A stretch of 64,000 bases of DNA from Patiria pectinifera (taxonomy: Eukaryota > Echinodermata > Asteroidea > Valvatida > Asterinidae), in assembly GCA_029964075.1 (NCBI GenBank), contig CM057148.1, forward strand, positions 30,745,916 through 30,809,915. The letters run 5' to 3'. The notes below the pieces were generated by a model, which saw only the letters and a program-made list of their open reading frames with translations, searched no databases and was not told where the DNA came from. Of this stretch, positions 1-64,000 are shown one piece after another; position 1 is the first letter of the stretch; every line of letters starts with the position of its first letter. The position numbers and the translations under genes were made by a program.

Positions 1-904
1 GCTCTGCGTTTAGTTATTAATTTACAAAAAAAGCTGATTAAATCAACATCAGCCCTGGATCCACGTAACTCTTAAGCACTCGGATTCCAAACAACTGACA
101 ATAACATTTGTTGATTGTGACCTCCGTCGAGCAAAGAGACGGGTACAGTCTAAAACAGCTTAGGAGATTTATATAAAAACACTATCAACTAGCAGGGTAC
201 TTGATTCACTTCAAAGATGCCTTTCCTTATCTAGCCTTGATTAAGGCTATCAGCTTGTTCCCATACGAGCTTGTTCCCGATACATGCGCTACCGCACACA
301 GCACGCGCCGCGACACCTCAACAGCCCTTGCGTGTGCTTTGTGTGCATGTACGTACACCCCACACACACTTCCGCAAACAGCCGTACAGTAAGTCGAGCC
401 GGAGAATAGCCTTGACGCAACCGTGTAGGCTCAATATGATAATTAGTACGCGCTATGGTAAATAGTCTTCTGTCATTGGATAATGGCTGACAAAAAAAAT
501 GAATATTTATTAAAATGCAGACGGCCTGCGGTAACAATAATTATTGTAACCCCCCCCCCCCCTTGAAATCTTAAATAATAGTAGAATGATATTTATTTGG
601 TAAGACATAGTTTGGGTCGAAAATGAAATGAAAAGTATGAAAAATTTGACTTTTCACAAAACGGCGAACGGTACAAACCGCACGCCGGCAAAAACGATGT
701 CACCGTGCACAGAGACCACGTCGGGGCCGTCAACTGCAGGCACCGGCCGGGCTTGCGTTATGCGGTAAGACACGTTGCGCTTGCTCGGTCAGCAAGCGCA
801 AGTACATCTACCGCTGACTTTTGCGGGTATTTCTACTAGGCTGTCAAGGGGATATGGGAAAAAATATCTCTCCTTCAGCTAACTTAAGACTGATTTTAAC
901 TTGT

Positions 905-1465
905 ATGAACGACTTATAAGTTATATGTAGTATCATGGAGGAATAAGAACAGTACGACTAATATATCGACAGTGTACGACATATATATGTTGACAGAGTA
1001 CGACGAATATACCGACAGGGTACGACAAAATATGTCGACAGGGTATGACATATCAAACATATGACATAATGTCGACAGGTGCCGGCCATATGTTGTGCGT
1101 ACGATCTTATATGTCGAGTCGACAGGGTACGATATATGTCGCATACGACTTTGTCGTATATAAGTACGACTTAATACCTCGTGTGTAGAACATATGAATT
1201 TTTACTTGTACGTTCGACTTGTTTGTCGATTATGTCGAACATACGACATATCTTATGAGTGCGACTTGTATCTCGTACGTACGACATATGTATTGCAACT
1301 CGTATGTATGACTTGTATGTCATACGACATAAAGGTACGATTTATATGTTATACTTACGACTTACATGTCGTATGTATGTCGTAGGTATGACATACAATT
1401 CGTACGTACGCGTTAAAATACATGTGTCGTACGTATGAGATATATGTTGCACATGGTACGAATTT
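905..1465. repeat. Cryptic TACGAC/GTCGTA simple-sequence tract
   Basis: Degenerate, irregularly spaced copies of TACGAC, GTCGTA, TATGTCG and GTCGACAGGGTA fill this stretch on both strands, often as short palindromes such as CGACATATGTCG. There is no fixed period and the reading frames look like shadows of the repeat. It lies inside the long-inverted-repeat element. Confidence 0.6.
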
Positions 1466-1505
1466 AGGGAGAGATTTTATTCACCAAGTCCCTATATGAC
1501 AGTAT

Positions 1506-1660
1506 ACAAATATAACATGGTTTGAGGGTGGACAGTCGATATTCGCTCCCCGAGGTATTGGAAGTTGACAAAGTTCGCCTCGGGAACTAGTTTGTCAACT
1601 TCCAATACCGAGGGGAGCTAATATCGGCTGTCCACCCGAAATAAACCATGTTATATTTGT
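1506..1660. repeat. Nested hairpin MITE-like element
   Basis: The arms at about 1506-1569 and 1593-1660 are inverted copies of each other, running from CAAATATAACATGGTTT to TTGGAAGTTGAC, with a short loop. Almost the whole unit folds on itself, as expected for a small foldback MITE. No coding capacity is seen. Confidence 0.7.
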
Positions 1661-2940
1661 TTCACCATACTTCATACATATTCAGTTGCCGATTTTTTTT
1701 AATATATATGCACCTAAAACAAAATTTGGGGAAACTTGTATAAAAGCTCACCTAAACAATATTGTTGCTCAACTTCAATTACTAGTTCGGTTCGTTTGCA
1801 ATATAATACAGTTACTACAGTTGTAAATACAGTTGTTTGTGTACAACTTTCTTTTGTACAGGAGACATCTTTACACGGTCCATAAATTTTCTCCAGTATG
1901 GCATCATTGAGCTCTTGAAATTAACATTTACGCGAAATGTCTCTCCTGGGTGATGTTCGCGCGTGCGTACTGCACCCGCCCGACAGTTCCTCGATTGCTC
2001 TGTAAAGCGCATGCGTAGTAGACTGTCGCACGAGTAACTCATGCGACTGCGTATTTACCCTGTGCGTGAATCCTCGCGCGCGCGTTTGGTAAACAGCAAG
2101 AATAACATCTGGCACGTGATGGGGAATTTACCAGAGAGAGTTTGGCTCTCGATCATGAATTTGTATGAGGTATAGTAATTTCGTATATTTCCATCCCAAA
2201 GTCAATAGCTCGTTCCTTGCAGTTAATTCCTACGGTTGCGACAGGATTTATAAATACGAGTTAACCTACATTCGATAAAATGCGTACGATTTGACCTGGG
2301 TCCGAGTTGATCTGTTCCCTACATTCGCTGTCAGAATGTCACGCCAAGAGTAGCGGCGTGATAATTAATGTACGCTGTCTCACCGACAATAAACGTCGGC
2401 GGTACGTCTAGATGAACTGTCCAATTCGCAATACATTGGAAATACTATCATCATTTTGAACAAGTGTTCCTTCATATTTCATTTGTTTGGAATAAAACTG
2501 GAGAAATGGTTTAAAATGGGATTGAAATACCTGGACATTCATTTTCGAGCGAACAAACGTGGTGTTTATGGTAATTTGCGGGCTTCATGAATATGTATGT
2601 TGCGGGTCAAAGTTTACGGGCTTTGTTTGGATATCGTTTAATATATGCGCATCAGAAATTCTCGGCCGAGTTTGGCCGAAAATATAAAGAAACACATAAG
2701 GAATTCGCCACGGTTGCGTCGAGGCTATCCTCCGCCTCGACTTACTGTATGGCTGTTTGCGGAAGTGTGTGTGGGGTGTACGTACAGTACATGCACACAA
2801 AGCACATGCAAGGGTCGTTGAGGCTAACGGTATAGTACAACTAGTGTGTCGCGGCGCGCGCTGTGTGCGGTAGCGGGAACAAGCTCGTATGAGAACAAGC
2901 TGATAGCCTTGGTCAAGGCTATTCCTTATCCTGCTACCCT

Positions 2941-3271
2941 ACGTTTTGCATTTCAAGAGAAGCTGAATTTCATACTACGCTTACACAGAAATTCGTTCAC
3001 ACATACAGCTAATCTTTCTTGATCACAATAAACGTATTGTTTAACATTCCAAGTACTGTTTAACTTTGCCAAAAAAAAACTTTCTTCCAACAAATTAGTC
3101 TTCATAAAATCACAGAATATGTATTTTCTACTTGATTTGTATAAGCCTCTACACTGTACAGAATGACAACGATAACCTTCTTTTTCGTTTCCTTTACCAT
3201 GTTTTTATCATCATTGCAAAACTGCCTAGGAAAAGGCATTGATGTTTTTGTAGTATGTTTCAATAATTGAA
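2941..3271. other. 3' flank of the Ig-NACHT gene, no gene seen
   Basis: AT-rich sequence between the long-inverted-repeat element and the stop codon of the minus-strand Ig-NACHT gene. It probably holds that gene's 3' untranslated region. I see no canonical AATAAA on the minus strand close to the stop. Confidence 0.4.
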
Positions 3272-6200
3272 TTACTCATCTTTGTGAAGTCCACAAAAAG
3301 GGGGCTTCAGCATTTGCATTCCTTTACCATATAGTATCTCAGTGTACGGTTTTCTATCTGTTCTAATCGAGAATGGTATTTTCCTTTTCACGCTTTGTTT
3401 GAGGAAATCACAGAATTCCTTTGGAATGTCACCATGCAATAGATAGAGAGTTTCTATACAAGACCAGGCGACGGCTCCCTCACTGCGGGTGTTCTTCTCA
3501 ACGCTACAAAACCCTTTAAGAGTAACTTCATACAAAGACAGTTTGAGGTCTGCCAACCCACTGACGCTTCTTCTGCAGCGTTGCTCAAGTAATTTTCCAA
3601 CTGCAAAAAACGCATCGTCATCAAACTGCTTATTCAGACGAAGATCTAGCTTTTTCAGCCTCCGGACGTTTTCAGGTTTACACACTAAGTTGCTAATATC
3701 TTTCGAACTCAAAATTGTCCCCAGAAGAACGAGGTTTTCAAGTTTTGACAAATACAACAGACTTCGGACTAACTCGCTTGATGCACTTGTTGGGTGGCTT
3801 TCACCGGAATGGGAATTGGTTTTAGAAACAGAACCTTGAATACCAGAACCCGAGCCCTGAAACTTTGGCGTTGTAGACTGTGCAGTAGGATCAGGTTGGT
3901 TTGCATGAAACAGTTCCTTTGCCTCCAGTGTGTGCAGTTCACCTGCCTGACACTCCAGAAGCTCATAAAGACCCAACAACTGCACGGTGCGAAGGACCCA
4001 GATGTCTGACTGGTCTGGGGAAAAATGAGGCATGTCTTTGTTTCTGGACTCTACCTTTTCACGCAACTTCGCCATTATCCCATTCAATGAACACCTTTGC
4101 ATCTGTTCAGTTTTCTGGATGTCCTCTTCAAGATTCAATGGGAAAAAGTACTCAAAGTATTCCCGAAACTCTTCCCAGTCATCTTTCTCAAGCCGCAACA
4201 ACTCAACGGATTCAACGCACAAAGCAACACCTTCTATCTGTTTGTCTGCATGTTCGAACAAATAGGAGAGCATTCTGATCGTGTGACCAGAAACGCCTCC
4301 GAGACGAACTTTCCCTCCCTCAAAGATGCCGGCAAACTTGTCATTCAACGAACCTTTGCATTTTCCTTCAAAATTCAGCAGAAGACACAACTGTGTCATC
4401 CTTTGCATACCAATGACATTGGTTGCTTCTTTCTTTTTCCGGTCTGCTATCTTTTGCACAAGTCCACTACAAACCGTTTGACTCTTCCTACAGGCAAACG
4501 CATATACATTTGAAAACGTGTCAGCTGCACTCATCCAATCAGTGTGCTGAAGTTCAGCCATCCAGTTTTCATTTTGTTCAGCAGTATGAGCCAAGGAGAG
4601 ACCAGCGCAGAAGTCTCGAAGTATTTCAAGGACAAAATAAACATCTGCATCTCCTTCATAACGCACAAGACCAATTTTAATTGCCACGTCTAAGATTGCC
4701 TGACGGTTATTACACGAATTCAGAAATTTTGCTTGGGAAAATGTAGCTTGACTTTCGTTTTCAAACAACTTCGGTAGAAATACATCTCCTAGGTTTCCCA
4801 ATATTTCAAGCTGTACTTTTGATAGGCCTGTTACATCATCAAAATCTACATGTTTGTTCAAAGCCTCATGTGTTTTGGTGTCGTCATCGCCTCTATCATT
4901 GCTTCTCTCAAACAGACATTTCACCAACCTAATAAACAAGTCGCCCATAGTAGGATCATCTTGAATAGCCAACCCATTAGTCCAAGAGGATAACTGACAA
5001 AGAGTCGTTATGATAACGGGAAAACAAGCCACATTTGGGTGTAGAATGTTTGCATCCAAGTAGCTGTGAGTGAGCAAATGAGATCTTTGACTTTGATTTT
5101 CACAGCCGTTCTCAGATTTGTAACAACTTCTTTGTAAATTTGTGTCGTCTTTTTCTTTGTGTTCTTGTGTTTCGTCAATCTCTGAAGAGACGTGAATTGT
5201 CTCAGTTTGAGTCTGGCTGTTAGTAGTTAAGCGATTGAGTGCATCAAAGTGGCTATCAACGTACGCCTTTGCACTTTCTTGCGTGAACCCAGTGATCGTT
5301 ATGTGGCGCAGTTTGTGATGTTTGCTCGTTTCTTCCGCAAACCTTGAATGTCTTGCACTTATCACTATTTGACACCCCAAAAGACCTTGTTCCGTCATGA
5401 TATCCATGACGTTGTCTATGTCGTGTGTGTCATTGCAGCCATCAACAAGAATGGCCACTTCATCGGAGTGCCTTGAACAGTACTCATTGATCGAATTTGC
5501 CCAATGCTTCGTACCACCTTTAAGCATATATTGAACAACTGCTTGCCCAACATTCCCAGCTTTTATAAGAATTTTCGCCGGCAAAACAAATACCGTCTTT
5601 TTCTGACCGAGTACTGCGTGCGGCTTTTCCAGTGACCAATCAGATGCCATTTTGCTTAAGAAGGCGGTTTTACCACAACCTGATCTACCTGCAAGGAGTA
5701 CATGACAACTCGACAATTCAGAGATACCGTCATCAAAGATTTCAGACTCTGACTCTATTCTATATCTAGCTTTACAACCTGCAATAGATACAGTGAGGTA
5801 CATTTCCAGTGGTGTGTATACATCATCCATCGCTGCGTAGCTTTCATCACCTGTCACCCAAGGCGTGATTGGCAGTCTGTTCATTTTCTCGGACACAAAC
5901 TCTCGGATCATCGTAGCAAGAATGGACACGCTAAACTTCAGGGCAGGTTCTGTTAAGAAACATAGAATACCAATTTAAAAGTGAGTAACCAGAATGTTCA
6001 ATTAAATTATATTAAATTAGTGAATTTAAGCAATTATTTTGAGCCTCCTAATTTCCAAATGTGTACTCTCGTTTGTACATGCACTGCCTTATTAAAAAAA
6101 AAATGCCCCATAAACCTGAAGTTTAAAAGACTTGCATGCCGCGTGCATTAATTTTTGGTGACGAAAACCCTTAAAAATGATAACATTCAATGCTGCACAA

Positions 6201-9200
6201 TGAATGGCATAAAGTCCAATAAAAAATTGATACAGAATGATAACACCCACGAAAACATGGGCGCATTCTTGAGCGCCACTTACCTGTTTTAGGAATTCGG
6301 TGGTAGACAACTTGTTCCCGATCACGAGGTGGATTCCGTTTGCGTAGCTTCCACATCAAACACGCAGTGATACCAGCGAGAACAAGTGCAAACATAGAGA
6401 CAAGGGCAGCTATGAGACCAAAGTAAGAAGGCTTGATGGAATCTGTCAAAGTAAACGAGAAATCAATACAGCTAATAAAATGTTTTACTTTACCATCCCC
6501 AGAAAATATCTCGACAGAGAGTGTGTGAGTTCATATGGACTGAGGACGTCAAGAAAATCAACATCTACATGTAGATGGACATTGGATAGCAATCATCTGA
6601 TAACTTCCTGGTTTTGAAAATCGATATTGAGTGATTATAATTTTGCTAAGCCTACTCGCATTTATCACTTTATGGACCAAGTAGACAGGCATTTTACGAC
6701 CACAAATTACTTGAGGAATATTACCTGTCATGATCACATCCACGTATGACCTTCGTAACGCTTCGCCATGGAGAAATACATGACACCAGAATCTGAGAGC
6801 ATTATTTTGAGAGCAGTTCGTTAGAAGGAGAGAACCTTCAACTGTTAAGCCGAAGCAGCTGTGGCCGTCTATGTCGGACAGCCATTTGGAGCCAGCAGGT
6901 AGATCTAGCTTGCCAACCACAGTGGTCAGTTGTGCATCAACAGCACCAAATGACCAAATCAACGTGGCTCTGCTACCTATAGGTACACCTTCCATGGCTG
7001 GACAGTGCAGTGTCAATTTACTATCCAATGCAAATGTTTTGACGTCTCCTTTAGTGGCGTTCCCTCCATCCAACGGAAACATATCTCCTGTTTATACAAC
7101 AATAACAGCACGTGAGAAAAGAGTGGTTCAAAATAGTTCCCATTTAAACAGTGACCGAAATCGAAACCAGTGACACATGGAAATAAAAGAAAGTAAAAAC
7201 GTACACTAAATGACAAACATAATTGCCATAGAGAAAAACAAACAATGACCACCCAACCCTCCCCCCCCCCTCAAAACAATATGAATGGACAATTACCAAT
7301 GACACGGACTTCGACAAGTCCTTCACTGGCTTCAGGGTTTGCAGAGCAGCTGTAGTTCCCACTGTCATCCTCATCAACTGACTTGATTACCAGACCAAAG
7401 TCAAGAGCAAGGTCAAACGATGGATCAGCATGAACAGTACTAGAGGACACCGTGTAATTGATGAGGAGATGGTGGCTAGAGATATCAACTTTAAACCATT
7501 GCACCAAACATGTTGCATTGTCAGGTTTCCAAGTTGTACAAGGAATGATCTGCCTCCTTCCCTTCAGCAGGTAGAATGATGCTTCTGATGCCCTGAGAGG
7601 ACCAACCAATGGAGTCTCACCTGGAGTTAGTGAACGAAGATTAAACAATTAATGTTTAACTTTGATGGTAAATGTGCATGCATGACGAATGGCATCCTCT
7701 TCTTCAAATTCCGAGTATGACGTCCATATTAATTGGCGATGCTAGGGACAACAGAAAATCAACAGTTGTCTGTATATGATAGTCATATTTTTAAGACTAT
7801 CTAGAATATAATGTAGCGGGATCCTACTGGGCTCTTGTCCGCCAAGTCCAGCAAAACGCAAGAAAAGGGGACAGACAGACGGGATTTCTAACTCTGAAGG
7901 AAGATCTCATTTATTTCGCCAAGCGGACTCTGCGGGCAACTTGCCGCACCGCTACCAGAACTGCAACTGATCAATTCCAAGCATAGACATGCACTGTTTC
8001 ACAAAATGTATTACAATGTTACAACTTTACCCAACCCTGGAATCCAGCCAAGTTCTTCCCGCGCAATTGAACAAAAGAACCCCACTTAGCCGACCTATTT
8101 GTAGAGCCTATTTCCGGAGCGCGCGCTAGCCAGACCCAAATCCAGGTCAGGTGCGCGCCGCCGGAGCCCCTCCGCCGGAGCACTAGTGCTAGAAACCAAT
8201 GACAATAACAACATACCTGATACGTGGACGTCTATGTAGCAATCTGTTTGTAATCCGTCTGACTGAAATACATGACACCAGAACCTCGCTGCATCATGCA
8301 AAGCGCCGACAGAATTAACTGTGAGTGTTCCGTCGCTGTCAATGCTGTAATCAACGTCATTTTGGAACTGTAGTGTAGCACCATCAGCAAAACGTGCACC
8401 AATGATCTCTGTATCTTCAGTTATGCCATCTCCCGTTGACCAATACACGACGGATATTGCTCTTGGTGTCACTGACGCACACGTACATCGTAGATTCTGT
8501 CTGTCTTCTCGCTTCAGTCCAGCAGTGGACGATGTGTACTTGGTTGTGGCCGAGAACGAGCCTCCTGAATACACAATATTTGCGATTATTCAGACCAGCA
8601 GTCCGTCAAAAAGCAGTCGTACGAGGATATCTTCAAATGCATTAACATAACTGTCAGTAAATTAAGGATTTTTCAACTTTATCAACAAAATGGGCTGAAG
8701 AGCTGTTTGAGCCTGCAGCATCAGGATTGCCGTTTAAGTGTTGTGCAAACTACGGTTTCCCAACTTTGCTTTTTCCAAGGTTGGCAGCACCGCTAGTGTA
8801 GCTAGTAGGTGACTTTGGTTATGATCCCTGGTTACACGGCACATACGTGATAAGGGCATCTGACTATAACGCGCCTTGAACAAAGGCATTGACAAAATGG
8901 GAAACCGCCAACTTAGGGCTTGATAGTTGAAACAGAGCATAATGAACCTAGTCAGTTTCACTTTGAGATTGAAAGGTACATACCATTTATTTGTGCTTTT
9001 GTAGCAAATCATTTTATCTGCTTGAGGGTTGGACCAAGTCAGGTTGGAGTATTTGGTTGACTTACCAAGAACTTTTAGGACGATTTCTCCTTCTCTATTG
9101 CCTGTATCACGTGTTTTGACGTTACAAAGGTACTTCCCTTCATCCGAATCTCTGACACCTTTAATCACGAGGCTGGAACTTGATGACGTGGCATATCTGT

Positions 9201-10071
9201 CGCTCGAGGGATAGACTTCACCCTTGGAGTGACTAATAAGTCGTTTTCTTGAAGAATTATCCAGTGAATTTCCTTTGTACCAAATAACTCCCACTATGAT
9301 GTCACCTTCTCGGAATGATGGACATGGAATCCTGTGCCAAAGCCCGCTCTGTACATGCGCTTTACTTGTAGACAGGCCAAATGCATCATGAATAATCTCT
9401 TCTGAAATAAAAGTAACAATTAAGTGAGTGGTACATTAATGTATCCTATTTGGAAACTTTCAATTTCTTTCTCTCCAAAATCCGTTTTAAGACGAGCATA
9501 TCGTAGGAAGAGTGTCGTACTTCAGTATTCCCTCAAAAAGATACTAAAATATCCTAAAAAGCCCTTTTTTAACTTACAGCAATTCTGTGGACTCTTGGTG
9601 TCATTTGGTTTCGCTTTCAGGCTTCACCTTAATGAAATTAAGGTGAATTTACTGTTATACATGGATTTATTTAAAATAAATGGTTGAAGTCATCTGATTC
9701 ATCTCTCCTGTCATTTTTCTTTCTGGGACAAATATGAAGGCGGACCTGAAGACAAATCCTCAGTCTATAGAGAAATGGCTCCAGAAATCCATGAGAAAGA
9801 CGTTAAAAATATGGAAGATAAGGAACTGTCGGATCATCTTTTCCTATGCTTAGTTAACATTTTGAGTGCATTCCGAATGTTAAATGAAAGGTTTATCAAA
9901 CAAGCAGATTGGCACGCCCAACCCTTCATGGAATGGGCGATAAAACTTACCAGTGCCTAGAGGACATATGTCATAGGCAGCAGACAGGCTGCTCGCGAAG
10001 ATGACAGTTGCTATCAACACATACATAATAACACTTGTGGTATCTGTAGGAATATAATGTATGTTTCATTA
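3272..10071 (-). CDS. Predicted membrane-anchored Ig-NACHT receptor (7 exons, 1442 aa)
   Basis: Exons on the minus strand: 10071-9951, 9401-9066, 8564-8217, 7620-7297, 7087-6725, 6442-6284 and 5949-3272. All borders are GT/AG. Every intron is phase 1, and the lengths sum to 1443 codons with the stop. Residues 1-40 form a signal peptide (core VCVLIATVIFASSLSA). Four exons (41-152, 153-268, 269-376, 377-497) each give one Ig-like domain with paired Cys, a core Trp (VIWYKG, VVYWST, VQWFKV, LIWSFG) and a second-Cys motif (DSDEGKYLC, ARFWC, DSGNYSC, LRFWC). The next exon holds a transmembrane helix (about 504-528), basic stop-transfer residues and an ITIM-like VVYHRI at Tyr544. The last exon holds a NACHT NTPase: Walker A GRSGCGKT (638-645), Walker B ILVDGCND (about 717-724) and a sensor-like VISARHSR. 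The C terminus is leucine-rich, like degenerate LRRs. I see no death-fold domain. An extracellular ligand sensor fused to an NLR-type ATPase is the likely role. The ligand is unknown. The start codon is the least certain part. Confidence 0.82.
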
Positions 10072-10403
10072 GCGATTCACGATGACACAAATTTGATCCT
10101 TTTAAAAAATGGCTGCTGTGCAACACGCCCATAATAACAGTGTTTGCTTAGTCTGACTATCCAACCGTGCATATTTTAGAGTCCAATGTTCAAGTGTGGA
10201 TCACCAATCAAGCACACAAGTCTGAATATTTGATATGAGTGCAACGGTTCAAAGTACACCTAAAACTAATGCGTACATCTACACTAATAAATAATGCAAA
10301 GTATACATTTCTGTTAAATCTGCAAAATAAGTTATATCATGGAATTTGCTATTAGAGAAACCGAAAAAAATAAACTGCTGTTTAAATTTAATGTAGGGAT
10401 CAT

Positions 10404-11508
10404 CAGTGTTGTAGTCGAGTCCTCCTCATCCGAGTCCGAGTCCGAGTCCGAGTCCTTGAGCAAAGGACTCGAGTCCGAGTCCGAGTCCTTGTCAATTTTT
10501 GATGTCCGAGTCCGAGTCCGAGTCCGAGTCCTTGAAAAAAGGACTCGAGTCCGAGTCCGAGTCCTTATGTATCAAATTCAATTCGCGGTTCACCAATACT
10601 ATATTAACGTTTTCAAAATGTCACTATCAAATGTCAGGTGATAGAGAAGGGGTTATGGTTTTGGCTGTATGCACTATGCAATGCATTCATTATGTTTATA
10701 ATGTACATTAAAAAAAACTTGCATTAACTTTTACCTTAGTATGCGTAGAAGCCTACAGATATTGACGCAGATACTACAGTAAAGTGACAATTACAATTAG
10801 CATATGATCTTCAGTAATTATTCTTCACATTTGTTGCTTTTCTTTATTTCCCTTTCTTACAGTAAAGGTTAAAAAACTTGTAAATAGCATAACTGTTAAA
10901 CAAACTATCAACAGAAGCAGAGCCACAGATCAAGTCTACAAAATATGTAAAGACTAAAGACGCGGCACGTTGGGCGATATTGATCATATTGGGCGTGTAA
11001 AAGCACCCACGTGCGCTAATTGGGTATGAATTCGAGCCCAATTGTATGGCGTTGATTCCATGCGGCTGAGATAGCTCCTTGTCATTGTGTCAACCATGTT
11101 AGTAATATTGAACAAAAAGTCCAACACATCGGCAAGCAACTGAATAACTGATGAATCGATTTATTTGGTGGGCAATTGGCTAGGTTAGGTTGGAATGAAT
11201 CAATTGATCATTGATCAATCGGCAAGTTATTTTTGCGAGCGGCAGAACTGCGGAATTCGGTTCCACAGCAAAACCAAATCAAGGTGAAAGACATAAAATA
11301 ATTGAAATAAAACACCTAAAAAAGACCCGATTTTGCCGGACTCGAGCCGGACTCGAAGCCGAGTCCTTGAGTCCTTGGGGTCCGAGTCCGAGTCCGAGTC
11401 CGAGTCCGAGTCCTTGAGCAAAGGACTCGAGTCCAAGTCCGAGTCCTTGAAAAAAGGACTCGAGTCCGGACTCTAGTCCGAGTCCCGAGTCTGAGTCCTA
11501 CAACACTG
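10404..11508. mobile_element. Non-autonomous hAT-type transposon with GAGTCC arrays
   Basis: The ends are CAGTGTTGTAG and CTACAACACTG. They are flanked on both sides by the same 8 bp GGGATCAT (10396-10403 and 11509-11516). An 8-bp target duplication with CAGTGTTG-like ends is the hAT signature. Beside each end lies an array of GAGTCC hexamers interrupted by inverted GGACTCGAGTCC blocks (about 10416-10566 and 11336-11500). The middle is AT-rich and codes for nothing recognisable. It sits upstream of the Ig-NACHT signal-peptide exon. Confidence 0.85.
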
Positions 11509-11516
11509 GGGATCAT

Positions 11517-13192
11517 GAATATTGATAAGCGTCTTCTGACGCTCCGCCCACTTTTCTCTCTCTCTCGTCTTAATGCGTATTCGTGAGCTGACCTTCTAAA
11601 TTGACGCTGAAAACCTCTCATTTTATAAGCGCCCAGAATCGAGCCAGACAGCTGACGCATACCAGGGTAATAATATTTTCATTTTTATGTTATGTCATAC
11701 TGATTTTAGACACAAATGGGAATTTTCTGATGGTCTTGTCCGTGGACAAAGTCTGAAAACTTTCTCCACGTGATACGTTTCTCAGTGCACTGTACACGTA
11801 GCGCCACAGGGCATGTAAGTTGCATACATACTGCACTGCATTGTTTTGATTCGCATGACCCTTGATCCCAGCTTATCACTGTGGCGCGCGCGTACATGAT
11901 TCTCACGTTACATGTATATCTTAGGGGCTCACAAAACAATAATCATTTGGGTACTTTTTCAGAAGTACTTCGTGGGTTATTTAATTTCATATCATCCCCT
12001 TATATGTCATTTATATTGTATAATTTTAACATTGTATTACAGAAGCTCTGTAGCCTCCCGGTACTGAGATTTACATTTCGAAAACTGCACATAGACGAGG
12101 TGCTGGGTAAGTTTTATAGCTCCGTGCCATATCGCACAGTGAGACTACATGTACATGTACATGTATACACATTCGTGTTGCTTTAATAACTTTATTGTCA
12201 AGTGAATTCAAAACATTGTGTTTATTGTCATCACGTGTTTTTACAATTGTAAACACTATCATTTTCATTTAGGTTTAATTTGTTGGGATTATTTGCTTGA
12301 GATTTGGGAATAAAAGCTCAGTGAACATCAACATTTTGTACAGTCTTCCTTACCGAGGCATCAAACCTCAAACCACGCGGGCTGACTGTTCACGTAAAAG
12401 CCGAACCGACGCACACGCGTCGCTTCACTTCATTAATATATCGTGGATCCCTTTTAGGAACACAGGTTGAAAAACAATCAAAACCTTCGGTCCTATATAG
12501 ATAACCCCCGGAACCCCGGTGTGAAATGTAATACCGCTATATCCATGAAGGTTCTTCTTTTTAATTTCAGAAGAAATTCTTTGACTACGGCGATTAAAGT
12601 ATAACTTTGTTGACCACAGGTTCATATGTTACATTGGAATTAGAGCCAGCCAAACGGAAATTCAATCACCTAATGAATGTCAGTCGAAAACAATACAAGT
12701 ATGAATTAACGATATGACAAGTATGTGCTAATCAACAGAACATTGAGCTGTGTCGGCTACAATCCTGGCCAAATCTCGCTGGGCCCCCAAACCCCCCAGC
12801 CCCCGGTCAATATTGTCTCTCATTGCGCGGTGTGTTCTCCATCCGCTGGCTAAGGTTATTTCCAAGTGTCCCAACCATTATGTCCGGGATTGTATGAATG
12901 TATACGATAGCCTTGATGTTGGATTTGGACATTGCGCGTAGTATGCGCTCAAAATATAATACACACACGCGCGCTGGTAACATGGTCAATGCACACGTTT
13001 CACCATGACGGTGCACCATGTCATTTTGGCCGATTTTTTTTACAAAATACAGATTGTGTTCGACGTGAAAGCCGTAGGCCTATTAGGATACATAAACAAC
13101 GTATCATCTTCTTCAATTTGTTTTTAATCGCCATTTGGACGAAAAAATCCATCCAAACCATAGTGTAACCACGGTTCACCACTGTAAATTAT
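11517..13192. other. Intergenic stretch without a recognisable gene
   Basis: The ORFs here are short and show no family signature. Around 13140-13250 a small inverted repeat occurs (AATCCATCCAAACC and GGTTTGGATGGAT). Runs of ACATGTACATGT near 12150 are low-complexity. Confidence 0.4.
11621..11627 (-). promoter_or_regulatory. Candidate TATA box for the Ig-NACHT gene
   Basis: TATAAAA on the minus strand in the context GCGCTTATAAAATGAGAGG, about 1.5 kb upstream of the signal-peptide exon, with the hAT element lying between. If used, a 5' untranslated exon would have to be spliced across the hAT insertion to an acceptor near 10050 (TTCCTACAG). This rests on motif and position only. Confidence 0.25.
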
Positions 13193-13369
13193 TTAAGAAG
13201 CAGAGTCACTCAATTCCTTTATATTTTGGTTTGGATGGATCACCGATGGATTTTTTGGCAAATTTGAAGGATCATCAAATAAATTCCCTTTGTAACAAAT
13301 AACTCCCACTATGATGTCACCTTCGCGGTGCGATGTACATGGAACCCTGTGCCAAAGCCCGCTCTGTAC
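13193..13369 (-). pseudogene. Ig-NACHT paralogue fragment: first part of Ig domain 1
   Basis: Translation on the minus strand matches the first half of Ig exon 1 of the intact gene (VQSGLWHRVPC then EGDIIVGVICYKGN against VQSGLWHRIPC and EGDIIVGVIWYKGN). The core Ig tryptophan is Cys here, and similarity stops after about 57 codons. The fragment ends exactly at the left border of the 17.9-kb transposon (9-bp duplication GCTCTGTAC at 13361-13369). The rest of this exon continues beyond the transposon at 31311. Confidence 0.85.
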
Positions 13370-13590
13370 TAGTCTTGGTTCCAAGACCTTCGTGGAATAT
13401 TTTTTTCTCCCGGCGCGCGAAAATTATATTGCCCTAGTACAGACGCAGCTAGCTAGCGCAGCCTAGCCTAGCCGGCCCGCAATGAAAAACTGTGATCGAT
13501 TCTGCAATGTATTCGATACTTATTCACTGTGGTTATTCAACGAGTATCGATTCTAGCGCAAACGATTCTGTACTTCCACGAAGGTCTTGG
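13370..13590. repeat. Left terminal module of the 17.9-kb transposon
   Basis: The terminal 18 bp is itself nearly palindromic (GTCTTGG-TT-CCAAGAC). Adjoining it, CCAAGACCTTCGTGGAA (13381-13397) returns as its perfect 17-bp inverse at 13574-13590. These are probably transposase binding or pairing sites; that function is inferred. Confidence 0.75.
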
Positions 13591-13830
13591 ATATCTTGTA
13601 AAGTAATGTTTAACTTTTTCTTTGTTTTTTGGCGAATCTCCCTCGTTTTTCCGAGGGATCCAATCAGCGATCGCGTTGGAACGTTTTGATGAATTATTCA
13701 TATTCCAGAAATGTATACATTGAGCGTGAACCACCATTGAGCTCCCGATGTACATGTACTGTGTGTGTGACGTGCGTGCATATTTTCTGGAAAGTTTTGA
13801 CGGCCGATTCGGCGCGGGCGGACGGGGAAC

Positions 13831-16800
13831 ATGGCATCAACTCCCGGCCCCCTGGGGCGGTCGTGCGTTATTTGCGGGAAGCAGTTAATAACATGCAGGA
13901 ACTATGTTTCGTTGAAATCTAAAGATACATATTCTCTAGTTCAGGAGGTTTCACTCATCACAAATTTACAAGTCAAAGAGGTAGAAACGGCCTATTTGTG
14001 CGACGTTTGCCACCGCGCCGTACAGAAAATAGTAGCCATTTCAACAACCAGAGAATTCCTCAGGGGCAGATACTTGAAGTCACAAACCTCGTCAACGGCT
14101 CTTTCCCCACAGTCCAAGAAGAGACCTGCGTTTACCAGTCCAGGAACGCCATCATCAAAGGTGAGATTTGGGCTACCATTAACGGACTGGGGAACCTCAT
14201 CATTTTGGTTATATCATCGAGATTCCGCGCAATATAAATGCAGTAAAAATGTAGTTGAGCCTAGCCCCCTAGTTTTCGGCCCATTTCCATTCAAAAACGA
14301 GTACCGCCGGGTAGGCCTACGCAAATGAGTTTCAGTTTTACAGTGACTCGTGCAGGCTTGATTAGTCTTTTCTATTTCAATCAGTATGTCGCCTCCTCAT
14401 AAAAGTATTTGTCATGTTGTGAATATGTATTCCCCGAAGTACTACTACTAGTACTAGTATTACTAATACTAGTAACACTACTACTAGGTCTAGGTTGTGT
14501 ATTCAAAAAAATCAAAGTTATTTCAAACTTGTCTCTTTTTTTCAAGGCCATGGAAATAATTAATTTTGGAAGTGTGAGGATAAGTTGTTATTTTTTTGTA
14601 CACAGCTATATTATTAATATAATGTCATGGTCTCACTGTTTTGTACAGCACCAAATCAAACGAGTACTACATGAACTACCCAGTCCATCACCAACAAAGA
14701 CATCAAGTCCATACACTAGTGCTTCGCGGACTCCAGAAGTTGAGGTAAAAATGTGTGTTTGACCCCTTTTCCCCTTGTACATTCCCACCCCACTGTTGAG
14801 GATTCTGCTCACCAACTTAATTACTTTCCACTAGCAAATTTTACAAGACAGATATGTGTTTGCTTAGAATTTTATGTAGGTAAAAACTTGGACAGCCTTT
14901 TTTTTTAATATTGACAGAAAGTTGTCATTACATTAAGTGTATTTGCTTTTTTATTCTTTTATATCCTAAGTAAAAACAAAGGCAATTTGCTGTACATTTT
15001 AGGATGTCGCACCGTACTATTATTATGTTCCAAATATTACGCAAGTAAGGCCTAACATAAAATTGATTCCTGTCTCTTTATTGCACAAATTGTGTCCACA
15101 CTTAGGGCCTTAGGTATTGTTTTCAATGACCCCTGCAATTTCTTAAGTACAGAGCGAGTCCTCTATATTTGTGTACACATGATCATTAAGTACTCAGGAA
15201 TGTAATAAAAAATGAAACAAAACATCTTGCTTTGCTGTACCCGCCATGTCCCCCTCAAATCCCAAATTTAAAGTCAAAATTGTACCCCATTAGTGTGGAA
15301 GTGCCCATGTACTAGTCTTTAATTCAAACCATCGGAAAAAAAAAATGAAAAATCACAGGCCAATATTTTCACTTCACTCCCCGCCCTCCTCCACCCCCCC
15401 CCCAAAAAAAAACTACTAGAAATATTTTAGCTGAATTTTTTTTCTGTGGTTTTAGAACACATTCCAACCCCCCCCCAAATAGTTGAGGAATATTAAATGA
15501 TTCTTTAGTTCATTTGATAAATAAATATTCACTATTTGTAATTTGCACATAATGATTATAATAATACTTTAAATTTATATTGTGCTGTTTCCACTATTGA
15601 AAATGATCAAAAGCTCATAACAAATATTAAACTAAAACAAAAAGCTATTTGATAATTGAAAGAAAAAGCAGTTCTTTGAACTGTGTCATTTTTCCCCAAT
15701 AAAATTGTATTGATTTATCTTTTTTTAACACCTTCAGAGAAGATGGGAACTATTCAATCAAGAAAATAGACCCCCAGGGCCAGGACAGCCTCGTCAGGGA
15801 TCCCCAGTCACATCTCACAGTCTCACTCCACAACTAGTAGAGGTAAGACTGTGGAACAACAGTGCATGTGCATGTACATCTATGCAGTACCCATATTTTA
15901 ATTGCAGACAATTAGTGTTTAGGAATAATAATCTATTGTAATCAGGGGTATGGATGAACACATCATATATATTGATGCCAGTTTTATACTTGTGTTCAAA
16001 CTGTGACAGCCCCTGATTACATTTTTGATATTTCTTTTAATATTGATGTCCAATGATTTAAAACAAAATAAATGAAATACCTGTACATACGTTTAAGGTT
16101 TATACAAAATATTTTCAATTACTTTACACACAATAGTGATTAGATCAACTAAGGAGGGCAAGTGGGAAGGCTAGTACTTGTCCAGTCTGTGTTGGACCAT
16201 AATTAGTTTTCTACACGGTCCCCAATTAATTGGAATTAAGTAATGTTAATGTAATTATTATAAAGGTTACATGAACTCTGCATCAATTGTGTAATTATTA
16301 AGACAAGTAGTCATATGAATGTAATGTTTTGCTACCATGTCATGGTGGCATTTGTAGTATTTGTTTGCCAACTATAATAAATCCTTGATTGTTGACATTC
16401 AACAAAAAGGAAAACCAGGAATAGTCAGGAAAATTCAATGGTCATCTACCCCCCCCCCAAAAAAAAGGCTTTAAAAGCTCGTTTCATCAGGAGAATTCAT
16501 AAAGTAATATGTACTACTAGTATTCAGAGTTTTCAAATTAGAATAGCTTTCAACAAATTCTAGATGAAGCTATACAGTAAATGAACTCCATAAAAGCAAA
16601 ATGATATCAGTATCTTAGTGTAAATTTCTGGCTTTTCGTCACAAAAAAACCAATACATTGTTAACATTTTTTTCTTCAGGTCGTTTTTCACCATGGCAAA
16701 AGAGTGGAGAAAAAGAAGGTTCCATTAAAGTGGGTACCTGCTCTTCAAGCCATCACTGACAACGATGAAAGCAGTTTGATTAAGGATGTGATGAAACTGA

Positions 16801-19800
16801 GCGGAGTACAGGGACATTTCTCCAAGTTAGTAGCTGAAGAATGTGAACATGTTTGTTCACCAGCAAGCAATTCCTGTTTCAGAAATTCTTCTCTTCAAGG
16901 CTTGCAAAATGTCAGTTTTGAAGAACAACTGCAAGAATTGCAACAACGTGCCCCTTATCTTCTGCAGATTCTACAAACTGCAGCTACTGGAAAACACGCT
17001 TCTCGAAACAAACTGAAAACGCTTAAAGCTCTAACACCAGGCATAATGACTGCTGCAGGAATACTTTTGAACTGTCGCTCACAAGAAATGAATTGCCACC
17101 AAGTATTGACTGGATTGACAGTTTTGGAGGGAGGCTGCAATAAACTTGCATTTCAGAGGTTACAAGCACGGAACATAAGTTCAGCGTACCAAACAATCAT
17201 TAAGAAACAGATGATGTTTGGCAAGGGCTTTGACAACAAAGTTAAAGAGTGGGGAGCTGAAATATGGCAAGCCAACAACATTGATTTTGACAAGGGTGTG
17301 CCTGCAGAAGTGCCCATCCCAGATTTGCCCATGGTCTCAGATGTGCCTGCAGAAGTGCCCACCCCAGATTTGCCCATGGTCTCAGATGTGCCTGCAGAAG
17401 TGACCATCCCAGATTTGCCCATGGTCTCAGATGTGCCTGCAGAAGTGCCCATCCCAGATTTGCCCATGGTCTCAGATGTGCCTACAGAAGTGCCCACCCC
17501 AGATTTGCCCATGGTCTCAGATGTGCCTACAGAAGTACCCATCCCAGATTTGCCCATGGTCTCAGATATGCCTACAGAAGTGCCCATCCCAGATTTGCCC
17601 ATGGTCTCAGATGTGCCTGCAGAAGTGCCCATCCCAGATTTGCCCATGGTCTCAGATGTGCCTACAGAAGTGCCCATCCCAGATTTGCCCATGGTCTCAG
17701 ATGTGCCTGCAGAAGTGCCCATCCCAGATTTGCCCATGGTCTCAGATGTGCCTGCAGAAGTGCCCATCCCAGATTTGCCCATGGTCTCAGATGTGCCTAC
17801 AGAAGTGCCCATCCCAGATTTGCCCATGGTCTCAGATGTGCCTGCAGAAGTGCCCATCCCAGATTTGCCCATGGTCTCAGATGTGCCTACAGAAGTGCCC
17901 ATCCCAGATTTGCCCATGGTCTTAGATGTACCTGCAGAAGTGCCTATCCCAGATTTGCCCATGGTCTCAGATGTGCCTACAGAAGTGCCTATCCCAGATT
18001 TGCCCATGGTTTCAGATGTGCCTACAGAAGTGCCCATCCCAGATTTGCCCATGGTCTCAGATGTGCCTACAGAAGTGCCCATCCCAGATTTGCCCATGGT
18101 CTCAGATGTGCCTACAGAAGTGCCCATCCCAGATTTGCCCATGGTCTCAGATGTGCCTACAGAAGTGCCTATCCCAGATTTGCCCATGGCTTCAGATTTA
18201 TTTGCAGAAGTTCTTGTAGATGTGCCCGCAGTTAATTCGTCGCCCAGATCTTTTCAACTTGTAATGGATAACGTGGACATGAATGTGCGGGCAAGACATA
18301 CATCTCGAAAGCACCATGGCTGTGATTATCATATGGCAAACATTATGGCTGTCCGTGATCGTGTTGACTCATCGCATCTGTCCAATGATAAACCACAAAT
18401 AAATATTGGTGACATTGATTTGGGCACATTCCTCCCATCTATGACTGACAATGAAAGGTTGAAAAATAACTGGATGGTGCTTATTGGGCACATTATTGCT
18501 GATCACCTTCCGGCACTTCAGTGGATTCAACGTGAACTGCCTAATGAGATACCCCACCGCCACATGGCAGAAGCTAAACAAAAGTCTGAAGTGGTATGTA
18601 AAGTAAATTGGTTCACAGTTAATTTGCTGCTCACAATTGACCGCTTTACATGTGCCTGCAGAAGTGCCCACCCTAGATTTGTCCATGATCTCAGATTTGC
18701 CTGTGGAAATGCCCATCCCAGTTTAATTTTTGTATCAATTTGTTACGATGGTCGGCCACCAGTTGTGAATGTGCTAAAAACTTATCTTGAGAGGTATAAT
18801 GAATTCTTAAAAAGATTCAAAAGATAATTTTCAAAAAGAATTTTAATACTTTGGAGTCCCTCTGAAAATAATTGCAAGAGTAGGCTTTATTGCCAAAAAT
18901 GCATAAAATTTGTCCTTGAAAAGGAGTAATCCAAATTCATGCTTAACTTTATACCCATCCATGCGAACAGGTTTGTGGTTTAGGTGCATTAACTAAATGT
19001 GTTCACTAACTACCTCATTTGTTGTTCTCTTATGTTACACTCAGGTCAATCTTGGTGTGATAATGGAAAACGAAAACACCTCCGAAGGGATCTTGAAAAT
19101 CATGAAACGCATGCATGAATATGTTCCTGGCCATGGAACAGACCGTCTGTGCAGGGTTATAAGTGCTGGTGATCTCCTCACCTGTGAGCGTGAGAGCAGT
19201 TGTCAGGAAGAGCGGCAGAACTCTACATCACCCAGTGCATGTTTGGAAGGACTTATGCCTGTTATCGCCGACTTTCATGCTTATGCAAATTTTCTGGAGG
19301 TCAGTGAACAGTGAAATTAAACTTGCCAAAAAAATTGTTTCCCAAAATCCCTTTTCCCCTTTATTCCCTGAAAGACTCCTAGTTTACATATTCCACTTTA
19401 CTTTCTCTTTTGCACAGGTTGTCTGGAAGCAGCTGTATGATACATCTTCCAGTGCAGACAAGGGGACCCTGTACAGTGCCAGAAATTTCTTGAATGCCCG
19501 ACATGTCACCAAAGACCCCATGCAGAACATCAATGCAGCATCAGATTTGCTGGAAACCTACACAAAGTCTTTAATTGTTGCAGCTGCAATGAACTTCTTT
19601 GGGATGGACAGTGCACAGGATGAGCCCAAGAAAAACAGTTTCAACTTCCAGATACACCAGGACAGGAAAGTGTATGTCTTGAACACTTTGTCTGAAATTA
19701 TTGACAAGTATGTGATCCCTGCAAATGACGAACTGAGTACCAAGGCTCCCAAAATCCAGTGTAATCAGTGCACCAAATCGTACAAAACAAAGACTGGGCT

Positions 19801-20557
19801 AAAAAGACATCTCAAGAATAAGCACAGCTTTGTACAAGCCACCAGACCAGTGACATCACATCAGTCATCAGATGATGGTTTGCAGGATGCTGTGTTCAAC
19901 TATGCTCGATGTGCAGCAAGTTTGGGCCTACTCGCTTTGAATTTCACTGATGCAAGACGAATGGGAGATGGGGAACGCCTTATGAGAATGTACAAGTGCT
20001 TCTTACTTCATTACAAGGCCGCAGGAAAACCAAACTACAGCTTCCAGACCTTGCGACTCCTAGCACAGGTTCAGTGCTTCCTCCCCGAAAAGATGTCGTA
20101 CAGCCTCGTCTGGAATCGCTTTGTGAACACAAAAGAAAGAGTCAAAGGCAACATCGAAGTGGACAGGGAAATGGAGCACCACAATAGAACATTCAAGACT
20201 CAGTGCAAAGCACTCCATGGGAAAATAAGTCCAAAAAGTGTTGACAGGGTTAGTCACTCTGCTCAAGTTGTTCATGAGATGCTTTGTCATGTTGATGAGC
20301 AGACATCTGTCAAGCGACAATCAGGGAAACATATGACACCAAGTAATAAGAAGGATGTTGTAGCCCTGGCGTTGGAAATGCATCGAAGCAAAATGTACGA
20401 GCATCATCAAGGGAGGCATTATCATGCATTTCCAGGTTACCCTTCTTCTGTGCTCATGGGTCTAAATGTTCAAGATCTGTACCTGTGGATACAGACCACA
20501 CTTAAATCCTTGAAACGACACCACATTTTTAGAAATGAGCAGCATCATAATTTGTAA
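13831..20557 (+). CDS. DUF6589-like transposase of the 17.9-kb element (6 exons, 1279 aa)
   Basis: Exons: 13831-14160, 14649-14744, 15738-15842, 16680-18593, 19045-19299 and 19418-20557. All introns are GT/AG and phase 0, and the exons sum to 1280 codons with the stop. The N terminus has two CxxC pairs (CVICGK, then YLCDVCHRAV), probably a zinc-binding domain, followed by a Ser/Pro/Thr-rich linker over exons 2-3. Exon 4 has a helical domain (LQELQQRAPYLLQIL, ILLNCRSQEMN), then twenty 15-residue acidic-proline repeats, then LVMDNVDMNVRARH. Exon 5 has SAGDLLTCER and VIADFHAYANFLE. Exon 6 continues with VVWKQLYDTSSSADKGTLYSA and contains a C2H2 finger (CNQCTKSYKTKTGLKRHLKNKH spacing C-x2-C-x12-H-x4-H). 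The order of the DN, GDLLT and DFH blocks is typical of DUF6589 proteins as I know them. The conserved Asp residues are candidate DDE-type catalytic acids, which is an inference. The start was chosen for the ATGGCATCA context and the downstream zinc finger. Confidence 0.8.
17298..18197 (+). repeat. In-frame 45-bp minisatellite (20 copies) in the transposase exon
   Basis: Twenty tandem copies of 45 bp encode VP(A/T)EVPIPDLPMVSD with only a few substitutions (I/T, S/L, V/M). The unit length is a multiple of three, so the frame is kept. Both other frames and the opposite strand also stay open across the array, giving long spurious ORFs. Confidence 0.95.
18652..18721 (+). repeat. Stray 1.6 copies of the 45-bp minisatellite inside the next intron
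   Basis: The intron after exon 4 (18594-19044) contains GTGCCTGCAGAAGTGCCCAC, then a diverged GATTTGTCCATGATCTCAGA and a partial second unit (GTGGAAATGCCCATCCCA). It is the same unit as the coding array, about 455 bp downstream of it. Confidence 0.85.
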
Positions 20558-23500
20558 AGTGGAATGCTTAAGCTTGATAATTATAAAGGATTCATGCAAC
20601 AAATATCCATGCCTTATAACTGTGAGGCTCTCCATTTGGTTTTTGGTTTCTGTAATAGTGCATTGTTTTCAATATTCAAAATGACCTTATTTATTGAGGG
20701 GGCTGTTTCTGAACAAATTGTGAGCCGCAAATTTCATTCATTTGAGTAGTTTGTGCATAAAACATACTTATTGACAGGATCTCCAGCACCAAATCAACTA
20801 AATCCCAGCCCCCAAACTAAGAACTCAGCCCCTCCCTTGCATGTGCCCCATAAACACATCGAAATCATGGCGAAGTTTGGTGGTGAGGTTCTGGAGCAAG
20901 AACATGATTATTATCTGATTCGACAACTAATTTTGAAATGTGTACTGAAAAATTATGTTTACAAATAACCACAGAAAAAAATAATTTACAAATACTTCTA
21001 GATTCACACAAAACATTTTATTTCACTACATGGCTTTGCACTCACAGTATTCCACTAGTATGTGAGCATGACAATTTTTTTATATGTACAAGTGTACCAA
21101 AAACATTCAATGAAATGCAAATAATTTAACAAGTGTTGACCGCTATGATGTGGGATATGCTGTTTAACAACCCAGTGCCAATACAGTACGTTACACCCCA
21201 GGCAAAGCAGAGGATGCTACATGTATGCATCACAAGGAGAGTTAAAATGACATCCCACATAGCAGCGGTCACCTATGTATTGGTTTGTATATCATGCAAA
21301 TAAGTCCAACCCTAAATGGTTGTAACATCCTATGCCATATTTACATAAATTAAATAACTGCAGGTTTTCTTTCCCGACAGGGAACTGAGCGTTACACTTC
21401 TCATTCTCGAACTAGTGCGTGTATACGCCCAACGCACATTGTATATGAGGTTAACCGTTGTACATGTACAAATGTATAAGCATTTTTACAAACTGGACAC
21501 AGGACCATTCTCAACCAATGAAATTACAGAATCCAAGCACATGATATACATGTAACAAATGGGTTTAAAATATGACCCTTTGATGAAGCTACTGAGTAAC
21601 TTTGTACATGTAGGTTATAACCAAACACACATTGGCAATTGAATGGAATGCATGTATGTGAGCTGTAAGGGAATGAAAAAGTACCCCAAAATCATCCTCT
21701 CTTTTGATTAAACATAAATAAAATACACGTATGGGGCCTTTTTTTTGGGGGGGGGGGGGGTTCCAAACCTGACAAACATGGACTCTATGAAGAGTTTCCT
21801 GCAGATATGGCGATGTATGCATGTACATTGTAAATAACAATTGTTATACCTCTTCTGTCTTGAATACTGTATTTTCATTGGCCTAGACTGATCGCATGTT
21901 TAATTTACGTATGTGTACGTACACGTTCCACACATAAAACACAGCGAACTAGCAGACAATCAGCTGTTTTGAGCACGCAACATGCACGTGAGTTGATGTT
22001 AGATTGTCATGATTGTTGTGTTTACTGCTGTTTGTTTTCGTGATTATGTTCATCAAATTCCAAAAACATCCAAGACATAGGTCACCAATTGTTAATTCTA
22101 CATTATAACTTTCTTTTACCAACAATGGCCTCAAATTTCAATGTTTGAAACCATTAGAAAATCCCCCTGTGCCTTGCAGGGTAAACGTAAAACAAATCTG
22201 AGTTATGTAACTTCAGTAAATGTAACTCCCTGGTAATTATTATTTAAGATTAAAATGTAAATTTACTAAATTATTATGAAATACTTTACTGGACTGTTAG
22301 TGAACGACAGTCTAAAGTACATGTACATGTACATATATCCTGTAAAACTATTGACACCTGGAGTGCTATAATTCAAAAATAAAAAAGTGGTTATAAATTT
22401 TGTATCAAATTCCAACGCTGTTCAGCCAACCAGCTTTTGAAAAATAGGTGGTTTTTTTTCAAACACTGCCCCATTTTATCAGTGTAATTAAATTTAATTG
22501 TATAGCCTAGCCATTTGTTTTGTTAATGATTTAGGTTGAATTGGACCTGTCCTGATTAAGATTGTACATGTATGTGACTCTAAATCTTAAATCCAATTAA
22601 TATCTTCCTTAACATAATGATAATGATTTGACCTTCCACAAGAAGGGATGAGTCAAACTGTTGAAACAGAATCTTTAAAAAATACACACTGTACATGTAC
22701 TACTTGGCCCATTCTTCAGAAGTGTAACTTGACCATGATATTCTAATTACATGTATCCTTTGGATAATCCAAAGTCCCTAAACTGACACTTTTTTACTCT
22801 CCATATTGTAGGTCAATCCCGGCATTAAGTAGATTTCTGCAGTTTGTTTTTCTTTAAAAAAAAAAGATATAAAAACTTTGAAAAGATCATCTCCCATAAC
22901 TGTGTAAGTGCAAGACAAATTGATTTATTAAATGTACACAATACAGTACGTGTACTTTAAATGCAAGTCATTTCAAATTCAATTAAATTGTAGGCTTATA
23001 TCATTACCAGAGATTTCTCAATATCACACATTTATGTGAAGGAATTGGAGCCCATTTTTTTATAGATAAATTGGAAAGATTTGTTTGCATTTTAGGGAAA
23101 TACTAATTACTCAATCTGGTTCATAACATAATTGTGGAGAGATGGAGTGCTCCTCTGAAACAAATTTATATGTAGTTATGATCCTCTGTAAAACATATCC
23201 CAAGTGACAAGCATTTACAACCATTTTTGATTCTTAAAAAAATGGTTAAACATTACAAATGTATTTCCTATTAAATGTCAACGCTTACATGTCTAACTTA
23301 TTACAAAAATGTAAATAATACAAAGTTTGAGCAAGTACATCAACATGTATACTAGTATTGTACCTTTAATAAAGGTGAAGGTAAAAGCTAAATTTTTCTA
23401 TTGGTGCTGCAGTTTTGATTTCAAATTTGTTCAAATCTCAAATCTCTTGCGACTTTTAATGTGCCTCTAAAATCATTTGATTTGTAAATTGTATCGAGTA

Positions 23501-23640
23501 GAAACAAGAAAAGTGTGTCTTCCAACACAAATGCCCCTCCACCCCAACCGTCCCATAACTTGACACACTGCCACCCTCTTGATATGATAATTTATACGAG
23601 CTATCTGGCTGTGGGACTATTCAGTTACATAACCATTGAT
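20558..23640. other. Non-coding centre of the transposon, left part
   Basis: AT-rich sequence after the transposase stop with no supported exon. A hairpin occupies about 21135-21273 (GACCGCTATGATGTGGGA and its near inverse TCCCACATAGCAGCGGTC), probably a nested MITE. Near 21740-21763 there is a short poly-T/poly-G tract. Several ACATGTACATGT runs occur. Confidence 0.5.
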
Positions 23641-25760
23641 TTGTTTAGTTAACACTGATCTTGACCTGTGGCACCCCCCTCCCTCTGAATTACAACTGGT
23701 TTCACAGGGTACACCAAGTCTAAATTGAGTTATCGTGATGACAAGTGTTTCTTTTGTTTTAGCCATATTGACCTTGACCTTTGACTGGTAACCCCAAAAT
23801 TCAATAGGCTTCTTGGGCGTACCCCTAGCAAGCCACCTGTCAAGTTTTATGACAATCGATCAAGTCTTCCTTGAGTTATCGTGATGACAAGCATTTCTTT
23901 TGTTTAAGCCATATTGATCTTGACCTTTGACCTGTAACCCCCAAATTCAATAGGCTTCTTGGGGGTTCCACTAGCAAGCCATCTTTAAAGTTTCATGACA
24001 ATACATCAATGCTAATTTGAGTAATCGTGATGACAAGCATTTCTTTTGTTTACGTTATCATAATGCATTTCTTTTGTTTTAGCCATATTGACCTTGACCT
24101 TTGACTGGTAACCCCCAAATTCAATAGGCTTCTTGGGCGTACCCCTAGCAAGCCACCTGTCAAGTTTTATGACAATCCATCAAGTCTTCCTTGAGTTATC
24201 GTGATGACAAGCATTTCTTTTGTTTTAGCCATATTGACCTTGACCTTTGACCTATAACCCCCAAATTCAATAGGCTTCTTGGGAGTTCCACTAGCAAGCC
24301 ACCCGTCAAGTTTTATGACAATCCATCAAGTCTTCCTTGAGTTATCGTGATGACAAGCATTTCTTTTGTTTTAGCCATATTGACCTTGACCTTTGACCTG
24401 TATCCCCCAAATTCAATAGGCTTCTCGAGGGTTCCACTAGCAAGCCATCTTTAAAGTTTCATGACAATACATCAATGCTAATTTGAGTTATCGTGATGAC
24501 AAGCATTTCTTTTGTTTTAGCCATATGGACCTTGACCTTTGACCTGTAACCCCCAAATTCAATAGGCTTCTTGGGGATTCCACTAGCAAGCCATCTTTAA
24601 AGTTTCATGACAATACATCAATGCTAATTTGAGTAATCGTGATGACAAGCATTTCTTTTGTTTACGTTATCATAATGCATTTCTTTTGTTTTAGCCATAT
24701 TGACCTTGACCTTTGACTAGTTAGCAACAAATTCGAGAGGGTTCTGAGTCGTAATCCTAGTAAGCCCCCTGTCAAGTTTTATGACAATCCATCAAGTCTT
24801 CCTTGAGTTATCGTGATGACAAGCATTTCTTTTGTTTTAGCCATATTGACCTTGACCTTTGACCTATAACCCCCAAATTCAATAGGCTTATTGGGGGTTC
24901 CACTAGCAAGCCATCTTTAAAGTTTCATGACAATACATCAATGCTAATTTGAGTTATCGTGATGACAAGCATTTCTTTTGTTTTAGCCATATTGACCTTG
25001 ACCTTTGACCTGTAACCCCCAAATTCAATAGGCTTCTTGGGGATTCCACTAGCAAGCCATCTTTAAAGTTTCATGACAATACATCAATGCTAATTTGAGT
25101 AATCGTGATGACAAGCATTTCTTTTGTTTACGTTATCATAATGCATTTCTTTTGTTTTAGCCATATTGACCTTGACCTTTGACTAGTAACCCCCAAATTC
25201 AATAGGCTTCTTGGGCGTACCCCTAGCAAGCCACCTGTCAAGTTTTATGACAATCCATCAAGTCTTCCTTGAGTTATCGTGATGACAAGCATTTCTTTTG
25301 TTTTAGCCATATTGACCTTGACCTTTGACCTATAACCCCCAAATTCAATAGGCTTATTGGGGGTTCCACTAGCAAGCCATCTTTAAAGTTTCATGACAAT
25401 ACATCAATGCTAATTTGAGTTATCGTGATGACAAGCATTTCTTTTGTTTTAGCCATATTGACCTTGACCTTTGACCAGTAACCCCCAAATTCAATAGGCT
25501 TCTTTGGGAACCCACTAGTAAACTACCTGCTAAGTTTCGTGACAATCCATCAAGTTTATCTTGAGTTATCTTGATGAAAGCATTTTCTTTTGTTTTAGCC
25601 ATATTGACCTTGACCTTGTACATGTGGCCCTCAAATTCAATAGGCTTCTTGGGGAATCCACTATCAAACTAAATGCCAAGTTTCATGACAATCCATCAAG
25701 TCTATCTTGAGCTATCGTGATGAAAGCAAAAGTGTGACATACACACACACACACACACAC
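23640..25760. repeat. About 148-bp satellite array with TTGACCTTGACCTTTGAC cores, ending in (AC)n
   Basis: About thirteen monomers, spaced mostly 146-170 bp, share GTGATGACAAGCATTTCTTT, AGCCATATTGACC, TTGACCTTTGACC, CCCCCAAATTCAATAGGCTT and CATGACAAT. Two monomer types alternate: one with CACCTGTCAAGTTTTATGAC and one with CATCTTTAAAGTTTCATGAC. Some carry an extra TACGTTATCATAATGCATTT insert (about 24050, 24660 and 25130), which suggests higher-order units. An AC dinucleotide tract closes the array at about 25739-25760. Confidence 0.85.
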
Positions 25761-25764
25761 TCCA

Positions 25765-26470
25765 AAATTTGTATCCTTGTGGAGACATTTCTTTGTTCCC
25801 GTGTAGTAAAGTGTTCAATTTTGAAAGTGAATTTTCAAAATGCTCTTATTTTAACCAGAATAAGTTTCCTGGGCTGAAATTTGGAATTAATATCCCTTTT
25901 CTAAAACTCTTCCATCTGCGACAAATAAACACAGCTTGGAAATTCCTAGTTTTTGAGTAAAACCCATATATCTATTTCGTGAAAACCTTGTGGAGACCTA
26001 TTCATCTATAGAAATTGCCCTGTGGAGACCTTTACAATGTTTTGTTCACTATTGTGTGTGAGTCTCCACAAGGCAGCGAATTTGTGGTCACACACACACC
26101 CACACACACACCCACACACGGAAGGACATGACAGAAACAGTATGCCCTTCGGCTTCGCCGGGGCATAAAAATATATGACTATGAACAATTGAAAACATTC
26201 AGGATAGATTCAAATGACAAGGATCTGCACATGTACATGTATGTCAGCTATACATGTATAAATCTCAATAAAGGTCAGTCATTGCAAGGTAGAAAAGACA
26301 CGGACTGAGAAACATTTCCAATTTTGTTAGGAAATACTTTTTTCTTGACTGTCCATAGAACACATATTGTACACATCTGCTAAATTGTCGTCAGGATACT
26401 TTATTTAACTGACATACAGAGCTTCGTAATTTGATTAGTGGAACCCACATCGTTTGACATTCATTATTTC
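25765..26470. other. Short CCTTGTGGAGAC repeats and CA-rich tract
   Basis: CTTGTGGAGAC recurs at about 25778, 25988 and 26022, and inverted (GTCTCCACAAGG) near 26061. A CACACACCC tract lies at about 26088-26118. No exon is supported. Confidence 0.4.
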
Positions 26471-26478
26471 CCCCGTAA

Positions 26479-26831
26479 GGCCAAAAAAAAAAAGTCTGCA
26501 GTTTCTGGTATGAAGCTTGCCTCAAAAGTGGTGCGACGACGTGGCTATTTTTTTATTTTTTTTTATTCAAATGTCGGCTGATGACTGCAAATGGTGCAAG
26601 ACTAAATTTAGTGCAAAATATTTGGGAGTCCAGAGAGGCCACTACTTGATCGTAACCCAATCTAAAAACATGTTAAAATTGTGCAGCAGCAGGATTCCAG
26701 TCAAACCAGTGAGTTTGGCAATTTGAAACATCATCTTACATTGAAAAAACAAACTTTTTCATTTTGCAAAAGCGAATGGCTAAGGGCGACGCGTACGCAT
26801 ACCAGAAACCAGAGACTTTTTTTTTTTGGCC
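26479..26831. mobile_element. PIF/Harbinger-like MITE (353 bp)
   Basis: The ends start with GGCCAAAAAAAAAAA. The inverted repeats extend about 35 bp, through GTCTGCAGTTTCTGGTATG on the left and its near inverse CATACCAGAAACCAGAGAC on the right. TAA flanks both sides (26476-26478 and 26832-26834), matching the 3-bp TWA duplication of the PIF/Harbinger group. It is nested inside the 17.9-kb element. Confidence 0.75.
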
Positions 26832-26893
26832 TAAGCTGGTGCTCATAAAGTCCCATTTGCCTTTTGGGAATGGGATTTACTGTTCATTGAATC

Positions 26894-27085
26894 AAATGAC
26901 AAGGATCTACATGTACATGTATGTCAGTTATATAAAAACCACAAGTACTGAGTCTCTTTAAATTGTGAAATGGCAGGATTATTACTGTGCTCGGTAAAAT
27001 CTGAACTCTTCCATTTTTCAAAGTCCAGATTTTACCTTGCGATAATATACCTCCCATTCCACCCTGAACGACTCAATATTTGTAT
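26894..27085. mobile_element. Small hairpin MITE next to the helicase stop
   Basis: The unit starts CAAATGACAAGGATCTACAT and contains the hairpin GGTAAAATCTGAAC...AAGTCCAGATTTTACC. It has an inverted relative at 33195-33395, and a third partial start lies near 26214. It is nested just downstream of the helicase stop codon. Confidence 0.6.
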
Positions 27086-27186
27086 AACATTCTTTCCGAT
27101 ATATGTACTCTGCTATGCAAACTTAATAACATACATTGTACACTTAATTATATGTACAGTTTTACTGCAGTGAATTCTGAATCCAC

Positions 27187-30100
27187 TCAGTCACTTTCAT
27201 CATCAGTGTGTTCTACGTGTGGTTCAGCATATTCATCAACAGCTTCATAACATTCATCATCACTAGAGTCGGTATCAGAAAGACCTTGGGTGACACAAGC
27301 ACTGCCAGTGGGTGATGAATTGATTAGGCTGCTGTTAAGAATAGCCCAAACACGTTCTCTTATTTCATTACTACTGAACACATATCTTTTACAGAAGTGT
27401 GAATAAGAAAATGCAAATGAAAGCTCATTTAAGATTTTGGCAATTGTGCTGGCTGACAGGCCACATGCTACATCAGGTCCAGTATATACATGTTTCAATG
27501 TACCAACCAGTTCTTCTCTCAGTTCTTGAAGACCATTTTGGACTGACGTGTATTCTTCTGGTGATACACAACGAGTCGGTACTTTGGAACCGACTGGTGA
27601 TGAGGGCACATGTAGCTTCTTTTTGAAGTTGTTCTCCACATATCTTGGAGGAGCCAAACAAGAAAGCTCTCCACAGCAGCAAGAAGCTGAACAGATATCG
27701 CAACAGTTATGTGCAACAATTTTGTGAGTTTGTGAGCCTGCTACTGAGAATGCTGCCTGGATTACTTCTCTTCTACATTGCTGTGTGGTAGTGAAGTCCT
27801 TCATCTGTTCCCCAAGGGGCGTTCTTCGGTAACCAGGGTACTGGATGAGAAGTGCTAAACTCTCTTGCCCATCACGGCCACCTCTACCACTCAGTTGAAT
27901 GTAATCATCTATGTCACTTGGTGTTCCAAAGATGACTACGTTGTGAACTCCTTTCACATCAACTCCTAGTCCAAAAGCTATTGTTGCAAATAACAACCGC
28001 ACAACTCCCTCAGGCTCCGAAAAGCTGAGAAGAATGTCCTCTTGAATATCACTCTCTGTATTAGTGTGATACATGTTGAAAAACTGGTGATGACTTGTTG
28101 GAAGCCGGGAGTAGAAAATGGAGTAAAGTTCAGCACACGTTTTCCTTGACTGACAGTACACAATGATACGCTCCATCTTTTCTTTTTTCCTGAACACTTC
28201 ATCACAAAGCCAGTCAAAGACTTCCTCCACATCTTTGAGCTTTGTGTTCAGGACAACATGCTTGATGTTGTCACGGATGGGACTCTGTTGAACAAGCACT
28301 GCATTTCTCATTTGCAGTGCATCAGCAACAGCCATTCGAGTGGAAAAACTTGCTGTCGCTGTCATGGCAGCAAACACAGTGCCAGGCTTCAATAGAGTTC
28401 GAAGTTGCCCAACTTCTCCATACAGCTTGCGGAAAGCACATGCCTTTTTTGATGATTGGCCCCTGTAACAAGATGAGGAACAAAAAAAAACCCAACACCA
28501 GCTTAGAATTATCTAGCACAGTATATTTACAAGATCAGGCACGGAGCCAGAAGGGGGGGGGGGAATAAACCCAGCTGTCTCCCCCCCCCCCCCCAATTAG
28601 TTTTTCATAGTACAAATTCATTAATTAAAGAAAATCTTAACCCCCCCCCCCATCTTAACTGGCATCCTCATGCAAGACCAAATTACTTGGAAAAACCATC
28701 CTCGAGCCTGCCTGTGGGCGACGGAGTGAGTGAGTGAGTGTAACACCCCCCCCCCCCCAGACACCAAAAAAATGATACTGGTAATCATGTCCATCTGTGC
28801 ACCAAATGCGTACAGAGCCGTACAGTTAGGGTACATGTATTTGTACACTTTCTGTAAGGCCAAAAAAATAAATATTCGGTCTCTGGTCAGACCAAAGTTC
28901 CAGAATTGGCACAGCCACGCGGCTTTTTTTTTTTTTTTTTTTTTTTTTTTCTTCAAGCTTGGATTGTACAGACAAGGTGTGGTACTATTTTGCTTTTTTG
29001 GTGTCCTCATGTACATTGGTCTCCTCCATAATTTGCCTTGGTGCTTTCGATCATTTGCCTTGGTGCAATTTCCCATTCCTTGGTGCTCTTTGGTACAAAA
29101 AAATGAGGAGGTGCGGAAATAGAGGGCGCTGTTGGAGCTACCGCAGAACATTTTGGAAAAAAAAAGAAAGATCGACGCGCATGCTTAAAATCGACGCACG
29201 GGCTTTTTTTTGTGGCCTAATATATATGTACATGGAGTATTAAAAGTGATCGGATTTGAACAGCGCTCCCATTGAAAGTATGGTACGAGTATGGTTTGGG
29301 ATTGCAAATCATTTGCCCAAGACTGAGCATTAAAGGTTTCAATATTTTCCCTGCAAAATCTAACCCCACTTGTGTGGCCTCTGTATTGCTGCGCTGTACG
29401 TTAGGCCACAAGTCTGGTTTCCCAATCTACTGTGAGGAGTTAGGTGCGAAACTTGCCCTTGAGGACTCCAGAAAGATGTCCAAATTTCTCTGAAAAATTG
29501 AAAAAAGATTACCTTATATTCCCGGAGGGCAAAAGATAAAGCATCACAGAATACAATCGTATGCAGTGGTGTGTGAACAAAAAATGCCCCAAAAAGGTGC
29601 GCCAGGCTTTGGACTAAACTCCCGTAGGTTGGAAAACCAGGTGTGTGGCCGAACATACAGCGCAGCAATACCGAGGCCACAGAAGTGGGGCTACATGTAT
29701 GCAAAATCTGAATGTCGGACACTTCGCCCCATTTCCACGTTGCCCCATGTCACTTCGCCCCTAACCACTTCGCCCCTAACCACTTCGCCCCATCCCCACA
29801 TCGCCCCATCCCCACTTCGCCCCATTCCCACTTCGCCCCATCCCCACTTCGCCCCATCCCCACTTCGCCCCAGCCGTTACATGTAAAAAGTAAAAAAAAA
29901 AATCTCATCTATTTTATTGGCTTAAAAACAATTCCAACAGATTCACTAATTGCTAACCAACGGAGAGAATTCTTTTTTTTTTTGGCCTAAAAGATCCAAC
30001 TTTGTTCCCAACCCGGCTATACCAACCCGTCTCCCACTTATCTGAGAACGACAATACCTTTGACATCCTAATTTCACTCGTGGAGGAACCAATCTACATG

Positions 30101-31019
30101 GGGTGAAGTGGGGATGGGGCGAAGTGGGGATGGGGCAAAGTGGGGATGGGGCGAAGCAGGGATGGGGCGATGTGGGGTTGGGGCGAAGTGGGGATGGGGC
30201 GAAGTGGTTAGGGGCGACGTGGAAATGGGGCGAAGCGTTAAGCGTCCGACACCCCAAAATTAGTACATATATTGTTGTCACTTTCTGATGATGGCGGATA
30301 CATGTAGGTCAATGCAGGAAAAAATTAGGGACATGCATATAATTCTTGGCAGGTCAACTGAAATTGGAAAGAAATAAAACGGAAAGATAAAAATAAAATA
30401 CTCACCACTTTGTGACACAATGAGTCTCGTCAATAAACAGGCCGCATACTCGATTGTAAACCGAGTCCAGTTGCAGGAACTCCCGTCCCTTAGGGCTGAA
30501 GAGGGCCTCCGGGCTTACAAACAAAAAGGAGTACTGGCCTGCAGCAGCATCGTCGATGTCTTGGTCAGTGAATTCCCCTATTACGATGGTGGAATCTATC
30601 CCCAATGTTTTAAGTCGTTCAGCTTGGTCCAAGGCCAATGATTTGAGAGGCACAATTACTATCGCGAGAGATTTGAAGGTGAAGTTGTTCATAAAATCAA
30701 AACAGAGCGGTACAGACTGAAAAATTAAGCTTTTACCGGAGCCGGTGGGTAAACAAACGAAGACGTCCTTGCCACCTAGTACAGCATCTATAGCTTCTGA
30801 CTGCTTCGGTTTCAAATTCTTCACGTTTAGCTTATCACAGGCATACTTTTTTTCGTCTTCGAATCGCTCGGTGTCAGTAGTAACACACACACTGGCACTG
30901 GCAGCCATTTGCACGATGTGTTTGACCATGTTTGACCTTACGTACCCTGACCCGTTAATATATTCAGGCCATCCATATCGCTGATTGGTCCTAGGAAAGT
31001 CTGCGGAGATAATTACCAT
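27187..31019 (-). CDS. RecQ-like DNA helicase carried by the transposon (2 exons, up to 629 aa)
   Basis: Exon 1 is 31019-30406 and exon 2 is 28462-27187. The GT/AG junction splits a Trp codon and keeps the frame. In order: KPKQSEAI (Q-like motif), LPTGSGKS (motif I, Walker A), VIVPLKSLALDQ (Ia), DETHC (motif II), MTATAS (III), IIVYCQSRKTCAEL (IV), FATIAFGLGVDVKGV (V) and QLSGRGGRDG (VI, arginine finger). A Cys-rich block follows (CRREV, then CCDICSASCCCGELSC) that fits the RecQ C-terminal zinc domain. The tail is acidic. The protein should unwind DNA with ATP. Its location inside the element, convergent with the transposase, suggests a role in transposition or in replicating the excised DNA (inference). 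Three starts are possible: 31019, 30929 or 30908; the last (MAASAS) is attractive. The 1.9-kb intron is packed with MITEs. Confidence 0.85.
28858..29217. mobile_element. Second PIF/Harbinger-like MITE (360 bp)
   Basis: GGCCAAAAAAATAAA at the left and TTTTTTTTGTGGCC at the right are flanked by TAA on both sides (28855-28857 and 29218-29220). The end structure is the same as that of the MITE at 26479-26831, but the interior differs and has a long poly-T. It lies in the helicase intron. Confidence 0.65.
29361..29695. repeat. Inverted-repeat element in the helicase intron
   Basis: The left arm has CCCCACTTGTGTGGCCTC and TATTGCTGCGCTGTACGTT (from 29361). It returns inverted at 29622-29695 (AACATACAGCGCAGCAATA, GAGGCCACAGAAGTGGGG). 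The arms are about 70 bp with an unrelated centre. Probably a foldback MITE. Confidence 0.65.
29713..30251. repeat. Foldback element whose arms are a 16-bp minisatellite
   Basis: The outer ends TGTCGGAC and GTCCGACA are inverted. The left arm (about 29720-29877) is a tandem array around ACTTCGCCCCATCCCC. The right arm (about 30098-30240) is the same array in reverse (GGGGATGGGGCGAAGT). The single-copy centre is about 220 bp. It lies in the helicase intron. Confidence 0.8.
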
Positions 31020-31049
31020 AAACTGGCCACGCCCTCAAAAACAAAATAT

Positions 31050-31310
31050 CCAAGACGTTACTTCTGTAATGTACCGCGTATAATTAATCGTCCGCGATCG
31101 ATATGCGCGCTGTGGTCCTGTGAAGTGCGCCCTCTGTTGATTGAAAACAATTGTTTTACAAAAGTATTCATTAGCGATCGATATGCGCGCTGTGGTCCTG
31201 TGAAGTGCGCCCTCTGTTGATTGAAAACAATTGTTTTACAAAAGTATTCATTAGTATGATTACACACGTACACAAACAAAGCAGATAGTAACGTCTTGGA
31301 ACCAAGACTA
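31050..31310. repeat. Right terminal module of the 17.9-kb transposon
   Basis: CCAAGACGTTACT at 31050-31062 is the perfect inverse of AGTAACGTCTTGG at 31287-31299, beside the terminal 18 bp. The layout mirrors the left end, but the arm sequence beyond CCAAGAC is different. It encloses an 80-bp tandem duplication. Confidence 0.75.
31094..31253. repeat. Perfect 80-bp tandem duplication
   Basis: Two identical 80-bp copies (31094-31173 and 31174-31253), starting GCGATCGATATGCGCGCTGT. They lie between the helicase start and the right end of the transposon. Identity of the copies implies a recent duplication, possibly of regulatory or binding sites. Confidence 0.9.
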
Positions 31311-31880
31311 GCTCTGTACATGTGCTGTACTTGTAGACTGGCCAAATACATCATGAATAGCGGAAAGGGTCACGTGCTCCATCATACAGATTAATGCCTC
31401 TAGAATCCATGAGAATGGCTACCATTACAATGTTAAACAAAATACTAGTTCACGAATACAATATTTTCTTCATCTATGCTTATTCGACAATGCGAATGTT
31501 AAATGAAATGTCTATTAAGCAAGCTCATTGCCATGACCGATCCTTCATGGAATGGGCTATATAACTTACCAGCGCCTAGAGGACATGTCATAAGCAGCAG
31601 ACAGGCTGCTTGCGAAGATGGCAGTTGCTAATAACACATACATCATCTCAGATATCTATGAGGATATACTGCCTGTTTCATCAGCGATCCCCGGTGTCTA
31701 AAACTTGTTTCTTTTGAACAATGGTTCCTCTCCAGCACGCCTATAATACTGCCTGTATAGTCTGTCTTTCCAACCGTTTATTTGTTATGGCGTCAAGCAT
31801 CGACCATCCATCACGCACACGTACAAATAATCTGTGGGTTGTGACAGTTCAAAGTACACCAAACATCTATACTAAAACAC
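31311..31880 (-). pseudogene. Ig-NACHT paralogue fragment: start of Ig domain 1, intron 1, signal-peptide exon and 5' flank
   Basis: Minus-strand sequence right of the transposon continues the exon broken at 13369 (CATGATGTATTTGGCC against CATGATGCATTTGGCC in the intact gene). The signal-peptide exon copy at 31643-31570 reads MYVLLATAIFASSLSAAYD and keeps its GTAAGT donor. It lacks two bases of the intact gene just before that donor, so the frame is off. The acceptor before Ig exon 1 is not conserved. Upstream similarity to the intact gene's flank (for example GGTTCAAAGTACACC against CAGTTCAAAGTACACC) runs to about 31880. A dead copy. Confidence 0.8.
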
Positions 31881-33194
31881 GTGATTATCAACCAGTTCTG
31901 GTAAATTTGCAGGTTTACGTTTGCATCATTGTTTGCGTAATGCAGAATCCCATTTTGTTTTCGGAATATTGCTACAAGGTTGAATTTACCTACCTTAAAG
32001 TGCCCAGCTATTATAACACATTGGGATCTCTGACCCTGATTGGAACACTGGTGTAAAACATCGGTGGTACTTTACAGTTACAGATAATCCCCTTAAAATA
32101 TTAATCACCGCTGTTGTCCACATAGGTTATCATTTTGTTTCTTTTTTTTTCAGTTGAAATTCTGTGAAGACTTGTATAAAGTCCATACGGCTTTCAAAAT
32201 ACGTTTGAAGGCAGTGGCATAAATATGTGGTGGGGGAGGGGTAGGGGATGACCAAAATCCAAACATAACCGGGTCGTAGAAATTCGAAAAGCAGGGACGG
32301 GGAGAGGGTGGACACCAAATTACACTATGGGGGCGCTGTTAATGATACAGATGCACATCTATATGTTCACTCGCGCTTAAATCAAAACACTTACATCAGA
32401 AAAAAATTCATTTCAACGACGGATATGAACCCCCACCCACTTGATTTACGCCCCTGTTTAAAGGCTGCAATTTTAGACGAATTTCGATCGAAAAAGATTG
32501 TATTAATAACTAGAGGACAATATTTTGTTATTCGAAAGATCACTGGCTTTTTAGGCTAGTTTTGAGTAAATGCATTTATAATACTTGTATATACCCGTAC
32601 GTAGCTGCCGCGGATCGCTTCGTCGTCGCCTATTATCAATGAATGCAGATGTTTTTGTGAATAGAGCCTCGCACTTTTATTTGAAATCATTTTAAATTCA
32701 TTGACGGGCCAACAAGTCGTCATTTTTTCTGTATATATTTAAAACCACGAGCTCTTCGGCACCCGACATTCGTATATTGTCCGCAATTTAATTTCGGGAG
32801 AATGTTGAAAAACAAATGACGCCAGAAAAGGCACTTTCCTGATTGGTTAACAATAACAGTTGCCACATTACAAGGCATAACAGAGAAAAATGGGATACAT
32901 GTATTCCCATAGAAATATTACTTACTATGAGATAGATTCTAAATTAAAAGGATTACACAGAAAGAGAAGAACGAAAAAAATCACACAAAAACAAAGTCTT
33001 ACCCAAAGTGGTGGAAAAAGAAAAGCTAATCTTAAAAAAAAAAAAGCGCATGACATCAAACTGATATTGATATGTCAGTTTCTCTTTTGAAATGGTCGAG
33101 TTGTTTCCTTTATTACTCTTACTTTCATTGTAAAATTAAATATTCATTCAAAGGGCTCTTTTCAATCGTTACATCACATAAGCAACTGCGGCGT
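31881..33194. other. No gene recognised
   Basis: AT-rich sequence with short ORFs only. None shows a domain, a hydrophobic pattern or a supported splice structure. Confidence 0.4.
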
Positions 33195-33395
33195 ATCGCA
33201 GTATAGTATACAAATATTGAGTTGCTCAGCGTGGAATGGGAGGAATATCATCGCGAGGTAAAATCTGGACTTTTCCATTTCACGAGGCGAAGCCGAGTGA
33301 ACTGGAAACGTCCAGATTTTACCGAATTTATTTCACAATTGAAAGCCACTCAATATTTGTTTTATATAACTGACATATACATCCTTGTCATTTGA
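33195..33395. mobile_element. Hairpin MITE, inverted relative of 26894-27085
   Basis: GGTAAAATCTGGACTTTT and its near inverse AAACGTCCAGATTTTACC (about 33257-33321) flank a loop with CGAGGCGAAGCCGAG. On the opposite strand it aligns with the MITE near the helicase stop, including CAAATGACAAGGAT, TCAGTTATATAAA and CTCAATATTTGTAT. Confidence 0.65.
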
Positions 33396-34439
33396 TATAT
33401 TTGACTGTTTTTTTTTTTCAATACAAAAGTTGAGGAAAATGCATTTCTCTCTTCCAAACCACCCTTTCACGAAAATGTTTGAACCCAACGCTGAAACACT
33501 GGCTCTTTGGAACAATACGCGCTATGCGCGCAACGCTAAACGCGCACACCAGCATGCATTTGCACACAAATACCGCGTCATGATCCTAATTAAACCGATG
33601 TCACACAGGGCCGGCAATTTTTCTCTTTGCAACGCTGAGGCAACTTTTGTTGACGCAACTTTCATGTCACACACGGTAATTTTGGGGGAACGTGCACGCA
33701 ATCAAAATTGCACGCACATCGGGCAATCAGGACAGGAGGGAGTAACTTAGTTTTAAAAAAACACGAACGCACCCACTTAATACCCACCTGTTTCTTGTCA
33801 CTGGGTGTGTCTCCACTGCCTTTTGATCTTTGCTTAGGTTTTGTTTCATCTGATATGTCACTAAAACCAGTAAATCCGTGCCAGGTAGTGGGAATTGGAC
33901 ATTCGGGGTTCAGGTTGGGAGTAGGGGAGGGGAGGGTGGCCACAGGGGTCGCTTTTTATGATACAAATGTACTTCATTATGCAAAATGGCACGCTTACAA
34001 TACATCGACATGGTGCATTTCAATATTTTGTGCTGTTCGTTCTCCGTTTTTCAATGATTACAAATAACCTTAATACCCAAATAACCATTTTTCATTTCTC
34101 ACCACACACAAAAAAATTTGAGAACAAAATTGAAGCCACTCTGGCAGCCCTATTGCTGATTTAAAATGGCAGTACAGAGAAAAACCATAAAATCAATTAA
34201 AATTCAATTTTACAGGCACTTTACAAAAAAAAATCCAAAGAAATTACATAAAAATGTAAAAATTTTACAATGGTGCAGATGAATTCCGGACTTTAATGAA
34301 TTTTCAACAACTATCTATTATATTTGAAAAACAATCACAACATAAATGTGTAAGTTTAGAAATGTGTTTCCTTAATCAGTTTTTAAAAACTTTGACCGTG
34401 ACTTAAAATTTCACAATATATGGAGTAACTATTATTATT
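33396..34439. other. No gene recognised
   Basis: Mixed sequence with poly-T and poly-A runs and short ORFs without family signature. A GGGAGGGGAGGG patch lies near 33920. Confidence 0.35.
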
Positions 34440-35470
34440 TAGGTAATGAACGTGATGTTATTTCACAAACTCATTTCAATCAGCCGAAACAGCTCGTGTT
34501 TGTTCACAACCACATGTCTTGTTCCTTCATCTCCTTCCTTTTCCAGTCATTGCCCACAGGGTTTGTACACGTATTTCATCCACCAGTGCGCTTTGGCACT
34601 TTCGTAAAGCCGATCAACTCGGTACATACTTCGACCACCTCCTAAGATGGTCCTAGAAGAATTCATCGGGTGTCGAGTTACGTCACATTAAAGGAGTTTT
34701 TTTCGCCATAGGTTTTGTACACAATTTTTTTTCAAACCATACAATTTGGTACTTTCATATTTCTGAATGACTTCAGACATGGCAGATACTTTAACCAGCA
34801 GCCGAAAATGGTCCCAGATGAGTTTAGTAACAATACCGTCATCATGTGTCACGTGACGTCATATTAAATGTGCATTCTCTTAATCCCTATAACTTTGGAA
34901 GTACACGTCTGATTAAGATTACGATTATCTGATTGGGTTGTAACTTGATTTGTCCCCATACCGGGATGTGTTATAGATGGAAAATGTGTTAAGTGATGTC
35001 ATCATGACGATATCATTTGTCATGTGACGTAACATTAAATCACTTGTCATGTAACGTCACTTTAATTGGGCACTTTTCTGAGCACTTTATTTAAAGAACT
35101 TAACTATAGCTCTTCAGATAAAGTCCTCAGAATCGAGCCTAACACTATAGGGTCGATTTGGTTGCAACGTAATCACATATCAAGTGACGTCATATTAATC
35201 ATAGACCACCACCTGCAGATGGCCCTGGATGATTTTCGACATCATGACGTCATTAGGTGTCAAGTAACGTCACATTAAAGGTGCATTTTTCAAAGCCTTA
35301 TATTTCTAAAGTACGAATCAGATTGTCTCGAAAGTGTGTAAGTACATAGACAGGAACTTGTTTTAGATAATAATGAAGTGACGTCATGATCATGCATCAC
35401 ATGTCATGTGACGTCACATTAAAGTGTGTTTTTTTTAAGTACTGTATCTGAAGAGCTAGGGTCGATTTTG
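34440..35470. repeat. Diverged tandem repeats around GTGACGTCACATTAAA
   Basis: The phrase (C)A(T/A)GT(G/A)ACGTCACATTAAA recurs at about 34676, 34851, 35020, 35048, 35176, 35263 and 35405. It is followed by T-rich stretches and phrases such as GGTTGTAACTTGAT and AAGAGCT. The spacing is roughly 90-180 bp and the copies are old. The core contains the palindrome TGACGTCA, a CRE-like site. Confidence 0.7.
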
Positions 35471-35479
35471 GTTGTAACT

Positions 35480-36659
35480 TGATATGTACCTAAACCAGGA
35501 TAAAAGTGCAAGTAACTTCATTTTGACAAAATCACACAAAATCACACAGCTGGTCATTGCAACAACGGTCATTTCTCCATTTAGAAGAAGTCTTGGAAAA
35601 GGATTGTGTTGTTGCCTCTGGCGTCTACTTGGTAGCCTCTTTCAAAGATGCAAGTTTCGGCTGGAGTTTTTATTTCGGCAGTCAGATATCAGGCGCCGTG
35701 AACAAAATGTAAAGGCGGAACTTGTTTTCAAATGTCAATAACTCAATATATGTTTACCCAATTGGACAGATTTGTTCGTTGTTAAGGGTAATGACTATAT
35801 TCTCCAAATTATGTATCAATAATTCCGATATTTTTATTTAAATGTCCGAATACTCGCTTAATTTGCATAAGTAACTTGTAAAGCCTAGAATAAAGTCAGC
35901 TTAAAATGGACGTATTTTCAATACCATAGCAACAATACCATAGCAACAAAAACATCAATAGTAAAACCACCATCGTCTACAATTTGAGTTCAGTGACAAC
36001 CGTACGTATGCAAAAGTAACTCGACAATTGTTTTAATTTAGGATCGCAGGTACAACGGGAAAAATTGTAGTATACACAAACATTGACATACATACACTAT
36101 GTAAATACAGTATCAGACACGGTAAGGCAGGCATTACCCTTAACTTCTGATACAATTCTTGTTTACGGTGTTGTGCACACATGTGTAATGCAATCTATGA
36201 TGTTGCTAGGAAGCACGTTCAAAGGTTCCTCATTTGCATCTGAATCGATAATCGTTGAATTTGTATGGACTTATAGTGTACATTTTCGTAAGTTATGTCA
36301 ATAAAATGACGGTTTATAGAGTTCCAGATAAATAATAATCAAGAAATATGGACACGTTGATTCAGGATAATTATTTTGGTCTGCTCGGTGCTTGGCAGAT
36401 TTTGCCTCATTTTTCCATATTCTTTGTTAATCTTTTGAAAGACTGAGCAGGAATGCGAGATACCATAAAATACTTAATAATAATGTCAGATGGGTGCAAT
36501 ATTGATGGGTGCGATACAGGATCAGACTCTACCTCATTTTTAGTCATTTATGCTCGAAACTACTTTGACCCATGACCTTCAAAAGAACGACCTTTAGTAG
36601 GCCGTGATTACGTTCAAACTAAACATGCTCGCACGAATAGCACGGATTTCTCCCCATGA
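35480..36659. other. No gene recognised
   Basis: AT-rich, with short ORFs only. ACCATAGCAACAA is duplicated at about 35920-35950. I see no supported exon. Confidence 0.35.
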
Positions 36660-39181
36660 ACTACTAGGTACGTTTCTTAATTGCCCCTAAGTACGTAACA
36701 TTTACGTCCATGCACGTTTGTTATCTTCTCAGTGATTGCCCAATTCCCTGTCACGTGGCATAGCTATACGTTACTTTTACGTTCGGGTTATGAATAGGAG
36801 GCGGGCACATTATAAAGAGCCTAATACCTTGAATGAATAACTTACGCCACGGCCTTTTCAATTCATTGGCCGGGGCACAGTGACACAACACAGACAATAG
36901 AAGGAAGGCCCACCGCTCCACCCTAATTCTATAGAAATATCTCACAGCGTTAAAGCAATGATAGTTTCGTTCGCACCTGTTGGTTTACCGCATTTGAAAA
37001 GCGCAGCATTTTGTTCAGGTATTGAACCCTCTACGCAGATAATGTCTATAATTATGTAAAACGTCAATCAACCAAAACAAACATGAAAATAGAATACACC
37101 ATTAAAAAAAAAACATTTTGGAATATACCTTTCAGAGGGAGAAATATTCAAAACGCATGTTTACCGATGACGGTTTTGATATCTTACATTGGTTTTTGGC
37201 TTGATAGATGCATGATCATTATGTAATACGTAGAGCACACAGGATCACCCCACCCGAAAACCGTAGGAGGGGGGGGGGGGCAATTAAAAAAACACAAATT
37301 CCAAAAGTAGTGGTTGTAAGGTAAATGTGTATTTTAAGACGCAGCTGTTTGGAATACTTAGCTTCATTATGTTGATACACAGGCCATATACAACGTTTTT
37401 TAAATAATCCAGGGATGAGTAACAAAATGCATAATTAATGTCAATCACAACGAAACGCCCACCACCGACTACTGTCGGACAAAAATACGAGTATGGGTGG
37501 ACTTGAAAATTTTACAAACCATACCATCATGTTTGTGTGCAACACCTTACATCAACAAGGGCCACAAAACAATACCCATGCAGGGGTGGATACAGCACCT
37601 GCCATACTCGTACTTGGGACATTTTGTTTACTTCATGAGCTATGCTCAAGTAAAAACGAAAAAGTACAAATTGCTGATGGTTTGGCATTTATGCAAATTA
37701 CACACTGTTCCCTTATTTGTTTTCTTCTCGATATTTGATATGTTATTATATGTGCTTGTCTGAGATCACGCTGTAAAAATCGGCAATTTTGCAATTTATT
37801 CCGGGTTTATTTTTTTTAATATGGCGGACATTTTTGCAATTTATGCAAATTGGGGAAAGTTCCACTGCGATGATGTTGGTAGACTTTTGATATTTTCGTA
37901 TATATTCTTGTCTGATATTACGTTGTTAATATAATTACTGATGCAGTTTGTTCTGGGTTTAATTTTTTTTTTCATAATATGACTGCACTATTATAACAAC
38001 CGACCACTATAATCTGCATTGTCTCAAATTTCACAAGGCTCAGTAGCGTATCCAGCGGGGGGCAGGGGGGCACTCTCACCTGGAGGATTTTTTGGACAAT
38101 TTTTTTTTTGGTCATCACTGATTTAAATAAATGTTTATAGAGTTTGTGTGACATCAATCCAACCAACGGAAACCCGCTCAACAACCATTACAATGCGCCG
38201 TGATAATGTCCATATAATGTGTAGTTCATAGGCGTAGCGAGCAGGGGGGGGGGGGGAGGGTTAAGGGGGTATTTACCCCCCTCCCCCAATATTTTGTAAA
38301 GAGTGACTTTTCCATTCAAATGCCCTTTTTTTTTTCAACGGACTTAACCCCCCCCCACCCGATAATTTGTAAAGAGTGCCCTTTTTTGCGAAGTGCCCTT
38401 TTTTTCTGAACAAGTGCCCATTTTTTTTTTAAAGAAGTGCCTTTAAAAAAAAGTGGTTCTCTTTTTTGTGTGGCATCTGCCGTTTTGGATGCCCAGAATT
38501 TCGCATTGTTTCGCCCTGAAAAACACCATATATTGGCCCTTTGTGTGCATAATTGTCGGTTTTGAACAGTGCCCTCATCGACAGATGGGACAAGCCCCCC
38601 CCCACGCTTTTTGATTTGATGGAGGCCAAGTGTCCGGAGAAAAAAAAAAAAAACCTGTCTATATTTCACAACGGATGTGCAAGTGCCCTTTTCAAAAAAA
38701 TTTACCCCCAATAAAAATGACCAATGGTCAGTGTCAGGGCAAGTGTTGGGAGAAAAAACAACATGTTGTGTCTACATTTCGGCGCGGATGTGCAGTTCCC
38801 CCCGCCCCCCCCAAACATAAAAAACTGGATACGCTGCTGCCTAAGCTTCCAGCTATCACGTGGAAAATCAACGTATGCCATGTGGACGCGATGTCTGGTC
38901 AACCATACCATCACGTCTCAGCCAAAAGGCATGCACGTCAATCACGAGTCGCTCAGTGAACTGGGATCATTATCATGTTAATGTCTTTAACGGTGCATAG
39001 CACAGCCAATCACAGGGAGGCCGCAAGCGTTGGGTTCGCTGCTCTCGCCCTACGTCCCAGATCAGTGCTGCCCATGGTGGCATACTCCGGCATAACCAAT
39101 CAGATCCACGGTTACAGCACTGAACGTAGCCTTAGGGTCATTTTAGGTTTTCGTTCGGGAATTAAGAAACGTACCTACTAG
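36660..39181. mobile_element. 2.5-kb non-autonomous DNA transposon with 16-22 bp TIRs
   Basis: GGTACGTTTCTTAATT at 36667-36682 is repeated as its perfect inverse at 39160-39175. With one mismatch the match extends outward through ACTA(C/G)TA. No clear target duplication was found. The interior codes for nothing recognisable and holds a second element at 38041-38839. Confidence 0.55.
38041..38839. mobile_element. Nested element with CAG(T/C)AGCGTATCCAG ends and poly-G/poly-C blocks
   Basis: CAGTAGCGTATCCAG (38041-38055) and CTGGATACGCTGCTG (38825-38839) are inverted with one mismatch. Between them lie G-runs, C-runs and repeated GTGCCCTTTTTT phrases. A second internal head, CATAGGCGTAGCGAGCAGGG, occurs near 38229. 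Target duplication unclear. Confidence 0.6.
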
Positions 39182-42100
39182 TATGTGGCTACAAAAAACA
39201 GTTGACCAATATAGCCATGTCTCCTAACCGGTTAAAAACTATCGGTTTTATTTGCTCGATAATTTCTGTGGAATTGTAGGGGCTTATATTATGTTTTTGG
39301 AAGACTATGGTAAATAGTCACTCATCTTGTAGGGGGAGTTGCTGCAGCTGCACTGTCAAATGTATAAATACAAATTTTCAAACTCGACGAAAGCTGTAGG
39401 TGGCTTGTTCATTTATGTCCGGCGGACTGATTTTCCGAAAACTAAAAATTCACGTTATTCGTTTACTGATACAATTTGAATCTTATTTTGAATAACCCTG
39501 TGCGTTTACCCGATTGCAATTTATTCCATTTGTAATTATTATACGAGTAATTATTATACAATATTTGCGGATTTATAGCAATGATCTATATATACATGCT
39601 TGTTACATTATAAACTTGAAATCACAAATTGTATTCAAAGAAATACGTTTTACACTAATAATGAGGAATCTTCCAAATTTGGTAGAGAAAAACATCTAAA
39701 GGATATTTGGCAAAGAAAATCTCATGCAGACAAGTGGGAATAGACAACAGTCACAAAATGGGGCGCAGCACAACGTGAGAGCATGCTGAATATGTAGGTA
39801 AGAAAAAGGAACAGGAGGGAAAGAGGGACACGTCAGGACAGACACGTGACAGATACGTATGACAAGTATGACAATTGTCAATGGCTTCACAGATGATTGG
39901 GTAACGAACACGAAAATGCATTAGACGAGTGGCATCGGGAAAGAGAAAACGGTCAATTTTGACATAAAATCGGGAGTAAAGGCAACAGTAAAACAACTGG
40001 CTACTCTTTCTGTGATTTGCTTCATATCTAACACAATAAATCATAGTTTCTCTTTTATTTTTGGTTTTAATAATACGCCTAAATCATTTTAGGTCTTTAC
40101 ATCATCGTGGAATAATGCTAACATAAGAGCTTCATCTTGCAGCAAACGCAATTTCTACTGGAGGATTTGTACGCAAAATAGCAGTCAAATCAAAAACAGA
40201 AAAATGACATGGAACCAACTATATGACAAACGTATGTGTTTTCAACAAATGATCAAGTAGCAGTGAACTGAAAGATCGCAAAACGTGGCCAGTTTTCAAA
40301 ACGTAGCCAATAATTTATTAACCTTTATGATACAAGACCGATAAAGTATGACCGATAACGGATGACCAATGAAGTAATAAAACAAAACACTGTGTAAAAT
40401 TGTATTTTAAACACCGAATACGTTATTGAATCTACCGTACTACGGCATTGTTACACAGTAAAGATAGAATGAGGGGAAAAAAAAACACCTCGTAAACAAA
40501 CTACATACTAATGCACTCCCATGTTAATGTATGTACCTCTGTCATTTCTGTTTTAGCCTCTGAAGAAGAACTTGCTAAGTTCGCAACGTCAGGCCACATT
40601 AATTTTTAGATTTATATATTTCAGGTCCATCCAGTCAGTAAGCAGTTTGCAGCAGTCTTACTTTTTTTCATGTTACGTACTAATGATTATGAGTAAATAG
40701 CAAGGCACATCGTGTATTTATAACTGTTATATAAAACTGACAAACAATGATGAGTGAATAGGCTTCATATGAAACGAAAGAAAAATTCAAAATTAGCTTC
40801 ATATAAGTAATGTGTTTTTTTTTCTCTCTTAGTGTATTTTAGTACCCTGTTGATTTATGTTCATCTGGATGCAAAGTCACAAACTAAGTGCTTCACTGTT
40901 ATCCGGTAAAACATCGAGAGTACAGAACTAAACTGGGTTTTGGGAGGTATAAACTACCAGCCGTCATGAAACTTAGTCACTGTGAGTTGTACTTTAGGTA
41001 TCTGTAATATTGTCTGCAGAGCATCCAGTAGGCCATTAGTTTTGGTAAGGTCCTATTTTCTCATGCTTGATAATTTGTTTAAACTAAAGGTGGCTTTATG
41101 TGAATATGTATTTTTTTTAATGTTGATTGTTTGTTATGTTTATTGTCGTGAATGCATGCTTAAACCAGTATGCTTGGATCCTTCGGAGAACTGTGGATTC
41201 CACTAAATCGGCCACCCAGTTTAATTTCAATAAACAATAAAAAGTATAGAACAAAATAAACTCTGTATATGCTAAAACTATGTGTTTTTGCGTAAATTGA
41301 TAGCAATACAATTAATCAGTATGAAGCAAAGAAACGAAATTGAACGACTCCAGATGCGGTTTTCCCGCGTTACTCCGGGTCAAAAATGTGACAATTATTT
41401 ACAGACCTTTGTATGTAAAACATTTAAAGCCATCTTTGCTGCCCTGCTTAAAATTAGTTGACAAATATGCAGCAAATTGGAAATTTTCAGTGGTTTAAAA
41501 TTAAGAATGTGTTTGTCATTGAACGTGTCATCTGCAAGCTTTTACGGTTGTTTACTTTATGTAAAATATTTCACGTTTACTACATGATTTAACCAATACC
41601 ATATCTCATTCATTTCCTCATATCCGTACATGTACCACCATTTTTAACTGCCCAATTCGCCCTAAATTCATCTCTAGCTCAAATATTTTGTGCTGATGTT
41701 ACAAGAGTTCTTGATTTTATTCTGTTGTTCGAAAATGTTACTGCGATATCTACTATCTGCACATCTTCTACCCATTCGGTACAAACATTGATTTTAAATT
41801 AATTGTTCCCTTATCACTAAATATTTCACTACCCCCTGTATTATATAAGAGTTTTAAATGTATAACTGATATACGTTTAATTTATAAATTAAATAAAATT
41901 TTAAAAACGCCAACATTAAAAAGAAACAAAAAAGAACCATCGTACAGGTAGTAATTATAAGTAAAGAAACTTTTATCTTCAGTCAGCGAAATATCAATTT
42001 AATTCTATGTTCCTGTGTACGAACGTCAGTTAGGACACGCCCCCGTCGACCTTTATAGATGTTGAACATGAGGACCTTCATTCTACCGTCTTCGGTTCCA

Positions 42101-42995
42101 CAAGTTTGGTTGTCTTATCATCTTTGCAAGCATCATCTTAGCAGGCAATAAGGTGCAAAGTGTATAATCGGATAGTTAGAACTGGCCTTTCCAAAGAGGT
42201 TTTATCATTACTGAAGGTGCCTTTTTACATTCCTATTGGGGAACTTTTCCACTGTAGGTCTTTGATGACTTTCCACGTGCTCTCTTGCACCCGAAATGTG
42301 ATCTAGGCTAATGTCAAATTAAACATCGATGTTTGGACGTTTCACATTTATCTGAATGAAACATTGAGATCATTTTTAACTTGAAACTTTCAAATCGAAC
42401 GAATTTTACATTTGATATGGCAAACGCCAAGGTACCCGTTAACATTTCAGTGAGATATTTCAAAATATTCCCTCTTGTTTTGGTCCAAAAAGTGCAATGG
42501 TTTTTAACTTGACACTGTGATTAATTCAAGAGATCAGACGATGTTCAGATACGGTTTACCCAACCAATACTATGGTTGGCTAACCAATGAATGAAGCTCT
42601 AATACTGGTATTGGTATTCTCAAAAGTTAGCTCAGGGTATACTTGGGCAGATAAGATGAACATTTTGGGGAATTGTGCCTATGATAAGCATGGCATTTGG
42701 CACACATTCAGAGTATGTCCTTAGAAAGATATTTGGCTCTAGGGCCATCGCAGATTTGTCCTGTAAAAAAAATATAGATAGAATAACAAGTAATGGTTGT
42801 TATTTTTAAAATGATTGCAATTGCTTGTTATTTTACCTGGGAGAACTCACGAGATTACAAATAGTTAGTCTCCCCTCCTCCAAAAAAAATACAGTTTTAG
42901 TTTGAGAGATGACTTGTTAAAACAATCGATATGAACATTGAAAATGCCTCAATAACTATCCGTCGGTACAGGGATGAAAAAAAAGGTTAGGTTTA
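39182..42995. other. Intergenic stretch downstream of the membrane-protein gene, no gene seen
   Basis: AT-rich, with short ORFs lacking domain or membrane patterns. The minus-strand side next to 42996 has AATAAATAATAAA right after the stop, a likely polyadenylation region for the neighbouring gene. Confidence 0.4.
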
Positions 42996-45900
42996 TTATT
43001 TATTTTTCGAAGAGCTTGACATATCAATTTCAGTCCGAATGTGTTTGTATATATAGATCACAGAACAGCATACACAACTCCTCACTGCAAGATTAGCGAT
43101 GCTGACAGCAATGATGAACGCTGGGACGACCTCATCGGGGAAACCTTGCCAGTTCAGTCCAGTCTGTTAAAAGGAAATTTATAATTACCAGACTAGTTGA
43201 AATATTTTACAAGAACGTTTTCCACGTCTTTACTTTTACCACAATTGAAAATTACGAACTAATTGCAGCCGTTAAGAATCTACAATATAAACCACTGGAA
43301 CAAATTTCATTGGCAGGTTGTAGTAAAAGAGGAGAGATTTGTTACAAATTATATAAGTCATACTCACATCAGTCAGGTATTTTTTGATGTAGGCCAATTC
43401 AGCCAAACTTGCCAACGAGATGACAAACACCAGCAGCTTCCATTTGTTGTATAACTGAAAAATAAAACAACACCATTTTCATTAACCCTGATACACTCCT
43501 CATACCTCAATAATTTATTTCTATTTATTCAAGTAAGATTCTTTCATTTGTTTTTGTTTTTTCATGGATATTTAAATATTAAAGAATACTTACGAACAAG
43601 AAGCCAAAGACACACATGCTCGTAGAATATATAACTCCTAAAACTAGATGTACAATTTCTGCAGTTGCCAATACTGTCTTTTCAATCTTCAGGACAAGTA
43701 CCACGAACGTCAGTTACCGAAAAAGTGAGCAAACATGAGCCCATTTAGAATAGTAGGCACAGTTAACTTACCCATTAAGTATGTACTAAACATTAAACAC
43801 TAAAACCAAACATTAAGTAAACAGAAAAATCAAGCTTGCCATAACATATCACACTTTTCACAGATCAGACCATACCTAACTTGACAGATCAGAGAAAACT
43901 GTACGGACTGGATCAATCCATATAGCATTAAAATAAAGGTAAGCATTAAAGTGAGTTTCGTGATTAAGTTGTATCTTTGCAATATGTTTCAAACGCTAAC
44001 CCATACTAACAACACCTGCATAAATCCCCGTCATGTGATTGATAGGCCGTTGATCAAGTGTCATTGAATTATTCGTTCCAACACACGGCCGCAGATGACG
44101 AGGATTTACTCCGGTGGTGCATAAAACGAATCATTATTTTTTTATTTTTTTTTACATTCGTGCAATAGAAAGAATAAGTTAATTCGGTGGATTTTTCCAT
44201 TTTGCACTCGGCTTTGTCTCGTGGAATGGAACATTAGTTCAATCGCCTCATGAAATTATTCTCACTATTACACTCATAATTGTTCGTTATTTGTATACTA
44301 ACCTCCAGATGAAGATTCAACAACAGCAAACACATCACGAATAGATGTTTCACGTTCTCATCTAGAAATACATGACATTCAAAACATAAAACAAATACTT
44401 TTATACTAAATGTCACTAGAAGCTGGTATTTGTGTATTTTTTTGACCAATTTGTACGTGCTATCAAGTTGGAACCGTCGAAAATCATGTACAGAACTCAA
44501 TGGTAGGTTTCCATTCCTCTTCTATTTAAGAAATGGCATCCAGATAATTTTTTCTTTGAGCCCGATGAGAATCCATCCAGTAACTTTTGGCCGAGGGAAT
44601 GCCAATCTATCAAGTAACTTTGTGCATTTCACTAACATTTAATAAAATATTTCCTTTACGACGCATCAGTAGCAAAGCTATTTTTTCAGTAAGGAACACT
44701 CGCAGTCTTCGGTAGGTTCTTACGGACCAATACCAAGTCGTCCGCAGACGAGCGATTCGCCGCGCCTGCCAGTCACTTCGGTCCTCCATTCATTCTCTGA
44801 AACCTTTGCTTTTCAAAATCTTATCGAACAATTTCCAGAGTGCCAAAGGGATATGGTAAATCGAAATTAATTTACAGTGAATGATATTATACAGGCACGG
44901 TATGATCGCAGACGCTGAAGAAAAGTCCCTGCTAACCATAACACGCACTTGGATCTACGAGTTACCTTGATTGTGTGTTTCTGCTCCCCACGGAAATATC
45001 ATTGTTCTTGCCTGCCAGTACTTTCTGAACAAGTATGGGACAAACAAAACCTCCACAACGCCAGCGGTTGCACCCAAAACTGCCTGCAAATGAAAGAAAA
45101 TCACTAAATTAGGAGGTGTACCTCAGAAAGGCAACACTTGTAGATGTCTCTAACAAATTGTCTTTAAGAATAATGCGAACATGACTAATACAGGAACCCA
45201 ACTTTATTTCTTGACAAAATATTAATGACTCGGTTTTAAGTTGAACAATTTTCAAATTGACTGGAACTGGGTTTGAACCTGCAACTTCCTCAATGTCGAA
45301 TCAGCGCTCTACATACTATACCTTTTTGTCAATGTGTTTGTCCAAAGGCGGTATTATTAAACCTGTATTATGCAATGTAGCCTGGGATTACGTATAAAGT
45401 CACGTTTCAATTCAATTCATCTCAACATTTATTTCAAGGTGATCGGTGATCGGACCACGCGGTAGAGTGTTGGACAGCTCGCACCAGATGGACGTCTTGT
45501 TGATCACGCTGCCTCACAATCACGTAGTCGATTAGATGCCAATTGTCACAATAAAACCACCCTTTTCTTGTATCTGTGACTATTTAATAGGTAGTGTGAA
45601 TAATTCTTTTTTTTTTTTACCCTTGTACAGCTATGCATGAGCGGATCAGAGTCCCAACCTAGCCAGCCGTGGTTGACTGACAAGGTAACAATAAGAAAAC
45701 ATTCCACACACAATACCTCTAGGAGCATCTTCCACGTACCCACACACACACCAATGCACACACACACACATCCCTGGTATCTCCACTCTGGTAAGGTAGA
45801 TATGGTGCATATTCATGAGCTTTGGTTTAAATAAGAATGGGAATGAAGTTAAGTTTAAACGAGTGTGAGGAAATGAGATGGTTATTAGTGGAAAGTTAGT

Positions 45901-48900
45901 GGAATTTGAAGGAAAAGTGAGGTAGTTGTCTCCATGCTGTGTACATGTACATGTATTTGCGCCATCACTCTGCTCTGCTGCAGCAATTTTCGATACTTTA
46001 GGGTACTTCAGGCCCTAATATCTTTTCTTCCAAGCAATCTGGCTTGTGACAATCGCAGTGCAGCCAACATTTAAGATCTTCAGAGTGCTTTTCAAGCAAA
46101 TTTGTGCTTGAATGTGTTTTTAACTTTGGCGTGAGGGAGACAAGTCAGCAGCATCGACCAGCAACCGTAAGTTGAAGATTTAATTGTTTTCATGATTAAT
46201 TAAAAGAAAAGAAAATATTGTTTTCCCTTCATTATATTTATTGTTGTGAGATTCACCAAGCTTAAATATTGAATCTAGAATTTTGAATTGTTTGAGATAA
46301 AGTTGATTGGCTATATATTATGAGGATTGTTGCATACCTGATGTATATATCAGAAGTTGATTTAATTGTGTTAATTTAGATGTCTAAGTGACATGAGATC
46401 GAAGTATGGAGATCGAAGTATAGAGTAGTATTCATTTTTAGGATTAGCTTTGAAGAACATTTGATTAGTGATTCGGCCTGAATTTTGTATAGTGACTCAA
46501 AATTATTGTGAGAGTTTATTAAAATTATAAATTTACAGACGGCCTAATCTGATCCTATAACTGACGAGGCTAGACGCACGAAGGCGACGCCACAGGCACT
46601 GAGGTCAAGCCAGAGGGCTGAAGGCAGCTTACAGCAGCAGCATTTCCAGTGTCTATAACCGTGGAGTGGGTGGCGAAAACTACTAGGAAGAAGTCAGTTG
46701 TTTTATGCGTGCATTTATGTAATTGGTTTTTTTTTATAGTATTGTAATAGTGTATTTTGAATTTTTAGTAACGTGAGGACGTGAAACGTCATCAAAAGTA
46801 CGATAAAATATTTAATTTAAATTTGTGACTATGTTCAAACAGACCCTGCGGGGAGTTGAGTTACAGAGAACCTAATAATTTGGTAGTATTTGCGGAGAGA
46901 ATTTTGAAATTTGATTCCACTTATTCAGTGAAGATTAAGGATTTTGTTTTCATATATTGTGGAGAAGTTTAAATTAATAGTGTGTAGAAGGTTGTGAATC
47001 TTGGGTAGATTCAACCTTTCGTAATAGTGTAATATTTGTTGTGTTGGATATTTGACCAGTGTAATTAATCCCGTATTCATTCGTACTTTGGATGTGATAG
47101 TCCAACACAGCTGTGATATTTTCCGTTTATATATTTGATTACAAGTGGTGCATTTGAGAGTGATTAACTCAAGCTTGAGGTATGGTTGTAAGTAGGAGTA
47201 ATTTTTAAATTAATACATTAATTCGGAGAACAGAAGAATTTGTGGACATTGATTTATTTACCATTGTCTTTGAACGTTTTAAGAGGAAGGTTAACTGGAT
47301 CTGACACCAATGCTTGAGTCTTGGATGCATCCATGATGTTTTTCGTCGATTTGGTTGTTGGAACAAGGTGTTTGTGATGGTACGCTTGTTTGTCGCACAG
47401 AAGCTGATCGAGCAAGGGGGACCCATTGCTGTTCTCGTCTCCAACACCATGTTTGCCAATAAAATAGCCCAACGCGTGGTAGTTGCGACCCGAGCTGGCG
47501 TTGAAATCGCCTAAGAGGACGATCAGGTGCCGAAGAAAAGGCTTCTCTCTCTATGTCGGAATAGGACATAGTTTGGGCATCCGCGCTGATGACAGTGGTG
47601 TATCTACCCACCCCCTGAAATTTCAATCTCATCGACATAAGCCTTTCATTGTAGCCCTTCGGGATGGACTCAAGCTGCGGAATGAGCTTGGTTTGGATAG
47701 CAAAACCAACTCCGGCTTGTCGGTCGGCGACAGCAGGTTTGCCGATCCAGAAGAATGTGTAGCCTGCACCAGTTTCAGTGAGCTGCAGTTCGTCCAAAAG
47801 TCTTGTCTCACATAGTGCGGCAAAATCGACACCTTTCTGGGCGAGCACGCGAACGACGATGGCTGTTTTTCGTTCCTGGTTGTTGACATGTATCTTGCAC
47901 GTTTCGAACCTTCTGCACGCCGAACGTGTTGACGAAAAAGGGCGCCCTTTTACCTAGCAACGACGTCCCATGGGCGGGACATTTCGCTGGATGACGCGCA
48001 CCGTTCCTTGTGTGTGACGCACGTTCACCAGGGGATTTGTACTACGTACACGCAGTGGCCGCGCTTCGCGGCAAATTAATTGCAGTCAGGCAAGATGGCG
48101 TCGGTCGGTCACCCCAACTGTACTCTCTTTGTCGGTGAGGGGGTATTTGTGCCTGGGTGAGTTTAACGACATCCCAGGTAGTTAACATGCTTATACATGA
48201 AAATCCATGTGTGAAGTTTGTTCATATCTGAAAGATAATTAATGTGTGCAGTGGAACGAAGAGGGGTGCTGTATGATTCCATGGGCGTGAACGGGTGCAG
48301 ATTCTAATGGCCCGTTTTTAAATAGTGATCATTGTTTTGATAGTAAACATTGGCAATGCTGCAAAACCTGCAAAACAGCAAAAGGGGATTATTAAAAACA
48401 GAATTATTTTAATAAACCACATAGAAACCGACTATTGACAAAAAACTGACTATTAAAGGGAACAAACAACATTTGCAAACATCGAAAAATAAAACTACCA
48501 AGTTTTTTACGAAATACCTTACTAGGATGTTGGTAAATGACAGTCTAAAACATCCTGTACAATTATGGCACCTTGTGTCAAGTCATTATCAAGAAAATGG
48601 TATTTTTGTATTCATTTCCAACGGTGGTCGGCCGACCACCGTTGGAAAAACCTGACTATTTTTCAACTACTGCTCCAAATTTGCAAAAAAAGATTCAGTC
48701 CAAATTTGGTTTGCTATTGGTTACGTGTTCATGAACGGATGCAGGCCAGCTAGACTGGTTTCCTTACCTTACAATTTTCCGACATCTATAAATTGATCCA
48801 TTTTATCTTTAGTGGAGTCAGGGAACCAGACTACTTAAACATTATTGTTTTTCTTGGTTTTTGAAGCATTTTCGAATACAAAACTTCAAACGTGTCAGTT

Positions 48901-51900
48901 AAACAATATTTGATATATTATACTAACCCCTCAAATAGTTCATTTCTGAAAATTACAGCAAAAGCCAATGATGTACGTTCCCCTTAAATATGAATGAGAA
49001 GATATCGAAAACAACTTATCTCTATATGGACAAATTTTACTTACGATCTTAGACTTTTGATCTCCATTTGGCATATAGTCTCCTTTCAGTACGGATTCAT
49101 TATCCTCCGGCAGTGGGTAATACACTATGCAATAGGCAACCAGCAGCACGTTACACAAACAATGTAGTAGAAGGCTGCAAGGCATCCTCCAAAACACACC
49201 GTGCACAGAATACACCAGAAGGAACACTACAAACAAGGGACGAAATATATTTCACAGTGTTTGAAATTGATCGTTGTTTTTTTTTAGAATGCCAAATTGT
49301 TTGCTGTCAGTGGATGTTTTTGTTCGAAATTATTCTACAACAAAATTAATTTAAAGTCGTATTTAATTTATATAAATTATGAATTACATGTTTATGTAAA
49401 TAATCCAAATGCAAAATCACTTGAAATTGCCCTTTTCCTTATACGATGTATCTGGGAAAATCCACTTGCTTGCAACAATGCCAGTATACAGAATTTAAAA
49501 AGATTAACTTCAATATTATTTTTATTCATTGCTTATGGTCGTCTGCGCATTGTATGAGTTGTTGGCAATTAGGGAAAATAAATCATTCATTTCAATGATT
49601 GACTTTAAAAGACAGAGTTGCTGGTATTGTGGCTTCTGGTCATGTACGGGCCAGGAACGATTGCATACTCTGCGCTGTCGGTTGACATGATGCAAATGAG
49701 ACAAGGTCACACTTAAAATTAAGCATCTGTAAAGCATGGACAAACTTTGATTACAAATTGTGATGTCCAAATCTGAAGCTTCTCTTTTAATAGATGCCCT
49801 TTAGAAAGAATAAAACCAAAATTGAACGGTTCAGATATCTTCTGATGGTAAATGCAATTCATGTAAAAGGTGACGCAGCCAAAAGCCTTTCAAGTAAATG
49901 GCATAAAAACACTTTAAAAAAATTGCATTTGTCTAAATTTATAGAAATTGAAGTCTCACTAACCTGCTATGATACCCAAAACGATTGCCAATACAAAATT
50001 TGGCGAATTCGGTTTTTCTTCTGCAAAAAAAGGAAAGACCTAAAGGGATGTCACATCACTCACTTGCAACTTTTTTGAACGATGAATTGATTGTATTTTT
50101 ACCCGTGGATGCTTTTGTTCGTGATCATTGATTCAATAATATAAGTAAAAAAAAAAAAAAATTAAAGTTACAAATGCTAAGTTGTATGTTCATGTAAATT
50201 ATATTTTTGGGAAATCACTCAAGATGTCACCTTTTCCTTAAATATGTACCTGAAAAAATATGCACTTGGTTCCTTCAATGTCATGAATGTAGGTTTAAAA
50301 TGCTTATCTTCAGTGAATATTATTTATTGCTTATCATCGTCTTTGGATTGCAGGAGTTCTTAGCGATTGAGGGGGATATTATTCATTTCAATGATTAATT
50401 TCAAAACAATATATAAATTAAAATTGGCATGTTGCTGGTGTTGCTGATTCTGGTTTTGTACGGGCCAGGTACGGTTGCAAACTCTGTGCTGTCGGTTGAC
50501 ATGATGCATATAAGACAAGGTCACACTTAAAATTTAGCATCTGTAAAGCGTTGACAATCTTTGATTACAAATGGTGATAAATACCGACACCCAGCTCAAT
50601 AATCCCATTCTATGCAGATGGCCAAATCTGAAGCTTCTCTTTTAATAGATGCCCTTTAGTAGGAATAAACCAAATTTTAACAGTTCAGATATCTTCTGAT
50701 GGTCAATGCAATTCCGGTAAAAGGAGACGCATCCAACATTCTTCAGAGTAAATGGCATAAAATACACTTTAAAAAACCCGGAATTTGTCTAAACTTTCTC
50801 ATTGCTTATGGTCGTCTGTGCATTGTATGATTTGTTGGCAATTATGGAACATATATAATTCATTTCAATAATTAACTTTAAAAGACAGTGTTGCTGGTAT
50901 TGTGGCTTCTGGTTTTGTACGGGCCAGGAACGATTGCATACTCTGCGCTGTCAGTTGACATGATGCAAATGAGACAAGGTCACACTTAAAATTAAGCATC
51001 TGTAAAGTATGGACAATCTTTGATTACAAATTGTGATAAATACCGACACCCAGCTCAATCATCCCATTCTATGCAAATGTCCAAATCAGAAGCTTATCTT
51101 TTAATAGATGTCCTTTAGAAAGAATAAACCAAAATTGAACGGTTCAGATATCTTCTGGTGGTAAATGCAATTTATGTAAAAGGTGACGCAGCCAAAAGCC
51201 TTTCAAGTAAATGGCATAAACACACTTAAAAAATGGCATTTGTCTAAATTTATATATTTAAAGTCTCACTAACCTGCTATGATACCCAAAACGATTGCCA
51301 ATACAAAATTTGGCGAATCTGGTTTTTCTTCTGCAAACATTCGCATTGTAAGATCCGCTGCACATCCAGAAGCGAAGATAGACAGGACAAGAAAGAGCCA
51401 TTCCAATGGAGACAAATCAGCGACGGATTGTCTCTTGAACTTCAAAATGGAAGGCTTAGATTCGTTCTTCTGGTAATAAAAAGAATGTGAGTAAATTGAT
51501 TCAGAGCAGCATGAGAAAAGTAAAGGATGCAACATCGAAATCGGAGCTACAGCTATGGGCTGCTACTAACACATGGATATTTCTGGATTTTTTTTAATTC
51601 AACGAATTACTTATTTTGATTAAATTTTATAAAATGCAAATATGTCACAGGAGTTCATTTAGTTATAGACTTTACACCTTTCCATTTTCCAAAAAAATCA
51701 TAAATTTACGTCACTGTATAATTATATAGCTATGTATAATTAGATATTGAAAATAAAGGAATATTGTCGTAAGTAACCCTTTATATACCCGAATTACGAT
51801 TCAATTGACATATAAATGCATATATAAGCATGTAAAAGCATTTTTTACGGTAGACATTTCATGTTCAGCGTTTCAAAGGTAATCATTATAAACACTATTT

Positions 51901-52542
51901 TTTATCTACATACATTCGGCGTCATCGTCTTCTTCGCAGATCTGTTTAGGCTCGGTGGTTGAGTTCGACATCTGCATTGGTAAACAGGAGGTCGAAGGTT
52001 CGAGTCTCACCTGAAAATAAAGATTTTGATCTTTTTCTCGAAAGCCCTCTTAAATCCGCAAAGTTTCGATTGTTACTTATGTTAGTCATGTTAGTAAAGG
52101 ACAAAACCAAGTCGCCCCAATCATTTAATGCCCAAATTAAATGAAGAATAGGCCCTAACTCGTGATTTGCAAGACAGGAAATACATTTTTTTTTCAAATC
52201 AGGACAACTGACAGCACTGTAGCCGCCGAGGCAAATAAATCAAACGTACGTAGGCAGACTACCATGACTGCTAGCCCAGGTTGGCCTCCAACGGAGTCCA
52301 ACCGGCATGACCTGGGCTTCGTGACTGCGTAAATGACATGTTAAACCGCAGCCGCCGCTGGCTGACGAAACCTGCACAGAAACGTGACCTTTGCACGACC
52401 ATATTTCACACATTTCGACGGTACAGAAGAACATCGAGGACTTAAGTGTTTTCACTGCATGAACAGTCCTGTTTCGTTTGGAAATGGACAAAAGATAAAG
52501 ACTTACGTAGGTTGAAAAAGCTGATTCCTGTTCCACGAACAT
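42996..52542 (-). CDS. Multi-pass membrane protein of unknown family (8 exons, 320 aa)
   Basis: Exons: 52542-52507, 51469-51274, 49226-49045, 45083-44966, 44361-44266, 43673-43594, 43454-43368 and 43163-42996. Each has an AG acceptor and GT donor (GTAAGT, GTTAGT, GTAAGT, GTAACT, GTGAGA, GTAAGA-like, GTGAGT). Phases agree throughout and the sum is 963 bp with the stop. The predicted start is MFVEQESAFSTY; an upstream in-frame ATG exists. About eight hydrophobic segments follow, among them LEWLFLVLSIFASGCAADL, FVLAIVLGIIAVFLLVYSV, LLLHCLCNVLLVAYCIVYY, VLGATAGVVEVLFVPYLF, LGVIYSTSMCVFGFLF and VVPAFIIAVSIANLAV. The C terminus is short and charged (SSSSKNK). The second segment block vaguely recalls TMEM26-type proteins (GxAAD), but this is not enough for a call. 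The donor of the fifth exon was picked by frame and is the weakest junction. Introns hold a LINE relic and a segment triplication. Confidence 0.72.
45084..47221. other. Large intron, no exon supported
   Basis: Intron sequence of the membrane-protein gene. It includes a CACACA-rich patch near 45738-45770 and possible splice-like sites on the plus strand (for example CAACCGTAAGT near 46165) that I could not tie to an open frame. Confidence 0.4.
47222..47935 (-). mobile_element. LINE relic: apurinic-type endonuclease domain (CFDP2-like)
   Basis: The minus strand reads ERKTAIVV, then GVDFAALCETRLLDELQL, GAGYTFFWIGKPA, GVGFAIQTKLIPQLES and NERLMSMRLKF. After a frame change it reads LLGDFNASSGRNYHALGYFI, GKHGVGDENSNG and the SWMHP-type region. 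This is the exonuclease-endonuclease-phosphatase domain of LINEs often annotated as craniofacial development protein 2-like. At least two frame changes are present and the reverse transcriptase is missing, so it is a dead truncated copy. It lies in an intron of the membrane-protein gene, in the same orientation. Confidence 0.8.
48095..48134 (+). CDS. Candidate first coding exon of an RRM-type protein (weak)
   Basis: A strong start context (CAAGATGGCG) in GC-rich sequence opens MASVGHPNCTLFV and is cut by a GTGAGG donor inside a Gly codon. TLFVGN is the RNP2-like start of many RNA-recognition motifs, so this could be the first exon of an RBM7-like gene. No second exon could be found in the window, and it lies in an intron of the opposite-strand membrane gene. 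It may be coincidence. Confidence 0.2.
49285..51330. repeat. Threefold duplication of a segment of about 550-750 bp, carrying an exon end
   Basis: Three diverged copies: about 49285-50040, 50070-50785 and 50795-51330. They share GCTTATGGTCGTCTG, ACGGGCCAGGAACG, TCGGTTGACATGATGC, ACAAGGTCACACTTAAAAT, AGATATCTTCTGATGGT and AATGGCATAAA. The first and third copies include the donor end of the second coding exon of the membrane-protein gene (CCTGCTATGATACCCAAAA). Only the third is joined to a complete exon; in the first the exon is cut off after about 55 bp. Confidence 0.85.
51936..52030 (+). mobile_element. tRNA-like SINE head
   Basis: TTAGGCTCGGTGGTTGAGTT resembles a pol III A box and GGTTCGAGTC is a good B box about 45 bp further on, with tRNA-like spacing and a CACCTGAAAAT end. 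No clean acceptor stem forms, so it reads as a tRNA-derived SINE or tRNA relic rather than a working tRNA gene. Confidence 0.5.
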
Positions 52543-53028
52543 GACGAAAACATCGGTACACCAACAAACAAGATGGCGGCACAACGAGTTTTGAAAATGT
52601 CCGCGCACTGATCTTGTTCCCATGGCGCTATGACGCGTGGGCATTGGGAATAATTGCCAGGTCTGGGATCGACTATCGAATGCGCATGCGTGAGAGTATC
52701 GCAAGAATTTTTGACTAGACGGATAACTGGTCTGGAAAGAAACATTACTGCTGTGAAAAAAAAAAAACTGCTCTGGAAAAAAATGAAAGTGGTGGCACTA
52801 GCACTAACAGGCTTTCGTAAACTAGTGATCAATGGTTGAAAAAACTTTTGAAATAACACAGAAATACACGTTATTATATTGCACATGTTTTTATCAAAGA
52901 CATTTACTTGGGACACGGACCAATTCCAATATCTTTTGACAAAAATTTGACTAATTTTTGACTAATAAATATGTGACTAACGGATTTTTGACTAATTTGT
53001 GAGCCCATATGAATAACCTGTCATACAG

Positions 53029-53310
53029 TGTTGGGAAAAATATACCAATTGAAACCAATTTGAATCCCAATTGAAATTTCGAATTGATGGGTGAAATAGA
53101 CGGGAGGAAAAACATACCAATTGAACCCAATTGAGTCCCAAGTGAAATTTCCAATTGATGGGGGAAAATAAACGGGAGAAAAAGCATGCCAACTGAAACC
53201 GATTGAGTCCCAAGTGAAATTTCCAATTGATGGGGAAAAATAAACGGGAGGAATAACATACCAGTTGACACCAATTGAGTGCCATTTGTTGGAGCCAATT
53301 CATTCCAACT
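53029..53310. repeat. About 70-bp tandem repeat, about four copies
   Basis: Units share TTTCCAATTGATGGGG, AAACGGGAGGAA, CATACCAATTGA and TTGAGTCCCAAGTGAAA, repeated at about 53082, 53151 and 53222 with partial units at the edges. Confidence 0.8.
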
Positions 53311-53359
53311 CATTCCAAATCAGAAATCAATTAATTTGAATAGGCCGTTTTCAGTAGGG

Positions 53360-54010
53360 AGGACCATGCTAGGACTACGGTTCGACGAAATTGATTGGAC
53401 GTGTCGGCTGTATATCATTAGGCAGGAATCTAATATGACGTCGGCCTGAAAAACGATAGCCGACGTCGGCGGAACGGCTTCTATAAGTCCTAATGGTTAG
53501 CCGGTTTCCCACCAACGACGGCAAAACGGTCACAACCCAACGTTGGCAGTAGGACTGTCCTGGGACTACTGTCCGACGTAACTGATTGGACGTGTCGGCT
53601 GTAAATCATCAGGCCGACGTCGGTGGGAATCTGAATAATATGACCTCGGCCTGAAAAGAGATAGCCGACGTCGGCGGACTGGCTTCTATAAGTCCTAACG
53701 GTTAGCCGGTTTCCCACCAACGTCGGCAAAACGGTAACAACTCGACGTTGGCTGTAGGACTATGCCGGGACTACGGTCTGACGTAACTGATGGGACACGT
53801 CGGTTATAAATCATCCCGCCGACGTCGGTGAGAATCTGAAAAATATAACGTCGGCCAGAAGAACGATAGACGACGTCGGCTGGCCGTTTTGTTAGGGCAT
53901 GTCGATGAACTGCATTCCCACCAACGTCGGCAAGACGGTCAGAGCCCAACGTCCGTTTCAGGGACCTTGGTACGACCTCATTGCGACTGCCTTTGGCCGA
54001 CCGCGACCAT
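53360..54010. repeat. About 205-bp satellite rich in the palindrome GCCGACGTCGGC
   Basis: Roughly three units. Recurring phrases are GGTTTCCCACCAACG at about 53500, 53708 and (diverged) 53910, plus TAGCCGACGTCGGCGGA, AACTGATTGGACGTGTCGGCT and CAACGTCGGCAAAACGG. The palindrome and its half GACGTCGGC occur many times per unit. ORFs here are frame shadows. Confidence 0.85.
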
Positions 54011-54079
54011 TTACCGACTTTGCCGACTGATCCCCGACTAAACACAACGTCGGGCTGAAGTCAGTGTGCTACCTAGGAA

Positions 54080-55230
54080 AAGGTATTCAAAGCCATGCTC
54101 GTGAAATTAAAACGTGAAGGTAAAGGATTCGTGAGGCGCAAAAGCCCAATTTCTGTTGATAATATGGAGAAAATGCAAGCATCAAATGTGTTGGGCATGA
54201 GTTCTCCCAGGGGACTGCAGAATAAGTTATTCGTTGACGTTATGGTTTACTTATGTAACCGTGGACGTAAAAATCTGCGGGATATGAAGCCAAGAATGAA
54301 GATATGACATTCAGTATGTCACCAGGCCTGATCAAATGACCAAGAACAATCGCGAAAATGACGATGAATCATCCAGCGGTTTCATGTATGAAATTCCTGA
54401 CAATGACAGACGCCCTGTAAGATCATTGGAACTGTACTCATCCAAGCTGAACCCAAAGGCCCCTGATACGTTCTGGCAAAGACCCAAGGAAACTGCACCA
54501 CCAGATACTGCAATGGCCCAGTAGAACCTAACACTCTAGATTCCAAAATGAACATCATCTCAACCAAAGCTGGATGTAGAAACGTTTACACCAATCACTG
54601 CCTGAGAGCAACTTGCGTAACTGTTTAGACAGTGCAGGCTTTGCTAGTCGTGATATCATGTCTGTTATCGGACATCATAGCGAACAGTCAATCAAACACT
54701 ACAGTAACACAAGCGACGACAAAAAGAAGCAGATGAGTGCAGCATTGGCATCCCAATTGACTTTGAACCAGCAGGACTAGCACTACTCAGAACTGGATAA
54801 TGATAACAATAAACCATCCACCCATCAGCAACAAAACAGATCCACTACACTGGAGAACATTAACCTACCTTTGACTTTATCCCAAGAGGAGGACATTCTT
54901 CAGGAACTTTCAGCTACCAGTGCAGCTAATCCCCTTAACATCACCAATGATGTGAAATCCACTACAAGCCAATACTTTAATGTTCATGGTTGTGTTGTTA
55001 ACTTCTACAATGCCAAGTAGAGAACATTGACTTTCCTAAAGGACATAAATCCTTAATCCCAGGAGAAGGAAATTATTCAGGAACTTTCAGCTACTAATGC
55101 ACCTAATTTATATCTGAACATCACAAATGATGCAAAATCAACCACAAGCTAAAACTTTCATTTTCACGGTTGCGTTGTTAACTTCTACAATGCCATATAC
55201 AAAAGGGACATTGACTTTCACAAATGGCAT
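54080..55230 (+). mobile_element. Decayed Crypton-like tyrosine-recombinase transposon
   Basis: Plus-strand fragments read SPRGLQNKLFVDVMVYLCNR, then SSGFMYEIPDNDRRPVRS, LELYSSKLNPKAPDTFWQRP, NHCLRATCVTVLDSAGF and IMSVIGHHSEQSIKHYS. HxxR, GHHS and a following Tyr fit the catalytic set of tyrosine recombinases (DUF3504/KIAA1958-like, as in Cryptons). Stop codons and frame changes separate the blocks, so it is dead. A C-terminal module with VHGCVVNFYNA is present twice in tandem (about 54890-55035 and 55055-55215). No terminal repeats were seen, as is normal for Cryptons. Confidence 0.75.
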
Positions 55231-55239
55231 TAAGTTGAA

Positions 55240-56205
55240 GAAGAGATTACATTAATAATAAAACTACATTTAGCACAACTAAAGCCTTTAAAGACTGTAA
55301 ATGTTGATTTTCAAAAATCATTATTTATTTCATATGTTGTAGGCCTAATTTGTGGAATATTGAAAACATTAAATTTGTTCAAAAATACAATTTGTTCCGA
55401 ACCTTTATTACAGTCTGGGATCTTTTTCGTGAGGTATCCTTCAGACTTACAGTCTTGGATCTTTCTCGTGAGGCCTTGGTCCAACGCAATCGTCTCAGAA
55501 CTGGTTTTATAATAATTATTATTATATTTACGCTCACAAAATTTGAAGGGGGTCTCACAAGCATTCTTTTCATGTTATAAGCAATGGGTTTTACTTGGAA
55601 ACAGATTATATTCATACAAAATGATACAAATAAAATTGAAGCAACTTGAATTTGTTTTCCACTTTTAAACAACTGCACAAAAGTTGTAAACCTGCGAAAA
55701 AGTCGCCACTTCAGTTCTTTTTGGTTGCATTTTCCGGTCATTATCACCACCTAAAACCCCCAATACTACATGTAATTGTATTCTCTACTAAGCATTGCTA
55801 AATCACATAATGATAATATTTTGGCTGACAGGTATTTATCCACCTTTTATTCGTTTATTCATTCATTTATTTATTCCATTATTCGTTTCTTCACTTCTTT
55901 ATTTCGTTCATTTCTTTAGTTATTTTCCCCTTCATCAATGAAAATCCGGCTCGCATTTTCGCCCGATGTTTTGTAATCTACGTGTAGATTGGGTGTAGCT
56001 TCAAGCGCGTTTACCTACCCAACGGTAGGGGCGCCCTTCCTCATGGCCCAATTTAATGACGCCACTGTGTTTTATTGGTCACGGTACCAAAACTACAAAA
56101 CTTCACAGGTCACGCACAAGCGACCCGTAAGCGTTGCGAAGGTAGAGAATTAAGAATTTATGTGAATGCAGAATGCGTTGTGTTCAATTACTCTAGGTTT
56201 TATTG
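55240..56205. other. No gene recognised
   Basis: AT-rich sequence. A TTCATTTATTTATTC-type pattern lies near 55850-55920. No supported exon. Confidence 0.35.
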
Positions 56206-56211
56206 TCCTTA

Positions 56212-56342
56212 CACTGCAAAAACTGTAGTGTTAATTTAACACCATTCGGTATCTATATAGGACAACACCAGTAATATTTAACACCAGATGGTCCTATATA
56301 GATACCAATGGTGTAAATTTAACACTCCAGTGTTTGCAGTGT
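56212..56342. mobile_element. Tc1/mariner-like hairpin MITE (131 bp)
   Basis: CACTGCAAAAACTG and CAGTGTTTGCAGTG form the ends. The arms continue inward (GTGTTAATTTAACACCATT and GGTATCTATATAGGAC, with their inverses), so most of the unit folds back. TA flanks both ends. The ends resemble a MITE group common in fish and invertebrate deuterostomes, from general knowledge. Confidence 0.75.
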
Positions 56343-56349
56343 ATTTGCA

Positions 56350-57815
56350 CATCAATCACAAGACAGTATGTGTAATCCAGAATACCTTACGTGTTTACAA
56401 ACTGTTGAAGTTGAACTTTGGCTGATGTAAACATAGGTTTCCAAGCACCATTATCGCCATTTCGCTGTTCAAATAGACCACTCATTATTGTTTGCATCGT
56501 ATTGGGTCCAAAATGCATCGTCGGATGGAAATTGAAAGATAAAAGCACTGGCATTGTTTAGGATGCCAGCGTTCTGTACTTACTTGTACAAACGGTTAGT
56601 CATGGAATCTAAAACTCAGTAAAGTAAGTTGAATAAAAAACTGTAAAACAGTAAAAAAAAAAACATTCGCATAACTATTGTAATAATAATCCGCCTATTT
56701 CTCAAGTTTCTTTAAATATGTTTGTGTCATCGACCCGACCTGGATTTGAACATTAAAATATCAAAAAATGTCCTCCAATCGTCCTTCAGATCTGTTTGCA
56801 AATGTTCATTGACATACATTAAAACTTCAAACTGCTACGAAAAAAAAAAACTTTTGTATGTTTTTAAACCGAGTGTGTGTGATGCAAAGAAGATTTTCAA
56901 TTTACTTGAGTCACAATTTTGATTGCAACTCATACTTAACTTGGTTTTTGAAAGGCCAGTCAAGTTTTCATTGTAAACCAACGGACCTTTATTTGATTTC
57001 AAAAGAAAACGGCAAAATTGATATTTTTAACATGACGGGATATTATTAATAAAAGATCTTAAATACCCCGACAGGTATTAGTTTTTTTCTCGTAGGAACC
57101 TAGAGAAATGGTGTTAACAATTTTATGGTGTGTTTACGTTTTTAACATAAATTATAGTGTACCCCATTAGATGAGGGCAGCCCGACGGCCTGCGACCCAG
57201 ACTGACTGACTGACTGACTGAGTGGCTGACTGCCTAATTATCAATAAAACATTGAATTGTTTTGTATTATGTAAAACGTACACCGCGCTTTAGTCTGGCA
57301 CTGCTTGTTCCATGTACCATTGTTCAATACATGGGTCGACAATCAGTCAATTCACAACACCAATGCCGAAAGTGTATTTTTTTAATGAATATTTCCGATA
57401 TGTTACCACTACAACTTATTCTACGACCTATTTAGCGATTCCAGAATCTTCTAAGTACATATCTATGATCAGGTTCGATAAGCTTGCTTCGTCTTGTTAA
57501 TGTTGATTTATGTATATGTTTAGTTTTGCACACTTCAGTAAAAGTATGAAGTTTGATTCAGACACTTTCTGAAAATTAGAAGTACGTTTATATCATTCAA
57601 GTGAATATATAATTATCAACCTAAACCCCGATTCTTTTACCTTCTCATACATTACACCAAACATGTCACATAGTTCCAAAATACAGTTCATTATTGTTAA
57701 CATATTGCAAATCTAAGCGCTGGGGGGGCTTGAACATTTCATGGAGGGGGCGTCCTGTAGGGGCGTCAATCGCTTCTCAAAAGTGGGGGGGGGGGACATA
57801 CCTTGATCAGAACTT
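56350..57815. other. No gene recognised; short GACT tract
   Basis: AT-rich sequence with short ORFs and no domain signature. A (GACT)n run lies at about 57204-57222. G-runs near 57720 and 57786 border the heptamer array that follows. Confidence 0.35.
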
Positions 57816-57820
57816 ATGCG

Positions 57821-57987
57821 AGCACGAAGCGTGAAGCGACGAAGCGCGAAGCGTGAAGCGACGAAGCGCGAAGCCCGAAGCCCGAAGCCCGAAGCCCGAA
57901 GCCCGAAGCCCGAAGCCCGAAGCCCGAAGCCCGAAGCCCGAAGCCCGAAGCCCGAAGCCCGAAGCCCGAAGCCCGAAGCCCGAAGCA
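57821..57987. repeat. Heptanucleotide CGAAGCC microsatellite
   Basis: About seventeen near-perfect copies of CGAAGCC, preceded by variant units (GCGAAGCGTGAAGCGA). Seven is not a multiple of three, so all frames cycle through the same peptides. The ORFs on both strands are shadows. Confidence 0.95.
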
Positions 57988-57989
57988 GC

Positions 57990-58500
57990 TTGGGGGTTTG
58001 GGCCCGTTTAAGGGCCCAAAACAAATTGGATTCTAGATGTTCTGCTTTAACTAATATTTTCTTAGCAAAAGATAATTATTTGAACATCGTTTTCGAGGTT
58101 TGAGTCATTGAATCAGCTATCGGTATTCTGAGCTATAGGCGTGGGGTTCGGGGCCCGCTTAAGGGCCCCGAAAAAATTGGATTCTCGATGCTCTGTGGTG
58201 TGATCCGAGGCAATTTCTTAACACTTTTACCAATAATTATCTTAGCACAAACGATAATAATTTAAACATAATTTTCGAGGTTTTCTCAGCTAAAGGCATA
58301 AGAAAATTTGTTGAACATTGTTTTCGAGGTTGGAGTCATTGAATCAGCTACCAGAATTCTGAGCTATAGGCGTGGGGATCGGGGCCCGCTCAGGGCCCCG
58401 AGAAATTTTGGATTCTAAATGGTCTGTGGTGCTATCTGAGGCAGTTTCTGACCACTTTAACCAATATTAACCAAGATACGTTGTAGTACATAATAGGGCT
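57990..58500. repeat. Three diverged tandem copies of a segment of about 150-230 bp
   Basis: CGGGGCCCGCTTAAGGGCCCC-like palindromes occur at about 58008, 58150 and 58382. Each is followed by AAATTGGATTCT and later by TTTTCGAGGTT(T/G)GAGTCA and CTGAGCTATAGGCGTGGGG. Confidence 0.75.
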
Positions 58501-61245
58501 CTATAAATGAGACCCGAGTTCGGGGGGGGGGGGCATTTGATATTGTATCCCCCACCCTTCAAAAAGTGGGGGGGGGGACCAGTCCCCCTTTCCCCCAGGA
58601 TTGACGTGGCGTCATGTAGATCAATGCATTTTTTTTTACAAACTCAAAATCTCAGTGGGGGGGGGGGGCAACAAGGTTTCATGGGATTGTCGCCCCCCCC
58701 CTCCCTTCCCCACGCCCCCCCCCCCTCCTTGGCCACTGATTTACAATTGTTGTGCGGTAACTAGTATGATGTGCGGCGAACTTGACTCTTACAGACCGAT
58801 TGTTGTGCGACTCTTGTCACTACGTACGAATTAAGCATCGGCCTCCCTCGGTGGTTGAGGCGCGGTGAAGTAATAGTGCAATCACTAGTACTAGTGTTAT
58901 TATGAAGCATCCTTCTCCTAGATCCCTCGAGGAGTGTGTAGAGGCTGGTGAAATAGTAATACACTAGTCCCAATGGTGCTGTGCGGTTTCGAATGGCCAT
59001 TGGACTGCTAGTCTTAGCTTGAACATGTGCGGTTGTCTGGTGTTCTAGCCCAGCCAGAGCTAGTTCATCCCCGTCACCACAACGGACCGCTCCCGCTGTG
59101 GCCAGCCGGCTCCCCGTAGCCATTCCCCCCGTAGTTCAGCTATGCTAGCCCGGTCTTGTCGTAAACAATATCCTTGGTGCATAGTGCCTCGATTGACCTT
59201 TGATACCCGATACGCCACATGCACACTTTGGTTCGAACTGTGTTGCGGCCTGGTACACTTGCTGGCCCCGTCCAGTTGCCGTTGCCTCCCCGGTCACCGT
59301 AGCGGACCGCTCCCGCTTCGGTCTGACCGTCGATAACCCGTACCGTGCCGGTGCCCACTCAGTTCGTATTGGTTGACACGGTTTTGCCATAGTACATAGT
59401 ACATGTATAGACTTTGTTGACACCAACCTGTTATCTCTATAACGCCACCAAAAACTACCAAAAGGAGAAACCCTATAGGTTGATGAAATCTAACAAAGTT
59501 ATGTAAAGTGAAGAGATGAATAAATCAGTGTAATGATGTGTGACTCTCACCCCAAAGCTCTGTTTCCCTCCAACTTATTGAATTATTGTTGACTCTAATA
59601 AATGTTTCATGAACTGCTATTAGGGAACGCAACAATTTTTTACAACAATTTAAATGGCCAAATTTTGAGTTTCTAGTCTTTAAGATTTACATTATTTACT
59701 TTTAGCATGTTTTATAAATGTTATTTTTCAAACCTATCAAAATGTTTAATATCATAGGAATCCCCATTAAATATACAACAACTTGATTTTTGAATCAGGT
59801 TTTTACCACTCATAACCAAAAAGTTACGACCCCCCCCCCCTCCGGACCTTCGAACTGTCCAGGCGCGCGCCGAGCAAACACCGCTGTGCAACCAGACATT
59901 GCAAGACGGCTCGCCGTTAGGCACGGGCAAAGTATAGTTCCGATCCAGGTCCACCCAACGAAATAAGTCTCCACGCATTATCACTGTTAATACCGCGGTG
60001 CCAGACAAAGCCTGGCAATGGCCGATCCCGCTCCACACAACACGGCAACACGGAACATGCGTGCAAGATATCACTCAGTTCATCAAAATGACCACGAATT
60101 CTCGGATCATCCGATTTGGATCCAATGGCTTCGAAGAATTTTAAGATCATGGCAAGAGGTAGGGAGTCCAGTGGTTTTGGCTGTATGTATGTAACCACAC
60201 AAAATTAGTCAATTTCAAACCGTGCTTAATACATGTAATAAGTATCAACATGGCTCTAAAAATACAAAAAAGTATCCTGGTACCACGAGGAATACTGACT
60301 CCTATTATTAAAACATTCATTCAGAACTTTGCATTCATTTGGATGGAAAAACGAATTCTGAAATCGCGCTTTCCATATCGACCAATTGCGCCAAACATTA
60401 CCTTGTGAGCCGGAACTTTCATTTAAACTATCGTATAAAAATAAAATCTACTTGATAAATCGAAACTGTTTTTATCATATCTTTATGGGGAAAAAATGGT
60501 ACGGACTAGTAAACTCGATCGTACCCAGAAAGTCCAGACTTTTATTAAAACAGTGGCCTAAAGGCCTTTCTTTTGTTTGTAAACATTGGCGCCATTTTGT
60601 ATGGGCTGCCGTAAGCTCATAAATCGAAGCCGTGGATGGCAACATATTTTTCCAAAAAAGTCCTCATAACGCTATCAACACATAGTAAAAAGGCATATTT
60701 GGGAATTATTTTTTAGCTTTGTTCAAAATGTTGTATTTTCAAGTATCAAATAATATTTTGGTGATCTGTAATAACTCTTCTTCATTTTTGTAGTGTTGGA
60801 CCTTCCATACTTTTGCAGGCCGTGGTTGGCAAAAATGCATTTGGCCAACTAAGCGCAGAAAGGTCTATAAAAAGAAATGATTAAGCTTGCCGTACCTTGC
60901 CGCAACTCATTTTTAAAGGTCGGGGTACAGAGGCGAAACGCAACACTGCAACCAGACTAGTCTACTACCGCATGTTATTGCACGCGGATGGGATTGGTGC
61001 CTGACTTATGTAGTCTGGCACGTGGTAACAGTAATAACGCTTGCACGCACGTGGAAAGCTGAAGCGCAGGCTAGGCGAAGATGCTGCGCTGCGTACGTAC
61101 GTTCAATGCAACCATTACCAGTGTGTTCATTCGATCGTGCGTACATTGTATATGCGTTCGTTTCACGGAACCCACTGCGGCAAAATCTCGAAGGTTTGAT
61201 ACTGTAAAAAAAATAAAATTAATTAGAATAGAAAACACATCAAAA
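58501..61245. other. No gene recognised; G/C-run patch and a duplicated GC-rich motif
   Basis: Poly-G and poly-C blocks fill 58520-58740. A GC-rich phrase (CACCACAACGGACCGCTCCCGC near 59076, CACCGTAGCGGACCGCTCCCGC near 59296) is present twice. A minus-strand ORF near 60198-59917 (starting MVTYIQPKPLDS) has no recognisable domain and may be a gene fragment. Confidence 0.35.
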
Positions 61246-61249
61246 TGGG

Positions 61250-61389
61250 TGGCCTCGAGCCGGCCTCGACCGATTCGCCGAGGGTGGAAGGCTCCGAGGC
61301 CGAGGCCAAGGCCGAGGCCTTGCACTCCGAGGCCAAGGCAGGGGCCATGAAAATCGGCCTCGAGGCCGGCCTCGAGACCTCCAACACTG
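61250..61389. mobile_element. hAT-like end with GAGGCC arrays
   Basis: A GGCCTCG/CGAGGCC hexamer array ends in GACCTCCAACACTG (61389). This parallels the end CCTACAACACTG of the hAT element at 10404-11508, with the hexamer GAGGCC replacing GAGTCC. The other end and the target duplication were not found. It interrupts the intron of the third Ig-NACHT fragment. Confidence 0.55.
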
Positions 61390-61582
61390 GTCATTTATTT
61401 GTGTTTTGTAGCAAATAATTTTATCTGCTTGAGGGCTGGAGTCAGGTTGGAGTATTTTGTTGACTTACCAAGAACTTCCAGGAAGATTTCTACTTGTCTA
61501 TTAAGAGTATGTGTTATGACGCAACAAAGGTACTTCCCTTCATCAAAATCGCTGACACCTTTAATCACGAGGCTGAAACCTG

Positions 61583-61932
<350 letters not shown>

Positions 61933-62009
61933 GCCGAAGCTGAACCAGAATCCTCCGTTTGAAATACGGCCTTGATGATGATTACCAACTGTAATCGCTC
62001 TTTTCCCAC

Positions 62010-62158
62010 TTCCGCCATGGGCATGCACGCCTCGAACTGGCAACTTTACACAATATATAACCGGTTCAGTGATTCCCGTATTGGGGTTCAGATCACTGAA
62101 CCGGCCCTTTTTATTTTGTAAAGTTGCCAGATCGAGGTAAACTTGCATGCCCAATGAC
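62010..62158. repeat. Hairpin MITE
   Basis: GGGCATGCACGCCTCGAACTGGCAACTTTACA and ACCGGTTCAGTGAT return inverted as ATCACTGAACCGG and TGTAAAGTTGCCAG...GCATGCCC. Arms are about 60 bp. It lies inside the third Ig-NACHT fragment. Confidence 0.7.
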
Positions 62159-62300
62159 GGAGCGTGAAAAAAGAGAGGAAAGGGTCACGTGCTCGGTCAT
62201 ACAGATTAATGCCTCTATGACCCATGAGAATGACTACCATTAAAACGATAACCAAAATACTAGTTTATGAATACAGTATAATCTTTATTTATGCTTATTC

Positions 62301-63779
62301 GTGTGGAGAACCGGGCCGGGGGTAAGGGGGGAAGAGGAAGGAGGGGGCCAGGCACGCAGATTCACGAGTACATGTACACGTGTTCTTCAGTTCTCTTCCC
62401 TCAAGGGTTTATTCTGCCAGTATAGTGTAGTCAGGCCCCAAGACTGGGGCTACCTGCAAAGAGTCGGGCAGGCGATCTGTTAATTTTGTTACACATAATT
62501 CATTATCAATAAACATACACAATAAACATTAAACAACAATAACCAATTTGGGCCACACTTGACTTAAAACAACATAAATGTACATGTAACTGAATAGGCA
62601 TGAAGGCAGCGCCGGCTACACGGGTCAGGGACGCAAGCAGACAGGTCAACCCCGCGCGCTGGCTGACCGACGATCGCACGCACACTCACAGCACACACAC
62701 ACAAACCCTCCCGAGTATCCAACACGGCCGCCATGCCTACTAAACTTGACAGCGAGCGATTTAAATTTCCAGGGTAACTACACTTAATCCCACACACGTA
62801 AAGGTGTTACAGTTAAATTACTGATGTCACATAAAATCCAAATCTAATCCCACAATCCAATAAATTTCGTAAGTCTTGCACGTTAACCCAGGTGATGTTT
62901 TACACAATCACAACGCACGTACATGTCACTATTGTCAACAATCAACGTTAAACTTCCAACATTACACTACCTCAAACTTCACCTAAATTCCACATTTTCA
63001 ATCCAACAAAAGCCATCCCCATCCTTATTAAACCAGTCTATGATAAATTGCGGTAAAGGTAGTAGGCCATCTGACCTCAAAAGTTTCCACAAAATGATGA
63101 ATTTTACGCTACAAAAATGGGAGTAAAAGAAAGGACATGATTACCTGCAAAGAGTCGGGCAGGCGATGCCAAAACCCGCGTTTTTGGGCGGTATTTATGT
63201 GCCCGTGTAGTACAGTTTAAACCCTTCGTAAAAACCTAAAGTTGATATCAGGCCGCCAAACCTCGGAAATTTACAACAAAGAGTACATTGATCAAAAATA
63301 AAGAAATGTTTTTTACATTTCAAGGTCCTTGGCCCGCATTTCCACTGATTAAAACTTGTGATGAACTACACGTACTAAATTAAAGATCGTTACGAACAAA
63401 ACTAAGGACGACAATGAAGGACATGCAACAAATTCAAGGGATATCATTGGGTCCCCTACATCTCTTCCCCGCCTTGGAGTCATCGCCCCCGATGACTCAG
63501 GTCAAAAATGGCGGCGGCCTGACAGCGCCCAAAATAGAGTCGGGAGAGAACTGTTTTGAAAAAATGCACAGCATTTTCAACAACGAACTAGGAAGGTTAG
63601 AATAACACAACACAAATAAGTGTCCTCCAGATTAACTACTGAACACCATAATCCTCGGGCACACTCTAGAGTAATAGATGGAATAATAATACAGAAAAGT
63701 TACAATAACACAACACCAACAAGTGTCCTCCAGAGTAGCCACTCAAACACTATATTGTCTGAGCACATGCTAAGGGGAA
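62301..63779. other. Possible LTR or flank of the retroelement fossil; two direct repeats
   Basis: TACCTGCAAAGAGTCGGGCA occurs at 62451 and 63142 as part of a perfect 26-bp direct repeat 691 bp apart. A unit of about 102 bp is tandemly repeated near 63602-63740 (AAGTGTCCTCCAGA). Since a retroelement polyprotein tail follows on the minus strand, this stretch may include its terminal repeat. The borders could not be set. Confidence 0.3.
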
Positions 63780-64000
63780 TAACGACATGGTGGCTTCCCT
63801 CTAGATGAACGAACTGGGTATCTACGGGTCGAGTGCTCCTCTGTGGTTGCAACAGGGGAGCCCTGGTCATCTGTTGCCACCGGCGCAGCGTCTGCACTCT
63901 CCATGGCGTCATAGACTGGCGGGCGCTGAAGGATATAGCCTCGTGGTGGATCATCATCAGAGGAACTGAGACAGTCGCTCGAGGATGACTCAGGTGATTG
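63780..64000 (-). mobile_element. Probable 3' tail of a Ty3/Gypsy-like polyprotein (fossil, runs off the window)
   Basis: A minus-strand frame open to the window edge is acidic and Ser/Pro-rich, and ends in a basic RRYPVRSSRGKPPCRYSP-type motif, as is common at the C terminus of Ty3/Gypsy integrases. Only the tail is inside the window, so family, age and completeness cannot be judged. Confidence 0.4.

What the first reader, a model, noticed from the sequence alone, without database searches (positions are those of the whole stretch)
13370..31310. Complete 17.9-kb transposon with transposase and helicase, borders fixed by a paralogous empty site
It has perfect 18-bp inverted ends and a perfect 9-bp duplication, GCTCTGTAC, and sits in the middle of an Ig exon. 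The uninterrupted version of the same exon lies at 9401-9066 in this very window and shows the 9 bp once. Both internal genes are open. DNA transposons of this size coding for a RecQ-like helicase as well as a DUF6589-like transposase are rare. It may be a new member of the helicase-bearing Academ group or a separate lineage.
Basis: partly seen in the sequence, partly recalled or inferred. Interest (0 to 1): 0.92.

Follow-up and report, generated by a model that had tools for sequence, protein, structure and literature searches.

The report
Helicase-carrying cut-and-paste transposon (AcademH type)
An animal genome carries a complete 18-kilobase jumping gene that brings its own cutting enzyme and its own DNA-unwinding enzyme; it is a good specimen of a kind already described, with relatives and short passenger copies elsewhere in the same genome.

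Summary
Window 13370-31310 (17,941 bp) has perfect 18-bp inverted ends and a perfect 9-bp target duplication, and an uninterrupted paralogous site at 9249-9394 shows the 9 bp once. Inside, an open six-exon DUF6589 transposase gene (1,279 aa) faces an open two-exon RecQ-like helicase gene (599 aa). The same genome holds a second full-length but broken copy, 19,214 bp, with its own 9-bp duplication, short derivatives with the same ends, and diverged relatives: 28 of 47 DUF6589 loci lie within 15 kb of a match to this helicase, 26 of them convergent. A related family (41% identity) makes 9-bp duplications at both copies examined. XPG searches hit neither the element nor the neighbourhood of any DUF6589 locus. 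Helicase, 9-bp duplication and lack of XPG fit AcademH, for which 9-10 bp duplications are in print. No tree against named Academ sequences was possible; that DUF6589 is the Academ transposase is recalled. Verdict: real and complete, most likely a new AcademH family; the gene pair is not rare in this genome.

The parts
13370..31310 (.). whole transposon, 17,941 bp
   Evidence: TIR, TSD and empty site
13361..13369 (.). left copy of the 9-bp target site duplication GCTCTGTAC
31311..31319 (.). right copy of the 9-bp target site duplication
13370..13387 (+). left 18-bp terminal inverted repeat TAGTCTTGGTTCCAAGAC, itself containing the palindrome TCTTGG-TT-CCAAGA
31293..31310 (-). right 18-bp terminal inverted repeat, identical
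13584..13594 (+). subterminal motif GTCTTGGATAT, left end
   Evidence: only two occurrences in the window, one near each end, in inverted orientation; absent from the 362-bp short copy, so not needed for mobility
31046..31056 (-). subterminal motif GTCTTGGATAT, right end
13831..14160 (+). transposase exon 1, Cys-rich N-terminus (weak CXXC..CXXC match)
14649..14744 (+). transposase exon 2
15738..15842 (+). transposase exon 3
16680..18593 (+). transposase exon 4, with start of the DUF6589 domain
17297..18197 (+). in-frame tandem array, 45 bp x 20 copies, 96% matches (15-aa unit DVPAEVPIPDLPMVS) inside exon 4
   Evidence: the second full copy has a shorter array
19045..19299 (+). transposase exon 5, with invariant D858 (GD motif)
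19418..20557 (+). transposase exon 6, rest of DUF6589 with a C2H2-like insert and invariant D1078, D1149, E1153
30406..30929 (-). helicase exon 1, motifs I (TGSGKS) to II (DETH)
27187..28462 (-). helicase exon 2, motifs III to VI and Cys cluster
23507..26167 (.). segment with 146-bp tandem repeats, present here and absent from the second full copy
31094..31254 (.). perfect tandem duplication of 80 bp near the right end
9249..9394 (.). paralogous uninterrupted target (empty site), not part of the element

Best explanation
It is an autonomous cut-and-paste DNA transposon of the AcademH type. Shown: exact ends, 9-bp target duplication, empty site, two open convergent genes, other copies with the same ends, related families with the same gene pair. 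Inferred: the DUF6589 protein is a DDD/E transposase that binds the palindromic 18-bp ends, cuts the element out and inserts it through a 9-bp staggered cut; the RecQ-like helicase opens or remodels the DNA at the ends, during strand transfer or during repair of the staggered gaps; and the same proteins move the short copies, for which about 211 bp of the left and 249 bp of the right end suffice.
For: TIR, TSD and empty site. DUF6589 matched over profile positions 12-410 of 410, E 4.4e-40. Helicase: best solved relatives are RecQ (1oyw, E 7e-39) and BLM (E 1.2e-37). Second full-length copy with perfect TIR and its own TSD GTCTCAAAG. Of 11 distinct sites with both ends visible, 7 have a perfect 9-bp TSD, 2 have 8 of 9, and 2 have the repeat displaced by 1-3 extra bases. 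The TIR pattern occurs 36 times in the genome, the reversed control 0 times. 28 of 47 DUF6589 loci have a helicase match within 15 kb, 26 convergent. A second family has 9-bp TSDs at both copies examined; the second one was predicted from its right flank before the left flank was read. Exon 6 against the 69%-identical family: dN 0.20, dS 1.89, so the protein was kept under selection. Published AcademH TSD length is 9 or 10 bp (PMC10045372, passages). No XPG_I or XPG_N match in the element at E 0.001.
Against: No named Academ sequence could be compared; the identity DUF6589 = Academ transposase is recalled, and a word search found no paper in the library with that domain name. The splice model has no transcript behind it. 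19 of 47 DUF6589 loci and 28 of 53 helicase-match loci have no partner within 15 kb, though the lists are lower bounds and some helicase matches are probably host RecQ genes. The first catalytic aspartate (D707) was assigned by eye, outside the alignment. Two of 11 sites do not show a clean 9-bp TSD. A helicase role in transposition is not shown by anything here.
Confidence: 0.87

Rival explanations
1. A separate superfamily: a DUF6589 transposon that took up a RecQ helicase independently of AcademH, similar by convergence.
For: KolobokH shows that DNA transposons of another superfamily also carry a RecQ helicase, and Kolobok-1_CCri carries one on the complementary strand (PMC9587614 passages).
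Against: The 9-bp duplication, the helicase and the lack of XPG all match what is in print for AcademH.
Confidence: 0.09
2. KolobokH or KDZ (Zisupton) element.
For: KolobokH encodes a RecQ helicase (passage).
Against: Kolobok duplicates TTAA, 4 bp, with 5'-RR termini; Zisupton duplicates 8 bp (PMC9587614 and PMC12730594 passages). Here 9 bp, no TTAA, terminus 5'-TA. Pfam returned DUF6589 for the transposase and no other transposase family at E 0.05.
Confidence: 0.01
3. A composite: a transposon into which a host RecQ-like gene has recently been carried as a passenger.
For: The helicase is of RecQ type, as host genes are.
Against: The pair recurs at 26 loci in the same convergent arrangement. 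Scores of transposase and helicase fall off together over 19 paired loci (Spearman 0.85; loci are not independent, so its p-value should not be used). The partner is therefore old.
Confidence: 0.03

Closest known systems
AcademH (Academ superfamily; Kojima 2020, Mobile DNA 11:15, not held, known to me from reference lists and from passages in later papers)
   Same: helicase beside the transposase, 9-bp duplication (9 or 10 bp in print), no XPG nuclease found
   Different: Nothing that I could test differs. Length 17.9 kb, the 45-bp repeat array in the transposase and the convergent order could not be compared with published families.
AcademX (Academ superfamily)
   Same: presumably a related transposase (recalled)
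   Different: AcademX makes 3-4 bp duplications and goes with a nuclease (passage); here 9 bp and no XPG match
KolobokH
   Same: RecQ helicase carried by a DNA transposon (passage)
   Different: TTAA duplication and 5'-RR termini in Kolobok; different transposase family here
Zisupton / KDZ
   Same: large eukaryotic DNA transposon
   Different: 8-bp duplication for Zisupton (passage); here 9 bp

Membership tests
AcademH | transposase of the Academ type | tested here: inconclusive
   Full-length DUF6589 match, E 4.4e-40; the link DUF6589-Academ is recalled and no Academ sequence was in reach (one search found 0 papers with the domain name)
AcademH | helicase encoded in the element | tested here: met
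   599-aa RecQ-like helicase, open, opposite strand
AcademH | 9 or 10 bp target site duplication | tested here: met
   9 bp at the window copy and the second full copy; 7 perfect and 2 with one mismatch of 11 sites; 9 bp at both copies of a related family
AcademH | no XPG nuclease | tested here: met
   XPG_I 6 and XPG_N 7 genome-wide matches, none in the element; nearest XPG_I match to any DUF6589 locus 219 kb
AcademH | phylogenetic placement inside the AcademH clade | not testable with these tools
   no named Academ or AcademH protein in any collection here
AcademX | XPG nuclease and 3-4 bp duplication | tested here: not met
   published lengths
KolobokH | TTAA target duplication | tested here: not met
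   definition
Zisupton (KDZ) | 8-bp target duplication | tested here: not met
   definition
Helitron | no inverted ends and no target duplication (recalled) | tested here: not met

The most novel reading that the evidence does not exclude
Transposase and RecQ-like helicase form an old, co-inherited two-part machine that has split into many families within one animal genome with the convergent order kept; the helicase, not the transposase alone, may be what sets or permits the long 9-bp stagger. A side branch (C10) has lost the helicase, gained a PHD-like insert and become a tandem gene array under purifying selection, that is, a host gene family recruited from this transposon.
Probability: 0.2. 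Interest if true: 0.6.

Novelty: new member of a known kind. Interest (0 to 1): 0.36.

Why it matters
It is a complete element with an empty site, a second full copy, short derivatives that narrow down the required ends, and diverged sister families in one assembly. That makes it a good substrate for testing why a cut-and-paste transposon carries a RecQ-like helicase and whether the helicase bears on the 9-bp duplication, a link suggested in print (passage) and, as far as I know from the passages seen, not tested.

Tried and rejected
Relatives in viral contigs: none confirmed. Further genes between the two: 10 of the 18 ORFs of 60 aa or more lying wholly in 20558-27187 were scanned and gave 0 Pfam matches at E 0.1; the other 8 were not scanned. 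Single-strand folding of the left 110 bp: no better than shuffles (z -0.23), so no support for a special hairpin. Selection within families: window against its second copy, and sister copies against each other, differ too little to say. The comparison of L052 with L053 and of exon 6 with L047 and L049, and the L047, L049, L052 and L054 rows, used the wrong strand and are discarded; one search replaces them. The first XPG and PDB results did not point to any other family.

Rows dropped or unseen: one search gave 44 matches and one search gave 25, of which 20 each were read as loci; the left-end matches to positions 190-336 only were not followed. Four places show one end only (C16, C10:22.9 Mb, C13, C5) and are not in the count of 11 sites; the several C1, two C17 and two C22 places share a duplication and were counted once each. 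Of the 36 TIR pattern hits those not among the read loci were not examined.
Full report
Observation. The ends, duplication and empty site are as described. The element is 13370-31310, 17,941 bp; its 18-bp ends are identical; GCTCTGTAC flanks it on both sides. The joined flanks run without a gap through 9249-9394, which has the 9 bp once. Nothing else in the window combines 14-bp perfect inverted ends with a perfect flanking 9-bp repeat, and 20 Markov resamplings gave none. One correction: homology of the interrupted Ig exon to its paralog stops at 13264, and a match to the missing half lies at 61392-61587, so the target exon copy was probably already incomplete.

Genes. The plus-strand gene can be read as six exons with GT-AG junctions, all in phase, 1,279 aa; the minus-strand gene as two exons, 599 aa. 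I built both models by eye and have no transcript. The first protein matches DUF6589 over 12-410 of 410 positions, E 4.4e-40, with a C2H2-like stretch below its curated cut-off. Exon 4 holds twenty 45-bp repeats; the array is shorter in the second copy, and a partial unit lies in intron 4 (self-type matches at element 5281-5355). The second protein has DEAD and Helicase_C domains and is closest among solved structures to RecQ (1oyw, E 7e-39) and BLM (E 1.2e-37); RecQ_Zn_bind is below its cut-off.

Catalytic residues. In an alignment with eight closer and eight more distant relatives from the same genome, D858, D1078, D1149 and E1153 of the window protein are invariant in the rows that have letters there (7 of 7 closer and 8 of 8 distant for D858; 9 of 9, the window protein included, and 8 of 8 for the others). 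D707, in the motif DN, looks like the first catalytic aspartate by eye, but lies outside that alignment. D707, D858 and E1153 are my guess for the triad; this is inference.

Other copies. A second full copy lies at G000:C7:19047620-19066833, minus strand, 19,214 bp, ends identical, duplication GTCTCAAAG (the ends recur). It is about 97% identical over the long aligned stretches, lacks 23507-26167 of the window copy and carries a 4.4-kb insertion in transposase exon 4. Its exon 6 has an in-frame TAG and is split over frames, and one search reports one TGA in its helicase exon 2, although the 402 codons aligned held no stop. It therefore looks dead, while the window copy is open. A 1,583-bp internally deleted copy lies on C6, and short copies of 256-660 bp have the same ends. 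The 362-bp copy is the left 211 bp joined to about the right 249 bp, less one 80-bp repeat.

Target duplications. Of 11 distinct sites where both ends are visible, 7 have a perfect 9-bp duplication (window, C7, C19, C22, C14, C17, C1), 2 match at 8 of 9 (C3, C10) and 2 show the repeat displaced by 1-3 extra bases (C6, C18). The TIR plus three bases occurs 36 times exactly in the 613.5-Mb genome and the reversed control 0 times.

Relatives. The exon 6 protein gave 38 matches in the genome, PF20231 65 and the helicase exon 2 protein 59; all are lower bounds. Merged, there are 47 DUF6589 loci and 53 helicase-match loci; 28 of the 47 have a helicase match within 15 kb and 26 of those 28 are convergent. 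19 of 47 and 28 of 53 have no partner. By hand, chance proximity would give about 0.1 pairs. Two of the 28 (C18:15.14 Mb, C7:12.59 Mb) are over 11 kb apart, and the window and its own second copy are among the 26. Scores of the two proteins fall together over 19 pairs (Spearman 0.85); the loci are not independent. Exon 6 differs from the 69%-identical family with dN 0.20 and dS 1.89, which speaks for selection on the protein, dS being near saturation.

A second family. Two copies on C7, 41% identical to the window protein, are 14,491 and 11,505 bp long, begin with TAG, and have duplications CTTATATGG and AGATATAGA, 9 bp each; one has a 121-bp perfect TIR. The CTTATATGG duplication was written down as a prediction before its left flank was compared.

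XPG. XPG_I gave 6 matches and XPG_N 7 in the genome, none inside the element; the nearest XPG_I match to a DUF6589 locus is 219 kb away. I saw no sign of an AcademX-type element.

Placement. A later paper states that AcademH generates 9 or 10 bp duplications and AcademX 3 or 4 bp, and suggests a link to the helicase and the nuclease (PMC10045372, passages). Kolobok duplicates TTAA, KolobokH carries a RecQ helicase (PMC9587614, passages), and Zisupton duplicates 8 bp (PMC12730594, passages). The AcademH paper itself is not held. On traits the element fits AcademH and not the others. That DUF6589 is the Academ transposase is recalled; a word search for the domain name found no paper.

Mechanism. 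Shown: mobility in the past, exact ends, 9-bp duplications, gene pair. Inferred: a DDD/E transposase cutting at the TA-ended palindromic termini and inserting with a 9-base stagger; a RecQ-like helicase acting on the ends or at the repair step; short copies moved in trans. Folding of the left end gives no support for a special hairpin (z -0.23). The subterminal motif GTCTTGGATAT sits once near each end, but the 362-bp copy lacks it, so it is not required.

Verdict. A real, complete transposon with open genes, most likely a new AcademH family. The kind is known and the gene pair is common in this genome. The interest lies in the completeness of the material for testing the helicase's role.

Noticed in passing
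G000:C10:11334095-11432875 (L070-L075): Six long open DUF6589 frames (1,091-1,256 aa) in a cluster, with a PHD-like insert (PHD E 0.0027, below cut-off, one frame scanned) and no match to this helicase within 15 kb. Pairwise dN/dS over about 700 codons is 0.34-0.50 in 15 of 15 pairs. Candidate domesticated, helicase-free branch.
   Followed up: partly
window 3275-9435, minus strand: ORFs with Ig V-set (E 2.3e-7; a second at 1.4e-5 just under cut-off), a hydrophobic TM-like stretch (by eye) and a 900-aa NACHT ORF (E 2.2e-11) in a row: possible Ig-transmembrane-NACHT receptor gene.
   Followed up: partly
window 17297-18197 and 18650-18724: 45-bp in-frame repeat array in transposase exon 4, different in length between the two full copies, with a partial unit inside intron 4.
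   Followed up: partly
G000:C7, second full copy, exon 4 (L042): 4.4-kb insertion starting TGTAG and ending CTACA, with TTAA beside it on both sides, inside the transposase exon; its kind was not determined.
   Followed up: no
G000:C6:5982527-5982791 and C6:6268285-6268549: Same 18-bp TIR with a match to element positions 204-336 but not 1-203: probably a further related short family.
   Followed up: no
G000:C13:18217561-18258079: Five XPG_N matches in a row in open frames of 722-727 aa (one with an in-frame TAG); no DUF6589 locus on C13.
   Followed up: no
window 61395-62045: Long AT microsatellite beside an Ig exon fragment that matches the 3' part of the 9066-9401 exon.
   Followed up: no
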